A DNA stretch of 64,000 nucleotides. Source: Pteria penguin. Its lineage: Eukaryota > Mollusca > Bivalvia > Pterioida > Pteriidae. Of this stretch, positions 1 through 64,000 are shown one piece after another. Under the pieces are notes generated by a model. The model saw only the letters and a list, made by a program, of their open reading frames with translations, did no database searches and was not told the origin of the DNA. Made by a program: the position numbers and the translations under genes. The stretch's first letter is position 1. Each line of letters starts with the position of its first letter. The stretch lies in the NCBI GenBank assembly GCA_035048485.1, contig CM068587.1, forward strand, positions 52,815,501 through 52,879,500. The letters run 5' to 3'.

Positions 1-478
1 CAAATTTCCGTGCGAGGTATCTTTCTTGTTGTCCTTGTCAACAACAATGGCAGCGAAACGGTTTGGCAGTTTGCAAGCAGAGAGATGTTTTATATGTATT
101 ATGGTATAGTGTCTCTCAATGTAAATGTTCAGGTAATAAAAAAGAAATATAGAAATCTTAATATTGTGGAGTCAGCAAAGCAAAACGCCACATCGGGATC
201 ACTTTGTTCATTGTCCATCCGTCACACTTTGCTTTTGTCGTAGTATGGCCCATGGTATGGTGTTGTCTGTCTATGTATTAGCCTTATGCATGCTATCGTG
301 ATAGGTCATCGGTGGGGTAAATTCATTACCTAGTCATCTAGTGACCCGGTAGGGGATGATCCTGGGTCACTAGCTTTTATACCGTACTCATACCGTCGTA
401 AGTGTTTTATGTCAGATACTCTCCTAAATGGGAAGTAACTCTGTATAACGAAAAGACCAAATACAATACTGATGATAT
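1..478. repeat. Spacer of higher-order duplication, copy 1
   Basis: This non-minisatellite segment is nearly identical to 2961-3438, differing by scattered substitutions and small indels. Both copies lead into the same 42-bp minisatellite. Short open frames are present, but they match between copies only because the DNA is duplicated, and they show no protein signature. Confidence 0.85.
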
Positions 479-2850
479 CGGACTGTGATATGTATGTAGT
501 ATGTATATACATTGTACCATACTGATGATGTGGGACTGTGGTATGTACATGTATATACATTGTACCATACTGATGACATGGGGCTGTAATATGTATATAC
601 ATTGTACCATACTGATGATGTGGGGCTGTGATATGTATATACATTGTACCATACTGATGATGTGGGGCTGTGATATGTATATACATTGTACCGTACTGAT
701 GATGTGGGGCTGTGATATATATACATTGTACCATACTGATAATGTTGGGCTGTGATATGTATATACATTGTACCATACTGATGATGTGGGGCTGTTGTAT
801 GTATATACATTGTACCATACTGATGATGTGGGGCTGTGATATATATATACGTTGTACCATACTGATAATGTTGGGCTGTGATATGTATATACATTGTACC
901 ATACTGATGATGTGGGGCTGTGGTATGTATATACATTGTACCATACTGATGATGTGGGGCTGTGATATATATATACATTGTACTATACTGATGATGTGGG
1001 GCTGTGATATGTATATACATTGTACCATACTGATGATGTGGGGCTGTGATATGTATATACATTGTACCGTACTGATGATGTGGGGCTGTGATATATATAC
1101 ATTGTACCATACTGATAATGTTGGGCTGTGATATGTATATACATTGTACCATACTGATGATGTGGGGCTGTGGTATGTATATACATTGTACCATACTGAT
1201 GATGTGGGGCTGTGATATATATATACGTTGTACCATACTGATGATATGGGACTGTGATATGTATATACATTGTACCATACTGATGATGTGGGGCTGTGGT
1301 ATTATATACATTGTACCTAGTGATGATGTGGGGCTGTGATATATATATATATTGTACCATACTGATGATGTGGGACTGTGGTATGTATATACATTGTACC
1401 ATAGTGATGATGTGGGGCTGTGATATGTATATATACATTGTACCATACTGATGATGTGGGGCTGTGATATGTATATACATTGTACCATACTGATGATGTG
1501 GGGCTGTGGTATGTATATACATTGTACCATAGTGATGATTTGGGGCTGTGATATGTATATATACATTATACCATACTGATGATGTGGGACTGTGGTATGT
1601 ATATACATTGTACCATACTGATGATGTGGGGCTGTGGTATGTATATACATTGTACCATAGTGATGATGTGGGGCTGTGATATGTATATACATTGTACCAT
1701 ACTGATGATATGGGACTGTGGTATGTATATACATTGTACCATATTGATGATGTGGGACTGTGATATGTATATACATTGTACCATAGTGATGATGTGGGGC
1801 TGTGATATGTATATACATTGTACCATACTGATGATGTGGGACTGTTATATGTATATACATTGTACCATACTGATGATGTGGGGCTGTGATATGTATATAC
1901 ATTGTACCATAGTGATGACGTGGGGCTGTGATATGTATATACATTGTACCATACTGATGATGTCGGGCTGTGATATGTATATACATTGTACCATAGTGAT
2001 GATATGGGACTGTGATATGTATATACATTGTACCATACTGATGATGTGGGACTGTGATATGTATATACATTGTACCATACTGATGATGTGGGGCTGTGAT
2101 ATGTATATACATTGTACCATAGTGATGATGTGGGGCTGTGGTATGTATATACATTGTACCATACGGATGATGTGGGGCTGTGATATGTATATACATTGTA
2201 CCATACTGATGATGTGGGGCTGTGATATGTATATACATTGTACCATAGTGATGATATGGGACTGTGATATGTATATACATTGTACCATACTGATGATGTG
2301 GGGCTGTGATATGTATATACATTGTACCATACTGATAATGTGGGGCTGTGATATGTATATACATTGTACCATACTGATGATGTGGGACTGTGATACATTG
2401 TACCATACTGATGATGTGGGGCTGTGATATGTATATACATTGTACCATACTGATGATGTGGGACTGTGATATGTATATACATTGTACCATACTGATGATG
2501 TGGGGCTGTGATATGTATATACATTGTACCATACTGATGATGTGGGGCTGTGGTATGTATATATATTGTACCATACTGATGATTTGGGGCTGTGATATGT
2601 ATATACATTGTACCATACTGATGATGTGGGGCTGTGATATATATATACATTGTACCATACTGGTGATGTGGGGCTGTGGTATGTATATATATTGTACCAT
2701 ACTGATGATTTGGGGCTGTGATATGTATATACATTGTATCATACTGATGATGTGGGGCTGTGGTATGTATATACCTATACTGATGATGTGGGACTGTGAT
2801 ATGTATACACTGGGCATACTGATAATGTGGGGCTGTGGTATGTATTTACC
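479..2850. repeat. 42-bp minisatellite, array 1 (~56 units)
   Basis: Tandem units of 42 bp with occasional length variants contain the landmarks TTGTACCATACTGATGATG and GGGGCTGTGATATG, and most carry the palindrome TGTATATACA. Variation is mostly single substitutions such as ACTGATGATG/AGTGATGATG and GGGGCTG/GGGACTG, mixed along the array, which suggests unequal exchange or conversion. Because 42 is a multiple of 3 and the unit has few stops, several frames stay open for hundreds of codons. I treat those as artefacts of the unit length. Confidence 0.97.
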
Positions 2851-2960
2851 CCATGCGCACCTCTGACAAATTTGTTGGGGAATCCAGAAAAGCGATTGGC
2901 TCATAACGGTCATGTGAATACTTGGGCTATTCTTATCCGACGTTACCGTCAGATTTATAC
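2851..2960. other. Unique sequence between array 1 and spacer copy 2
   Basis: About 110 bp of non-repeated sequence follows the last degenerate unit of array 1. It has no counterpart within the window before position 1, so it may mark the junction of the duplication or belong to the repeating higher-order unit. Confidence 0.5.
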
Positions 2961-3438
2961 TAAATTTCCTTGCGAGGTATCTTGCTTGTTGTCCTTGTCA
3001 ACAACAATGACAGCGAAACAGTTTGGCAATTAAATGCAAGCAGGGAGATGTTTTATATGTATTATGGTATAGTGTCTCTCAATGTAAATGTTCAGGTAAT
3101 AAAAAAGAAATATAGAAATCTTAATATTGTGGAGTCAGAAAAGCAAAGCGCCACATCGGGATCACTTTGTTCATTGTCCATCCGTCACACTTTGCTTTTG
3201 TCGTAGTATGGCCCATGGTATGGTGTTGTCTGTCTATGTATTAGCCTTATGCATGCTATCATGATAGGTCATCGGTGGGGTAAATTCATTACCTAGTCAT
3301 CTAGTGACCCGGTAGGGGATGATCCTGGGTCACTAGCTTTTATACCGTACTCATAATACCGTCATAAGTGTTTTATGTCAGATACTGTCCTAAATGGGAA
3401 GTAACTCTGTATAACGAAAAGACCAAATACAATACTGA
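2961..3438. repeat. Spacer of higher-order duplication, copy 2
   Basis: Aligns with 1-478 over its whole length, for example the shared stretch GATCCTGGGTCACTAGC. It shows that the larger unit, spacer plus minisatellite (about 2.9 kb), is itself tandemly duplicated. Confidence 0.85.
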
Positions 3439-5155
3439 TGATATCGGACTGTGATATGTATATACATTGTACTATACTGATGATGTGGGACTGTGGTATG
3501 TATATACATTGTACCATACTGATGATGTGGGACTGTGGTATGTATATACATTGTACCATACTGATGATGTGGGACTGTGGTATGTATATACATTGTACCA
3601 TACTGATGATGTGGGACTGTGGTATGTATATACATTGTACCATACTCATGATATGGGACTGTGATATAAATATACATTGTACCATACTGATGATGTGGGA
3701 CTGTGATATGTATATACATTGTACGATACTGATAATGTTGGGCTGTGATATATATATACATTGTACCATACTGATGATGTGGGACTGCGGTATGTATATA
3801 CATTGTACCATACTGATGATGTGGGGCTGTGGTATGTATATACATTGTACCATACTGATGATGTGGGGCTGTGGTATTTATATACATTGTACCATACTGA
3901 TGATGTGGGGCTGTGATATGTATATACATTGTACCATACTGATGATGTGGAGCTGTGGTTACGTATATACATTGTACCATACTGATGATGTGGGGCTGTG
4001 GATGTATATACATTGTACCATACTGATGATGTGGGGCTGTGGATGTATATACATTGTACTATACTGATGATATGGGACTGTGATATATATATATACATTG
4101 TACCATACTGATGATGTGGGACTGTGATATGTATATACATTGTACCATACTGATGATGTGGGGCTGTGATATGTATATACATTGTACCATACTGATGATG
4201 TGGAGCTGTGGTATGTATATACATTGTACCATACTGATGATGTGGGGCTCAGGATGTATATACATTGTACTATACTGATGATATGGGACTGTGATATGTA
4301 CATACATTGTACCATACTGATGATGTGCGGCTGTGATATATATATATACATTGTACCATACTGATGATGTGGGACTGTGGTATGTATATACATTGAACTA
4401 TACTGATGATGTGGGGCTGTGATATGTATATATACATTGTACCATACTGATGATGTGGGGCTGTGATATGTATATATACATTGTACCATACTGATGATGT
4501 GGGGCTGTGATATATATATACATTGTACCATACTGATGATGTGGGGCTGTGGTATGTATATACATTGTACCATAGTGATGATGTGGGGCTGCGATATGTA
4601 TATATACATTGTACCATACTGAGGATGTGGGGCTGTGATATGTATATACATTGTACCATACTGATGATGTGGGGCTGTGGTATGTATATACATTGTACCA
4701 TACTGATGATGTGGGGCTGTGATATATATATATACATTGTACCATACTGATGATGTGGGACTGTGATATATATATATACATTGTACCATACTGGTGATGT
4801 GGGACTGTGATATGTATATACATTGTACCATACTGATGATGTGGGGCTGTGGTATGTATATACAATGTACCATACTGATGATGTGGAGCTGTGGTATGTA
4901 AATACATTGTACCATACTGATGATGTGGGGCTGTGATATATATATATACATTGTACCATACTGGTGATGTGGGACTGTGATATGTATATACATTGTACCA
5001 TACTGATGATGTGGGGCTGTGGTATGTATATACAATGTACCATACCCATAATGATGACGTGGGGCTGTGATACATATACTTATATATACCCATTCTGATG
5101 ACAAGGGGCTGTGATTTGCACATATTCCTGAATATACCCATTCTGATTATGTGGG
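3439..5155. repeat. 42-bp minisatellite, array 2 (~39 units)
   Basis: Same 42-bp unit as array 1. The first units are enriched in the GGGACTGTGG variant. Many later units are 44-46 bp through extra TA steps (ATATATATATACA). The last units, from about 5040 on, are degenerate and fade into unique sequence. Confidence 0.95.
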
Positions 5156-6693
5156 ACCGTTATATGTTTTTAACAGTAGTGGCATTCGTCGTGTGTGCAG
5201 CGGTAAAATGTGCTGGCATCATCAGCATATTTTTGACAGTCATTTTAGAGATGGCTGGGCAAACAGGAGTAATTCACTCTTCCTAAGACACATTTAAAAC
5301 TCTCATGCCTAATTTCTAAAGGTTCTGAGTGAGCGTCATGGATTGTTGTGAGCATAACAGAAACATAGTACTAATTACAGTGGCAGTTAAGTGGCTATGT
5401 TGGAAAAAGATGAGAGGCACAACTTTCTACTCTCAATAAAAATGAAGTCAAAAGTACAAAAAAAAAAAAAAATTGCAACAACTCTCAATGCTTCTTGGCA
5501 ATTTTCTTTTACTACTAGTTTACTTCTATGTAAATTCTGTAAAAATGTTCCATGCATGTCCCTTTCATATTCTATGATATATTTTCAATTAAGAAAGGGG
5601 ATCATATTTGTAAGATCTGAGCAAAGGTGCACATTATTTCTGATAAAAGATAATACATTAAGATTCTTATACAAAATTTAATGACTAAATCAATGTTCCA
5701 TTAAATACAACAGTACTTTACAGTTTACACTTAAGTTTATCCATCATGCTTACAAAATCAATGACTATATTTTTGTATATTATTAAATAATTTTAACACA
5801 GAACTGTGTTGTGAAGCATATGTCCAGTGAGTGAGTGACAAATTGATACATTTTGAGAATTTTAAATCAGAACCTACATTAAGTTGAAGAAACCATTCAT
5901 TAACATGGTCAAAAGCCTAAAGATACAGAAAACTTTTCACATTCATACAAAATATTCCTGTACATAATATTTTCACCCAAGAGGTAAAGCCTGTCTTCCA
6001 AAAAACATACCCTTAAAAATCTGTTCTACACTGTTTAAAATTTAACTTATTCAAAGAACACTTAATTTCGATTAAAACACAGGTATCATAGTGAAGTATA
6101 CAATATGTAAACTACATCTACTTAACAAGGTCAAGAATATTGGGTTACAACAAACATGCATATAAAGCTTCTTTCAGTGTACTTAATTATAAACAATGTT
6201 TTTGCAAATGTCACACTTTCTGTTATCTACTCTTTAAATATCAAAAAGTTGAGGAGAATTTAAGATACATAAACAATGTTAATCATTAAAGAAAATTTTC
6301 CAATATTTAACAGAAATTAAGTGACTCTTCCAATCTGTTCTTTCATCTTTAGAATTTTCTGTTAAAAATCTATTTGAAATTCAAGATCCCAATGTACATA
6401 GTCCTATTTCTTTAATGATTTCTAAAATCATAAAATGATTCTTTTAAATCCATGATTTCTTTTTCTCAAAACTAGAAATCCATATAAATCTAGTGCATTA
6501 GTTGTATATGGGATGGCGTTCGTATGACACATTATTTCATTCGACTTCATCCAGATAGTTGAAAAGATTTTCCCAAATTATTGTTTCCAAATTCCTACAC
6601 TTAATTTCATTGGTCTATTTCAATATATGTAAATGTTAAAACCGCTTTAATGCCTTTATAGTTATACAGTTATATACAATCCACACAATTCAA
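5156..6693. other. AT-rich stretch, probable 3' UTR/flank of the minus-strand gene
   Basis: No coding exon is recognisable. It holds a poly(A) run at about 5458-5473 and many short AT-rich segments. The part next to 6694 lies 3' of the minus-strand gene and may include its 3' UTR. No poly(A) site can be assigned. Confidence 0.4.
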
Positions 6694-6993
6694 TTATAAT
6701 TTTTCCACTTTTTGTGCAAATAATGTAATCTGTTTGCTGATTTCCTTGGTGAGTTCTTCCTTAGTTGCTTTTGGGTGTTCCTTTATAAATTTTGCTATTG
6801 CCAATGTAGTTTGATTGCGCAATGCTTCAATTTCTCTCTCGCCCGTAAGTCTAGAATAGAGTTCATATCCAATCCTAGCAGCAGTAACATTCCGTACGAA
6901 TTCAGGGGGGTGGTCTGGATGAGATGCCCACAATAAAGTTCCTATCTGCTGCAACAATTCTACATTATTAGTGATTCCCCAAGAACTGTCCAT
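6694..6993 (-). CDS. Single-exon small protein, 99 residues, function unknown
   Basis: An uninterrupted minus-strand reading frame encodes about 99 residues. I take the ATG at 6993 as the start (MDSSWGITNN), because the six codons upstream begin only with TTG. The protein is soluble-looking, with no signal peptide or membrane segment. Its middle (HPDHPPEFVRNVTAARIGYE) is followed by charged, probably helical sequence ending AQKVEKL. A GC-richer segment with an ETS-type site lies about 70 bp upstream, as expected for a broadly expressed gene. I do not recognise the family. It could be a real small intronless gene, a retrocopy, or the last exon of a longer gene, although the promoter-like context favours the first. 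Confidence 0.6.
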   Translation of the reverse strand: MDSSWGITNNVELLQQIGTLLWASHPDHPPEFVRNVTAARIGYELYSRLTGEREIEALRNQTTLAIAKFIKEHPKATKEELTKEISKQITLFAQKVEKL

Positions 6994-7062
6994 TTTGCCA
7001 ATATTTATCAACGGAGTAACAGAAGTACGCGCACTCCTCGAAGAACGGAAAAATGATTTACT

Positions 7063-7072
7063 CTTCCGGAAG
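7063..7072. promoter_or_regulatory. ETS-type site CTTCCGGAAG in putative promoter
   Basis: A perfect palindromic ETS-family consensus lies 70 bp upstream of the minus-strand ATG, in a locally GC-richer segment (7020-7130) within AT-rich DNA. ETS/GABP sites of this form are typical of TATA-less housekeeping promoters. The assignment to this gene is inferred from position. Confidence 0.5.
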
Positions 7073-7079
7073 TAAACAA

Positions 7080-9220
7080 AGAGAAGCGCCCTCTACGGTG
7101 ATAGCGCGAGCATTTCCGCTTACGATGAAAATGTCAACAATACTGGATTCAGAAACCAATACACAAAAATTGTAAACAAAAGAAAGCTCTGTTATTGATT
7201 TTAATGTAGCTGCAAGTTTATAGAAATCTTAATATTGGTAAGTTTCAACGAAAGGTAAAATATATAGAAAGAGACTCGTATTTATTGACATGACATGTGA
7301 TCTTACACAAAGAACTGATAAAAAACAATGCACTGTACTACTACTGTGATGTGCAAGGGATAGCAGATAAACCAGTAATTGTTTATTTTCAGTATTTGAG
7401 TTGTTATTAATGATAATTGCCGCTCATGGTGAAAAAAACTTTCTTGACTTAATGAAAAATGTAGATCTACTGATCAATATTGAATATAAATACTGGGATA
7501 AAATAATTACATAGATACAGAGTAACAGACAGCCTTAATCAGTATAAATGTAATGAGTAATGCACATTTATTGATTGATGACAGATTCAAGATTTATTTT
7601 TGAATATGTTTTATGGTTAAAGTTATGGACAGTTACTTAGACATAACTGAAATTATTATAGAGATATAGACAATATTTATAGGCACAAACTAATACACAT
7701 GAATAAAACATGGTAATGGCCAATGCATAGATGTACAAAGTATACACAATTTAGGCGTACATAGTGGCATAAATAGTACATGATGATACATGTTGGTTCA
7801 TGTTAATTAATAGATATCTCTCAACCCTGTAGATCTATTAATTTCCATTTTAAACAATAGACTATATTATTTACATGTAGTATATAATAATTAAGGTATC
7901 TCAGTAATTAAAATCATGATATCATATCCTACTTCAAAAAAATAGAGATGTCTAAATTACATAGAAACACTTAAATATTACAGACATAGAGATAATCAAG
8001 ATAATATAATATAATGTGTAATAGAAATAGAATCCTGGATTCTTATGAAGAGTATTTGAATTGAAATAAATATAGATATCTTTACTTAAAAGAGGGGGGG
8101 GGGGGGTTGTTGTAAAAATCAAGAGATATCTTAAATATAAACCAGTTGTTTAGAGATGTTTCCAATTCAAACTGAATGGCAATATCTATATGTATGCTAT
8201 AATTTACATAAATGATAGAGATAAATTTTGTTAATTATTTAAAAACTGAAATGTATTTTCCTTATGCATAGTTTTGTCTAGTCGCAAGTAGTGGCCCTAA
8301 ATGAATTTAGGGCCACTACTTGTGGCTAAGTTTTGTCCTGAGAATGGGTTCATACTATAGAACATTAGCACTGATGGGATTCTGTACAAATAAAAGTAGG
8401 TGAGAAGACTCGGAGATCTGAAAAAATCAATATGCCACTTCAAGAATTATACTTGCTAATTTCAATATTATAGTTATCTTTATTCTAATATTTAATAATT
8501 AATAAAAATACATTACTAATGAAATTGTGAACTTCATGCCAATGTGATAATTCCAGTCATTAAGTTTTGTAAGTCACTTGATAGCTGATTATTTTGCTTC
8601 ACATAGTTTTCTTAATGAATGTATTTATATTTCATATCAATCTAAATTGATATAGTTTAATCACTGAATACATGTACATGTATGTAATTTGATACTGTGA
8701 CAGTAATGGACTTTGCCGCCATTAACTGCAGTCCTAATGTTAAGGGAAGAAATAAAACATATTCCCACAAAAATGTCATAAAGAACAATGAAACGTTCTT
8801 ATGACATCAAAAGGTTGCTAACACTCAACATCGTTTCTACCTCACAGTACACAAGCCCAGCATAACGGACGGCGAAGCTCATTAAAGGTGATCATACATG
8901 TAGATGATTTTACTAATAATGATTATAATAATTAGATGATGAATTATTATTAAAATATGAAATGATTCCAGTTGTTTTTCTTCTAAAGGGTCAGACTTTA
9001 TAACAGATTCTTGAAGTGAAGGGCCATGTTCTCTCTCTCTAAGAGGAAATGATTATAAGAATAAAAAAAAATGTTAAGTTTTTTTGAAAAAGCCTCTACC
9101 CAAGAGCCCCTGGGACATTTATAGTTAAAGTTGAAACAAATTATCTTTAGGTGAATGGATTAAAGATTTTTATATAAAGGGACAGACCCGCTTTGAAAGA
9201 GTGTTAAGATGAGATTAAAT
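7080..9220. other. Intergenic AT-rich sequence
   Basis: I see no exon here. It contains a G run at about 8094-8106, the perfect inverted repeat listed separately at 8285-8322, and otherwise unremarkable AT-rich DNA. Confidence 0.4.
8285..8322. repeat. Perfect 18-bp inverted repeat with 2-nt loop
   Basis: The left arm CAAGTAGTGGCCCTAAAT (8285-8302) is followed by GA and then its exact reverse complement (8305-8322). The arms are GC-richer than their surroundings. It could form a tight hairpin or cruciform, and may be a fold-back element or the end of a degraded mobile element. Confidence 0.85.
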
Positions 9221-9222
9221 AT

Positions 9223-9335
9223 GTGGCAGACTGGGACATCGGCTTAGATAGCTCAGTTGGTAGAGCATCCGCCTTGTTAGCGGAAGGTCCTGGGTTCGAG
9301 TCCCGGTCTGGCCAATGATTTTTCAACCTTCCTGC
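9223..9335 (+). repeat. tRNA-derived SINE-like repeat, copy 1 (Thr-UGU-like head)
   Basis: Positions 9242-9313 fold as a tRNA: D arm GCTC/GAGC, anticodon stem TCCGC/GCGGA with loop CTTGTTA (anticodon UGU, Thr), and T arm CTGGG/CCCGG. The internal promoter A box (TAGCTCAGTTGG) and B box (GGTTCGAGTCC) are intact. The acceptor stem GCTTAGA/TCTGGCC has one mismatch and two wobbles. The shared flanks (GTGGCAGACTGGGACATCGG before, AATGATTTTTCAACCTTCCT after) recur in copy 2, so this is a repeat unit and not a lone tRNA gene. Confidence 0.7.
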
Positions 9336-9442
9336 TACAGTTTGGAGGTTTCACCAACTCTCAGTTGGCAGAGGTTGTATGCCACTGTGAGAGGAGGACT
9401 TGGTGTGAGGTTTCGGGGAAACCTCAGATTGGCAGGGGAGGT

Positions 9443-9560
9443 GTGTGGCAGACTGGGACATCGGCCCAGATAGCTCAGTTGGTAGAGCCTCCGACTTGTT
9501 AGCGGAAGGTCTGGGTTCGAGTTCCGGTCTGGCCAATGATTTTTCAACCTTCCTGCTACA
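9443..9560 (+). repeat. tRNA-derived SINE-like repeat, copy 2
   Basis: Second copy of the unit at 9223-9335, about 220 bp downstream. Its tRNA-like part (9464-9534) has a better acceptor stem (GCCCAGA/TCTGGCC) but has lost a base before the T arm, has an A-G mismatch in the anticodon stem, and carries a B-box change. It is a decayed or rearranged sister copy. Confidence 0.7.
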
Positions 9561-10265
9561 AATATATTATTCATCATTAACACAAGCATAGTCTTAACCA
9601 TAGTTAGCATAAGTCATCCAAGGTCAAATGGCCTGACTTTCAAATTGAAAATAATTGAGAAAATTGAAAATTTAATGTTAAGTTTTTAAAATGTTTTGAA
9701 TGAGAAATAAATTAGGAATCTCCTAGCTTTCTAACACTGTGTCATTGCTCCTCAGATGGTGCTCCATTTGGACTGAAAATATCATTTAATACGTATCTTT
9801 AATCGCAGCTTGAATACATATAGGCATGCTTTTAACAAGTGTTCTGCATCTCCTGGCAGGCAAATTGTCCCAGCATACTGTAATGCCAGCCAGTTTTACT
9901 AGTTCATTTATGTAATAATTCTATGTATTAACATTTCAATTTATCTGTCATTGATGATATTTTACTATATGTCTTATTGACACTTAGAATGATATGATCA
10001 TACCAAATGTTTATTATATTAGCTCGAATTTACTCGACCGGTAATGGATCAATCTACGCATATTCGGGACATGTCATCTCAAGAGTACGACCAAGTTTAA
10101 ATATTTGTGACTTACTTTAATTATTATCATCATGTTACTGCTTGACGAATTCTTTTATAAGCCTTAATCTTATATTTTATCGACTCGTAAGACATATCGA
10201 CATAAGCACCGCTAGTTAATCAGCCAACTCGTAGGAAAACTATTTCGATCTTCTTGGATGCGTTG

Positions 10266-10299
10266 TGACGTCATTTGCCTATCGTCATAAGTGACGTCA
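10266..10299 (+). promoter_or_regulatory. Two perfect CRE sites (TGACGTCA) in the LTR
   Basis: TGACGTCA occurs at 10266-10273 and again at 10292-10299, just upstream of the TATA box. This is the consensus for CREB/ATF-type bZIP factors. The pair is repeated in the 3' LTR at 18539-18546 and 18565-18572. Confidence 0.75.
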
Positions 10300-10306
10300 C
10301 ACTGGG

Positions 10307-10314
10307 TATATAAG
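10307..10314 (+). promoter_or_regulatory. LTR TATA box
   Basis: TATATAAG lies 8 bp after the second CRE site, with a likely initiation region some 30 bp downstream (around ATGATCAGTGT). This sets the U3/R boundary near 10340. The same box is at 18580-18587 in the 3' LTR. Confidence 0.75.
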
Positions 10315-10922
10315 ACCGCGGATGTTCATTTTATGATCAGTGTCTACTGTAACACTCAAGTGAACTGCAACACACCTTTAGAGACTACAGAATCTCTAGA
10401 AAACCATCAACTTTGATGCCCATTGCAGTTATGGACAAAGATATCATGGTATGAATTATTTGACAATTTGTCAATTAAAATAAGTTCCATAAATCCATGA
10501 ATTCCAAATGTCCTTGAATTTTACTCACAGTGGTCAAATGCATTATAGTATATAAATAACTTATATATATTAGGCTAAGTGTCTGATAGGAGTCTTCATT
10601 TGTCTCAGTTATAAAACAGCTAGGAAAAACTGACATTGACAGTTTGACAAAATTTGCCGATATTTGACGATCCATCACTGGTCAATCTCTAATAGATATT
10701 TTCATGAATTGTTCAGTAATTCAGTAAATGAGTAGATCTAATGTATGTCAATTGGTATGACAAAATAAAACTTTACAAGTAATAACAAATGCCTCTGTGA
10801 TTCATTGGTAATGTATAAGAAGTGTGACCTCAAGCCAATTCCAGACGATCCCCAGTAATGAGATCCCTACTTCATAAAAATATAACTTCCGCTCGGTTAC
10901 ATTGAGGATCGGCATTACAATT

Positions 10923-10940
10923 TGGTGGCAGCGGTGGGAT
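10923..10940 (+). other. Primer-binding site, tRNA-Leu
   Basis: TGGTGGCAGCGGTGGGAT starts 3 nt after the LTR. It is complementary to the 3' end of animal tRNA-Leu (UAG/AAG type, ending ATCCCACCGCTGCCA plus CCA). The tRNA sequence is recalled knowledge; the 18-nt match is complete. Confidence 0.85.
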
Positions 10941-11232
10941 CTCATATTTCAAAGACTGAACAGCTGCTTACTTTCAAAGCTTCATTTTAAAATTTGACAA
11001 CACGTCAAATCTGGCATTGGACAAGTTGTCAAAATAAAAATTTGACGACTAAGTAATTTGTACATTACAAATTTATTAATTCAACAAATAAGAATACTTT
11101 ATAAAAGTATTAACAGTTTTGTGATTAGCTTAAACAAAGCATTAACTCAATTTTCAATTTGTCAAATTTTATTTGTCAAATTCTATTGAAATATATCTGG
11201 AGTTGGTGGTTATATCTTCAAACTTGTACATT

Positions 11233-12291
11233 ATGGATGATTCTAATGTTGTCACCATTAGGAAACCTGAAACAAATGAAGACATAGAAACAAATGATAT
11301 AAGTGATCAAGAATCAGTGTCAGATATGAATATTAATCAAGGACAAGAATTACAAATAATACAAGATCAAATTCTGAATATGAATAATGAAATAGGATCA
11401 GTCACATCTGAAATTAAAAACACTTTGGTAGAATTTAAACAACAAATGTTAGAAATGCAAAGTGAAATAAATACTTTGAATAAAAGAAGTAGAAGTCCAT
11501 CCCCACCTCATAGGTCTAGAAACATTAATCAAAACGAGGGGCAACATGTAAGATATAGTACACCAATTAGAATAGGAGATGCAATGGACATAAGACCCCA
11601 ATCATCAAAAATAAAAACACAGACCTATGACGGGAACGAAGACTTGGAGGACTACTTAGCTCAGTATGATATTATAGCTGAGATTAATGGATGGAATTAT
11701 GAAACTAAGTCTCTGTATTTAGCAAGCAGCTTAACAGGGCCAGCAAGAGCTCTTTTAAATGAACTTGATGACAGAAAAAGAAGAGATTACGACAGTCTAG
11801 TAGAATCTCTCAATACTAGATTTGGTAGTGTAAACAAAGCTGAAGTTTATAGGTCAAAATTACAAAGTCGTGTCAAAAGCATGAATGAGTCAATTCCAGA
11901 ATTAGCTCAAAGTATAAGAAAATTGACACGTAAAGCCTATCCAAGTGCAACATCTGAAGTCATAGACATTCTTGCAATTGACTATTTCATAGATGCTCTC
12001 AGTGACTCTGACATCAGACTCAGACTAAGAGAAGTAGGACCTAAGACTATTGGAGAAGCTGAAAAGATAGCTGTGAGACTTGAAGCTCACAGAATTGCTG
12101 ACAAAAGCAGGAATAAAGCCTCCATAGATCATCTCAGAAATAGTGACTCAGGTGACAATGATCTGCAACAAATAAAAAAAGAGGTGGCAAGACTTTTGCA
12201 TGAGGTGAACAGTATGAAACAAAGTGAATCAAAGTCAGGATTTGACAGAAATAGTCAAATTCAGTCAAATGATAATCAAGGCAAAAAGTGA
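11233..12291 (+). CDS. gag: Gag polyprotein (352 residues), truncated before its basic tail
   Basis: I chose the first ATG, at 11233 (MDDSNVV); upstream codons in frame lack ATG. The N-terminal third has an acidic and coiled-coil-like stretch (EIGSVTSEIKN) and an SRSPSPPHRSR segment. Residues of roughly 120-290 resemble a Ty3/Gypsy capsid (QTYDGNEDLEDYLAQYD, then ASSLTGPARALL). The frame stops at TGA 12289-12291, right after the run GGCAAAAAG. The expected nucleic-acid-binding region continues at once in the +1 frame (12292-12502: Asn/Arg/Gly-rich, no CCHC knuckle). This looks like a one-base length change in the A run, or a site of recoding. Pol returns to the gag frame. Confidence 0.85.
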   Translation: MDDSNVVTIRKPETNEDIETNDISDQESVSDMNINQGQELQIIQDQILNMNNEIGSVTSEIKNTLVEFKQQMLEMQSEINTLNKRSRSPSPPHRSRNINQNEGQHVRYSTPIRIGDAMDIRPQSSKIKTQTYDGNEDLEDYLAQYDIIAEINGWNYETKSLYLASSLTGPARALLNELDDRKRRDYDSLVESLNTRFGSVNKAEVYRSKLQSRVKSMNESIPELAQSIRKLTRKAYPSATSEVIDILAIDYFIDALSDSDIRLRLREVGPKTIGEAEKIAVRLEAHRIADKSRNKASIDHLRNSDSGDNDLQQIKKEVARLLHEVNSMKQSESKSGFDRNSQIQSNDNQGKK

Positions 12292-12502
12292 GAATAATCT
12301 CTCATCCCAAAATAACCACGGACAGGGACAAAATTCTTTTCGACCTGGGAACAATAACAGAAATAAAAATAGGTGGAGAGGAAACCGGAGATACTCTTCT
12401 GATAATCAAGGAAATCAAAATAACCGTGAATCAAACAGGGAAGTGTCGAATTTAAGGGGCGAAGTTCGACAACAATTCCAAAGTCCCACACAGGAACAGT
12501 AA
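12292..12502 (+). CDS. Out-of-frame basic tail of Gag (nucleocapsid-like)
   Basis: This frame is +1 relative to gag and runs to TAA at 12500-12502. It is rich in Asn, Gly, Arg and Gln (RNKNRWRGNRRY), as in RNA-binding tails that replace zinc knuckles in some Gypsy elements. It overlaps the open pol frame from 12430 on, the usual arrangement for a -1 shift into pol. No start codon is plausible, so it is expressed only by fusion to Gag, if at all. Confidence 0.6.
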
Positions 12503-15500
12503 ATGTCAGAACCACTAAGGGAAAAACTGAGGGATTCTATCTGTCTACATTAGTAGAGGGTGTGTCAGTATCCATGTTAATTGACACAGGCTCAAGTGTC
12601 ACTATTTTGAGAAAGGACATGTTTGATAAATTAAGCATGAGTAACCCTCAGAATCTCCCTATATTTCCTGTCAATATGAAGTTTAAGACTGCTACTAATG
12701 AAATTGCATGTTTTAAAGGGAAGACAACTCTCAAGTTTCAAATTGGTAAACAGAAAATGAATCAAGAATTTTTATTAGCTGATATTCAAGATGATGGAAT
12801 AATTGGTAGAGATTTTATTTTACAACATGGCATTGATGTTTTGACAACTAAGAAATGTTTGTCATTCAATGGAGAATATATTCCTTTTGATAAACACAAT
12901 GATGAAGAATTCCTATGTTGTAAAGTGGCTGTATCACAAAAAATTGTGATACCTGCAGAGACTGAAATGGTTGTTCCAGGAAAATTGATAGGACAATTTG
13001 ATCACATAAACAGTATGTGTTTTATAGAAGCAAATCCTGAGTTTGTAGAAAAAAGTGGTTTATTATTGGGAAAAGTATTAGTCAATAGTGAACAGACAAA
13101 AATTCCTTTAAGAGTGGCTAATTTTAGCAAAGAACCTTATACTTTGTACCCTAACACTATTGTTGCAAGTGCTGAAAAGGCAGAGATTGTGAATACCTTA
13201 AGTAGTGGTTGTGAGCCTAAGTCTTGGCATAATAGTCATGAAAATGAGATACCAGGACCTTTAAAAGAACTTATTCTACAAGAACATGACCACCTTACTG
13301 AAGAACAAAAATGGAAATTGAAAAATCTTATTTTATCTCATACAGACTTATTTTCAATGTCAGAAGATGACATAGGCCATACAACTATAGTAGAACATAC
13401 TATTAATACAGGAAACTCCAAGCCTGTAAAGTTACCCCCATATAGAATTCCTCTCTCAAAGCGTATTGCTGCAGAGAATGAAATTAAAAACATGGCCTCA
13501 AGAGGAGTAATAGAACCATCCTCTGGACCTTGGAGTAGCCCTATTATTATGGTTACAAAACCCAACGGATCTATTAGATTCTGTTGTGACTATAGAAAAC
13601 TAAACGATATAACCCAAAAAGACAGTCAACCTTTACCAAGGATTGACGATACATTAGACGCACTGTCAGGATCCAAATGGTTTAGTACCTTGGACCTGAA
13701 GTCGGGGTTCTGGCAAGTAGGAGTGGCTAAGGACGATAGACCCAAGACAGCATTCTCTATCCAAGGTAGTGGTCTCTGGCAATTCAAGGTCATGCCCTTT
13801 GGCTTATGTAATAGTCCTGCAACCTTTGAGAGACTAATGGAAAAAATATTAACAAAGTTAACTTGGAAAAAATGTCTTGTCTACCTTGACGACATAATAG
13901 TGTTTTCAAAAACATTTGACGAGCAAATTGAAAATCTAAATGAGGTGTTTCAACGATTAAAAGAAGCAAATCTCAAGGTCAATCCAGAGAAATGTTCTCT
14001 ATTACAAAAAGAGGTTTCATTTTTAGGTCATGTAATATGTGAAAATGGTGTACACACAGATGAGAAAAAGGTCAAGGATGTCATTAATTGGCCTACACCA
14101 CGAAATGTGAGAGATGTACGCAGTTTTCTTGGTTTATGTTCATATTATAGGAAGTTTGTAGAGAATTTCTCTACTATTGCTAAACCATTACATAAACTGA
14201 CAGAAAAGAAAGTAGAGTTTGTATGGAATGATTCCTGTCAGAATGCATTTCAAAAACTAAAAGTAGCCTTATCAAAAGCTCCTATCTTAGCATACCCTAA
14301 GGACAATGGAACCTTTATTTTAGACACAGATGCCAGTAATGTTGGCATGGGTGCAGTTCTGTCTCAAATTCAAAATGAGCAAGAGAAAGTAATATGTTAT
14401 TTCAGCAAGTGCTTTTCCAAGTCAGAGCGTCAGTACTGTGTTACTAGACGAGAACTTCTGGCAGTGGTTTCGGCAGTAAAACAATTTCATCATTACTTAT
14501 ATGGTAGACACTTCCTAGTCAGAAGTGACCATGGAGCTCTAAGATGGCTCTTTAATTTTAAAAGACCAGAGGGACAGATGGCAAGATGGCTTGAACTTCT
14601 AGCCACTTACGATTTCAAAATTGAACACAGAGCAGGCAGAATACATAATAATGCAGATAGTTTATCAAGGCGACCATGTGTGGCAAGTCATTGTAAATAC
14701 TGCGATCGTGTAGAAAGAAAGCATGAGAATTCAGATAAACCAGAGGAGGATAAAATTGTTACAAAAGAGGTTGGAAATTCCTGTGTTGTAATGACAGGCA
14801 CCTCTAGTACATATTCTTATCCTGATAATAAAAGCAGCAACTCTTTAAGTGATAAAGAGGCTCCAATTTGTGTTCCAGATGCCACGTGTAAAAAGGAAGT
14901 TGGGTACGATAATTGTTCAACAATTAGCACTTCTAATACAATAAGCACTGTGGGAACTGAGAGTTTTCCTAGTGAAGTATGTGCTGGCACTTCTAGTATG
15001 TTAAATGCAGATGTGCATAATACAAAAACTACTAACACAAAGGTCACAAGTGATGGACATGATGTCCTAATACTAAGGTCTGGAAAAATGAGAAGTATTG
15101 ACAATATTAGTCACTTAGGAGAAATGAATATGGAATTCTTGCAACGTTTGCAGAGAGATGACAAAGTTATATCAGACTTAATTTGCTTTGTACAAAATGC
15201 CAAGAAGCCAACATGGACTGAAGTAGCACACAAGCCTGTAGAGTTTAAATTCTACTGGAATAGGTTTGATTCCTTGATAATAGAAAATAACATCTTATGT
15301 CATAAACTAGAGAGTGTAAATTCAGAGAAATATTGTTTACAAATCATTCTGCCACATGAATTAAGAAATGTTGTGTTGAAAGAACTGCATAATGCACCCA
15401 CAGGAGGTCATCTAGGTGTCAAGAAGACCATCAACAAAGTCAAACACAGATTTTATTGGTACGGACTTTCACGAGATGTTGAGAGATGGTGTAAAACATG

Positions 15501-16428
15501 TGAAATATGTGCATCTAGAAAAATGCCCCTTAGAAAACCAAAGTCAGAGATGAAAATGTATAATGTTGGTGCACCGCTCGAAAGAGTTGCATTAGATATA
15601 ATGGGACCATTACCTAAGACTAAGGAAGAAAACAAATACATTCTTGTTATTTGTGATTACTTTACCAAGTGGTTGGTAGCAGTACCAGTTAAAAATGTAG
15701 ATGCAACTACAATAGCTAAAAGTTTTGTTCAGTATTTTGTTACTCTGTATGGGGTACCAATGGAGATTCACAGTGACCAAGGTACTTGTTTTGAGTCTGA
15801 AATATTTCAAGAGATGTGTAGAATTTTAGGTTCACATAAGACAAGAACAACAACTATGAGACCACAATCAGATGGACTTGTAGAGAGAGCAAATCGTACA
15901 CTCCAAAATATGTTGTCAAATTATGTGTCAAATAATCAAGATGATTGGGATATTTATCTATCTGTGCTTACCATGGCTTATAATTCCTCTGTGCATGAGA
16001 GTACTGGTATGTCACCAAGCGTCATGATGTATGGAAGAGAGATGACTTTGCCCATTGATCTTGTTTTTGGACGACCTCTGACTTCAAACATAGATTCACA
16101 GATGGACAGTACAATCTTTGCATGTGATTTAGCTGACAAAATACAACAAATACATGAAATAGCTAGGAAACGTATGACATTTGCTAGTGGTGTCCAGAAA
16201 AGAAACTATGATCATAAAATATCACAACATATCTATAATGTTGGAGATAAAGTATGGTACTATAATCCAATATGTAAAAAGGGAAAAAGCAAAAAGCTGG
16301 ACAGACCCTGGAAGGGACCTTATGTTGTTCTTAAAAGAATAAATGATATCATATATAAAATACAGCTGAATTCAAAAGCTAAACCCAGAATTGTACATCA
16401 TGATAAACTTAAAATTTATTACTTATAG
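12430..16428 (+). CDS. pol: Pol polyprotein: protease, RT, RNase H, integrase
   Basis: Pol is open from 12430, with no ATG before 12574, so expression as a Gag-Pol frameshift fusion is expected. Aspartic protease: LIDTGSS at about 12577. Reverse transcriptase: LDLKSGFWQV, then the catalytic box YLDDIIVF at about 13882. RNase H: DTDASNVGMGAVLSQ at about 14323. Integrase: HHCC zinc site (H-N-A-P-T-G-G-H then C-x2-C, about 15388-15515) and the DDE triad (D in ALDIMGPLP, SDQG, and E in QSDGLVERANRTL). A GPY/F module (WKGPYVVL) ends the protein. There are no internal stops over about 1,330 codons, and all catalytic residues I looked for are present, so the copy may be competent apart from the gag break. 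Confidence 0.95.
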   Translation: MKQGSVEFKGRSSTTIPKSHTGTVNVRTTKGKTEGFYLSTLVEGVSVSMLIDTGSSVTILRKDMFDKLSMSNPQNLPIFPVNMKFKTATNEIACFKGKTTLKFQIGKQKMNQEFLLADIQDDGIIGRDFILQHGIDVLTTKKCLSFNGEYIPFDKHNDEEFLCCKVAVSQKIVIPAETEMVVPGKLIGQFDHINSMCFIEANPEFVEKSGLLLGKVLVNSEQTKIPLRVANFSKEPYTLYPNTIVASAEKAEIVNTLSSGCEPKSWHNSHENEIPGPLKELILQEHDHLTEEQKWKLKNLILSHTDLFSMSEDDIGHTTIVEHTINTGNSKPVKLPPYRIPLSKRIAAENEIKNMASRGVIEPSSGPWSSPIIMVTKPNGSIRFCCDYRKLNDITQKDSQPLPRIDDTLDALSGSKWFSTLDLKSGFWQVGVAKDDRPKTAFSIQGSGLWQFKVMPFGLCNSPATFERLMEKILTKLTWKKCLVYLDDIIVFSKTFDEQIENLNEVFQRLKEANLKVNPEKCSLLQKEVSFLGHVICENGVHTDEKKVKDVINWPTPRNVRDVRSFLGLCSYYRKFVENFSTIAKPLHKLTEKKVEFVWNDSCQNAFQKLKVALSKAPILAYPKDNGTFILDTDASNVGMGAVLSQIQNEQEKVICYFSKCFSKSERQYCVTRRELLAVVSAVKQFHHYLYGRHFLVRSDHGALRWLFNFKRPEGQMARWLELLATYDFKIEHRAGRIHNNADSLSRRPCVASHCKYCDRVERKHENSDKPEEDKIVTKEVGNSCVVMTGTSSTYSYPDNKSSNSLSDKEAPICVPDATCKKEVGYDNCSTISTSNTISTVGTESFPSEVCAGTSSMLNADVHNTKTTNTKVTSDGHDVLILRSGKMRSIDNISHLGEMNMEFLQRLQRDDKVISDLICFVQNAKKPTWTEVAHKPVEFKFYWNRFDSLIIENNILCHKLESVNSEKYCLQIILPHELRNVVLKELHNAPTGGHLGVKKTINKVKHRFYWYGLSRDVERWCKTCEICASRKMPLRKPKSEMKMYNVGAPLERVALDIMGPLPKTKEENKYILVICDYFTKWLVAVPVKNVDATTIAKSFVQYFVTLYGVPMEIHSDQGTCFESEIFQEMCRILGSHKTRTTTMRPQSDGLVERANRTLQNMLSNYVSNNQDDWDIYLSVLTMAYNSSVHESTGMSPSVMMYGREMTLPIDLVFGRPLTSNIDSQMDSTIFACDLADKIQQIHEIARKRMTFASGVQKRNYDHKISQHIYNVGDKVWYYNPICKKGKSKKLDRPWKGPYVVLKRINDIIYKIQLNSKAKPRIVHHDKLKIYYL

Positions 16429-16511
16429 AAAACTTTGCCTGAACATTGGATTCAGTAAAGTGCAACTTGTCTTTGAGATATTTTACTTACACTTTCAACT
16501 TACAAGCAGGA

Positions 16512-17807
16512 ATGAAATCAAAAAGAAACGATGGAAAAGTTTCCTTTTCTATATTACAGAATACTTATAGCTGTAAAATATGTCAGACACAGTACAAGGA
16601 CAAATATGGTGGAATACGCCATGTACAGGAATTTCACTCCCACTTCACCCACATATGTTCTCGATGCACGAGAACCTTTTCCAGGCGTAATTATAGGCAT
16701 GGATGCAGGGACCTTAAAGTAGAGGACTGGGTAATTGTGGCACCTGACGGAACTAGAGGGGAAAGAGCCAAACAAATGTTTAGTAGATGGAAAAGAGAAG
16801 AACAAATGACATATCTAGTACAGTCAACAAATTCTGAGAGGGTTACCAAAAGACGAAGTGAGGAACATTTAGACAAAGAAAATAAGAAGAGAAGAAGATC
16901 AATATCACCATCCAAAAGAACTAAGGACCAATTGGCCATCGTTAACACAATCACCAGAGATACCACTCTCCTAAGCACCAGTCCTCCAATTACACCAATT
17001 AAAGATAGAAGGGTAGTGGAAAAGGCAGCTTCACTGTCAGATATTAGTGAAATTGAGCTGGATGCTAACTCCCCTGCAAAACAAAGAGAACATAGGAGAT
17101 TAAGAACACCAAAGTCGAAGGAGTACATTACTGACACAGATACAGACACTGAAACAGAACAACCAAACCACACAAGCACAGTGACCTCAGAAACCATAGC
17201 GTTATATGAAGAACCAATCACAGATACCACTACCTGCATCATCACCTCAACTACCTCCTCGGACACCACATCAACCACCTCCACGACCACAACACCCACC
17301 AATCCGACATCCAACACACCCATCAATACAGCTAAATATACCTTGAATGAAACAGGACCACTTATGACACCATCAAGAAATTACCTTTTGGGGATACCCA
17401 TCAAGACTCCAACTTTGGAAGAATTACAACAAAGTCAGGATAGTAAAATCATATTAAATGTTGGAGGAACACGATTTCAAGCCTCAAAATCAAGCCTCAT
17501 GGCAGATAAGAGTTGTATTCTGGCTCAGATGCTAAAAGAAGAGAGTCCATTCCAACCGACTCAATCTAATGATGTTCCGGTATACTTCATCGATAGAGAA
17601 TCAGCACATTTTAGATTCGTATTAAATTACCTCAGAAACAAATGCATGGTCGACCTGGAAACTCTCCCAAGGGATCAGAGGTACTTGCATGAAATTCTAG
17701 CCGAAGCCAGGTTTTACAACTGTAAAGGATTGGAAATGCAAGTGTTGAGGAAAATCCATCAGGTGATGTATAGCTGGTCATATGGATATGTGCCTACCTA
17801 CAATTAA
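16512..17807 (+). CDS. ORF3: zinc-finger plus KCTD-like BTB/T1 protein (431 residues)
   Basis: Third gene of the retrotransposon, 83 bp after pol. The start is the first ATG (MKSKRND). Residues 21-42 form a C2H2 finger (C21, C24, H37, H42), followed by a second C-x2-C-x10-H-x-C unit (C49, C52, H63, C65). A basic segment at about 125-138 (KKRRRSISPSKR) looks like a nuclear localisation signal. Residues of roughly 190-300 are acidic, then Thr-rich low complexity. Residues of about 311-415 match the T1/BTB fold of KCTD and Kv proteins (ILNVGGTRFQ, then YFIDRESAHFRFVLNYLR and LAEARFYNCKGL). There is no signal peptide or membrane segment, so it is not an envelope. A pyrimidine-rich stretch ending AACTTACAAGCAG just before the ATG could be a splice acceptor for a subgenomic mRNA. 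The domain calls are solid; the role is unknown. Confidence 0.85.
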   Translation: MKSKRNDGKVSFSILQNTYSCKICQTQYKDKYGGIRHVQEFHSHFTHICSRCTRTFSRRNYRHGCRDLKVEDWVIVAPDGTRGERAKQMFSRWKREEQMTYLVQSTNSERVTKRRSEEHLDKENKKRRRSISPSKRTKDQLAIVNTITRDTTLLSTSPPITPIKDRRVVEKAASLSDISEIELDANSPAKQREHRRLRTPKSKEYITDTDTDTETEQPNHTSTVTSETIALYEEPITDTTTCIITSTTSSDTTSTTSTTTTPTNPTSNTPINTAKYTLNETGPLMTPSRNYLLGIPIKTPTLEELQQSQDSKIILNVGGTRFQASKSSLMADKSCILAQMLKEESPFQPTQSNDVPVYFIDRESAHFRFVLNYLRNKCMVDLETLPRDQRYLHEILAEARFYNCKGLEMQVLRKIHQVMYSWSYGYVPTYN

Positions 17808-18097
17808 AATATGAATTAAATTAAGCGAAGTGAAGTGAAGCATAGTATAGTAGTGTTCTACAATTAGAAAAATTATTGCATTCTATCAAATTATGTGAAC
17901 TGTTTATTGAATATTATATATCTAGTATTATACTATTTCTATATTTATATGTATATATACATATTGCTTACCTTTCAGCATTTATCCATTTGTCACATGC
18001 CATTGACTTTATTCTTCTTTCAGAAATGTAAGCGTTAATGTGTTTAATGTGTTGTATATATCTGCTTTAATTTGAATTGAAATGTATAGTGAATTGT

Positions 18098-18119
18098 AAA
18101 AAAAAAAAAAAAAAAAAAA
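18098..18119 (+). other. 22-nt poly(A) tract after ORF3
   Basis: An uninterrupted A run 290 bp after the ORF3 stop and about 30 bp before the 3' LTR. No AATAAA lies shortly upstream. It may be a simple homopolymer, or the trace of a polyadenylated mRNA captured together with ORF3. Confidence 0.6.
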
Positions 18120-18139
18120 TTTGGGGACCAAATTTATGT

Positions 18140-18151
18140 AGTAGGGGGCTA
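18140..18151 (+). other. Polypurine-tract candidate next to 3' LTR
   Basis: AGTAGGGGG followed by CTA abuts the 3' LTR start at 18152, where plus-strand priming would be expected. It is short, with a T interrupting the purines, so the assignment rests mainly on position. Confidence 0.45.
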
Positions 18152-19192
18152 TGTAATGCCAGCCAGTTTTACTAGTTCATTTATGTAATAATTCTATGTA
18201 TTAACATTTCAATTTATCTGTCATTGATGATATTTTACTATATGTCTTATTGACACTTAGAATGATATGATCATACCAAATGTTTATTATATTAGCTCGA
18301 ATTTACTCGACCGGTAATGGATCAATTTACGCATATTCGGGACATGTCATCTCAAGAGTACGACCAAGTTTAAATATTTGTGACTTACTTTAATTATTAT
18401 CATCATGTTACTGCTTGACGAATTCTTTTATAAGCCTTAATCTTATATTTTATCGACTCGTAAGACATATCGACATAAGCACCGCTAGTTAATCAGCCAA
18501 CTCGTAGGAAAACTATTTCGATCTTCTTGGATGCGTTGTGACGTCATTTGCCTATCGTCATAAGTGACGTCACACTGGGTATATAAGACCGCGGATGTTC
18601 ATTTTATGATCAGTGTCTACTGTAACACTCAAGTGAACTGCAACACACCTTTAGAGACTACAGAATCTCTAGAAAACCATCAACTTTGATGCCCATTGCA
18701 GTTATGGACAAAGATATCATGGTATGAATTATTTGACAATTTGTCAATTAAAATAAGTTCCATAAATCCATGAATTCCAAATGTCCTTGAATTTTACTCA
18801 CAGTGGTCAAATGCATTATAGTATATAAATAACTTATATATATTAGGCTAAGTGTCTGATAGGAGTCTTCATTTGTCTCAGTTATAAAACAGCTAGGAAA
18901 AACTGACATTGACAGTTTGACAAAATTTGCCGATATTTGACGATCCATCACTGGTCAATCTCTAATAGATATTTTCATGAATTGTTCAGTAATTCAGTAA
19001 ATGAGTAGATCTAATGTATGTCAATTGGTATGACAAAATAAAACTTTACAAGTAATAACAAATGCCTCTGTGATTCATTGGTAATGTATAAGAAGTGTGA
19101 CCTCAAGCCAATTCCAGACGATCCCCAGTAATGAGATCCCTACTTCATAAAAATATAACTTCCACTCGGTTACATTGAGGATCGGCATTACA
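18152..19192 (+). repeat. 3' LTR (1041 bp)
   Basis: Same length and termini as the 5' LTR, with only two substitutions seen. Its promoter (two CRE sites and TATA at 18580) points toward Pellino, whose first coding exon starts 460 bp after the LTR end. Confidence 0.95.
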
Positions 19193-19196
19193 ATAC

Positions 19197-19636
19197 TATC
19201 AGTTAAAATCTAACGACGTAAAATATTGACTTATTACCGGTATTTGTTGTCTTTATAGAAAACCCTGGGGTAGGTACTTACTTATGGAGGGTAGTGTATA
19301 ATTGGTAGAATATTTGATGTACCATACAATATTTGCTCACAAGGAGTCCTGGGTTTGTTAAGATGTTGTGCAAATTGACATGATTGAGATTCCAAGATAC
19401 CCTATAACCATGTTATTCTGAGTTACCAGTACACCTCAGGTGAGCGATGTGGCCCATGTGCCTAATGATTTTAAAAACACTGTATATGTACACCCTTAGT
19501 AGCCTTACACACACGGAATAAATCAAATTTTAAGATGATACAAAATGATTCCACTTTATTAATTAGGAAGGTGACGTATATATTCATACTGTGGAATTAA
19601 GTGGCCATATGATTTGATATTTACTTTTCATTTTAG
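19197..19636. other. Sequence between retrotransposon and first Pellino coding exon
   Basis: Presumed Pellino intron or promoter region. Around 19436-19465 is a short piece (CAGGTGAGCGATGTGGCCCA) matching the 3' end of the modular repeat at 38968-41522. Otherwise I see nothing. Confidence 0.5.
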
Positions 19637-19651
19637 GCTGTATAGCTTGTG

Positions 19652-19791
19652 ATGGTAGATAAAGTTGGGGTTTCTCAGCAGCTGCCCCCTAGTGGTGGCT
19701 TTAAGAATTCACCACAGATATCTCAAGTAAATGGAAGTCCCAATAGACAGAGGCATGGCACAGTCAAATATGGAGAGTTAGTGGTTCTTGG
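19652..19791 (+). CDS. PELI: Pellino coding exon 1
   Basis: The ATG at 19652 follows an acceptor TTTTAG at 19631-19636 and a 15-nt leader. It encodes a Ser/Pro/Gln-rich N-terminus and then the conserved KYGELVVLG. It ends in phase 2 at GG|GTATGT. Confidence 0.9.
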
Positions 19792-22700
19792 GTATGTAAT
19801 AAATGTAATTCATATTTATCTGTAGAATGAATTCTGTTCACATGTCAGAAAATGGTTGATTTTCAACTTCCAAAATTTAAAATCAGTCATTCAAGTGTAT
19901 GCTTTTCTTTGTGATGGATACTGGCATCAACCTGAGTAGTTTCAAGGTAACAGCATCCGTCCTGAATGTCGAAGATTCCAGGATCTGGTAAGGGTGAAAC
20001 GATAAACCGTTTTACGGTATACCGCAGTAAATGGGGCCACGGTTCGGTTCATGGTGCAGAGGCTGAACGACGGTACGGCAACAGTTCGCTTCTGTATTTG
20101 TTTGGTCGAAAATTTTCATTTGGTTTCTTCCGAGTCCGCCGAAGTTTGTTTACAAAATGTCGGCGAACGAGGTAGAGTTGGAGGCTCCGCCGGCCTCATT
20201 CAAGTTGAAAGTTTGGGGCCATTTCAACTTTAAAGCTGATATCGTCAATGGAACTAAAAGTCTACGCAAAGACAGCACTACTTGTAAACAGTGCTTCCCC
20301 GTCGTATCATATAAAGCCGAAACACGTCGAATATGGCGACCCATATGCGTAGGCATCACCCGGATATAACTTTAACGGGATGCACCAGAGTGTCGAAACA
20401 ACCTGTAACTGGCAGCTACATCTACAAGAAGCTCCAACCCATATATTTAATTGCTCAGGGGATTTCAGTTCCCAGCGAGAGGGCGTCTTCTACAGCTGGA
20501 GATATTGTGACTGCACAGCGATCAGCTTTATCTCCAAAAAATGTTCTTGATATTTTGATTTTCTTAAAGAAAAACATGAAATTAGAATGAATATCATCAT
20601 TTTCTGGTGATAAAGCTGACCACTATGCAAAAAGAAAATGATAATAAAACAGATAAAAGTTATATTTTTATTTCTGCAGTACAAAAGCCATATCGCGATA
20701 CGTATCGTGTCGTGGCATTGGTATCGCGATACGTATTGTATCGTGAGGTAGCCGTATCGTTGCACCCCTAGGATCTGGGCATAGTTTTTCAGTCTGTCTG
20801 TAATACAAATATAGATTTGGTGCCATGACCTGGATTAATTTTTCGCTTGGGTTTCCAGTGTTAGGAAACGTCTTGCAGGGGGGAAGTGTGATAGATGCCA
20901 GTATCAACCCAGATACCTCAATGGTGAGAGTGTCTGCCCTAAAAACTGAAGGTTCTTGATTCATTTCCCAGATCTGGCCACTATTTTCCCCCCTGCCTGT
21001 TATATGTGTACAACTTTTTGTATTTCAGAGCTCTAGTATTTAGATAGAGATAAATGATACTGGTGGTGTTTCCTGGTCATCACAAAATTATGATATGTAT
21101 TGCAGATATAATGGACATTTACCAGTAGGTGATAAGGGAAGAAGGAAAAGTAAATTCATATTGTGTAAGAGGCCATCAGGAAATGGGGTGAAACCTTACA
21201 GAAAGCACATCGTCAAAAATCCACAGTCAGCAAAAGTAAGTAGTGTATCAAGGAATATTGCTCAAGTGGAATACCACTGCAATCAGTCCTCATTTATTAA
21301 TATTGGATAATGTAAAAATTCATAAATTATGACTGAGTGCAAGTACTAACCATAATAATTAAGACGGAGTATATGGTGTTTCATCCATCATTCTGTCATT
21401 CCATTCTGCTTATAGAAAAAGTGTCCTAACTTTTAAAAGATGTATAGTACATTTCATGTGGTTTGAAAAAATTGCACAAAACACTGTGGGAAAAACCACC
21501 AAAATGATAATGGGAATGCAGGTGGAAATTTACCTGTATCCATTCACACCTTTATAAGATACACAGTGTATTTTGTAATTCTTGAATTTACACCTGGATG
21601 TTGCCCAATGTGGTGGGAGAAAAAATTAACACCTGGACTGTACTGTAGAAAATTCATAATTACAGTAGCATGTCTGCTCTGATAATGAAACTCTTGCAAC
21701 CAAGCCCCTAGGAATGGATGGGGTAGGGAGAGAAGGTCAAGAACAAGTACTTTGTCAATTTTTGAGTTATGCCCTAACTTTTCTAAGTTTTGAAATGCTT
21801 CAAAAATATTTATTAAAGAGAATATTGTTTGGGAACCAGGGACATCTGTGTTTCATAGACATATTTTGTCTCATTTTACAACCATTTTTGTAAACTTTTC
21901 TTATGATTTCACAATCAGAGTCCAACATTATTTTCATGATACATGTATCATGAAATTTTGATAATTTCACAAGTTCTGAATATACTCATTTAGTTTCATG
22001 AGATTCTGATGATTTTAGCAAAATAATAAGAGTGTGAGTACTATCTTTCTTTTATTCCTCCATTATCTTTTTCAATTTTGTCGAATATTATTCTCATTAG
22101 TTTTGATTTCTCTGCAGATAAATCTTTATCATCAGGGAATTATCCACTTTTTATGTATTTTCTTTATGAGATAAATTGTCATGCTCTGGTAATGTGCTCT
22201 ATAAAGATAGAAAATGTTTTCTCAGCTTAAATATACATATGTATTTATTCTTATTTACTACAGTGTATGAAGAAGCTGTTCTTTCCTGTTACGACTACAT
22301 ATCTTTAATATTCAAATGATAAACTTACATTTCTTTTTTATTAGTAATACATTTTGATGAAGTTAGCAAGAAATTTTATTCTTGGCACACTCCTGGGAAT
22401 AGTTATTCAGTTAACTCTTGGCTGAAATTTTGATTTATACAAAAATGACATCTCTTGTCATTTTCTGGATTTATCTTAATTCCTTATTCTTGTAAGAGAG
22501 ATAAACTTGCTTGTAACCCAATTGATGCCAGGCCAGGAGTGTAGAAAATAGATCTGTACATAACAAAATTAAAAAATTGTTTCATCTGGCATTTAAGTTT
22601 CGTTCTAGTAAATTCATATGATTCCAGTTTCTTTCACTTATTTCAGCGATCATCCTTGAATTCCTACATAATATTCTGTATCAGAGACATATATACACTC

Positions 22701-25700
22701 TGTCATTATTAATAGAATAAATATTTACTGAATGGTGATATTTCTTATACCTGTCTTTTGTTGTTACATCTCTTTTATGGTACACAACATATATATATTT
22801 CTGGTATAAATACTAGATATTATTTCTCATTCATTAATAATGAATATCATACCTCTGTTATTAGAAACAAATTTTTTTCTCTATTTCTCTGGCACTTCAT
22901 TTAGGCTCTCTTTTATAATATGTCTAATTTGGCATAGGCAGCTGATTCACGTTTACTTGAAACCCGATAACTCAAATTTCTCTTTAACTGAAATTGATTT
23001 GATTTTTTAAAAGTCCAATTCTAAATTCTATAATATGAATATTTATTCTTCGCACAAACTGCAATTGTTTTACATGTAACCCACAAGTTTGAGTTATCGA
23101 GAGTCGTCTAATTTATTTTTTATTTTTGTTTTGTGTCACACCATTTTATTATTTTCATATGATTTTCATATATGGTGACTGTATTTACCTATAGCTGGTC
23201 ACAGAAGTTTAGACTTTTGCAACAGACCCACATTAACTGATTAAGCAGTGAGGGATCTTTTACATACCACATCTGTCATGACATGGGACCTCGCTTTTTG
23301 ATGGTCTCATTTGTAAGACATGCCACACACAGGAATCGTACCCAGGACCTCTCAGACATAAACCAAGCACATTTCTGATTGCCCTATGTTGGTTACTCTT
23401 GAGAGTCTACTGTAGTTAGTGCAATAAACAAATATGAAATATAATCAGACTTTAAAGTCTAACCTAAAATTTAGTAATGAAAGAAGGGGGAATAAAATTT
23501 AACTTTATTTATTTTACAACGATTAAGGGGGAATAGAACCAAATAAACGGGTAATAGACATTTTCTTCAGTACAACTTTTATACCCTGTACTGAACACTT
23601 AATGGACAGTTTCTTTTAGAATGTACCTTTTTGGTACTTACACTCACACTAGCCTTTTACTTCTGTAATCAGGTACATACCGTACATGTATGAAGATAAG
23701 ATTTACAGGATTGTGTTTGTCGTTACAGGCTGTTACTGATGCTCATCAGCATTCTGTGACTTACACTCTGTCTCGTAACCAAGCTGTGATAGTGGAATAC
23801 AAACAAGATGAAGATACCGACATGTTCCAGGTACGGTAATCAGTCTTATTCTCCTGGTTCCTTTCAGCATGATTTCCTGTACAAACTTTTGTACTGTTAG
23901 TATCTTTCATATAATTTTTAATTCACAAATATGATCAGATTGGTCAGATTTCAGATCTTAGATTTAAAAAATCCCCAAAATCTAGGTATCGGTAAAGTCC
24001 CTCTACCGTTTCCTTTTTATGTCTCTTTCTGTATCCATCTATATAGCTCTTGTCCTCATTTAATATCTGAGGGAACCCTAAATGCATTGCTTTGCCATAT
24101 TTCAGATAATGCCTACCTCTTCAGTCTGTGTTGCTGATTCCATGTTCCTTGCCCGTTTTATTCTGCCTTAATACTTAATTTAATGAAGTTTTATTGTAAT
24201 CTTTCTCTTTCTGACAGTCATTATTATCACACCTCAGACAAAATTGTTGCATTTCATTGGGTAAAAACGTGTCACATGGTGATCCCCTAAAGGGCGTCAG
24301 TAAAATTTCTTGGAATTCAGTATGGCCACTGCCTGTCCTTTTCGTTACCGCCAACTATATAAACAAAAAAATAGTCCATCCACAGTTGTTCAATGATTAT
24401 TTTCAAGTTACCTTCCTCAGTGTGCGTGATGTCAGATAAATTGAAAGGGTCTTGGCGATTTAGTTTGTTGACAAGTATGGCTCGGTTTGGGTAGACGACA
24501 CGCTTGGAAATCGACGAGAAAAGAATACTGTTTCATTGCTTTTGTTCATTCATAACAGGGTATAAAAAGGTCCTCAATGTGTTAATTTTGTTACATGGTT
24601 TGTTACTGACCTACCATGGAACATTTGGCCTCAATCCTGATGGATTTCACTGTCCCTCTGTGGTTCCGTGTTAGGTCAGTAACTAACCATATAACTAATA
24701 ATGTATCTTCAACATTTCTTCAGGTATTATCCACTTCCTCGTTCATTTAATTGTCTTTTCCTTAAAATTTGTCTTTTCAGATTGGTAGATCTTCAGAGTC
24801 TCAGATTGATTTCGTTGTCATGGATACCATACCAGGCGATCAGCGCACACCAAATGATAGCATTACACAGAGTACTATTTCTCGCTTTGCTTGCCGTATC
24901 CTCATAGAGAGGGAGCCACCATACACCGCCAGAATTTATGCGGCAGGATTTGATTCAGGGAGAAATATATTTCTAGGTGTAAGTAATTTGAAATTTGTGT
25001 TTAATAATTAGTGCATAGTATTATCGTTATATTCACTTAGTTTGAAGAGATGTTGTGTCTTCATGTATTTAAAACAAACTACTGTATGCTCACTTCTGCT
25101 AAACTTATTGTAGGAGAAGGCAGTAAAGTGGTACATGGGAGAGGAAATTGATGGCTTGACAACCAATGGAGTGTTCACAATGAAGCCAGAGGGGGGATTT
25201 AACACAGATTCCAAGCCATGTGCCTGGAGAGAAGTGTCAGTAGGTGGTGCTATATATCCCCTCAGGGAATCTAGATCCGCCCCCCTTAAAAGTAACCAGG
25301 TATGTTGTATTAGAGTCTGTATAATAGAAACAAGACCTTATATTACATCCCCTTACTGATATGTTGTGGTAAAAAGTCTGGAGAAACCAGTGAGGGGTTT
25401 GGCTCTAGTGAACTTTATATTCAATCAATAAATTTTTGCCCTCAGAATTTATGGCAAAACATAGGTAGACCACAGGGCTTTTGGCTCGTTGCCGCCCCCC
25501 TTCAAATATACCAATATAATAAGTAGGGTTAGAACTTCTGATTTACCAAAAATACACCTCCTCCCGTCTGTGTCTTAGAACTTTTTTAATTCTTCACAAA
25601 TCCTCTCAAACATGGTATCAAATGAAAGCAGAAATGTTTATCTACACATCCATATATGAATTGTCCAAATCCATGCAAAACTAAAGGCATGGTGAGTCAC

Positions 25701-28700
25701 GGAACTTGAAGTTTTGCTAAAAAAAGTTTAGTCGGACACCGAAAAGTTAATCAGGTCAGCCCCATCGCTATGGTGTAAAGCGACCGCTCGCTGCTTTCCT
25801 TTAAAAAAAAACAGTCTCTGGGGATTTACAATATACAGAAGTAAATAACTCACTACAATTGACTTGTCAAATTATCCCTCCTGTCGCCTCATCTTACCTT
25901 TGATCGTTTTCCATCCTCCATGACCCCAACCCAGATATCATTTAAACTTCAACAAGTACACTTCTTAACACGGCTTCTGAATAGTCGTTCGTAGCTTGAT
26001 GAAACTCAAGAGTTACTTCCGATTAATCAGAGGCAGCGTTAGGAAGTGTACTTGTCAAAGTTTAAATGGTTTGAATTGATTTGATGATAATTAAACAAAA
26101 TATAAAAACAAAGAATATGAAGCTGATTTTGCTTTGCTCAAATACCTGAAAAGCCAAGTTGTAGGATTTTTTTCTGGTGCTATCATTTCCTCCTGCAGTG
26201 TAGATATTTGGAATATAATCTAAATGATCTATTCTTATAGAGAAGGGAACAACAACCGTAGCATTGTTAATGTTGTTAATCTTCAGTAAGTAAGTCCATT
26301 TCCAGACATCAAAAATTGAACATCATCAAAGCTTACTTGACATTAAAATTCCAAGAGAACTTGTTGTTCTGCTGTTATTTTGTAATGTTTTCTCTCTGAA
26401 GCATTGAATTTTATTCAGTTATCCCCTGATTAAAGAATTCCTGTATTAAGTTAACTAGAATATGTGTAGTCTGGTAATTGAAGTATGAATCCAGGTGCTT
26501 TGTCTCAATCCTTTAATTATCATTGGACTATATTGCAGATAAAGGAAGAAGACAACATATTACATGATGGTACATTGATAGACCTTTGTGGTGCTACGTT
26601 GCTATGGAGATCGTCCTCTGGTCTGATAGCCTCTCCTGTAAGTTACATTTCATTAAGATAAATATGATTCTTGCATTGAAATTCCTACAGTTAAATTAAA
26701 ATGATTAAAGGAAATGAAAATCTATTCCTACTTCCTAATTATATAGATAGAGGGCTTCATTGGTCTTAACTCAGTACTGAAATTCACCAAAGTTTTTCAT
26801 CTCTGTTGAGTCTGGATTCAAAATTCAGGTCAGGGGAAAGGGGAAGTTATCATATGTACCTGCCACAGACTGGTGTAATTCTCCAAGCATACTGATATCA
26901 TCTAGCACTTGATATTGGCTGTTTTCATTAATTCATATAGGTGAATTTCATGCAGTCATGTGGGATTAAACAAACAAGGACACAAAATTTTTTTTTTATT
27001 AGCTGAGTGGGTATTTTTTGTTTCAAAAGTGTCTGTACCTTTCTGTTTGGGAATTTTAGGCCCATTTGCCTAATGTTAAAAAATGAATGTTTGGGAAAAG
27101 TTTAGACAAATTTTGGGGAAAATCAATAAAATTTGCATTGGGAAGGGTCCTTATAACAGACCTAATTTGAAGAAAAATAAAACACTGATTAGTAATTCAT
27201 TTATAAATGCAGTTAACCTTTTTCATCAGAATTCTTCTCTCAATAAATGCCTGACATCTGATAATTTGTAGCTCAGAATTGGGTTATATTACATGGGACA
27301 ACAATCATTAATATCATAAAGAAAATTTTGGGGAATCATAGTTTGTCAGGCATAATGCCCCTTACATCACTTAGAATACGAAATTTATGAATTTCCCATT
27401 GTAGAGCCCTCAGCAGTTTGAGAATTTGGTGGAAACTATAAATGCTGGTCGTCCTCAGTGTCCAGTTGGTCTGAATACCCTACAGCTCTCCAGTAAGGGT
27501 ACGCTAGGTCTGTCTGACAAACAACCATATGTTTACTTACTGTGTGGTCATGTGCATGGTCAACATCAGTGGGGACAAAAGGAGAACAACAGAACCAGAA
27601 CATGTCCACTATGTCTCACGGTCAGTATGATATGTCCACTGTCTCATGGTCAGTCTGATATATCCACTGTCTCATGGTCAGTCCACTATGTCTCATGGTC
27701 AGTCTTAATTGTACACTGTCTCATGGTCAGTCCACTATGTCTCATGGTCAGTCTTATATGTACACTGTCTCATGGTCAGTATGATATGTTCACTGTGTCT
27801 CATGGTCAGTATGATATGTCCACTGTCTCATGGTCAGACTGATATGTCCACTATGTCTCATGGTCAGTATGATATGTCCACTGTGTCTCATGGTCAGTCT
27901 GATATGTACATTGTCTCATGGTCAGTATGATATGTTCACTGTCTCATGGTCAGTATGATATATCCACGGTCTCATGGTCAGTCCACTATGTCTCATGGTC
28001 AGTCTTATATGTACACTGTCTCATGGTCAGTATGATATGTTCACTGTGTCTCATAGTCAGTATGATATGTCCACTATCTCATGGTCAGTCTGATATATCC
28101 ACTGTCTCATGGTCAGTCTGATATATCCACTATGTCTCATGAACAGTATGATATGTCCACTGTGTCTCAGGGTCAGTCTGATATATCCACTATGTCTCAT
28201 GATTAGTATGATATGTCCACTATGTCTCAGGGTCAGTCTGATATGCCCACTATGTCTCATGGTCAGTCTGATATATCCACTATACTTCATGGTCAGTCTG
28301 ATATGTCCACTATGTCTCGCAGTCAGTATGATTTGTCCGTTGTGTCTCATGGTCAATCTGATATGTCCCCTTTTTTTTATGGTCACAGAGATGAAAATTT
28401 TCAACCTTTTTCATAGCAAATTTGGTCAATTTTGAGATCAATGTATATTCTGTGAGAATGTAGGCTCCTGAGTCAAAAGTACGAAGGGCATCCACTTTCA
28501 TCTCTGTGGTCAATCTGATATTTCAAGTATATCTCATGGTCAGTCTAATATGTCCTTTATGACACATGGTCAGTTTGTTATGTCCACTATGTCTTATGAT
28601 CAGTCTGATATGTCCCTAATGTCTTATGGTCAGTCTGATGAGTCCCTATGTCTTACAGTCAGTTTGATATGCCCCCTATGTCTAACAGACAGTCTCCTAT

Positions 28701-31277
28701 TAAGTCATGTTTAGATTGTGAATTAATGTGAAGATTGTACGGTCTGTCTTGCTTCGTCTTGCCATTAGCCATCAGTCAGGATTGTAAGGTCTAAGGTCTG
28801 TCTTGCTTTGTCTTGCCATTAGCCATCAATCAGGATTGTAAGGTCTAAGGTCTGTCTTGCTTCGTCTTGCCATTAGCCGTTAATCGGTCCTTTGCTTGAG
28901 GAAGATTAACTTGGTAAGGGAATGGGTGCTACAGGGGCATTTCTGTTGCTCAAAAGCATCCAGTGAAAAATGTTCAAAATGTTTGGAATTTCAGCATTTG
29001 GAATATTCAGTATCAATCAAATTAAAGTTAAGTTGTCTAAGTTTTTTTTTTAAGGTTAATTTTCTTATATTGTTGGTAAACACTTCCTTTCAGGAGTCCA
29101 CTTCATTTATAGAATAATTTTACACAAAGTTTGGGGAAATCTCACTTGAACATAGCACATCCTCTTTCAACATAAAACACATATTACCTTAAGCTTGTAC
29201 ATAAGGACTGCTTCTGAACACAGCATTCTTTGTCTGTAACTCAAATTGTTTATAAATCCACTGCATGTATGGACACAGCCATCTTTAATTCAAAGTTGAG
29301 TTGTAATATTACTGAAGAAGAGTAGTATGAGGGAAATTGTGAAGCTTTATGATATCAAGCATTTGTAAGCTTTATGATATCAAGCATTTGTAAGCAGCTA
29401 AAGTGTCCTGTCTTTGGTTTGACCTTAAACAGTTGTTTCAGACAGCACTTCTCCCCAGAGATTATTCATCTGAGAAAATACCAGTAGTGTCTGTTTTTTT
29501 TTTGTTTAGTATATATTTATATTGATAGATGAATGACATGTCCAAAGTATGGTATTTCAGCAGCGTTGTCATTGCAGTCTTGTAACCATGGCCGGTGATA
29601 AAGTTTCCCTTCATATGGCTTTATTTGTAGGACGGACCATTTGTGAAAATCAAGATAGGATGTGAGTTATCGGTGTATGTAGATTCCGATCCCCCCACAC
29701 ATTGTTTTAATCCTTGCGGACATGTGGCATCAGAAAACACTGTCAGGTATGTATGTCAGTTCTGAATTCTTTCCTTATATACTTTTTCTTTTATCTTCTC
29801 GTTTTGAAAAGTGGTCTCTGGAAATATGAAATTTAGTGAGTAAATTATTTTCATATTTTTGTTGACATCAATAACTATTTTAGGTTTTATGTCATTGTAG
29901 GTAATTCTTTTTTAACATGATGTTAATGTGTGCTCTAAAGTTTATTTTGAATTCATGCCATTTGGAATAAGGATGGTATACTTGTATGTGTATACTCTAT
30001 ACTCCTAATTTAGCACAACCAAACTTTCAAGCAGAAAACTGGAAGTCCAGGTTTAGAATTTATCTGTGAAGTCACGATATAAATTGCTTGTCTCTCCTTT
30101 GTGATCTGTTTTATATGCCCACATTTTTGTCCTTGACTTTGACTTTTGATTAAATTTTAAAGAACTTTGACCTTGGTCATTTTCTTTAAATAGTTAGAGA
30201 TACGGCTTTCAAAATTGATATCGACATTCCTTTATATAGAGTTTTTGATTGGTAGTGTATTTTTTGGATGTTGTGACCTTGACCTTAGTTTCAAAAACTT
30301 TAGCCTGGCCATGTGTTTGGAAAAGTAAGAGATATGCCTTTCATATTTGGAATCGTTATTTCTTATGACTAAAGCTTTTGATTGATACCTTATTTTCTTC
30401 AATTTTAACTCTGACAATAAATTCAGATTATAAAAACTTTAAATTTAGCGATATTTTTTCAATAATGTATTTTATATTCATTTATAATTTTACATGTTAC
30501 ACACATTTTGATTGGTTTAGAAGGTAGTGGTATATCTCATACAAGAATTTTTTTCTTTGATGACATAATTTCCGAGTTTTCGTAACTGTGACATCAATAT
30601 ATTGACGCCATGGCAGGAGAATGATAGAGATGTTGAGACTAGTGCAGACGTAACGCACCAATGTACCAAGTATCAGAGATATAAGACATGTATGAAATGA
30701 ATTCCATGATAAGGAATGAATCTAATTCGTTTTTGGTTGTATGGAAGTATACTATGAAAAAAATGATGGAAAACTTATGTATCATGCGCTATGCACAATG
30801 ATGCAGTTTTTGGTTCTTATTTTCTAGATATATCTCCATCCAACAAAAAGAATTAGATTCGTTCCTTAAATGAAATTGTTAAGACAAGAATGTTATTATT
30901 GACAAGACCTTTTGTTTTTGCACATAGTCGGATTACATATCTACAAAAAAATAAAATTCATAGGAATTCAAGGTCATTACATTATTCAAACCCATCTCAC
31001 AGACAGCTCATGTTAATATTTTGTCGTTTGCACCAGATGCACATGTGAATAATGTAAGCTGATTTGCACCTCCTTTAAGCTGTACACATGATATTTTGCT
31101 ACATATCATATGTATGGGCATTAGACGAAGATGTTCTTGCCATATTGTAGGTACTGGTCGGAGGTCGCTGTGCCACATGGTTGCCAGGGTTTCCATTGTG
31201 TGTGCCCATTTTGTGCTACGCCTTTGAACAGTGCACCAAGTTTTGTGAAGCTTATATTCCAGGACAACACAGAGTAA
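19652..31277 (+). CDS. PELI: Pellino E3 ubiquitin ligase, 9 coding exons, 437 residues
   Basis: Joining 19652-19791, 21106-21235, 23729-23830, 24781-24978, 25114-25299, 26539-26637, 27405-27620, 29631-29746 and 31151-31277 gives one frame of 437 residues (vertebrate Pellinos are about 420). Pellinos bind phosphorylated IRAK-type kinases through an atypical N-terminal FHA domain and ubiquitylate them through a C-terminal RING-like domain in Toll/IL-1 receptor signalling. FHA-region hallmarks include KYGELVVLGYNGHLP, TQSTISRFACRI-like and ARIYAAGFDSGRNIFLG. The zinc-ligand clusters are CGHVHG...CPLC (exon 7), CGHV (exon 8) and CPFC (exon 9). All introns are GT-AG. The first coding exon has an acceptor at 19635-19636, so a non-coding exon lies upstream. 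The gene is unusual for the exon-derived minisatellite in intron 7. Confidence 0.95.
19989..20770 (+). mobile_element. Internally deleted hAT transposon (782 bp) with intact 8-bp TSD
   Basis: Terminal inverted repeats TAAGGGTGAAACGATA (start) and TATCGTTGCACCCCTA (end) match at 14 of 16 positions. The flanks are GGATCTGG at 19981-19988 and again at 20771-20778, the 8-bp duplication typical of hAT. Inside are only the two ends of a ZBED-type transposase; the catalytic core is gone. It sits in Pellino intron 1, in the same orientation as the gene. Confidence 0.92.
20157..20590 (+). pseudogene. ZBED-type hAT transposase remnant (BED finger plus C-terminal dimerisation end)
   Basis: The first frame (from ATG 20157) encodes the start of a BED zinc finger (VWGHFNFKAD, then CKQCFPVVSYK). 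The histidine half (MATHMRRHHPD) is in another frame from about 20333, so a frameshift splits the finger. The second frame then runs to TGA/TAA-bounded 20590 with SVPSERASSTAGDIV and LSPKNVLDILIFLKKNM, the C-terminal hAT dimerisation signature. Everything between, including the DDE core, is deleted. It cannot make transposase. Confidence 0.88.
21106..21235 (+). CDS. PELI: Pellino coding exon 2
   Basis: Acceptor TATTGCAG. Encodes YNGHLPVGDKGRRKSKFILC and then the conserved KRPSGNGVKP, FHA-domain start. Donor AAA|GTAAGT, phase 0. Confidence 0.93.
23195..23400 (-). repeat. SINE copy in Pellino intron 2 (minus strand)
   Basis: On the minus strand it reads through GGTCCTGGGTACGATTCC (tRNA T-arm remnant), ATGAGACCATCAAAAAGCGA and AAAGATCCCTCACTGCTT. 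These match the body of the intact SINE at 57089-57362 in the same order. It is diverged and lacks a clean tail. Confidence 0.75.
23729..23830 (+). CDS. PELI: Pellino coding exon 3
   Basis: Acceptor TTACAG. 34 codons, including SVTYTLSRNQAVIVEY and DTDMFQ, conserved in Pellino FHA regions. Donor CAG|GTACGG, phase 0. Confidence 0.93.
24593..24692. repeat. 100-bp hairpin element (MITE-like) in Pellino intron 3
   Basis: The ends are an imperfect inverted repeat of about 31 bp. ACATGGTTTGTTACTGACCT at the left pairs with AGGTCAGTAACTAACCATAT at the right. The interior is about 40 bp. No target duplication is evident. Confidence 0.65.
24781..24978 (+). CDS. PELI: Pellino coding exon 4
   Basis: Acceptor GTCTTTTCAG. 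66 codons containing IGRSSESQIDFVVMDT, the FHA-core STISRFACRI and ARIYAAGFDSGRNIFLG. Donor GGT|GTAAGT, phase 0. Confidence 0.95.
25114..25299 (+). CDS. PELI: Pellino coding exon 5
   Basis: Acceptor TTGTAG. 62 codons: EKAVKWYMGEEIDGLTTNGV, then WREVSVGGAIYPLRESRSAP, the end of the FHA region. Donor CAG|GTATGT, phase 0. Confidence 0.95.
26539..26637 (+). CDS. PELI: Pellino coding exon 6
   Basis: Acceptor ATTGCAG. 33 codons with NILHDGTLIDLCGATLLWRS, a strongly conserved Pellino segment. Donor CCT|GTAAGT, phase 0. Confidence 0.95.
27405..27620 (+). CDS. PELI: Pellino coding exon 7 (first zinc-ligand cluster)
   Basis: Acceptor CATTGTAG. 72 codons: AGRPQCPVGLNTL, CGHVHGQHQWG and, at the very end, CPLCLT. 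The donor is ACG|GTCAGT, weaker than the other donors because of C at +3. The last ~18 exon bases and the first ~12 intron bases are the founding unit of the minisatellite that follows. Confidence 0.92.
27603..28700. repeat. Exon-derived ~30-bp minisatellite at Pellino exon 7/intron 7 boundary
   Basis: The unit, about 30 bp with shorter variants, begins with the exon 7 codons TGTCCACTATGTCTCA (Cys-Pro-Leu-Cys-Leu), runs through the donor GGTCAGT and ends in TATGATA. Some 25-30 units follow the exon without a gap to about 28380. Decayed units continue to about 28700 after a ~120-bp interruption. Nearly every unit retains a GGTCAGT that could act as a 5' splice site. In one frame the array encodes repeated CPLCLMVS. 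Confidence 0.93.
28731..28883. repeat. Three-copy tandem repeat, ~54-60-bp unit
   Basis: GGTCTGTCTTGCTTCGTCTT followed by GCCATTAGCCAT occurs three times in succession, separated by CAATCAGGATTGTAAGGTC-type sequence. It lies just downstream of the exon-derived minisatellite in intron 7. Confidence 0.85.
29342..29396. repeat. 27-bp direct duplication
   Basis: AAGCTTTATGATATCAAGCA with its flank TTTGT occurs twice head to tail in Pellino intron 7. Confidence 0.85.
29631..29746 (+). CDS. PELI: Pellino coding exon 8
   Basis: Acceptor TTATTTGTAG. DGPFVKIKIGCELSVYVDSD then PPTHCFNPCGHVASENTV, the middle of the RING-like domain. Donor AG|GTATGT, phase 2. Confidence 0.94.
30711..30867. repeat. 157-bp MITE-like element with ~24-bp terminal inverted repeats
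   Basis: AAGGAATGAATCTAATTC at the left is the near-complement of GAATTAGATTCGTTCCTT at the right, one mismatch in the core 18, and the arms extend further imperfectly. No convincing target duplication. It lies in Pellino intron 8. Confidence 0.75.
31151..31277 (+). CDS. PELI: Pellino coding exon 9 (last)
   Basis: Acceptor ATATTGTAG. The first base completes the Arg codon, then YWSEVAVPHGCQGFHCVCPF and C, the last zinc ligands, ending FQDNTE and TAA. Confidence 0.94.
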
Positions 31278-34200
31278 GGACCTCAGCTGTGATATCATTT
31301 GAACTCTTTTCCAGTATCATCACACTATTCAAACATTCTATAATGACAGAGTGAAAAATCCAGGTGGTTTTGTAGTCTCATTTTATACCATAAAACTGAA
31401 AATGGTGTCAGGTAGTAAAAGTGTAAAAAGTCCGACGTTCAGCAACACTAAGTAGAATTTAAAATACTAATTTAAAATGCATAATACAAAACTTATGTTT
31501 TGTTACTAGAGTTTGTGATTTTAGATTGACAGATTGACATATCATATCAAAAGTTTGTGTGAAAAACTCCGGAGAGTATATCAGGATTTTGTTTTTCTTC
31601 TCAAATTAAAAATTTTTCCATAGAAAATTCTACCTTTTTTTATATGAAAGTTTTTCAGGCAGTAATTACATAGAAAATGAATCAGAAAAGGGATAGGATA
31701 GTAATGGTTGAATTATGTCTACAAAAATGATTATGCAACCATCATGGTGATGGGCATATATCTACACACGTAAACTTTGAGGATTTTTCAGGTAAACTTG
31801 CCTTAGCATTAATAACAAAACAGTGGGGCGGGGGAGGGGTTCCAGGAGTCAGAGATTTGCAACATACATGACTCAGCAAGCAAGTCGTCAAGGACTGCAA
31901 ATACCTGATATTCAGACAGGATTGCCCCTTCTTTGTACAAGGTGAGGATGGATTCTATTAATCTCGCCCTTTTTGAAGCACAGTTTATTGAAGTTAATGA
32001 TGAATGGGACAGAAGATCTCCTTGTATGACTCCTTAAATTTCACAGTCTATCTGGATTTCTGCATAATATTGCAAAGACAAATAGACTGTATGTATTTGG
32101 TATGTTACTATATATGATATGAGCTCCACTGAAAAAATGAGACCGAATAAGAAATATTTGGATGCTGAAGATTTGCATTATGTTTTATAATTGAAAAATT
32201 TAAGAAATGAATACAAGGTCTTCTAAGTAACAAAAGGCATTCACGTTGGCCACTGTCAAGTTATTATTTGTTAGAATTTTGTTGAATTTTGTACAGATTT
32301 TGTTTGGTATGGGCATCAGATACATTGGTATTTAACACAGTAATCAAGGACATTAACATCTTACCCTGTGAAATCACATTTCACCATGAATTATTTCATT
32401 ACTTGTTATCATTAGCATAATAATTATTTGTTATTTTGTGTGTTCTTCAGAGAAAGACTTTACATTGTTATATCTGAATTCCTCAAGCATTCTTTTGTGA
32501 TTACTTGATATGATATGGAAATTATGGTTTAACCTTCTTTTTTAAAGCATATTTTGTTTCCCTCCCCTAGTCTTAGAGCCGGTATGTTGATAGCATGATG
32601 AGGATAATTTCATGTGTTCATTTTAGATTTTTGCTAATTACTATACATATGTTTATTTGATATTGATCAACTCCCCATCGAAAATATTTCTTGCCACCAT
32701 TTGTTTCCAGCATACAATTTTATTTATTAATTAATACATGCATACACACAAGAAATATTATCTCATAGATTGCCTTCCCAAAGAGATAAAGTTATCTCAT
32801 ACACAATATTACTTTCACTTTAATTTCATGTAAAATGGAATAAAATGTCTTAAACTTTTCATGATTGTTTTGTAGACAACACAAGCAGTAGAATTATGGA
32901 AGTAATTATGTATATATGTATTGACATTAACAATCTTTAATATGTGTATTAATCTCAATTATTGTTATTATTTTGTTCAGACAACTCATGTTTATTGTAA
33001 GTTAATTTTATAATTTAAAAAATCTGTTTTCCTTTCATTACAAGAGCGCTACAGTATTATCTACCACCATAGTATCGTAAAGTTTTATTTAAAGGTTTTT
33101 TCTTTCTTTGATTCTAGCTTTTTATTGAACAAACACCTCAATTGTTATTTTATCATTTATTTTCAGTGCGTATTGTTTAAGGTAATGAAACAGTAATTAA
33201 CTCATTGTATTTACATGTATAAGGTAAATAAAGACACCAATATGAAATTACTCTACCATTCAGTTTTGAAATAAGTTTAATCCAGAATGCAAGTAAACCA
33301 TATTTTTCTGTATTTTTTCATTATTATATAATTTCTACAATCTGATAACAATTTGATCAACTGATTTAAAACATAACTGATAGAGATCGATCTTTATCAA
33401 TTCATGTTTTTGTATTGTTAAGAATTCAGGAAATATTTTAACACTGTATGATAGATTTCAGTTTGTATAACTATGTTATATTAAATGTGTATTTTGCATT
33501 AAGATACAATATATATATATGTCATTGTTTTCACATAACAAAATACCCTCTTGATCATTGTTCACCTCCATTTATTTAACGTTGATCCAATTTTTTTTAT
33601 CGTATTATATTATGTATTTATATAGAAGTATAACTATAGTGGCACATATCAGGTTTTTGTATATAAGGTGCTTCAAAGAGGTAAATATTGTCTGCTTCCA
33701 AGAGTATGAGTTTGCTAGCTTCAAAGAGCAAAAGCTCTCCAGCTCAAAGAATTCAAAATTGCATTAAGGTCAATATTACCAGCTTCTGAGAGATCAGTAT
33801 TGCCAGGTGTCAAGACGTCTAGCTTCCAAGAAGTTCATATTGAAAATTTCAAAAAGACCAATACTGCTAACTTAGGGAAAAAGTCAATATTGCCTGCTAC
33901 CAGTCACTGTGAAAACAAAACCATGTTGAAATGTATGTAATTATTGCTAATTTAGATATACACATATGGATGTATGTATTGGTAGTGCATGTAGCTAAGA
34001 TAGAGTTATTCTCAGTTTAGAAATGCACATTCATATGAGTAGGTGCATCATATGCTAGGATACAGACTCCTCATGTATACATGTGAAAAGTATGTTTAAT
34101 AATTTTTACTAAATTTTTTTTTCAAATTGAGGAATATGTTTCTGCAGTAAAGGAAACCAAAGCCAGTGAGTGCAATCATATATCTTTAAATAGTAATGAT

Positions 34201-37200
34201 TTCAAAACAAAACTTAATATATTGAAATTTTTGCTTTGGCACAGATATAGTTCAAAAATGTTTTAAAAGAATTTTTTAAAGTATGTGTTCAGTATTTTAT
34301 GACAAAGCAAAATTAATCCCAGTGATTATAAGAAATGATATTAAGAAGTTCGTTGGGTATCTGTTGACTGGTATAAAGATTTTGTTGGTCAAAAGTTCAA
34401 ATTGACCAATCCCTTAGTGCCCAACATCACAATCGGTAGCAAACTTTTTCCTGGTGACATAAAGAAAGGATCTGTTAAAAGCAATTAAATTATGCTGTTA
34501 AAATGAATTTATGTTGGCATTATGTAAAGGCAATCTAGCATTACCCTTTCAATCACTTTAGAACACTTTTCTGTTGTGTGCAGAAACCTTTTTTGCCCTT
34601 CAAACAACCGTTATCTGTCAGAAAAATGACCCCTTGCACATTTCTTTTCTATAATACTGTCAGTGGCCTCTGCCATATTATCATAGTTTATATGCTTTGT
34701 AATTACTGCTGGCTTATAACTTAAATATTATTACCTAATGCCTCTATAATGTGCCAAAGATATTTCCCCCAATATTGATCACTTAGACCTAATATTTAAC
34801 TATATTTACATAGGGCTTTATCCTTCCCCTCCCCCTTCCTACAAATATGTAGATAACAGAACTTAATGTTATTAAAGTTGATGTAATTAAAGTAGAAAGG
34901 GGCAGGTGGATGTGAAGGGTCTACATTATGTATGTATTATTCTGCACAAACAGCACTTTATTTAATGAGTTTACTTTTGATATTCACCAGTATTTCTGTC
35001 CTTCTTCAGTCATTGAAAACGGTTTTTTCCAGTATCAGAAGTGCAATATAAAAATTGAAATAGGGTATGTTTTAAAGCCAGTTTGTCATCAATATTGATA
35101 ATGTTGGAAAGAAGTGTGACCACAGAATATGTGTTGTGTTTATTGTTAATGTTTTAAGCCATTATGCCATTGCTGTTGGGATGATGCCCTGGTAACTGTA
35201 TTCGTGATTCTAAACCCATCAAACTGCATTGGTGAATCGAAAGTTGTGGGCATAGTCCTTCAAAGTTTTATAAATTAGCTTAATCGCAAGATTGATGAAA
35301 TTTCAATAAACTACGGAAGTAAGTGGAACTGAGTTATTGTGGTACAGATGAGTATGCCACGGTGGGCATTTCAGTTCAGTACTCTTGATAAAGCCGATCA
35401 GTCTTTGAACAATTGGACACAGGAATGTTTGTCTAGAGGTATACTTCATTTTATTATAGATACTCTATGTTATGAAGCTCGAAGCTTTTAAGTGAAATAA
35501 AAAGATGGAGGGCATATTTCTGATAGGCAGTACATGGGATTGTGTCCATCAAATTTTAACCTCTCTGTTTTAGATCTGATTGTAATATTTTTCAATGGAA
35601 TACATCCATGTTAGAGATCCTTATAGTTTATTTCCAGGCCAGTTGAACAATGAATGTAAGAGAATCCTCTAAATGAAATTAGCTGTACCTCTGATCTTTT
35701 CCTTGACTCCTGAATTCTAGATAAAGGAAAACCTTCATATATTTAGCCGATTGCTGCAATTGTTAATGGTCAAATTTTTATTGGACATCTCCTTGGTGAC
35801 AGCTAAGTTAGATGTCTTTCCATTTCCGTTGTATTTCGCTAAAATTATAGATTAAAATTGGGATTTTCACGTCTTTCAGAGAAGATTTAACATAATATCC
35901 TTGTCACCATCAGTATTTTACTTTGATCATATAAATATACGGCTGAAGAATAAGTTCTGCAGGGTTTATGGACAATTCCAATCATTTGGCCACGAGCATC
36001 ACTGAAGAGACATACTTTATCGAAATGCGCATATGGTGCACTAAATTAAAAGGTATCTATGTTCTATATTTACAATAGACTGCTCACAGTAAAAATAACT
36101 CTGAAATGGATTAGGAAACATCGGTAAGTGATTAACAGTTGGCATTATTTCTTGAAATTATAAGTAACGAATTAGATATAATGTGTAGCTTTTGTATATT
36201 GAAAAATAAATAAAATGTTCTCAGTTTTTTCAACGATTTTTCTTTCTTTTTTTTTCTTGTAGATTTTTATAAATTTTGCAGACTTTTTCAGATTCGAAAT
36301 TTTAAATTTGTTGAACTCAGGCTTTCGACTTACTCTTGTTTCATATTTCAAAATAATTAAATTTAGATTTTTCAAGCAATGAACATGGTACTATGAAAAT
36401 TCCTATATAGCACGAGTCACATGGTTTGCCAGTTTATTTTCCGATTACCTCATGAGGTATTTTTGCTACACATAATTTTCGCAAGAAACCATATGTATAT
36501 GCTTTATTTTGATGGTCATATCAAGGGAAGCGAGGATTTTATTTTATCGCGTGGAATTATAATCACAAAATGACACGACAATAAAGTCCTCGCAAATAAA
36601 ATTTGTTTAATGGTAAAAATATCATGTAAAAAATTGCAAAAACTATTTACGCATATTGTTAACATATATTAATGAAATATATCTCTTCATCAAACTATCT
36701 TATATACAGACATTAAGTATGAACGCATGGCTAATATACATGTATCTTTGAATGTAATACCACCATATATGGATTTAGGTATGTTAGGTATGCTTTTGAT
36801 GTTAAAAGGTCGGTAGGGTATTAACTACTAGCAACAGTTGTCTCCCCTTGTAACAACACTAATACACAGCATGATTTCAGGAAGCAAGTCACAAGTCATT
36901 CCATGATGCCGCTGATTGTACTTTATTCACTGATGTATGGTGTATTGAAGAATAAATGATTCTAATGGACTAATGTTGTCATAAGTATTTGAGCTCTGCT
37001 GGTCGAAGATTTGTTGATCTTATGCCATGGCCTGTTGTCCGACATCTGTTGTAAATTTTTATTGATAAAAATCAGGTCAGTGTGGTATTCAAAATGGCCG
37101 CCCTGGTGGTAATTTTGAAATTGGCTACTTCTGAACGCTAAAGCCTATTCATATTTGATCGTGATTGAATGATGGGCTATGGTCATTGTTAGCTCTCAAC

Positions 37201-37440
37201 AAAAATTGGACCTTCATATTCTAAAAGAGTTGGCCTTAACAATCAGTCTTTTTGAAATCTTGTTATCCTTATTCCCTCTTAACAATAAATGTAAGGAATG
37301 TAAAATGTTGACTGAATCTTGAAAGTCTGTTTACCGCCATTTTTAAACTTTTTATAAGGAATCTGGAATGGCACTCATTGTGAAAATACTGCTATCGCTA
37401 CTGCTTGTGATTAACATGAACCCTGACTGGATGGTTAGGT
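31278..37440. other. Pellino 3' region and long gene-poor DNA
   Basis: Its beginning must include the Pellino 3' UTR, but no poly(A) site can be fixed; an AATAAA candidate is near 33227. I see no further exons. It holds the degenerate tandem repeat at 33660-33905 and is otherwise AT-rich. Confidence 0.4.
33660..33905. repeat. Degenerate tandem repeat, ~30-35-bp unit
   Basis: Successive blocks repeat the pattern AGCTTCCAAGAG then TCAATATTGCC with many changes, for example GTCAATATTACCAGCTTC and GTCAATATTGCCTGCTAC. About seven eroded units can be followed. Confidence 0.6.
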
Positions 37441-38766
37441 GTGATCTGTAATAGGTCCTGTACGCATCCTCCTAAATCGCAGTTTATCAAGATTAAATTT
37501 GTAAATAAAGGTTTAGATCTGCTTAATATTTCTAATGTTTTTCGTGATCATAGAGTCAAATCTAAAATTCCTCAGTATTTCAAGAATTTTGAATCACCCT
37601 TAATTTGCTGTCAGTACAGAAAACCTATTAGAAACCTTATATTTAATTACAAAGCAGTCACATCTAATCTTAATTCTCTTGACTCTATTCCATCATCCTT
37701 TTCGTGCAAAAATATCAACCTGCGGACCATATTATTACAGGTGATCTTAACTGTATTTCGGACAAATATCTAATTTCACATTTTAATAAAGGGCCAAAGT
37801 ATAGATTACCTTCCAGGATAGATTTTACCAAATGCTGGGATATTGTTGAAATTCATTACATACTTCTTGTAAACGGTTGTGTAAAAAGACGGTGTAAAGA
37901 TACATACCTTGAATGACTGGAAAAGTGAAATCTTAAAAATTATCAATATTCGAATTAATAATTTTACAAGTAATCCCCATTTTTCAAACAGCCACATTAT
38001 ATACCAGTCCAGTCTATAAAAAAAGAAAATGGCTGATTTACATAAATCTTATGTCTTCGTACAAAAGCAGCTAATAATATCATTGTTTGAAACATATACT
38101 ATATTACAGTTCTCAAAACTGAATTGAACTCTACTTAAATGTATGTTGAAACCCCATGGTTTAAAGACAAGATCCTATCTGACCATTGTGAAGCTTTGAG
38201 TGACTTCAGTTTAGGCATTAATAATGACGATCTTCCAACAATGTATTGGCTTCCAAATTACACAAAAATCCATATAAATCACGTTTAATATCAAATTACA
38301 GTCGTTGCTCTACAACTGTGCTTTCTAAACATATTACCTCCGCTCTTACTGTAGTTAAAGTCCATGTTATCAAGCATTGTAATGTTGTTTTTATCAATAG
38401 TAACGTCAATTACTTTTGGTCTATCAAAATTCTAAAGAAGTCATGGTAAACTTACTACTTCAATTTATGGCAAACATGATGACTTTTAGTTTCCCCATTA
38501 CTTACTTTCCATATAGCAACATTCCTTTATCACCTGCGTACGGTGTTTATGTATCCCAATTGATTCGATATGCGCGAGCGTCATCTGAGTATTGCGCTTT
38601 CATTTATCGAAGCCAATTACTAGGAGAAAAAATACTCAAACAAGGATATGAGATATCACATCTTATGTCAAAATTCCGCAAATTTTACAGTCGTTATAAG
38701 GACCTTATTTGCTCATATGACGTATCGTTGTCTGACATGTTGACTTCCTTATTTCACAGTAACTAA
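37441..38766 (+). pseudogene. Penelope-like reverse transcriptase pseudogene, core deleted
   Basis: N-terminal frames give FVNKGLDLLNISNVFRDHRV and PLICCQYRKPIRNLIFNYKA, then KGPKYRLPSRIDFTKCWD in a shifted frame. After several frameshifts come KLHKNPYKSRLISNYSRCST and FWSIKI. The sequence then jumps to the C-terminal region (YGVYVSQLIRYARASSEYC, then LMSKFRKFYSRYKDLI) and a stop at 38764-38766. The catalytic PMG/YVDD part is missing between about 38440 and 38460. I assign it to Penelope-like elements from the order and motifs seen in the other copies in this window; the exact clade is uncertain. Confidence 0.75.
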
Positions 38767-38960
38767 ACCATCTGTATTACCTATACTATACAGCAGTATT
38801 CTTACTGCTCATGACATATACCTATTTTGACTACGGCTGTGCCGTTTCCTAATTCTGTGACAGCGAATAATACTATTTCGCTTATACTTATGGCATCACG
38901 ACGGGTGTGATCGGTCGGCAGGGGATGCTTATTCCTCCACGGCACCGGATCCCACCCTGT
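38767..38960 (+). repeat. 3' UTR-type repeat of the RT element
   Basis: Contains CGACGGGTGTGATCGG, then ATGCTTATTCCTCC and CGGATCCCACC. Related sequence follows or neighbours other RT fragments in the window: plus strand at about 51475 and 63030; minus strand at about 46380, 56470, 62160 and 63390. This suggests it is part of the same element family. Confidence 0.6.
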
Positions 38961-38967
38961 GTTGATT

Positions 38968-41522
38968 GTTAGCTCACCTGAGCCAAAGGCTCAAGTGAGC
39001 TATTGGCATCACTCTTCGTCCGTCGTCCGTCCGTCGTCGTCCATCCGTAAACTTTTCACATTTTCAACTTCTTCTTCAGAACCGCTTAAAGGATTTGCAT
39101 GAAACTTGGTGTGGATGAAGTACTAGGGGTCCTCTACCAAGTTTGTTCATTTCATATAAATCCCTTAATAGGTGGCGCCACCATTGCTAAAAATAGATCT
39201 CAGAGGGTACCCCTCTTTGAAAATCTTCTTCTCCAGAACCAGTGTATGGACTATAAAACTAATGGCATCTGAGTGATCTAGAAGGATGTATGTCTAAAGT
39301 TTGTTCATATCGTTGAAATCCGATAAATAATTTTTGACGTTTTTTTTACGTTTTTTTGGACTTTGTAATTTTAATGCAGAAAAGAAGTATTTTTGTCTTT
39401 TAGTAAACATTGATGCATTAATTTGGTTTAATTTGATCATTTTTATGATGAGAAATACTACTGCGAAGAAATTTTTTCAATATTTCATTTTTTGGATTTT
39501 TTATGAATTTTCTAAGACTTTCAAGAAAAAGTGGGGTGGGACAATTGGTGTAAACATTTCACAGTTTGAACTTTTTCTTCAGAACCACTTGCTGGAATTC
39601 AATGAAACTTGGCATGCATCAAGTACTCAAGGTCCCCGACAAATATGGTCATCTTTGTCAGGATCCATCAATAGGTGGCGCCACCACAGGCAAAAGTAGG
39701 TCAAAGAGGGTACCCTACTTTGACAAACTTCTTCTTCAGACCGGGGGCATACAGAGACTAACCGAATGCATAGGAATGATCTAGAGGGATGTGTGAAGAA
39801 GTGTTGTTATTTTTGGTTCCATTCCGAAATCAAATTTTTGACGTTTTTTCATTTTTATTTTGGACTTTGTTATTTTAATGCATTAAAGAGTTTTTATTTT
39901 CTTTTAGTAAACATTGATGCATTCATTTGGTTTCATTTAATCATTTCTATGGTAAGGAATGCTGGTGTGAAGGAATTTTTTCAATATCTCGATTTTTGAA
40001 TTTTTTATGAATTTTTTAAGACTTCCAAGAAAAGGGGGGGGGGGGACAATTTTTCATATCTTCAACTTGATCTACAGAACAACTTGAAGGATTGTGATAA
40101 AACTGGGTAGGATGCAAGTACTCATAGTCCTTTTCAAAGGTTTTGTTTTTTGTGCGGATCATCCAAATTGGTTAACAGATAATGCCACCATGTCTAAAAG
40201 TAGGTCTCACAATGGTACATATACCACTAGGTTATTGAAATATGGAGAGTAGCTGTTCAAATCCAGCTGTGGTCAAAAAAAATTTTTTTTTTTTTTACAC
40301 ATCTAAATAAGTTTTTAGATGTTTCTCAACACTCAACATATGAAATTAGGAATTTTATGTTTAAGACTTCCAAAAAAAAAGGGGGGGGGTTGGCCATTTT
40401 TCACATTTTCAACTTTTTCTACAAAACTGTTTGAAGGATTTTAATAAATCTTGGTAGAAATAAGTCACTTATGATCCTCTTCAAATTCTGTTGTTTTCGT
40501 CCAGACCTCTTTACAGGTGGCGCCACCATAGTCAAGAGTAGGTCACAAAAGAGTTCCCTCGTTTAACAATATTCTTTTTCATACGGGCTGTATACAGAGA
40601 CAAACAGAATGCATAGAAATGATCTAGAGGGATGAGTGAAGATGTATTGTCATTTTGGTTCCCTTCCAAAATCAAATTTTAGAATTTTTTTCGACATTTC
40701 TTTGGACTTGGTGATTCAATGCAGAAAAAAGTGTCTTATTTCCTAGTTAATTGATAATGATGATTTCTTATGGACTATTGTGATCATAATTATGGTAAGG
40801 ATTGTTACTTTGAAAGAATTTTGTCAATATCGCAATTTTTGGATTTTCTATGAATTTTTTAAGACTTCCAAATGAGGGTGTATAGGAACAATTCAATCAC
40901 ATTTTTCACTTCTGCTGTTATACCACATGAAAGATTTTAATGAAACATGGAATACATGAAGTACTAAAAGTCCTCTATCAATTTGGTAAATTTCATCCAA
41001 ATTGGTTAACAGATAATGCCACCATGTCTAAAAAGCAGTTCTCACAATAGTACATATACCACTTGGTAATTGAAATATGGAGAGTAGCGGTTCAAATCCA
41101 GCTGTGGTCAAAATTTTTTTTTCATTTCTTTACACATCTAAATAAGTTTTTAGATGTTTCTCAACACTCAACATATGAAATTAGGCAATTTTAAGTTAGA
41201 TCTGGACAATATTTGAAACAATTGTTGTTCATGACCCAGACTTGAAATCAGTCAACAAAAGGCCCCACCTAAAGAAAATGACTAACTTGTTGCCCTGAAT
41301 GACTTCTTGCAGAGACAAAGGAAATGCTTAATATCAAAATCACCTGAATGGATGTGCAAAAAAGTGTTGTTTTTTATTCTAGCCTGAAATAAAATTTGAC
41401 ATATTTTCAACATCTGTGTTGACTTGGTCACATTAATGCAAAAATAAATGAATTTTTCCTTCATGCATGACTGATAATATAGGTACTCAGGTGAGCGATA
41501 TAGGCCCACTTGGGCCTCTTGT
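38968..41522 (+). mobile_element. 2.5-kb modular repeat element with GCTCACCTG/CAGGTGAGC ends
   Basis: Starts at about TTAGCTCACCTGAGCC and ends CAGGTGAGCGATATAGGCCC then TTGGGCCTCTTGTTT. The ends form a short inverted repeat. Between them, about five diverged modules of roughly 450-600 bp follow each other. Each module begins near TTTTCACATTTTCAACTT, passes an AGGTGGCGCCACCA-like block and a GGGTACC-type block, and ends in a T-rich segment. No protein is encoded. This kind of sequence is widespread in bivalve genomes in my memory, but I cannot name a class. Confidence 0.7.
40161..40350 (+). repeat. 190-bp block duplicated at 40999-41188
   Basis: From GGTTAACAGATAATGCCACC through GTTCAAATCCAGCTGTGGTC to CTCAACACTCAACATATGAA, the two blocks are almost identical, much more alike than the other modules of this element. 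They mark a later internal duplication. Confidence 0.8.
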
Positions 41523-41524
41523 TT

Positions 41525-41935
41525 GTATTATATTTACATATGTATTGTCGTGTTTCTTCGACTTTGATCAAGGATCTGAGCTCGCTTACAGACTGGCAGA
41601 GCACGGTTTACTTATGTTGATGTCGCATTACATATAATTTTATAAATGTTTCGGGTGTAATGAAATCTTTATGACCTCTTTCCGTGAGAAACATATTGAT
41701 CCTTATTCTCTATATGGAGGATTACTTATAATTTTTTAAATGTGTGTCCTTTGATTGTGCTGCTTTTGCGGTGAGTGGTGGGCGCCCGTAAACCGGTTAA
41801 CCACACCAATTGAGTGATGCTTTTTTCTTGAATTGACCGTCCCAAGTCGGTATCGTAACCGCACAACAATGGAATATTTTTGTAATGTTTTTCCGTGTAT
41901 ATTCTACTATTATCATGTTCTGTGTGCATGTTCTT
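41525..41935 (+). repeat. Repeat family R1, forward copy
   Basis: Includes GTAAACCGGTTAACCACACC and GACCGTCCCAAGTCGGTATC. The reverse complement of this block recurs at 50840-51260 over several hundred bases, and parts recur at 47040-47160 and 54470-54600. It is probably a non-coding part of the Penelope-like family. Confidence 0.7.
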
Positions 41936-41939
41936 GATG

Positions 41940-42563
41940 ATTTGTGTCGTTCAGCTTTGTCAGATGTCTTCTGTTTTCTGTTTTATTTTAATTAACAAAC
42001 AGAAATGACGAGGAATAATGAGGTCTATATGCCTATTGTGTAAAATTTGTAACAAGAAAAGAAAAAAACCCCTACTTACTCAGCTGTATAACAAAAGTCT
42101 ACAAGGACATGCAAAAAGCAATGTTCCAGAAATACTGAAAATAAACGAATTTTCTCACTATAAAACTATTTACTAGTATGTAAAAAGTATGATACACATT
42201 ATACAAATTAGAACCGAAATAGTTCCAGAAGTATAAACATATTTTAAACCAATGTATAATTATGCTTGAAATAGAAATCTAAAGAGCGTTCATTATCAAA
42301 ATTGTACTGTATGTTAGATCATATAGTGCATGCGACGTTGCAATGGGGATGAAAGAAGAAGGGGGCAATAATAATAAAATAATAATAATAATAATGAAAT
42401 AAATAATAAATGAAAGGGTTCTGAAAGGGTTAAACTGTCTCGGAAGTCAATTTCTCATTTTTGTTGGGAAAGTTACTCATTAAAATATAATATCCAGAAA
42501 TTGTAGAGACTCGATTCCTTTTGCAGAATTTTACACCAAAGGAAAATGAATCCACCTCTACAA
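41940..42563. other. AT-rich sequence downstream of the C1q-domain gene
   Basis: No exon. It holds an ATA/AATA-rich simple stretch at about 42368-42412. Part may be the 3' UTR of the minus-strand C1q gene. Confidence 0.4.
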
Positions 42564-42949
42564 TTACCCAATCTTGTAACCTGTGAACGTAGAATACTCT
42601 GCCTGTATATCATTACAAGTTACATGAGGAATAATCCCAACGATATCCGCGGGCTCCAAGCTCAATATCACGCTTTGACTACCTGACATATTGTCGTCTG
42701 CGTATGTGGCACTAACGAAATTTGATGACCGTATTTCCTTGTTTACGACAATCTTAGATGGACATGATTTCCTATATTTGGTCACTATTGTCCATTGAAA
42801 AAGATAGGTGCCTCTGGACGGAGGATAGAATAGACCCGTGGCATTATCATAGGCGGAGTCGCTGGCAAAAAGAGTTTTCTGGAAGGTGATGTGGTCGTAA
42901 ACGGTCGATAGCTTAGCTTCTGTGGCACTGAAAGCTATAACAGTTTCAG
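42564..42949 (-). CDS. C1q-domain exon
   Basis: Acceptor TTCTTTTACAG. About 128 codons hold one whole C1q globular domain, and the exon ends with TAA at 42564-42566. The domain has two or more cysteines (KSCPSK and VTCND) that may form a disulfide. Confidence 0.9.
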
Positions 42950-44122
42950 CTGTAAAAGAAAGAAGGAAATAATACCTATGGTGGATAAACGGAAAATAGA
43001 AAAATAACAGATTCTATGTCATTGTCACATTGAATGTACTTAACACGACGATTTATACTGAGCTAGCAAACAATATTAGCTGACACCTTTTCCTCTGGTC
43101 ACCCAATCACACTCCCTTTATGGAGTTCACAGATGCCCCTAAAGTAGTTACTCTTTCTTTTTTTACTTGGATTTATTTTACGCTGATTTTGCATGCCCCT
43201 TGTTTTCATTATTATTATTGCACACTCAAAACAATGTTAAACGGTCAGACCAGGTTCCCGATCGGAACAAAAATCCTCTGTTTGACTGACTACTATAGGC
43301 GCCCCAAAATGCCCAAATAATACAGACATCACAAAAATTCAGCATTGAACATAAGCTATGAATAATGACTTGCATTGTATAAAAGTGTTAAATTTAGTAC
43401 ACCTTATGCATATACGCATTTTGACAACGTGTTTAATTTCACATAAAATTTATTCACGTATATATGTTCTGGTATTTATTTAATCATGTTGAATAAGTAC
43501 AAGTAAAAGTATACCAAGCAGAGAGGATGCAGACAGGATGGGAAATGATTTTCATCATAGTGCCTTCGCCCCGCCACTTAAAACAAATCAAGAACCAGTA
43601 GATGAAAATTTATTTACCTGCGCTTTTGTGATCAAAAACATCTTCTTGAAAAGTATCTATAACAGTTCTCAAATTCTTCATTTTATTTTGAAAAGGGAGT
43701 GTTTGTTGCGCGATATCATTAGTAATGTTTTCTAAGTTTTCTTTAATTTCTCCAAAGTACGAACTTATTATAGTTTTTGAATCATTCCACATAGCAAGCA
43801 TTTCATTCATCACATCTTGTCTGCGTTGTGCACGAAGCAATTCTATCTTCCGCTGTATTTCATCCATGTAAATATAAACTGAATAATTCAGATTACTAAT
43901 AATTTGTGGAAAACCATCTTGGTTTAGTCCATTATTTTCAACGAAGTCATTCAATTCGTGCTCTAGTGCTTTCCGATGATTAATTTCCTTAATGACCAGT
44001 TGACGAAGTATGGACATTTCTTGCTGTACGTCACATTTACTGGAACACAATCCTTGCGAGGCAGTGCTCCCAGTGAGGAGATACACAGTAAGCAGGAGAA
44101 AAAGAAAGGCATGTAGGCTCAT
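42564..44122 (-). CDS. C1q-domain-containing secreted protein, 2 exons, 296 residues
   Basis: Exon 1 is 43618-44122 and exon 2 is 42564-42949; the splice is phase 1 (GCAG|GTAAAT ... TTTTACAG|CTGAAACT). Exon 1 starts at ATG 44122 (MSLHAFLFLL), a clear signal peptide. It then encodes a Cys pair (LCSSKCDVQ) and a heptad-like helical stalk of about 130 residues with N-glycosylation sites such as NYS and NIT. Exon 2 encodes a C1q globular domain: TVIAFSATEAK at the start, then NATGLFYPPSRGTYLFQW and a C-terminal TFTGYKIG. In bivalves such proteins (C1qDC) are secreted lectin-like recognition molecules in a greatly expanded family. The ligand cannot be predicted. A possible alternative first exon lies at 45294-45807. 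Confidence 0.88.
43618..44122 (-). CDS. C1q gene exon 1: signal peptide and coiled-coil stalk
   Basis: 168 codons plus 1 base from ATG 44122. The donor GCAG|GTAAAT is followed in the intron by an in-frame TAA, which supports splicing there. Confidence 0.88.
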
Positions 44123-44164
44123 AGTGCTCACTTTGTTATCATAACTCGCTACCGTGCGAAACAA

Positions 44165-45293
44165 TGTCTAAATGGAGCACATATCTAATTGGGTAATAGA
44201 CTGCGACAATGTAGTGGTAAATTGAATCCATAAATTGAGCAATTACTTTCAAATTTATTCCTGTTTTCGACAACCTTGGCATTTAGGACCGAATGTACAT
44301 CGATTAAATGTGTTTTATGGTGATGAATAAAAAGTTTATCTATGCAAAATGGTTTATTTATCCGAACCGCAAAATATCTTTATTTTGTGGAGAAAAGGGA
44401 GGGGAAAGGGCATGACTTAACCACACTGGTCATCGGGCAGTCTTTTCCATACCTGTTTTGTGGATATAAGACACAGTGAAAATTTTATGAATTTGTATGC
44501 CCTTATAAGTCGGTATACAAACGCCATAAGGAGAGAGCATATGGGACTTAATTTCCCTATTTTGCAGTGTTCATTTTCTGTTTTATGAGGGTCAAATGGT
44601 TATGGTATCCATGTGGTCGCTTATTTATATACTGCATGTTCTGACTATGACAGATAAATCAAAGGGGCATAAAATTCAGCATAACATAAGTTAGACGTCC
44701 ATATGTAGATTTCATATCAGAAATCAGCGTTGGGCATTCCTAAAAATTTAATGTATTCTATTTATTACACGAAATCGATTAAGATGTAAAGTAAAACTAT
44801 GAATCATTATTATTAATGTAAGGAACGTAACGTATTCAACCTGAAACATGATGATTCCATTTACGAAGGTTTGCTCACTAACAGAGAAGGTATGGATTCA
44901 GGAGATAGGTAAAACAAAAATAAAGAATGCCAGAGATAAAGTCATATTAAAGAAAAGAAGAAAGAAGAAACTCGCCAAGGAATTGTAAATAATGAAAAGT
45001 TGGCACACACATAGAAATCACAAAAATAGTCAAATGTAATGTAGTTATGGTTCTGACTTACAATTACCGGTCAGCTGAAATGGCAATTGTCACACACTGC
45101 CTTTGTAACAGAACGTAGACCCGTTGTGTTTTTATTTATGTGGAATTAATCTCTTTGGAACCATACTTGTTATCACATTCAATATTTTGGGCATTATTTT
45201 ATATCTGAATTAGGCACTCCATGTGTATATAATGGATGCATAATGAAAACACAAAAACTTAGATATATATGATACGCATGTATGCAAATTTAC
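44165..45293. other. Sequence between the two paralogous first exons
   Basis: No C1q exon can be found here on the minus strand. The sequence upstream of both first exons shares an ATCTAATTGGGTAATAG-like motif (44186 and 45876 regions), so promoter DNA was duplicated with the exon. Confidence 0.5.
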
Positions 45294-45807
45294 CTGCTGA
45301 TCTGTAATCATAAAACCATTTTTGAATGGCCTCAATATATTCTCCCAAGTTGTTGATTTTCCTTTGAAATGTATCTTTTTGCTTTGCAGAAATGTTAGTG
45401 ATATTTTCGAACTTTGCTTCAATTTCTTCCTGATACAAAAACAGATCACTCCCCGAATCCTTATATTTGACATCAATTTCATTTATCAGATCTTTTCTAA
45501 AAAGCGAATTGTTTTTGTTCATCTCCTGCTTCATTTCATCCATTTGTATAGAGAATGTCTGGTTCAGTTTTCTAACACTTTCCGCATTTTCCATCTGTTT
45601 TAGTTTGTTACTAGCTACGTATTGTTTTAAATCATTCAATTGTTGTTCCATCGCTATCCGTATCATGGTTTCCTGGTTGATCATCTGGCGAAGAGTGGAG
45701 ATTTCTTGTAGGACATCACATTGGTTTGGACAAGTCTCCGGTGATATGGTGCTCCCAATATTGGCATACGTAAAAGGTATGACAAAGAGAAAGGTGTACA
45801 GGTTCAT
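45294..45807 (-). CDS. Paralogous first exon of a C1q-type gene (signal peptide plus coiled coil)
   Basis: ATG 45807 begins a signal peptide (MNLYTFLFVIPFTYAN), followed by CPNQCDVLQEISTLRQMINQ and a charged helical stalk ending YRSAG. It matches exon 1 of the C1q gene in plan: a Cys-x3-Cys-D-V start, NIT sites, and DTFQ-like and SAG endings. It also ends with the same phase 1 donor (GCAG|GTAAAT). No C1q exon of its own lies between it and the next first exon. It may be an alternative first exon that splices to 42949, or an orphan from a partial duplication. It is intact, with no stops or frameshifts. Confidence 0.75.
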
Positions 45808-45984
45808 GATACTTATTGTTCTATCTTTACCCTATGCTATCTGAGAGGGACGTGTTGAGTCAGTAGAATGATGTCCATATGTCTAATTGGGCAATAACAG
45901 ATGGTAATTTTGTGTAAATTACATTTCAGAATCAGACTATTAGTTCGTATTGTTTTTCATGTTCACATGAACTCGAATAAAAGA

Positions 45985-46127
45985 AAAAAAAAGAGGAGTT
46001 ACTGGCTTAGTTATGTGGCAGAAGTCACCATGGAGCTATACAATACATGAATATAAATAATATACTAGTACATATAACACATTACAAAAATATTTGATTG
46101 TAGTGCAATTACGATACCGACTTAAAA
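45985..46127 (-). repeat. ~140-bp repeat, copy a
   Basis: From GAGGAGTTACTGGCTTAGTT through CACCATGGAGCTATACAATA to ATTACGATACCGACTTA. It is almost the same as 46926-47055, about 900 bp away. Confidence 0.85.
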
Positions 46128-46920
46128 CTTATTTCTGTTTTGAACCAAAAACAATGATCTCCCAGACTCCCAACAACGAAAACACTTCCAAACTAAATAC
46201 AAGCAAGGTCTGGTAAAATGTAATCTTTTCAATGCGTACTATTCTAAATGTTATTACAAAGATTAGAATTTTGAACTTGCATTTTCGCATGGATGTCCAT
46301 TAACAAATGACCTCATGTCAAGGGCATACATTTGAAAGAGTACAATTCTTTGGCCGGTATGCGTTAATGGTATAAAACCAGGTGTCCGGAAGAAATGAGT
46401 GTCTCCTGTTAGTATTCTACATCTGTCACAAATGCCAATCGAAATTTCTTGTAGTAATGTCCCGAAGGACTAAATGTAGGACATCTGTCGTCATGTCCAT
46501 GTCCTGAGACATGTTATTTTGACACCTTTAATAATGGACGACGTGTCAGCCACTAAGATGTTCTGTTTGGCTAACATTCATAAAGAATTACTATCCGACA
46601 AGTATCATCGATCATTGGGGGCAATTTGCCCACGTGCAGATAATTATTGATAGTGGTTAAAAGTATTAATTCGAAAGAGTACTATTCGTTGTCCGAAATT
46701 CAAAGTTCAGTTAAAACGCTGCATAATCGATGGTGATTGTCTCGGCTAGATGATGTTTATGATACATTAATTCTAGATACATAATTATTTTGTCAAAGTC
46801 TACTGTTTTGGAGTGGTTTAAAACTTATATCCGTCTTTTAACTCTAATAATGTCAATATCATTTGCTTTGTATATGCAACCTTCCTCAAAGTAGTGTGAT
46901 GACGTCATTTTAATTATAAC
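46128..46920. other. Sequence between two copies of a ~140-bp repeat
   Basis: No exon. Around 46375-46445 is a minus-strand piece of the RT-element 3' UTR family (AGGTGTCCGGAAGAAATGAG). Confidence 0.45.
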
Positions 46921-46925
46921 ATGAA

Positions 46926-47160
46926 AAAAGAGGAGTTACTGGCTCAGTTGAAGTCACCATGGAGCTATACAATACATGAATATAAATAATATACTAGAAC
47001 ATATAACACATAACAAAAATATTTGATTGTAGTGCAATTACGATACCGACTTAGGACGGTGATTTAATTTGACAAAAGTCAAACAAATGGTGTGGTTAAC
47101 CGGTTTACGGGCCCACCTTCCCACTCACCGTAACAGCCAAACAATCAAAGGACGTAAATA
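46926..47160 (-). repeat. ~140-bp repeat copy b, extending into family R1
   Basis: Repeats 45985-46127 with a few changes and an 11-bp deletion (GGCTCAGTTGAAG). It then continues into GGTGTGGTTAACCGGTTTAC, the reverse complement of the R1 block at 41780. This links the two repeat pieces as parts of one larger element. Confidence 0.8.
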
Positions 47161-47211
47161 AAGTAAAATATTGTTTAAGAAATATCAAGTAAAATATTGT
47201 TTAAGAAATAA
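47160..47211. repeat. 26-bp tandem duplication
   Basis: AAGTAAAATATTGTTTAAGA occurs twice in direct succession, next to the left end of the MITE that follows. Confidence 0.8.
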
Positions 47212-47307
47212 TGACGTCCTAGTCGTTATCTAAGGTCCAGTAACAGCCCTGAGTCGCATTAACCAATCAAATTATCATTAAATAACGACTAGGATGTCAT
47301 TATTTCT
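47204..47307. mobile_element. 104-bp MITE-like element with 26-bp terminal inverted repeats
   Basis: The left arm 47204-47229 (AGAAATAATGACGTCCTAGT...) and the right arm 47282-47307 are reverse complements with a single mismatch (GACGTCC against GGATGTC). The interior of about 52 bp has no coding capacity. Confidence 0.8.
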
Positions 47308-47309
47308 AT

Positions 47310-49704
<2,395 letters not shown>

Positions 49705-49954
49705 ATTTCTCAATCGTCTTTGTATAAAACTATTTATCTGTGATTTTAATCTGAATGTTGGTGTCTTAGGAAGAAAGATCTGTTTATATAGATCTGTATA
49801 TGTATACAACAAATGCTTACCATTACTTAAATCCATTAAATTAATATTGGTGATTCCTCATGACTTTGAACTACAGTTGCTTTGTTTTGGTGTTGCATAT
49901 ACTGGTTTCCATTTAGCATGTGGTTCTATTACTCATTTCAAATAATGGATTTGA

Positions 49955-50222
49955 GTCGATGAAGCTTAGTGGATGAGGTGTTCGGCTCACGACCGAAAAG
50001 TCTCGTATTCGTATAGCACCTTGAGTACAGTCTGATTAAACAGTGAAAAAATGGCAGTCCCGTTTCACAGCAGACGTGAAATGTAAAAAAAAAATTCTCA
50101 ACTGATTCGGATGGGTCAGCCAGATAGATTTTAATTATCTATGCAATATATGAGATTGATGCTGCTACCATATTCCTGTAAAATGGTGGATTGACACTTA
50201 AAATAATACTCAATCAATCATC
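49955..50222 (+). repeat. Degenerate SINE copy
   Basis: The tRNA-like head is eroded (AGCTTAGTGGATGAGGTGTTC then CGACCGAAAAGTCTCGTATTC). Then comes CTCAACTGATTCGGATGGGTC, matching the SINE body CTCACTGCTTCGGGTGGGTC at 57241. It ends in an AATCAATCA tail, the same tail type as the SINE at 57089-57362. Confidence 0.65.
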
Positions 50223-50224
50223 TG

Positions 50225-50839
50225 GTTCAGAAACTGTGTTTTATTCTCCTTTGCTATATACTCGAACTGACTGTGGGATCTTTCATATTTAGGCGGGCTT
50301 GAATCGGTCGTAGGCAGTATGTATACACATATTTAGGTTGCTTTTAGCGTTGAACAGTAACTTGTCTGATAAGGCTTCAAATCTTGTCAAAATAATTGGC
50401 AACTTATTAATATGGTCCAAAAACCTGGTTTAGGCAATTTATTCTGCAAAAATAGCGTTGGAGTCCAAATTTCGGAAAATTCTTTGTAAAATCATCTGGT
50501 TCATTTACTGTATTTCGGGTGAGAACGAAAGGAAACGAAAAGAAAACTATGTTTGTAGTGATTCCTTTGAATGGACATATTTTCCAGACTGAAACACGAT
50601 ATCAGTAAAATTGTTTGGGTTTGGCTCAATACTATAACAAATTTTCACCGCAGATGTCTCACTTATTGCACTTCGTAAAGCAAGAAAGCGACAAACAATC
50701 CTTTTTTCGATTTTATTCAAATTGATAAACATACAAAAATCACATGAAAAATTTATGTCTAATTAGAAATGATATAAGTACCTAAAAGAGAAGGAAAGAC
50801 ATCTGACTTCACTGTAAGGTTGAAGTCACAAAGGAGATA
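50225..50839. other. AT-rich sequence without genes
   Basis: Nothing recognisable beyond simple AT-rich DNA. Confidence 0.4.
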
Positions 50840-51260
50840 CATGTATAAAATAAAACTAGGTGACAAAAAATGCAATACATGCAATGACATTACAAAAATA
50901 TAGATAGTACGACGGATGCAACAAAGGACGGTCAACTGAGAAATAAACGGTACTCAGTTGGGTGTGGTTAACCGGATCATTGGTCCATCTTCCCTCTCAT
51001 CGCATATGTAGTACAATAAAAGGACACACATTAAATAATTATAAATAGTCCTCCATACACAGAAAAAGGATCAACGAGTATCTCAAATTGAGAGGTAATA
51101 AAAATATGTAAACTTGTAGTAATGAAAAATAAGATTATGATAACAAATATATATAAAGCGAAATCACCATTAGGTAACAGTATTCTGCTGGTCTGGAAGT
51201 GAGCTCAGGCCCTTGATCTATAGGAGTCCCGACTAACAGTCAGAGGGGACGAGGTTCGGA
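50840..51260 (-). repeat. Repeat family R1, reverse copy
   Basis: Reverse complement of the 41525-41935 block: GGTGTGGTTAACCGG, then AAAGGACACACATTAAATAA, AGTCCTCCATA, and GTGAGCTCAGGCCCTTGATC at the far end. Diverged but collinear. Confidence 0.7.
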
Positions 51261-51449
51261 ACCATGCCTCCTCTGAAAAGGTTTCGACAAGTCCCTTCAT
51301 AGAGCCCCAACCGCCTTGTTCGGCAGTATGCAACGCCCAAGGAAAAATCTGCATAAGGTTTTATAAGGGTTCAATACATTACCAATAGTGTTCTTGTCTT
51401 CTTCGTGTGTTCGTGCGTGTATATTTATGTATTTACCTCCTCGACTTGA

Positions 51450-51545
51450 AAGGCTGTTGCAGGACATTTGTGACGGGTGTTGTATGCAACCAGAGGACGC
51501 TTACTCCTCCCGGGCACCTGGTCTCACCTCGATTTTTTGGGGGTT
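51450..51545 (+). repeat. 3' UTR-type repeat of the RT element
   Basis: TGACGGGTGTTGTATGCAAC, then ACGCTTACTCCTCCCGG and CTGGTCTCACCTCG. Related to 38890-38960. Confidence 0.6.
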
Positions 51546-51599
51546 CGCATTTGTCTGAATATGACACTTTACAAGATATTGTGCTTTCATTTCTATGGA

Positions 51600-52130
51600 C
51601 TATGAGATATGGTTTACCCTTCGGTATTTCTTCGTTTTTTTTCTTAGCGTTGATCTTAGTGTCATTTTGTCGATGTAGAAGACGTTTGACAATTTTAGAT
51701 CCGGATAAAAAAAGTTATCAAAATATCTGACCCTCCTTAATTTGTAAGCTAGATCACCTTCAAAATTGGGATGAGAAATTCCATTAAACTCAAATTGCTG
51801 AAAACTGGTATTTCCGAATTTAGATAAAAGTATTGTACAGCTCCATGGTGACTTCTGCCACATAACTGAGCCAGTAACTCCTCTTTTTTCTTTCATTAAA
51901 ATCTGTAAAAATTTCCAAAATTTTTCGATGTTTATTGTAACTGAAATATTGTTGAAAGCGACGTAAAAACACCAATCAACCAATCGATGTTTATTGTAAT
52001 TTTTAGTGTGAAAGTTTAAAACGTTATTGCAAGCTCTAGCGAACCTAAACAACTGAGAAATATAAATACATGCAGTATTCGATGGGAGTCTTGGTACATC
52101 GCCATCCAAATGAAGGAAATTTATGGGAAA
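51600..52130 (-). pseudogene. 3' fragment of a Penelope-like RT, minus strand
   Basis: Encodes MDGDVPRLPSNTACIYISQL then FRFARACNNVLNFH, the conserved C-terminal stretch also seen at 38500-38600. Further on is NGISHPNFEGDLAYKLRRVR. A ~55-bp mobile-looking block (51843-51897) lies between these parts. There is no catalytic domain. Confidence 0.7.
51843..51897 (+). repeat. ~55-bp block found four times in the window
   Basis: CTCCATGGTGACTTCTGCCA then CATAACTGAGCCAGTAACTC and CTCTTTTTT. Other copies: 54370-54417 (plus), 45985-46040 and 46926-46970 (minus). Confidence 0.8.
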
Positions 52131-54360
52131 TTCAAAGTCGTCACGTTTATCATAAGTATGAATATTGTTGTCAATAATGTTTAAACTGAAAAAAGAGATG
52201 TTTATCAGAATAATTGGCTTCAGTCAGTTGAAAATGAGATGGATAAAAACTAGACATATCACACTCAGGATTACCTATTATCAAAATATTATCCAAGTAC
52301 ATAGAGGTGCTATTAAAGATATCAATAAGGTCGAAACATCTAGATTGTTTTCGTCAGAGGTTTTAATCGACCAAAGGTGATTTATATAACTATTATGAAA
52401 AACGACGTTGCAGGCCTTTTTTTTTTGTTTTTTTTTGTTTTTTGTTTTTTGGTTTTTTTTTGGGGGGGGGGAGTTGTTTTTTGTTTATTATTTTTTTTTT
52501 GGTCAAATGTCAAAATGTTCACTTTAAATTTTTTTTGAAAAATTATTTTCCCCCAAGTCATTCATTTCCATACAATTAGCTAAAATACCCAAACTTAATG
52601 CTTAACTCAAGTCACATATTTACAGCTCAACATATTTTAAATACACTTTGCATTCAGGAGAAGTTTACATTTGCGAGTATGACTTCAAGCAAAAAGGCAG
52701 TGTTTCTGTTTATTAGATTATCAAAGTATTACAAGTTGCTTCCTGCAAGTCAGTAACAAGTATAAAAGGTATCATAAACGTCTCCTCTTTTATTGGACAA
52801 AGCGGTTATTAATTAAACCTTAAACAGTAGACTCAAGTATAATTCAACAATGCATAGACGTGATGAATATATACAAACTTTGTAAAAACAGCTATGTAAT
52901 TTTATGCATTTTTTTTTCTTGTTTATAAATAATGCATTTTAAATGAACACACGGCACGTTAAACACGTTATACAATCACGGGAAAAGATAATATGACACG
53001 TCTATAAACAAAACAAGTACTTAGGGAGCAACCGTTTGAGGGGTTGGGGGCAGGAAGACTTTCACCAGCCTGAATAATTTTTTTTGGCCAAATTTTAGAG
53101 CCGGATTATTTTTTTATATTTATTGGGATTTTTTTTGCAAAGCCTTCCTCCCCCCCCCACTTATAAAAATCAAATGGTTGCGTAATAACATAACTGAAGG
53201 AAATATTATGTAGTGTCACTGCAGATCAATGGTGTAGACCGTTACAGATTAGTTATTCACCATCAAACCCTTCTTAAGCTTGCATAGAAGCTTCACATCT
53301 TAGATTAAAAGAAATTTGAGATTGATTGAGATTGGAAAAACAGGAAGGACCTTTATCAGAATTCTTCATTTAAATCCAAACATCGACAGAACTGTAAATA
53401 GAATAATACATAGAGTAAACATTATGGTGTAAAGAAAACTGGTAATTTGTATTTTGAATTTATTTGACAGCTTTGTTGATTACATCTGTAAACCCAAAGA
53501 TCGTCTACAGTATATCTAAGAGATCCAAATGAAATAATAAATGATAGATTAGCGAATGAGTGCTATTGGTAGTGGACCAGTTACGGGCTACTACGTTATT
53601 TCGATTTTTTCACATGAGTGTGTGCAATACATAAGATACTTACATTACATATGAAAATTTCGTCAAAGCACGTTTTGAATACCCTTAATAACATAGTGGC
53701 TGATAACTAGTCTATACTGGTCCTTGGTCAGTATACAAACGTCAAAGTACAAACAGTTTTGGAGATTCAGGGAACGGTCAATTTATTTGGCGAACTCTAA
53801 ACCCGTCATACATAGGGATCAATTTCAAATCGATGCCCAAAATACGACTTCTGAAAATGTAATGAAGCTCCAACCTTATATCCAGGAACTCCGGATATAT
53901 ATTGCATTATATTAATGACGACCGTCTTAATTAGGATTGATACCTTAAAAACTTACAGAACACATTTGCAACAAATATACATGAAGAACTCTGAAAGATA
54001 TGTACATGCACTTTATTATATACAAGATCAAGATTAAGAATATTTAAAAAAAAAAGTTCATTTACAGGAAAGTATCTGATGCGTTTTAATTATACTAAGG
54101 CCTAACTAAATATGTGTACATTTCTTAGTTCCTCATGTGTGACCACATGAAGTGTTCGGCTGATGTATGGGGAACTATTAGATTTCAGGGTAATACTTAC
54201 GATATCAAAATGAATAGAAAGTTTTATATGGTTATCATATTTAATTATAGAACATTTCAAATTACAAAATATGAACAGATAAGAGTTTTTAAAAGGTGAA
54301 GGGAAATTCATCTTACTTAGCTGTAGGACAGAAGTCATCAGGGTGATGTACAATAAAACT
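52131..54360. other. Gene-poor sequence with low-complexity runs
   Basis: A T/G-rich low-complexity stretch at 52415-52515 and a C run at about 53148-53158. No exon seen. Confidence 0.4.
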
Positions 54361-54361
54361 T

Positions 54362-54600
54362 TGTATAGCTCCATGGTGACTTCTGCTACATAACTGAGCC
54401 GGTAACTCCTCTTTTTTGCTTTGGTGACAAGTAATGCAATTCATGCGATGACATTAAAAATTATTGATCGTACGAAAGATGCGATACCGACTTAGGAAGG
54501 TGAATTGAATAGCAAACGGTATTCAGTTGGTGTGGTCAACCGGTTTACGGGTCCACCTTTCCACTCATCGCAAATGCAGTTGAATCATGACGTCCCTCTC
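54362..54600. repeat. Composite repeat: ~55-bp block plus family R1 end
   Basis: CTCCATGGTGACTTCTGCTA...CTCCTCTTTTTT is followed directly by a diverged R1 end reading GATACCGACTTAGG and TCAACCGGTTTACGGGTCCA. Here the 55-bp block is inverted relative to R1 compared with 46926-47160. Confidence 0.7.
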
Positions 54601-55605
54601 ATAAAAAAAGAATAACATGCCTGCTACAAGCAGGGAGCAGTTTGTGCTCAAAAGAATTTTCACTATTTGTCTCTATATCTTGCCATTAAATTACATATAA
54701 ATATTGTCCATCAGAAGTGTTGGCATTACAAATCTCATTGCAAGTCCAATATTTGTACGAATTATTTACGAATTATTGCTTATTAGAAAAAAAAACTCCA
54801 GTGTAGAGGTAAAAAGGAGGATAAAATTTATCGATATTGATTTTGAATTCGTACATTACCTTCCGGTGTTCAATAAATAAATTCTCCTCTGTTTTCTCTT
54901 TGATAGCTGTGTTTATCTGTACACACTCGTGGAATTTAGCTCGTTTATGGTATTTTTCGAAAAAGTTTTTTCATTGAAAATAGAATAACCATTTTTAGTT
55001 TACATCAGTCCAGATTACGAAAACTGGTGTAAACTCTATCTTTTGAAAACCGTGATTATATTAAACAAAATGATCATAACGAAAGCTTTATAATTTATGA
55101 TTTTAGTTATATATAAAGTGATATAAGTGATATAAGTGATATCACTTTTAATATTGACGGTATACTTTTTTCATTGACAGCGAGAAGATATGTGACAAGT
55201 TTAGCAAGTCTTACATGCAGCATTACACAAAGAAATCTTAGGAAACCGCGTAGGGCCTAGATAAGCATTAGGACTAGTATTTATATGTGAAATAAGTTTA
55301 GAACAAGTGCCAAATAGGACAGACGTATAATTTAGCTTAATTGGAGAAACGTATACTTTAGTAGTGCAACATAATTTGTCGACGCAATTTTAGGAAGATG
55401 AAAAAGAGACACAGAGGTCATCTTCATGGGAGTGAATAAAACTCGAGGTGATCTACTTTTGAATTTAATTAAATTACATGTCATAATGATTATGAATACA
55501 TCTAACATCATGAAGAATGCCTCCGACTGTGGTGAAAACTATCATACAACAAAGTCAATTAACTTAAAATAGAATAATAAACTTAAAACATTAAGGTGCC
55601 GGGAA
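54601..55605. other. Sequence downstream of the PAN/TSP1 gene
   Basis: No exon recognised. A small repeat GTGATATAA with a palindromic end lies at about 55118-55148. It may contain the 3' UTR of the minus-strand gene. Confidence 0.4.
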
Positions 55606-55700
55606 TTATTCTATAACTCCATACTGCATCAAAGAGTAAGTGTAGATATAGAAGAAAACAACAACAACATCCACAATTATAATAACAGTAATTTTCTTAC
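55606..55700 (-). CDS. Possible read-through membrane segment after TSP1
   Basis: In frame with the TSP1 exon, the sequence beyond the GT donor encodes [19 protein letters not shown] and then a short tail ending in TAA (55606-55608). A 20-residue hydrophobic run followed by a stop is hard to expect by chance in an intron. However, the flanking lysines are on the outer side and an Asp sits mid-helix, so it is uncertain. Confidence 0.4.
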
Positions 55701-58700
55701 TAGGGCAAGGATCAGCATTGCACGATGTCTCAGAAGTACCCGAGCCGACACAATTGGTGCCGTTGTATTGTGGTGTGGGATTGTTGCATGTCCGAGAACG
55801 ATACTGAACACCGCCGCCACATTTTACAGAACAGGAACCATAGCTCCCCCAAGTAGACCATCCACCGTGAACTAGAGGTATAAAGAGAAAATTTATAATG
55901 CGCTATTGCTGGAAAATCATTACGAAGAAAATTAAAAAAAAAAACGAACTATGTCTATATATATCACAATGTATAAAAAGTGTCCTTGCCCAAACAATAA
56001 TCGCCGTTGTATTGTGATCTGGGTTTGTTGCAGTTCCAATTGGAATACTGAACTGTACCACCACATATTACACGACAGGAATTATAATTCTCCCTTGCAG
56101 ACCATCTACCATTAACTACTGGTACGACATATTATAGACTGGTGTATCATTGTTTATGTAGCACAAAAAGATTAACCACGATAGAATAGATAGTAACATT
56201 TATGAGTCAAATGGATGGCAAACAAGAATGTGTACATGCAGTGATATAACAAGAATATTCGATTTGAATGTAGTTGTCATACAAATTACTGATTGTATAT
56301 TTGAGTAACATGTGTCACTAAATTGGAGAGGTTTATTGGTGCAAATAAACAAATTACTGTAAGTATATATTAAATGAACCAATAACAAACAACGAAGAAG
56401 TACCAATCAGTTATCCAGTGCCGAAGTCTAAAAGGGAAGGCTAAATTATGAAATTGTCCCATATAAACCGTTGCGAACCCCGGGAGAGTGAGCTTCTCCT
56501 GTCTGCGTAAAACACTCGTCGCAAACCGGTATATGGAAACATGTCAAATTCGGTGAAGGTCCAAATGCACACAAGAATGTACATAGATGGTGAAGGTAAT
56601 GTCGTAATAGGTATTTGTCGAGACTCCATCGCACTACAGAACGTCATGAGTCAATCTGTAAAGCGGGACCTCATATTCTCTTATGAGACCATCGTAGCAA
56701 CCGTAGAACTTCCTCAGTGAAGATTTCAGGCATTCTATAACATAACCCTGAACAAGTAGCTTATCGGTCAGCCGTTTAGCCCTTGTGACAAAACTGTTGT
56801 ATTTCGAACATGTCCTGGCGTACCTTATAATCTGAGATACAAAAACGTTATAAACAGGATAGGAAGGATTGTTGCTAATCAGGAAAGGAAAGTTTGTTAT
56901 GTGGAAGTTGAAATCGTCATGTTTATCGCACAGGGAGGTGTTCAAGTGACCGTTATCTTCGAAAAATAAAAGTATATCCAAGTACGAAGCAATTTTGTCA
57001 TCCTGGTTGTCTCTTTGATCTCCAGTTCGGGAGGAGCTTTCTTCCTTTTGAAAGCAAGGTCTGAATAAACTCTGTTTCGTATGAATATAAAGCCGGCGTG
57101 GCCTAGTGGTATTGCGTCGGACTTCTGATCGTGAGGCCGAGGTTCGAGTCCCGCTCTGGTCATGCCGGTGTTCTGTCTTTCAGATGAGACATTAAAAACC
57201 GAGGCCCCATGTCGTGGTATGCATGGCACGTTAAAGATCCCTCACTGCTTCGGGTGGGTCCGTTGCATAGGCCAAAATTTGTATGCCCCGCATCGAGCAG
57301 ATGCCGTCACCATATACGTGAAATATTCGTGGTGTGATGTAAAACAAAAATCAATCAATCAATCGTATGAATATTCGAAAATGCCAGCAAGAAGTGGAGC
57401 GCCGTTTATACCCATAGGCATGTCTTCGATTTGTTGAAAAACACCAAACACCACGAAAATATTGTTTACCAGAAATTCCAGCATTTTGAAAATGTCGTCT
57501 TCAGAATACTTCTTGTCTTGTTGCTCCATTAGAAAATATGTGTCCTCCTGTCCTAGAACAAGATATTTGTGTCTGCGATTTCCATTTTTGTAAAGAAAGG
57601 AGTCTCGTATCATCTTGGTCAGTCTATTTTTGAGATTTCGGTGAGGATAGGTAGTGTGGAGCGTGGAGAAATCAAAAGAGTTTATACTGGTAACATAATT
57701 GAAATTGGGCTATTTAGATTATGTAAAAGTTTCTTAGAATTCTTCAGAATCCACAATCTGACTGATTCCGCTTCTGGAAGATGTGGTTTAACAGTATGTT
57801 TGAAGACCATGTTTGATAGGAGTCAGTATTTTGGTAAGCAATATGGATAGAGGTCTAACTGAGTACCTAGAAAATCCGGCGATAAACCTATGTTTGCAAG
57901 AGTTCTTGAGGAATCCAGAAGATGTGCGGTAAATCAAGGTCAGAATCGTCTGTTAGAATTCCGAATGACTGGAGAAAAGATTTGTGAATGTCATGTATTT
58001 CAGGAGCAGATAAATTTGTGAATGTGTACGTTGGATTTCCAAGTGCTGAATGTAACCCAAGTTCCTGCATCAGACAATTTAAATAATACAATATAAAATT
58101 GTACGTCGCTTTGTCAGCAGGAACAATGATGAATTTTTCAGGGAGATCAGAGAGTTCCTGCAACACCAGGTTCGCAAAAATGGATTTGTGTCTTGTGTTA
58201 ACAGAATGCCTAAGACTCCCTATCCTGTTTGGTAATTCTCCTATGATTTCATCCACTCGAGTTCCACATATTCCTTTTTCGCCCATCGTCTTGCATACTC
58301 CTCGCATGCGTCTATAATTATTTCAAAATTCTCACGCCATGAGAACGAACGGGGTTCTCTGTTTTACGGACCTTTTTTCAAAAGGTCTCGAAGTTTCCTG
58401 TTAAGGACAATGTTAAGGTTACCCGTTACAACATGGCCGCATGGAGGGTAAGTGCAGTCAGATGTGGAGCATATGCAGATTGCTTGGTCTTGTAAGAGAC
58501 GGTTTACGTGGTATGTCAGCCCACATTCCATCTCAATTCAAAAAAAGTACGATTAAAGAACACATTGCAAAAACGATGTAAATAATGTTCTAAGTAGCAA
58601 ACAAGGATTCAAAATGCAATTCATCAATATGAGACAGATATCTACACTAAGCACTTGTATACATGGGTTTTATCAATAGACAATGAAAAATTTTGAAAAA

Positions 58701-59059
58701 AAAATGAATTGACAAATGAGTCATACCTGGTTTTTCACATTGATATTTAATTTTTGACCACGGCGACCCAGGCCTGCATGACGAGAACGCAAGATTGCCT
58801 ATCTGTGTGCAGCTGATTAAACATGTGAATCGGACCGCTGGAGGATTGTTCGATTGTACTGCATTAGCATTCGGTACAAAAGGACGTTTTGTAGAACACT
58901 CTAAAATTAGAAACAAAGATGTTTAAGTTTTCCAGAAATTCTGCTTTTTACTCCAATTAACGTTATCTTTACTCTTAAAATTAGTCTATGCATGCATTTT
59001 GGAAAAATTGACACTTAAGTCCAAAACAAGTAATACAATTGTAGCCATACTGTAAGATA

Positions 59060-59095
<36 letters not shown>

Positions 59096-59910
59096 AACAA
59101 AACAAAAACAAAACACAACACCGCCTAATAAAAAAAAACCCCAACAGAAATACCAGTGATAGAAAGTATATATTCATACCTTAATCTATTTTTATGCCAG
59201 GGAAACTTACCTGAAATGACACATCGAACTTTTCCATTTTTTAATTTCACAGACGTTTCAAGTTTCCCGCATGCTGAAGAGGCCTCCGAAACCTTTTACA
59301 ACAAGAAAAAACATAATTTATCCTTATTCTACTTAACACCTTCTTTTGTCAGTTTTTGTTTGGTAAGGCTGAAAATTGTCACACATAAATTACCACTAAA
59401 TACCATTTCACCCGCCCTAGAATACCCTTTGTATTAATAGGGGATAGTCTACTTTCCTTTCAATGGCATTTTCTATGGAATTTAATTATATATATATGAA
59501 CCAGAATGGATATAAACTTAGCACCTATTAGTTACGATAAAAGAGAATATTTGATGGTCAAAAAAAAATATGTGCCTTTATTATAATAAATAACGTAATA
59601 TATCCCATCATTATAATGAAAAAGAAACAAAACTTACATCTTTAATATCATGAATAAATGTTGATCCATTGGATTCCAAAAGAAGGGACTCAGTCAGATG
59701 TTCGTTCAGAAGGTCACAGCGCAGCTGATCACGATTGTAGTTAACAACAAGACAGCCTGATAAATGACGGCATTCCCGAAGACACAGCTTGAGTGAGAGT
59801 ATTGCAAATGTTTTCATGTTCTGGACATTCAGAATTTTGTTTTCTATGGCAACAAACTCCAAACTCATCACGTAATGAGTCAGACATAAGCATACGAAGT
59901 GAATGATCAT
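55606..59910 (-). CDS. PAN / sushi-like / TSP1 protein, possibly membrane-anchored (~264 residues)
   Basis: Exons: 59638-59910, 59211-59292, 58727-58900 and 55701-55871, the last perhaps extending to a stop at 55606. Junction phases agree throughout (0, then 1, then 1). Exon 1 gives a signal peptide ([16 protein letters not shown]) and a PAN/Apple-type module ([20 protein letters not shown] then LRCDLL). Exon 2 is a short Cys-containing linker. Exon 3 is a sushi-like module ([15 protein letters not shown] ... [19 protein letters not shown]). Exon 4 is a six-cysteine TSP1 repeat. Reading through the exon 4 donor gives a hydrophobic helix and TAA, which would make a type I membrane protein. Splicing to an unseen exon is the alternative. 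A decayed TSP1 exon and an RT pseudogene lie in the intron before exon 4. Function is unknown; the domains suggest recognition or adhesion. Confidence 0.6.
55701..55871 (-). CDS. TSP1-repeat exon
   Basis: Acceptor TATACCTCTAG, donor CCTA|GTAAGA, phase 1 at both ends as in most TSP1 exons. [17 protein letters not shown] then YRSRTC, TNC, TSC and DPC: all six TSP1 cysteines and the WxxW motif are present. Confidence 0.88.
55964..56118 (-). pseudogene. Decayed TSP1 exon
   Basis: Acceptor-like ACCAG at 56119, then [20 protein letters not shown] and NCNKP, closely following the intact TSP1 exon next to it. The second Trp and the last two cysteines are lost, and a TGA at 55964-55966 ends the frame. 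It is a tandem duplicate of the TSP1 exon that has degenerated. Confidence 0.75.
57077..57374 (+). repeat. 12-bp target duplication around the SINE
   Basis: TCGTATGAATAT occurs at 57077-57088 and again at 57363-57374, exactly at the SINE boundaries. Confidence 0.92.
57089..57362 (+). mobile_element. tRNA-derived SINE, 274 bp, intact
   Basis: The tRNA-like head has an A box (GTGGCCTAGTGG) and B box (GGTTCGAGTCC). The body contains CAGATGAGACATTAAAAACC, GTTAAAGATCCCTCACTGCT and CGGGTGGGTCCG, and the tail is AATCAATCAATC. Perfect 12-bp flanking duplications show L1-type-endonuclease insertion. Other copies in this window are at 23195 (minus) and 49955 (plus). Confidence 0.92.
58351..58726. other. 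Intron sequence
   Basis: Between the RT copy and the sushi-like exon. Nothing recognisable. Confidence 0.4.
58727..58900 (-). CDS. Sushi-like exon
   Basis: Acceptor TTCTAATTTTAG, donor CCAG|GTATGA, phase 1 at both ends. It holds five or six cysteines in a CCP-like order, ending [13 protein letters not shown]. It differs from a classical sushi domain in spacing, so the family is tentative. Confidence 0.7.
59064..59105. repeat. (AAC)n microsatellite
   Basis: About twelve AAC/ACA triplets followed by AAAAC variants to about 59120. Confidence 0.95.
59211..59292 (-). CDS. Linker exon of the PAN/TSP1 gene
   Basis: Acceptor CTTGTTGTAAAAG, donor TCAG|GTAAGT. 27 codons plus 1 base: [19 protein letters not shown], with two cysteines that may belong to the PAN module. 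Confidence 0.7.
59638..59910 (-). CDS. Signal peptide and PAN/Apple exon
   Basis: ATG 59910. 91 codons, donor GAT|GTAAGT in phase 0. The Cys pattern and [20 protein letters not shown] are typical of PAN/Apple modules. Confidence 0.8.
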
Positions 59911-60785
59911 CTCTTAATGTATTTGTTTCCCTTATGACGTTACACAATAGACATTTCCAACATTTAGATCAAATACTAACACTGAAATACCACTCTCTTT
60001 TTAATATATTTGAATGTTGATTTCATCATGTGACACTTAATTTCGGACATATCAACCAATCACTGTCTAACATATAGCTTACACAGTGCAAAATAAATGC
60101 ACAAAAAGTTTGCTTTCTATGAATTCTAGTTCATAGTGTCCAATTACGCGAGTAATTATAACAAAATAATTGACATTTCTTGTGTTCTTAAATAATTTAT
60201 GAAGTGATATGTCGTTATGTGACAAAAATATAAATCTATGTACTTAAATATTCATTACTTTCAAGTATATAAATTAAATGAAATGAATTACTTTAAGACA
60301 AAAGAAAGATATCTGTTTCACCGATTTTCACATATAATATGTATGACTACGATAAAATACCACACGTCACTTGACTTCAAGAACTGCATATAGTTTTTCT
60401 TCTTTTTGGTGATAAAATCGAAAAGTGAAAGACTGCATTATCTACACAATTTTAATTGATAAATTTGCAAATAGAACTACAGCACACGTGAATGAATAAT
60501 TACACCTTACCTTCGTATCCAAACTTAATATCTAGAATATGCAGTAATTGGTAAATTGACATAGTCACAAAGCTAAATGCGATATTTACATTGTTTTAAT
60601 ATATAGATGTATAAGCAATTTTCATTCCTATAGGAAGAGAACATTAGAGCCAAGTTGTTAGTTTTAGGATATCAGAGATATGGAGAGTAAGGACATCGAT
60701 CTGACCTACACTTCATACCTATTATATTAGAACATTATCATAATCGGGCCAATTGTTCCAACCTTTAACCACTGGTTAAGCTAAA
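59911..60785. other. Upstream region of the PAN/TSP1 gene
   Basis: Presumed promoter region of the minus-strand gene; no TATA assigned. The part 60668-60745 is repeated at 61047-61122 (GATATGGAGAGTAAGGACAT). Confidence 0.4.
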
Positions 60786-61014
60786 TGGGGCCAGTTGTTC
60801 GAAACTTTAACCACTGGTTAAGCTAACGAAGGGTTAGAATTCAGCTCACTTTATCTTTGAAATTAGAGGACTTTAAGTCATAGTTAGTGTACTAATTTGT
60901 ACCATATTAAACAAGCTTTATAAAGTAATTTAGATTTTTATGCAGAAATGTTATGAATTTAAGTAACTGTCTCTCAAACTTTAACCAGTGGTTAAAGCTG
61001 AGAACAATTGGCCC
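60786..61014. mobile_element. MITE-like element 1 with palindromic TTAACCACTGGTTAA ends
   Basis: Starts GGGGCCAGTTGTTCGAAACT then TTAACCACTGGTTAA, and ends with the inverse TTAACCAGTGGTTAA and CAATTGGCCCC. The arms are about 35 bp, imperfect. A second half-copy (CCAATTGTTCCAACCTTTAA) abuts on the left at 60748. Confidence 0.75.
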
Positions 61015-61121
61015 CTGTCGGCTAAAATTTGAGAGACGATTTAATTTAGAGATATGGAGAGTAAGGACATCGATCTGACCTACACTTCATACCTATTACA
61101 GTACAACATTATTATCTTTGA

Positions 61122-61310
61122 GCCAGTTGTTCCGACCTTTAACCACTGTTTTAGCTTACTACTGGTTAAAGTTTGAGAGACAATTAATTTAAATTTAAAA
61201 ATTTCTGCTTAAATTTCTACATTACATTACAGTGCTGGTTTCATATGCTATGAATAAATTTAGTTATTAGTTAGCTTAACCAGTGGTTAAAGTTTCGAAT
61301 AACAGGCCCT
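61122..61310. mobile_element. MITE-like element 2, same family
   Basis: Starts GAGCCAGTTGTTCCGACCTT and ends TTAACCAGTGGTTAAAGTTT then CGAATAACAGGCCC. It is preceded by the same ~75-bp flank as element 1, so flank and element were duplicated together. Confidence 0.72.
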
Positions 61311-62140
61311 TGCAGGGAATCATGAATGTCGATATTTGTTAAGGGTAGCGGATTGTTGAGGAATGTATACTGATGTTGCTAGCAAACAGGGGGTGTAACT
61401 TAAACTCGGCATCTGCTTTTGGAGGCTAACATACTCTCCTTTAGTAGATCCATTATACAAATTGTGCATTACGGTGTATTATCATACTAAATTTCAATAC
61501 ACATATACAATAATTTATTACCAGTAACTGTCCTAATATTCCCAATGCATTTCTTTCATTAAAACGATCAATGATCTTCAAAGTCATAGCTCATGCACGA
61601 TGATTTGCTGCATGAAAACTGGTAGATGTGTAAAAGTTTGTCACGTCATTAAAATATTAAAAATAAAATGGGAGAAATAATCGAATTAAATCATATTTAA
61701 AAGCCAATTTGTAGCAATAGCAAACAGAATTTCGGTTTCTCAGATATTTGCGTTACACAATGATACTAATAGAATTTATAAATATTCCAGTTGGTGAGCT
61801 TTAAAATAGAAGTCACAATCTCTCGTGCAAATTATATGGGGAAGGGGTTGAGAAAAGACTATGTAGTATGAAATTTTTGCACACTATTTACTATAATCTG
61901 AATCACCAACAGAAAGACGCCCGATGCTGAAGTGAACAGCATTATTATTCGATGATATACCGAGTTGGTTTAAGTAAAGAAGAAAGACATCACAAATTTA
62001 AAGGAAATTTTTCTAATGTAGAGATGATGGATAAATCCAAACCATAAGTCTAAAAATCATGAAACCAGAGGACATACAAAATCAGTGAAAATGAAAAACA
62101 AGTGGAAAATAACAAAATATGCCTACTTGAAGAGCAGATG
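61311..62140. other. AT-rich sequence without genes
   Basis: Nothing recognisable. Confidence 0.4.
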
Positions 62141-62144
62141 TAAA

Positions 62145-62490
62145 CCCCTGTGATGGAGTGAGATCAGGTGAGTGAGCATCTCCTGCTTGCTAGCAACACC
62201 CGTCACATAAACCCAGTAGAAAGAGTCAAATCGTGTAAATTCCATATGTATTTATATATGGAGAAGTCAAAGTAGGTAACCTTCTAGTACAGAAGGTGTC
62301 AAATCTGTGTAAAATGATCAGAATCGGTCTCAGTCCAGATTATCATTTAAAAGTCTGGATAACGAGATATCATATGGAGTAATAAGAGTCTCGTAACGAC
62401 CGTAGAACTTCCTCAGTGACGTTGCTAGTCTAGCACATATATAACCCTGGTTGAGCAGCTTAACCGAAAGTCGCCTAGCCCTCATGTTGA
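62145..62490 (-). pseudogene. C-terminal RT fragment and 3' UTR piece, minus strand
   Basis: On the minus strand, about 62490-62380 reads RARRLSVKLLNQGY then SLRKFYGRYETLI, matching the C-terminus of the other RT copies. The 3' UTR-type block (GAGTGAGATCAGGTGAGTGA on plus) follows at 62155-62215. Confidence 0.65.
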
Positions 62491-63639
62491 ACTAGAAAGT
62501 TTAAATTCATACATCAATCTATTACTTGCTGGATCAATAAAAATGTTAATACAATATGTGCGAAAACATTATCCAAATATGGATTTATCAGTTTCATCAA
62601 AGACTTCTGCCTACTTTTAGTTGTTGGATGTTGTCTTCATATTTTTATAGTTATTTTTACGTCTTGGTTGATGCTGGGAAAACGCAAATTTTCAGTGCGC
62701 CTGTACTACCCCTAGATTTTTACTTCGAAGTTGACTGTATTGGAAGTTTGTAATTTATTCTAAACTAATGAGTTTCTCCCTGAAGCACAACAGAGTTCTT
62801 AAACGGGATTTTTCTCTTACATTTTGATGTCTTGTATTTTTTTTTTTTATTTTGAATTAGAAAAGTTTTCGGTCTTGTGCATCACTGAAGGGAGTAAGTT
62901 GTACAAATGCGTAAATATAATAGATATTATTTCAACAAAGAATACGTTGTTTCATGAAGTACCACTTAACCGTTTTAGGCACTACTAGCTGTATACTTAT
63001 ACCAGTGCTTAATTATCCTATTACATCACGACAGATGTGACCAGATAGTAGGGAATACCAACTCCTCCATACAATGCACGTGATCCCAACTCCATGTTCT
63101 TCCACTCGTCAGTAATTGGCTATATTTTCCATTTTGTCTTTTATTATAGATATGACCTTTTTACCACTGCTCGGTAGCCCTATGCTTAATTATAAGAAGG
63201 AAACAGGTAATGTGCATCTTTCAAGTTCAATTGAGGTTTGCTCTTGGAATGCTCCTGTTTTCTCTGAAGTAAACAAGAAAGAAGTACCGAGGGATAAACC
63301 ATATCTCAAAGTCCATGGAACAAAGGACAATATCGCGTTCAATGTCATATTAAAAAAAAATGTGATTCCCAATTTAATTGAAGTGAGAGCAGGTGTCCGG
63401 GAGAAGTAAGCGTCTCCTGTAACAGCCGTCGCAAAAGTCCTGCAACAACCATTCAGAGGAAGTAAATACATATACACATACGTGCGGACATAAGCACACG
63501 AATGAGACAAGGACACCGAATCAAATTATCCCATTCTCTGTATGGAATGCTGTTGAACTGAAATTCCAGTGTCGGAAATGTACGTGAACAAATGTCTGTA
63601 TGTATACATATAATGTCAAATCAAGTATAAACGATAGGT
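62491..63639. other. Debris of RT-element 3' UTRs
   Basis: Plus-strand 3' UTR-like block at 63025-63100 (CATCACGACAGATGTGACC) and minus-strand block at 63385-63440 (CAGGTGTCCGGGAGAAGTAA). No intact gene. Confidence 0.5.
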
Positions 63640-64000
63640 TGAGATGGTTAGTTGGTATGATCAGATCCCAAAAAGTCGATTAACATCTCAAATTGGATAT
63701 ATGCATGAGAGGAAGGTATATTGCTACTGAGGAAATAGAAGATGGTAATAATGAAATTAAAATCCTCACGTTTATCATAAAGAGAGATAACTAACGAACT
63801 ATCGTCACTAACTGATAGGAGTATGTCGTGGTAGGAAGCAGAAGATACGCTCTTAGTTGTATCTTTATCTCGAGTTCCTTTAGATATATGATGTTGAAGT
63901 GATCTGTAAATACGGGGTTGTTCATCGACGAAACGTCATCGACATATCTGTATGTAAGATTGAACCCAGAGGCTAATTGCTTATTGACTTTGGAGAGCAG
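63640..64000 (-). pseudogene. Penelope-like RT fragment with YVDD box, runs off the window
   Basis: Minus strand from the window end: KVNKQLASGFNLTYRYVDDV then SSMNNPVFTDHFN and YLKELEIK. After a frameshift come SVSDDSSLVISLYDKREDFN and FIITIFYF. The catalytic YVDD is retained, but the frame is broken. The upstream part lies beyond 64000. Confidence 0.75.

Follow-up and report, generated by a model that had tools for sequence, protein, structure and literature searches.

The stretch of DNA analysed here (the window) comprises 64,000 nucleotides of Pteria penguin contig CM068587.1 (assembly GCA_035048485.1, positions 52,815,501 to 52,879,500, forward strand), and contains a young LTR retrotransposon of the Ty3/gypsy type, with TG..CA ends and a target-site duplication, in which pol is followed by a further open reading frame, here called ORF3 (Table 1). 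The primer binding site is taken by us to resemble the complement of a tRNA-Leu 3' end. The gag-like protein had no Pfam gag match, and its homologue in L001, a relative from another host described below, gave a Retrotrans_gag match below the cut-off (Pfam, E 0.0005). Pol has the domain order protease, RT, RNase H, integrase expected of Ty3/gypsy elements; in a large protein collection its full-length relatives were at most 56% identical among the best 120 of 5050 matches listed, and the relatives named among these included ones from Ruditapes, Pinctada, Patella and Mercenaria. GC3 was higher in ORF3 than in gag and pol, both in the window element (0.385 vs 0.250 and 0.276) and in L001 (0.354 vs 0.258 and 0.258). 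Two 68-bp copies (94%) of a tRNA-derived-repeat-like sequence are situated just 5' of the element (9222-9289 and 9444-9511).

Table 1. Coordinates within the window of the element, its open frames and the parts of ORF3
Feature	Position	Strand	Details
Target-site duplication ATAC, 4 bp	left 9875..9878, right 19193-19196	.	flanks CCCAGCATAC / ATACTATCAG
5' LTR	9879..10919	+	1041 bp, TGTAAT...ATTACA, 2 differences vs 3' LTR
Primer binding site TGGTGGCAGCGGTGGGA	10923..10939	+	
gag-like ORF	11233..12291	+	aligns with gag of L001
pol frame, open	12430..16428	+	first GTG 12562; protease, RT, RNase H, integrase
ORF3	16512..17807	+	431 codons from first ATG; stop-to-stop frame starts 16443
Predicted 3' splice site AG/A	16558..16560	+	exon from 16560; codon boundary, just 5' of finger 1
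C2H2 finger (finger 1)	16572..16637	+	residues 21-42; ligands C21-x2-C24-x12-H37-x4-H42
C2HC unit	16656..16706	+	residues 49-65
Basic NLS-like stretch	16848..16925	+	KRR...KKRRR...SPSKR
Thr/Ser-rich linker, predicted disordered	16962..17429	+	composition; pLDDT <50 at residues 150-296
T1/BTB domain, KCTD type	17442..17783	+	residues 311-424
Polypurine-tract-like AGTAGGGGGCTA	18140..18151	+	adjoins 3' LTR on its 5' side
3' LTR	18152..19192	+	1041 bp

Domains of ORF3

The layout described in the initial annotation, a post-pol ORF of an LTR element with a C2H2 finger, a C2HC unit, a basic stretch and a Thr-rich linker, was confirmed. Finger 1 has the ligand spacing of a C2H2 finger, and the zf-C2H2 profile scored 11.6 bits on ORF3, against a cut-off of 25.2. 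All four ligands are kept in L001, and the finger region was matched in the own-genome copies L010, L011 and L014; for the C2HC unit, C49, C52 and H63 are kept in L001, and the unit was matched in L030. Folded alone, the finger region was modelled at low confidence (mean pLDDT 46), and the finger part had no PDB match among the matches listed, which is no argument for a new fold. A long helix at residues 84-130 of the first ORF3 model was dropped, being absent when the region was refolded with one relative. ORF3 has a net charge of +13 and no hydrophobic segment. Searches of the large protein collection gave eight matches, covering 21-27% of ORF3 and falling in the BTB part, and none for residues 1-140; no match was found in NCBIfam, and viral contig scans with ORF3 and with a pol alignment found no relatives.

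The KCTD-type T1/BTB domain first read from the letters was borne out, the BTB_2 profile scoring 59 bits (cut-off 21.4) and the predicted structure of the C-terminal part having the T1 fold. PF00651 reached 16.6 bits, below its cut-off of 20.5, and the domain is C-terminal, which places ORF3 outside the ZBTB class. ZBTB transcription factors also combine BTB and C2H2 fingers within one protein; ORF3 has them in the opposite order, with a BTB belonging to the BTB_2/KCTD kind. Among KCTD folds, identity was highest to KCTD13, KCTD10, KCTD5 and KCTD17 (28-31%), with KCTD1, KCTD15 and KCTD16 at 18-26%. ORF3 has in common with the BTBs of these four and other KCTD proteins the fold and the LNVGG...NYLR signature, at only ~30% identity and with fingers preceding the BTB in ORF3. 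In the available text of PMC10856315 the KCTD BTB is an N-terminal region, whereas that of ORF3 occupies residues 311-424 of 431, and ORF3 was therefore not filed as a KCTD protein. Giant-virus BTB proteins (Pandoravirus, Clandestinovirus and others) show that viruses also make use of KCTD-like BTBs; their carriers are large DNA viruses, and the genome context is unrelated to that of the ORF3 element.

Relatives of ORF3 in the same genome and in another host

The own genome searched comprised 838 Mb in 49 contigs and yielded 59 stretches matching ORF3. Eight of these, counting the window copy, were open over the full length (99-100% identity) and differed from the window copy by 0-6 nucleotides. 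Variable codons among these eight were six nonsynonymous and six synonymous, against an expected 3.38:1 (one-sided P 0.036, from 12 codons only). An ORF3 match within 6 kb downstream of pol was found at 14 of 36 scored pol loci, themselves a small part of 3994 candidates; these 14 had the highest main-match pol identity (50-100%), and the 22 without a match had 40-49%.

Gag or pol lay upstream on the same strand in 15 of 20 fetched ORF3/BTB regions, the exceptions being L013, L017, L019, L023 and L026. On the BTB tree L013 groups as a close sister with element copy L018 (96/100), and L023 has much of its linker and BTB start in common with L010, so both are probably element remnants; L017, L019 and L026 appear to resemble host KCTD-type genes. 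Of eight more small regions, five represent a second subfamily (L030, L032, L033, L034 and L036), L030 matching the window ORF3 over the BTB (38% identical, E=7e-17) and the second finger (E=6e-5). Among the remaining three (L031, L035 and L037), L031 resembles a voltage-gated potassium channel and L035 a host KCTD-type gene. L038 and L039 have integrase C-terminus-like sequence 5' of ORF3 (1.6e-20 and 3.0e-15), and L010 has an open ORF3 of 462 codons with fingers 37% and BTB 35% identical to those of the window. LTR-like repeats, sought in six divergent loci, were found in one, L015, which is bounded by direct repeats 8046 bp apart. Two element copies, L008 and L009 (G000 C5:42399518-42412948), stand in tandem with an ORF3-to-ORF3 distance of 8191 bp, close to the LTR-to-LTR spacing of 8273, as if the middle LTR were common to both. 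In L033 (G000 C10:15730700-15732300) an integrase-like fragment is in frame with the ORF3 linker, apparently via an internal deletion as judged by eye, and the broken copy L028 (1838-2632, minus strand) has the BTB part in two to three tandem pieces.

L001 is a 6.5-kb contig within the assembly of a Bathymodiolus brooksi gill symbiont. It is a Ty3/gypsy element (pol 46% identical to that of the window element in the best segment, RT 60%), and therefore probably host-mussel DNA. Its post-pol ORF encodes the finger pair and an acidic linker and ends in FNIGG at a run of G, beyond which another frame continues to the contig end. The finger region is 44% identical to that of L030 (9e-17) and 30% to that of the window (8e-5). 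The only Pfam match of the frame beyond the G run was to BTB_2 positions 7-32, below the cut-off (E 0.21), and alignment of this 33-residue tail gave z values of 5.2-6.2 with four of eight BTB proteins, 1.5-2.6 with the other four and 3.1 with the window BTB. PDB matches of the tail to WD40 were taken as spurious; its BTB_2 match is in register.

Downstream of pol, eight of the 22 elements without an ORF3 match were examined as sister elements (L040-L045, L056 and L057). In all eight, pol is followed by an ORF showing a loose finger pattern; in seven the strict C2H2 pattern is present, reached by 0 to 7 of 1000 shuffles; L044 has the loose pattern only, which 81 of 1000 shuffles also reach. 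A Pfam zinc-finger match at E <0.01 was obtained for five of the eight (L042, L043, L045, L056 and L057), in three of them above the curated cut-off (L042, L045 and L056); L040 and L041, which are near-copies, had no Pfam match. The eight downstream regions, each of 2.5-2.8 kb, were also searched with six BTB queries, and none matched at E 1. Judged by motif and position, the sister fingers may be homologous to those of ORF3. Since these ORFs carry finger motifs without a BTB match, the fingers look like the common part and the BTB like the variable part.

On an RT tree of 20 rows, which include broken, long-branched copies among the divergent ones and from which L018 was dropped as too short a piece, the 12 BTB carriers are set apart by a single branch (one change, against a mean of 6.5 in shuffles, none of 500 being as low); the group is weakly supported (50/74; recovered in 52% of 200 bootstrap trees). 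The BTB tree had 26 rows and was built without L023, L014, L016, L024, L027, L028 and L029, with L013 and L037 labelled as element without pol evidence. On it the 13 element rows require three changes rather than one, against 9.1 in shuffles; they are thus clustered, yet the tree decides neither for nor against one BTB origin. We consider gain of the BTB in one lineage likelier than loss in others; the unrooted trees fit both.

These comparisons bear on the proposal that ORF3 is a captured host gene. Occurrence in one copy only had been named at the outset as the mark of a chance capture; ORF3 instead recurs in related elements and in L001, and chance capture was rejected. ORF3 is not simply a captured zinc-finger/BTB gene, given the sister ORFs with finger motifs and no BTB match, and a capture, if there was one, is probably old: the BTBs differ widely between element subfamilies, identity to the window BTB being mostly 31-41% (as high as 54% in short pieces). 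A recent capture from among host KCTD genes was rejected, the five fetched host-type BTBs of the own genome (L017, L019, L026, L031 and L035) being only 32-38% identical over the matched part.

Predicted splicing and possible roles

The 431-codon open frame of the initial annotation stands, but its start codon is probably not the ATG given there, in view of the predicted acceptor at 16560. This acceptor is the best of 16300-16700 (5.9 on a simple score), with the exon beginning four codons ahead of the first cysteine of finger 1 (N17-T18-Y19-S20-C21). An acceptor at the matching place ranked first in L001 (5474, at a score of 1.6, which is not rare) and, in narrow scans of 114-151 bases, in L010 (6978), L011 (7532) and L014 (6866); it ranked first with a weak score in L039 (667) and fourth in L038, and no clear acceptor was seen at this place in scans of L016 and L024. 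With a predicted acceptor in several relatives, and no in-frame ATG upstream of finger 1 in L001 and L010, ORF3 is probably a 3' exon, in which case the ATG at 16512 would be intronic; judged from sequence, it is probably made from a spliced mRNA. No splice donor could be fixed, the best gag-frame candidate (11548) having no convincing match in L001.

Because divergent relatives keep it, ORF3 appears to serve the element and not to be there by accident. We regard as evenly balanced the claim that ORF3 is a genuine third gene of this Ty3/gypsy lineage that encodes, from a probably spliced mRNA, a multimeric finger/BTB nuclear factor. The finger pair and basic stretch would take the protein to the nucleus and bind nucleic acid or a chromatin protein. 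KCTDs form mostly pentamers, and the C-terminal KCTD-type T1/BTB may gather several ORF3 copies into a multivalent particle, acting most likely in the nuclear phase of the element, either on chromatin during integration or on the element's transcript or LTR. The finger pair would then be the core common to a broader group of related elements, with the BTB added to, or retained as an extra by, one sublineage.

It is unlikely, at a weight that is still appreciable, that ORF3 is instead a CUL3 adaptor, with the BTB recruiting CUL3 and the fingers choosing a host restriction or silencing factor for ubiquitylation as a counter-defence. The ORF3 BTB is nearer to KCTD13, KCTD10, KCTD5 and KCTD17, which are among the direct CUL3 binders, than to KCTD1, KCTD15 and KCTD16, which are validated non-binders in the part of PMC10856315 consulted. 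F401 of ORF3 appears, by alignment offset, to correspond to KCTD5 F128, a contact residue in a KCTD5 cryo-EM structure whose contact partner is unspecified in the accessible text (PMC11084553). Most KCTD-CUL3 contacts are placed in a loop that varies between KCTDs (PMC10856315, in part), so the ORF3 sequence by itself cannot settle CUL3 binding. Slightly more doubtful is the fuller version, in which a finger protein in the env position became, within a single sublineage, a multimeric KCTD-like CUL3 recruiter that tags silencing or restricting host factors; if true, this would be a retrotransposon-borne ubiquitin ligase adaptor. A spliced Gag-ORF3 fusion, joining the N-terminal part of Gag (to about residue 105) to the fingers and BTB and packaged to condense or escort the genome, is improbable: a donor-like site of compatible phase within the gag frame (11548), the predicted acceptor 5' of the fingers and the lack of an ATG upstream of finger 1 in L001 and L010 would suit it, but donors scoring as 11548 does (7.1) are common by chance (~2 per kb at >=7), and L001 offers only a weak, slightly shifted candidate.

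A functionless passenger, in the form of a host gene fragment captured a single time, is a very improbable account of ORF3. Some copies in the own genome are broken, which favours it, but ORF3 is open in eight full-length copies and kept in divergent subfamilies and in L001, and the ratio of synonymous to nonsynonymous changes among the open copies speaks against neutrality. Errantivirus env genes lie after pol and are expressed from a spliced mRNA, and ORF3 resembles them in its position and its likely splicing; an envelope-like entry protein was nevertheless rejected as scarcely credible, because the hydropathy scan showed no membrane-spanning segment and ORF3 carries finger and BTB domains. 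Over 19 residues, hydropathy peaks at 0.52 in ORF3 and does not exceed 1.20 in ten related ORF3s, below the usual membrane threshold of ~1.6.

Relation to known elements and neighbouring sequence

Added ORF3s in LTR elements are already known, and the accessible parts of two papers describe them. LTR retrotransposons of bdelloid rotifers acquired lineage-specific, non-envelope ORF3s downstream of pol, with GDSL and DEDDy domains (PMC5408684). They resemble the window ORF3 in being non-envelope, post-pol and lineage-specific with acquired domains; no zinc-finger/BTB protein is described among them in that text, whereas in the window ORF3 a module for protein-protein interaction is joined to fingers. 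A gypsy element with an added cellular-type ORF is likewise seen in orchids, where Ty3/Gypsy elements carry an AlkB m6A demethylase ORF; the domain is different, and among the extra domains named in the accompanying plant screen, which counted 15, there is no BTB (PMC9289625, as available). In a mollusc LTR survey, 'btb' and 'orf3' are absent from the main text as accessible (PMC6238403). The initial statement that no Ty3/Gypsy element with a KCTD-type domain was known agrees with our search, in which no LTR element with a BTB or KCTD domain was found among the listed titles and abstract openings of open PMC papers (Repbase and subscription journals lay outside the search); with no earlier case found, the domain appears to be new in this setting.

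A third gene in an LTR element is often labelled env because of where it lies; in this set of related elements it encodes zinc fingers and, in one sublineage, a KCTD-type self-assembly domain, which adds another domain to the list of cellular modules acquired by LTR elements. The element is a concrete case in which to test whether a retrotransposon carries a nuclear adaptor of its own, and relatives with and without the BTB within one genome provide a natural comparison. The zinc-finger-motif post-pol ORFs of the BTB-less sister gypsy elements merit a separate survey.

Elsewhere in the window, long short-tandem-repeat arrays at 330-5160 give rise to long, probably spurious open frames (ISMVQCIYI...). 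Three ORFs, at 38404-38763 (plus strand), 51603-52223 and 56637-57179 (both minus strand), have no Pfam match at <0.01, share a motif like SQ(L/I).R.AR and resemble the end of an 830-codon RT-like frame in L013. On the minus strand, secreted coiled-coil-like ORFs lie at 43610-44167 and 45259-45831, and an ORF at 42567-43013 encodes a C1q domain (Pfam E 4.5e-14).
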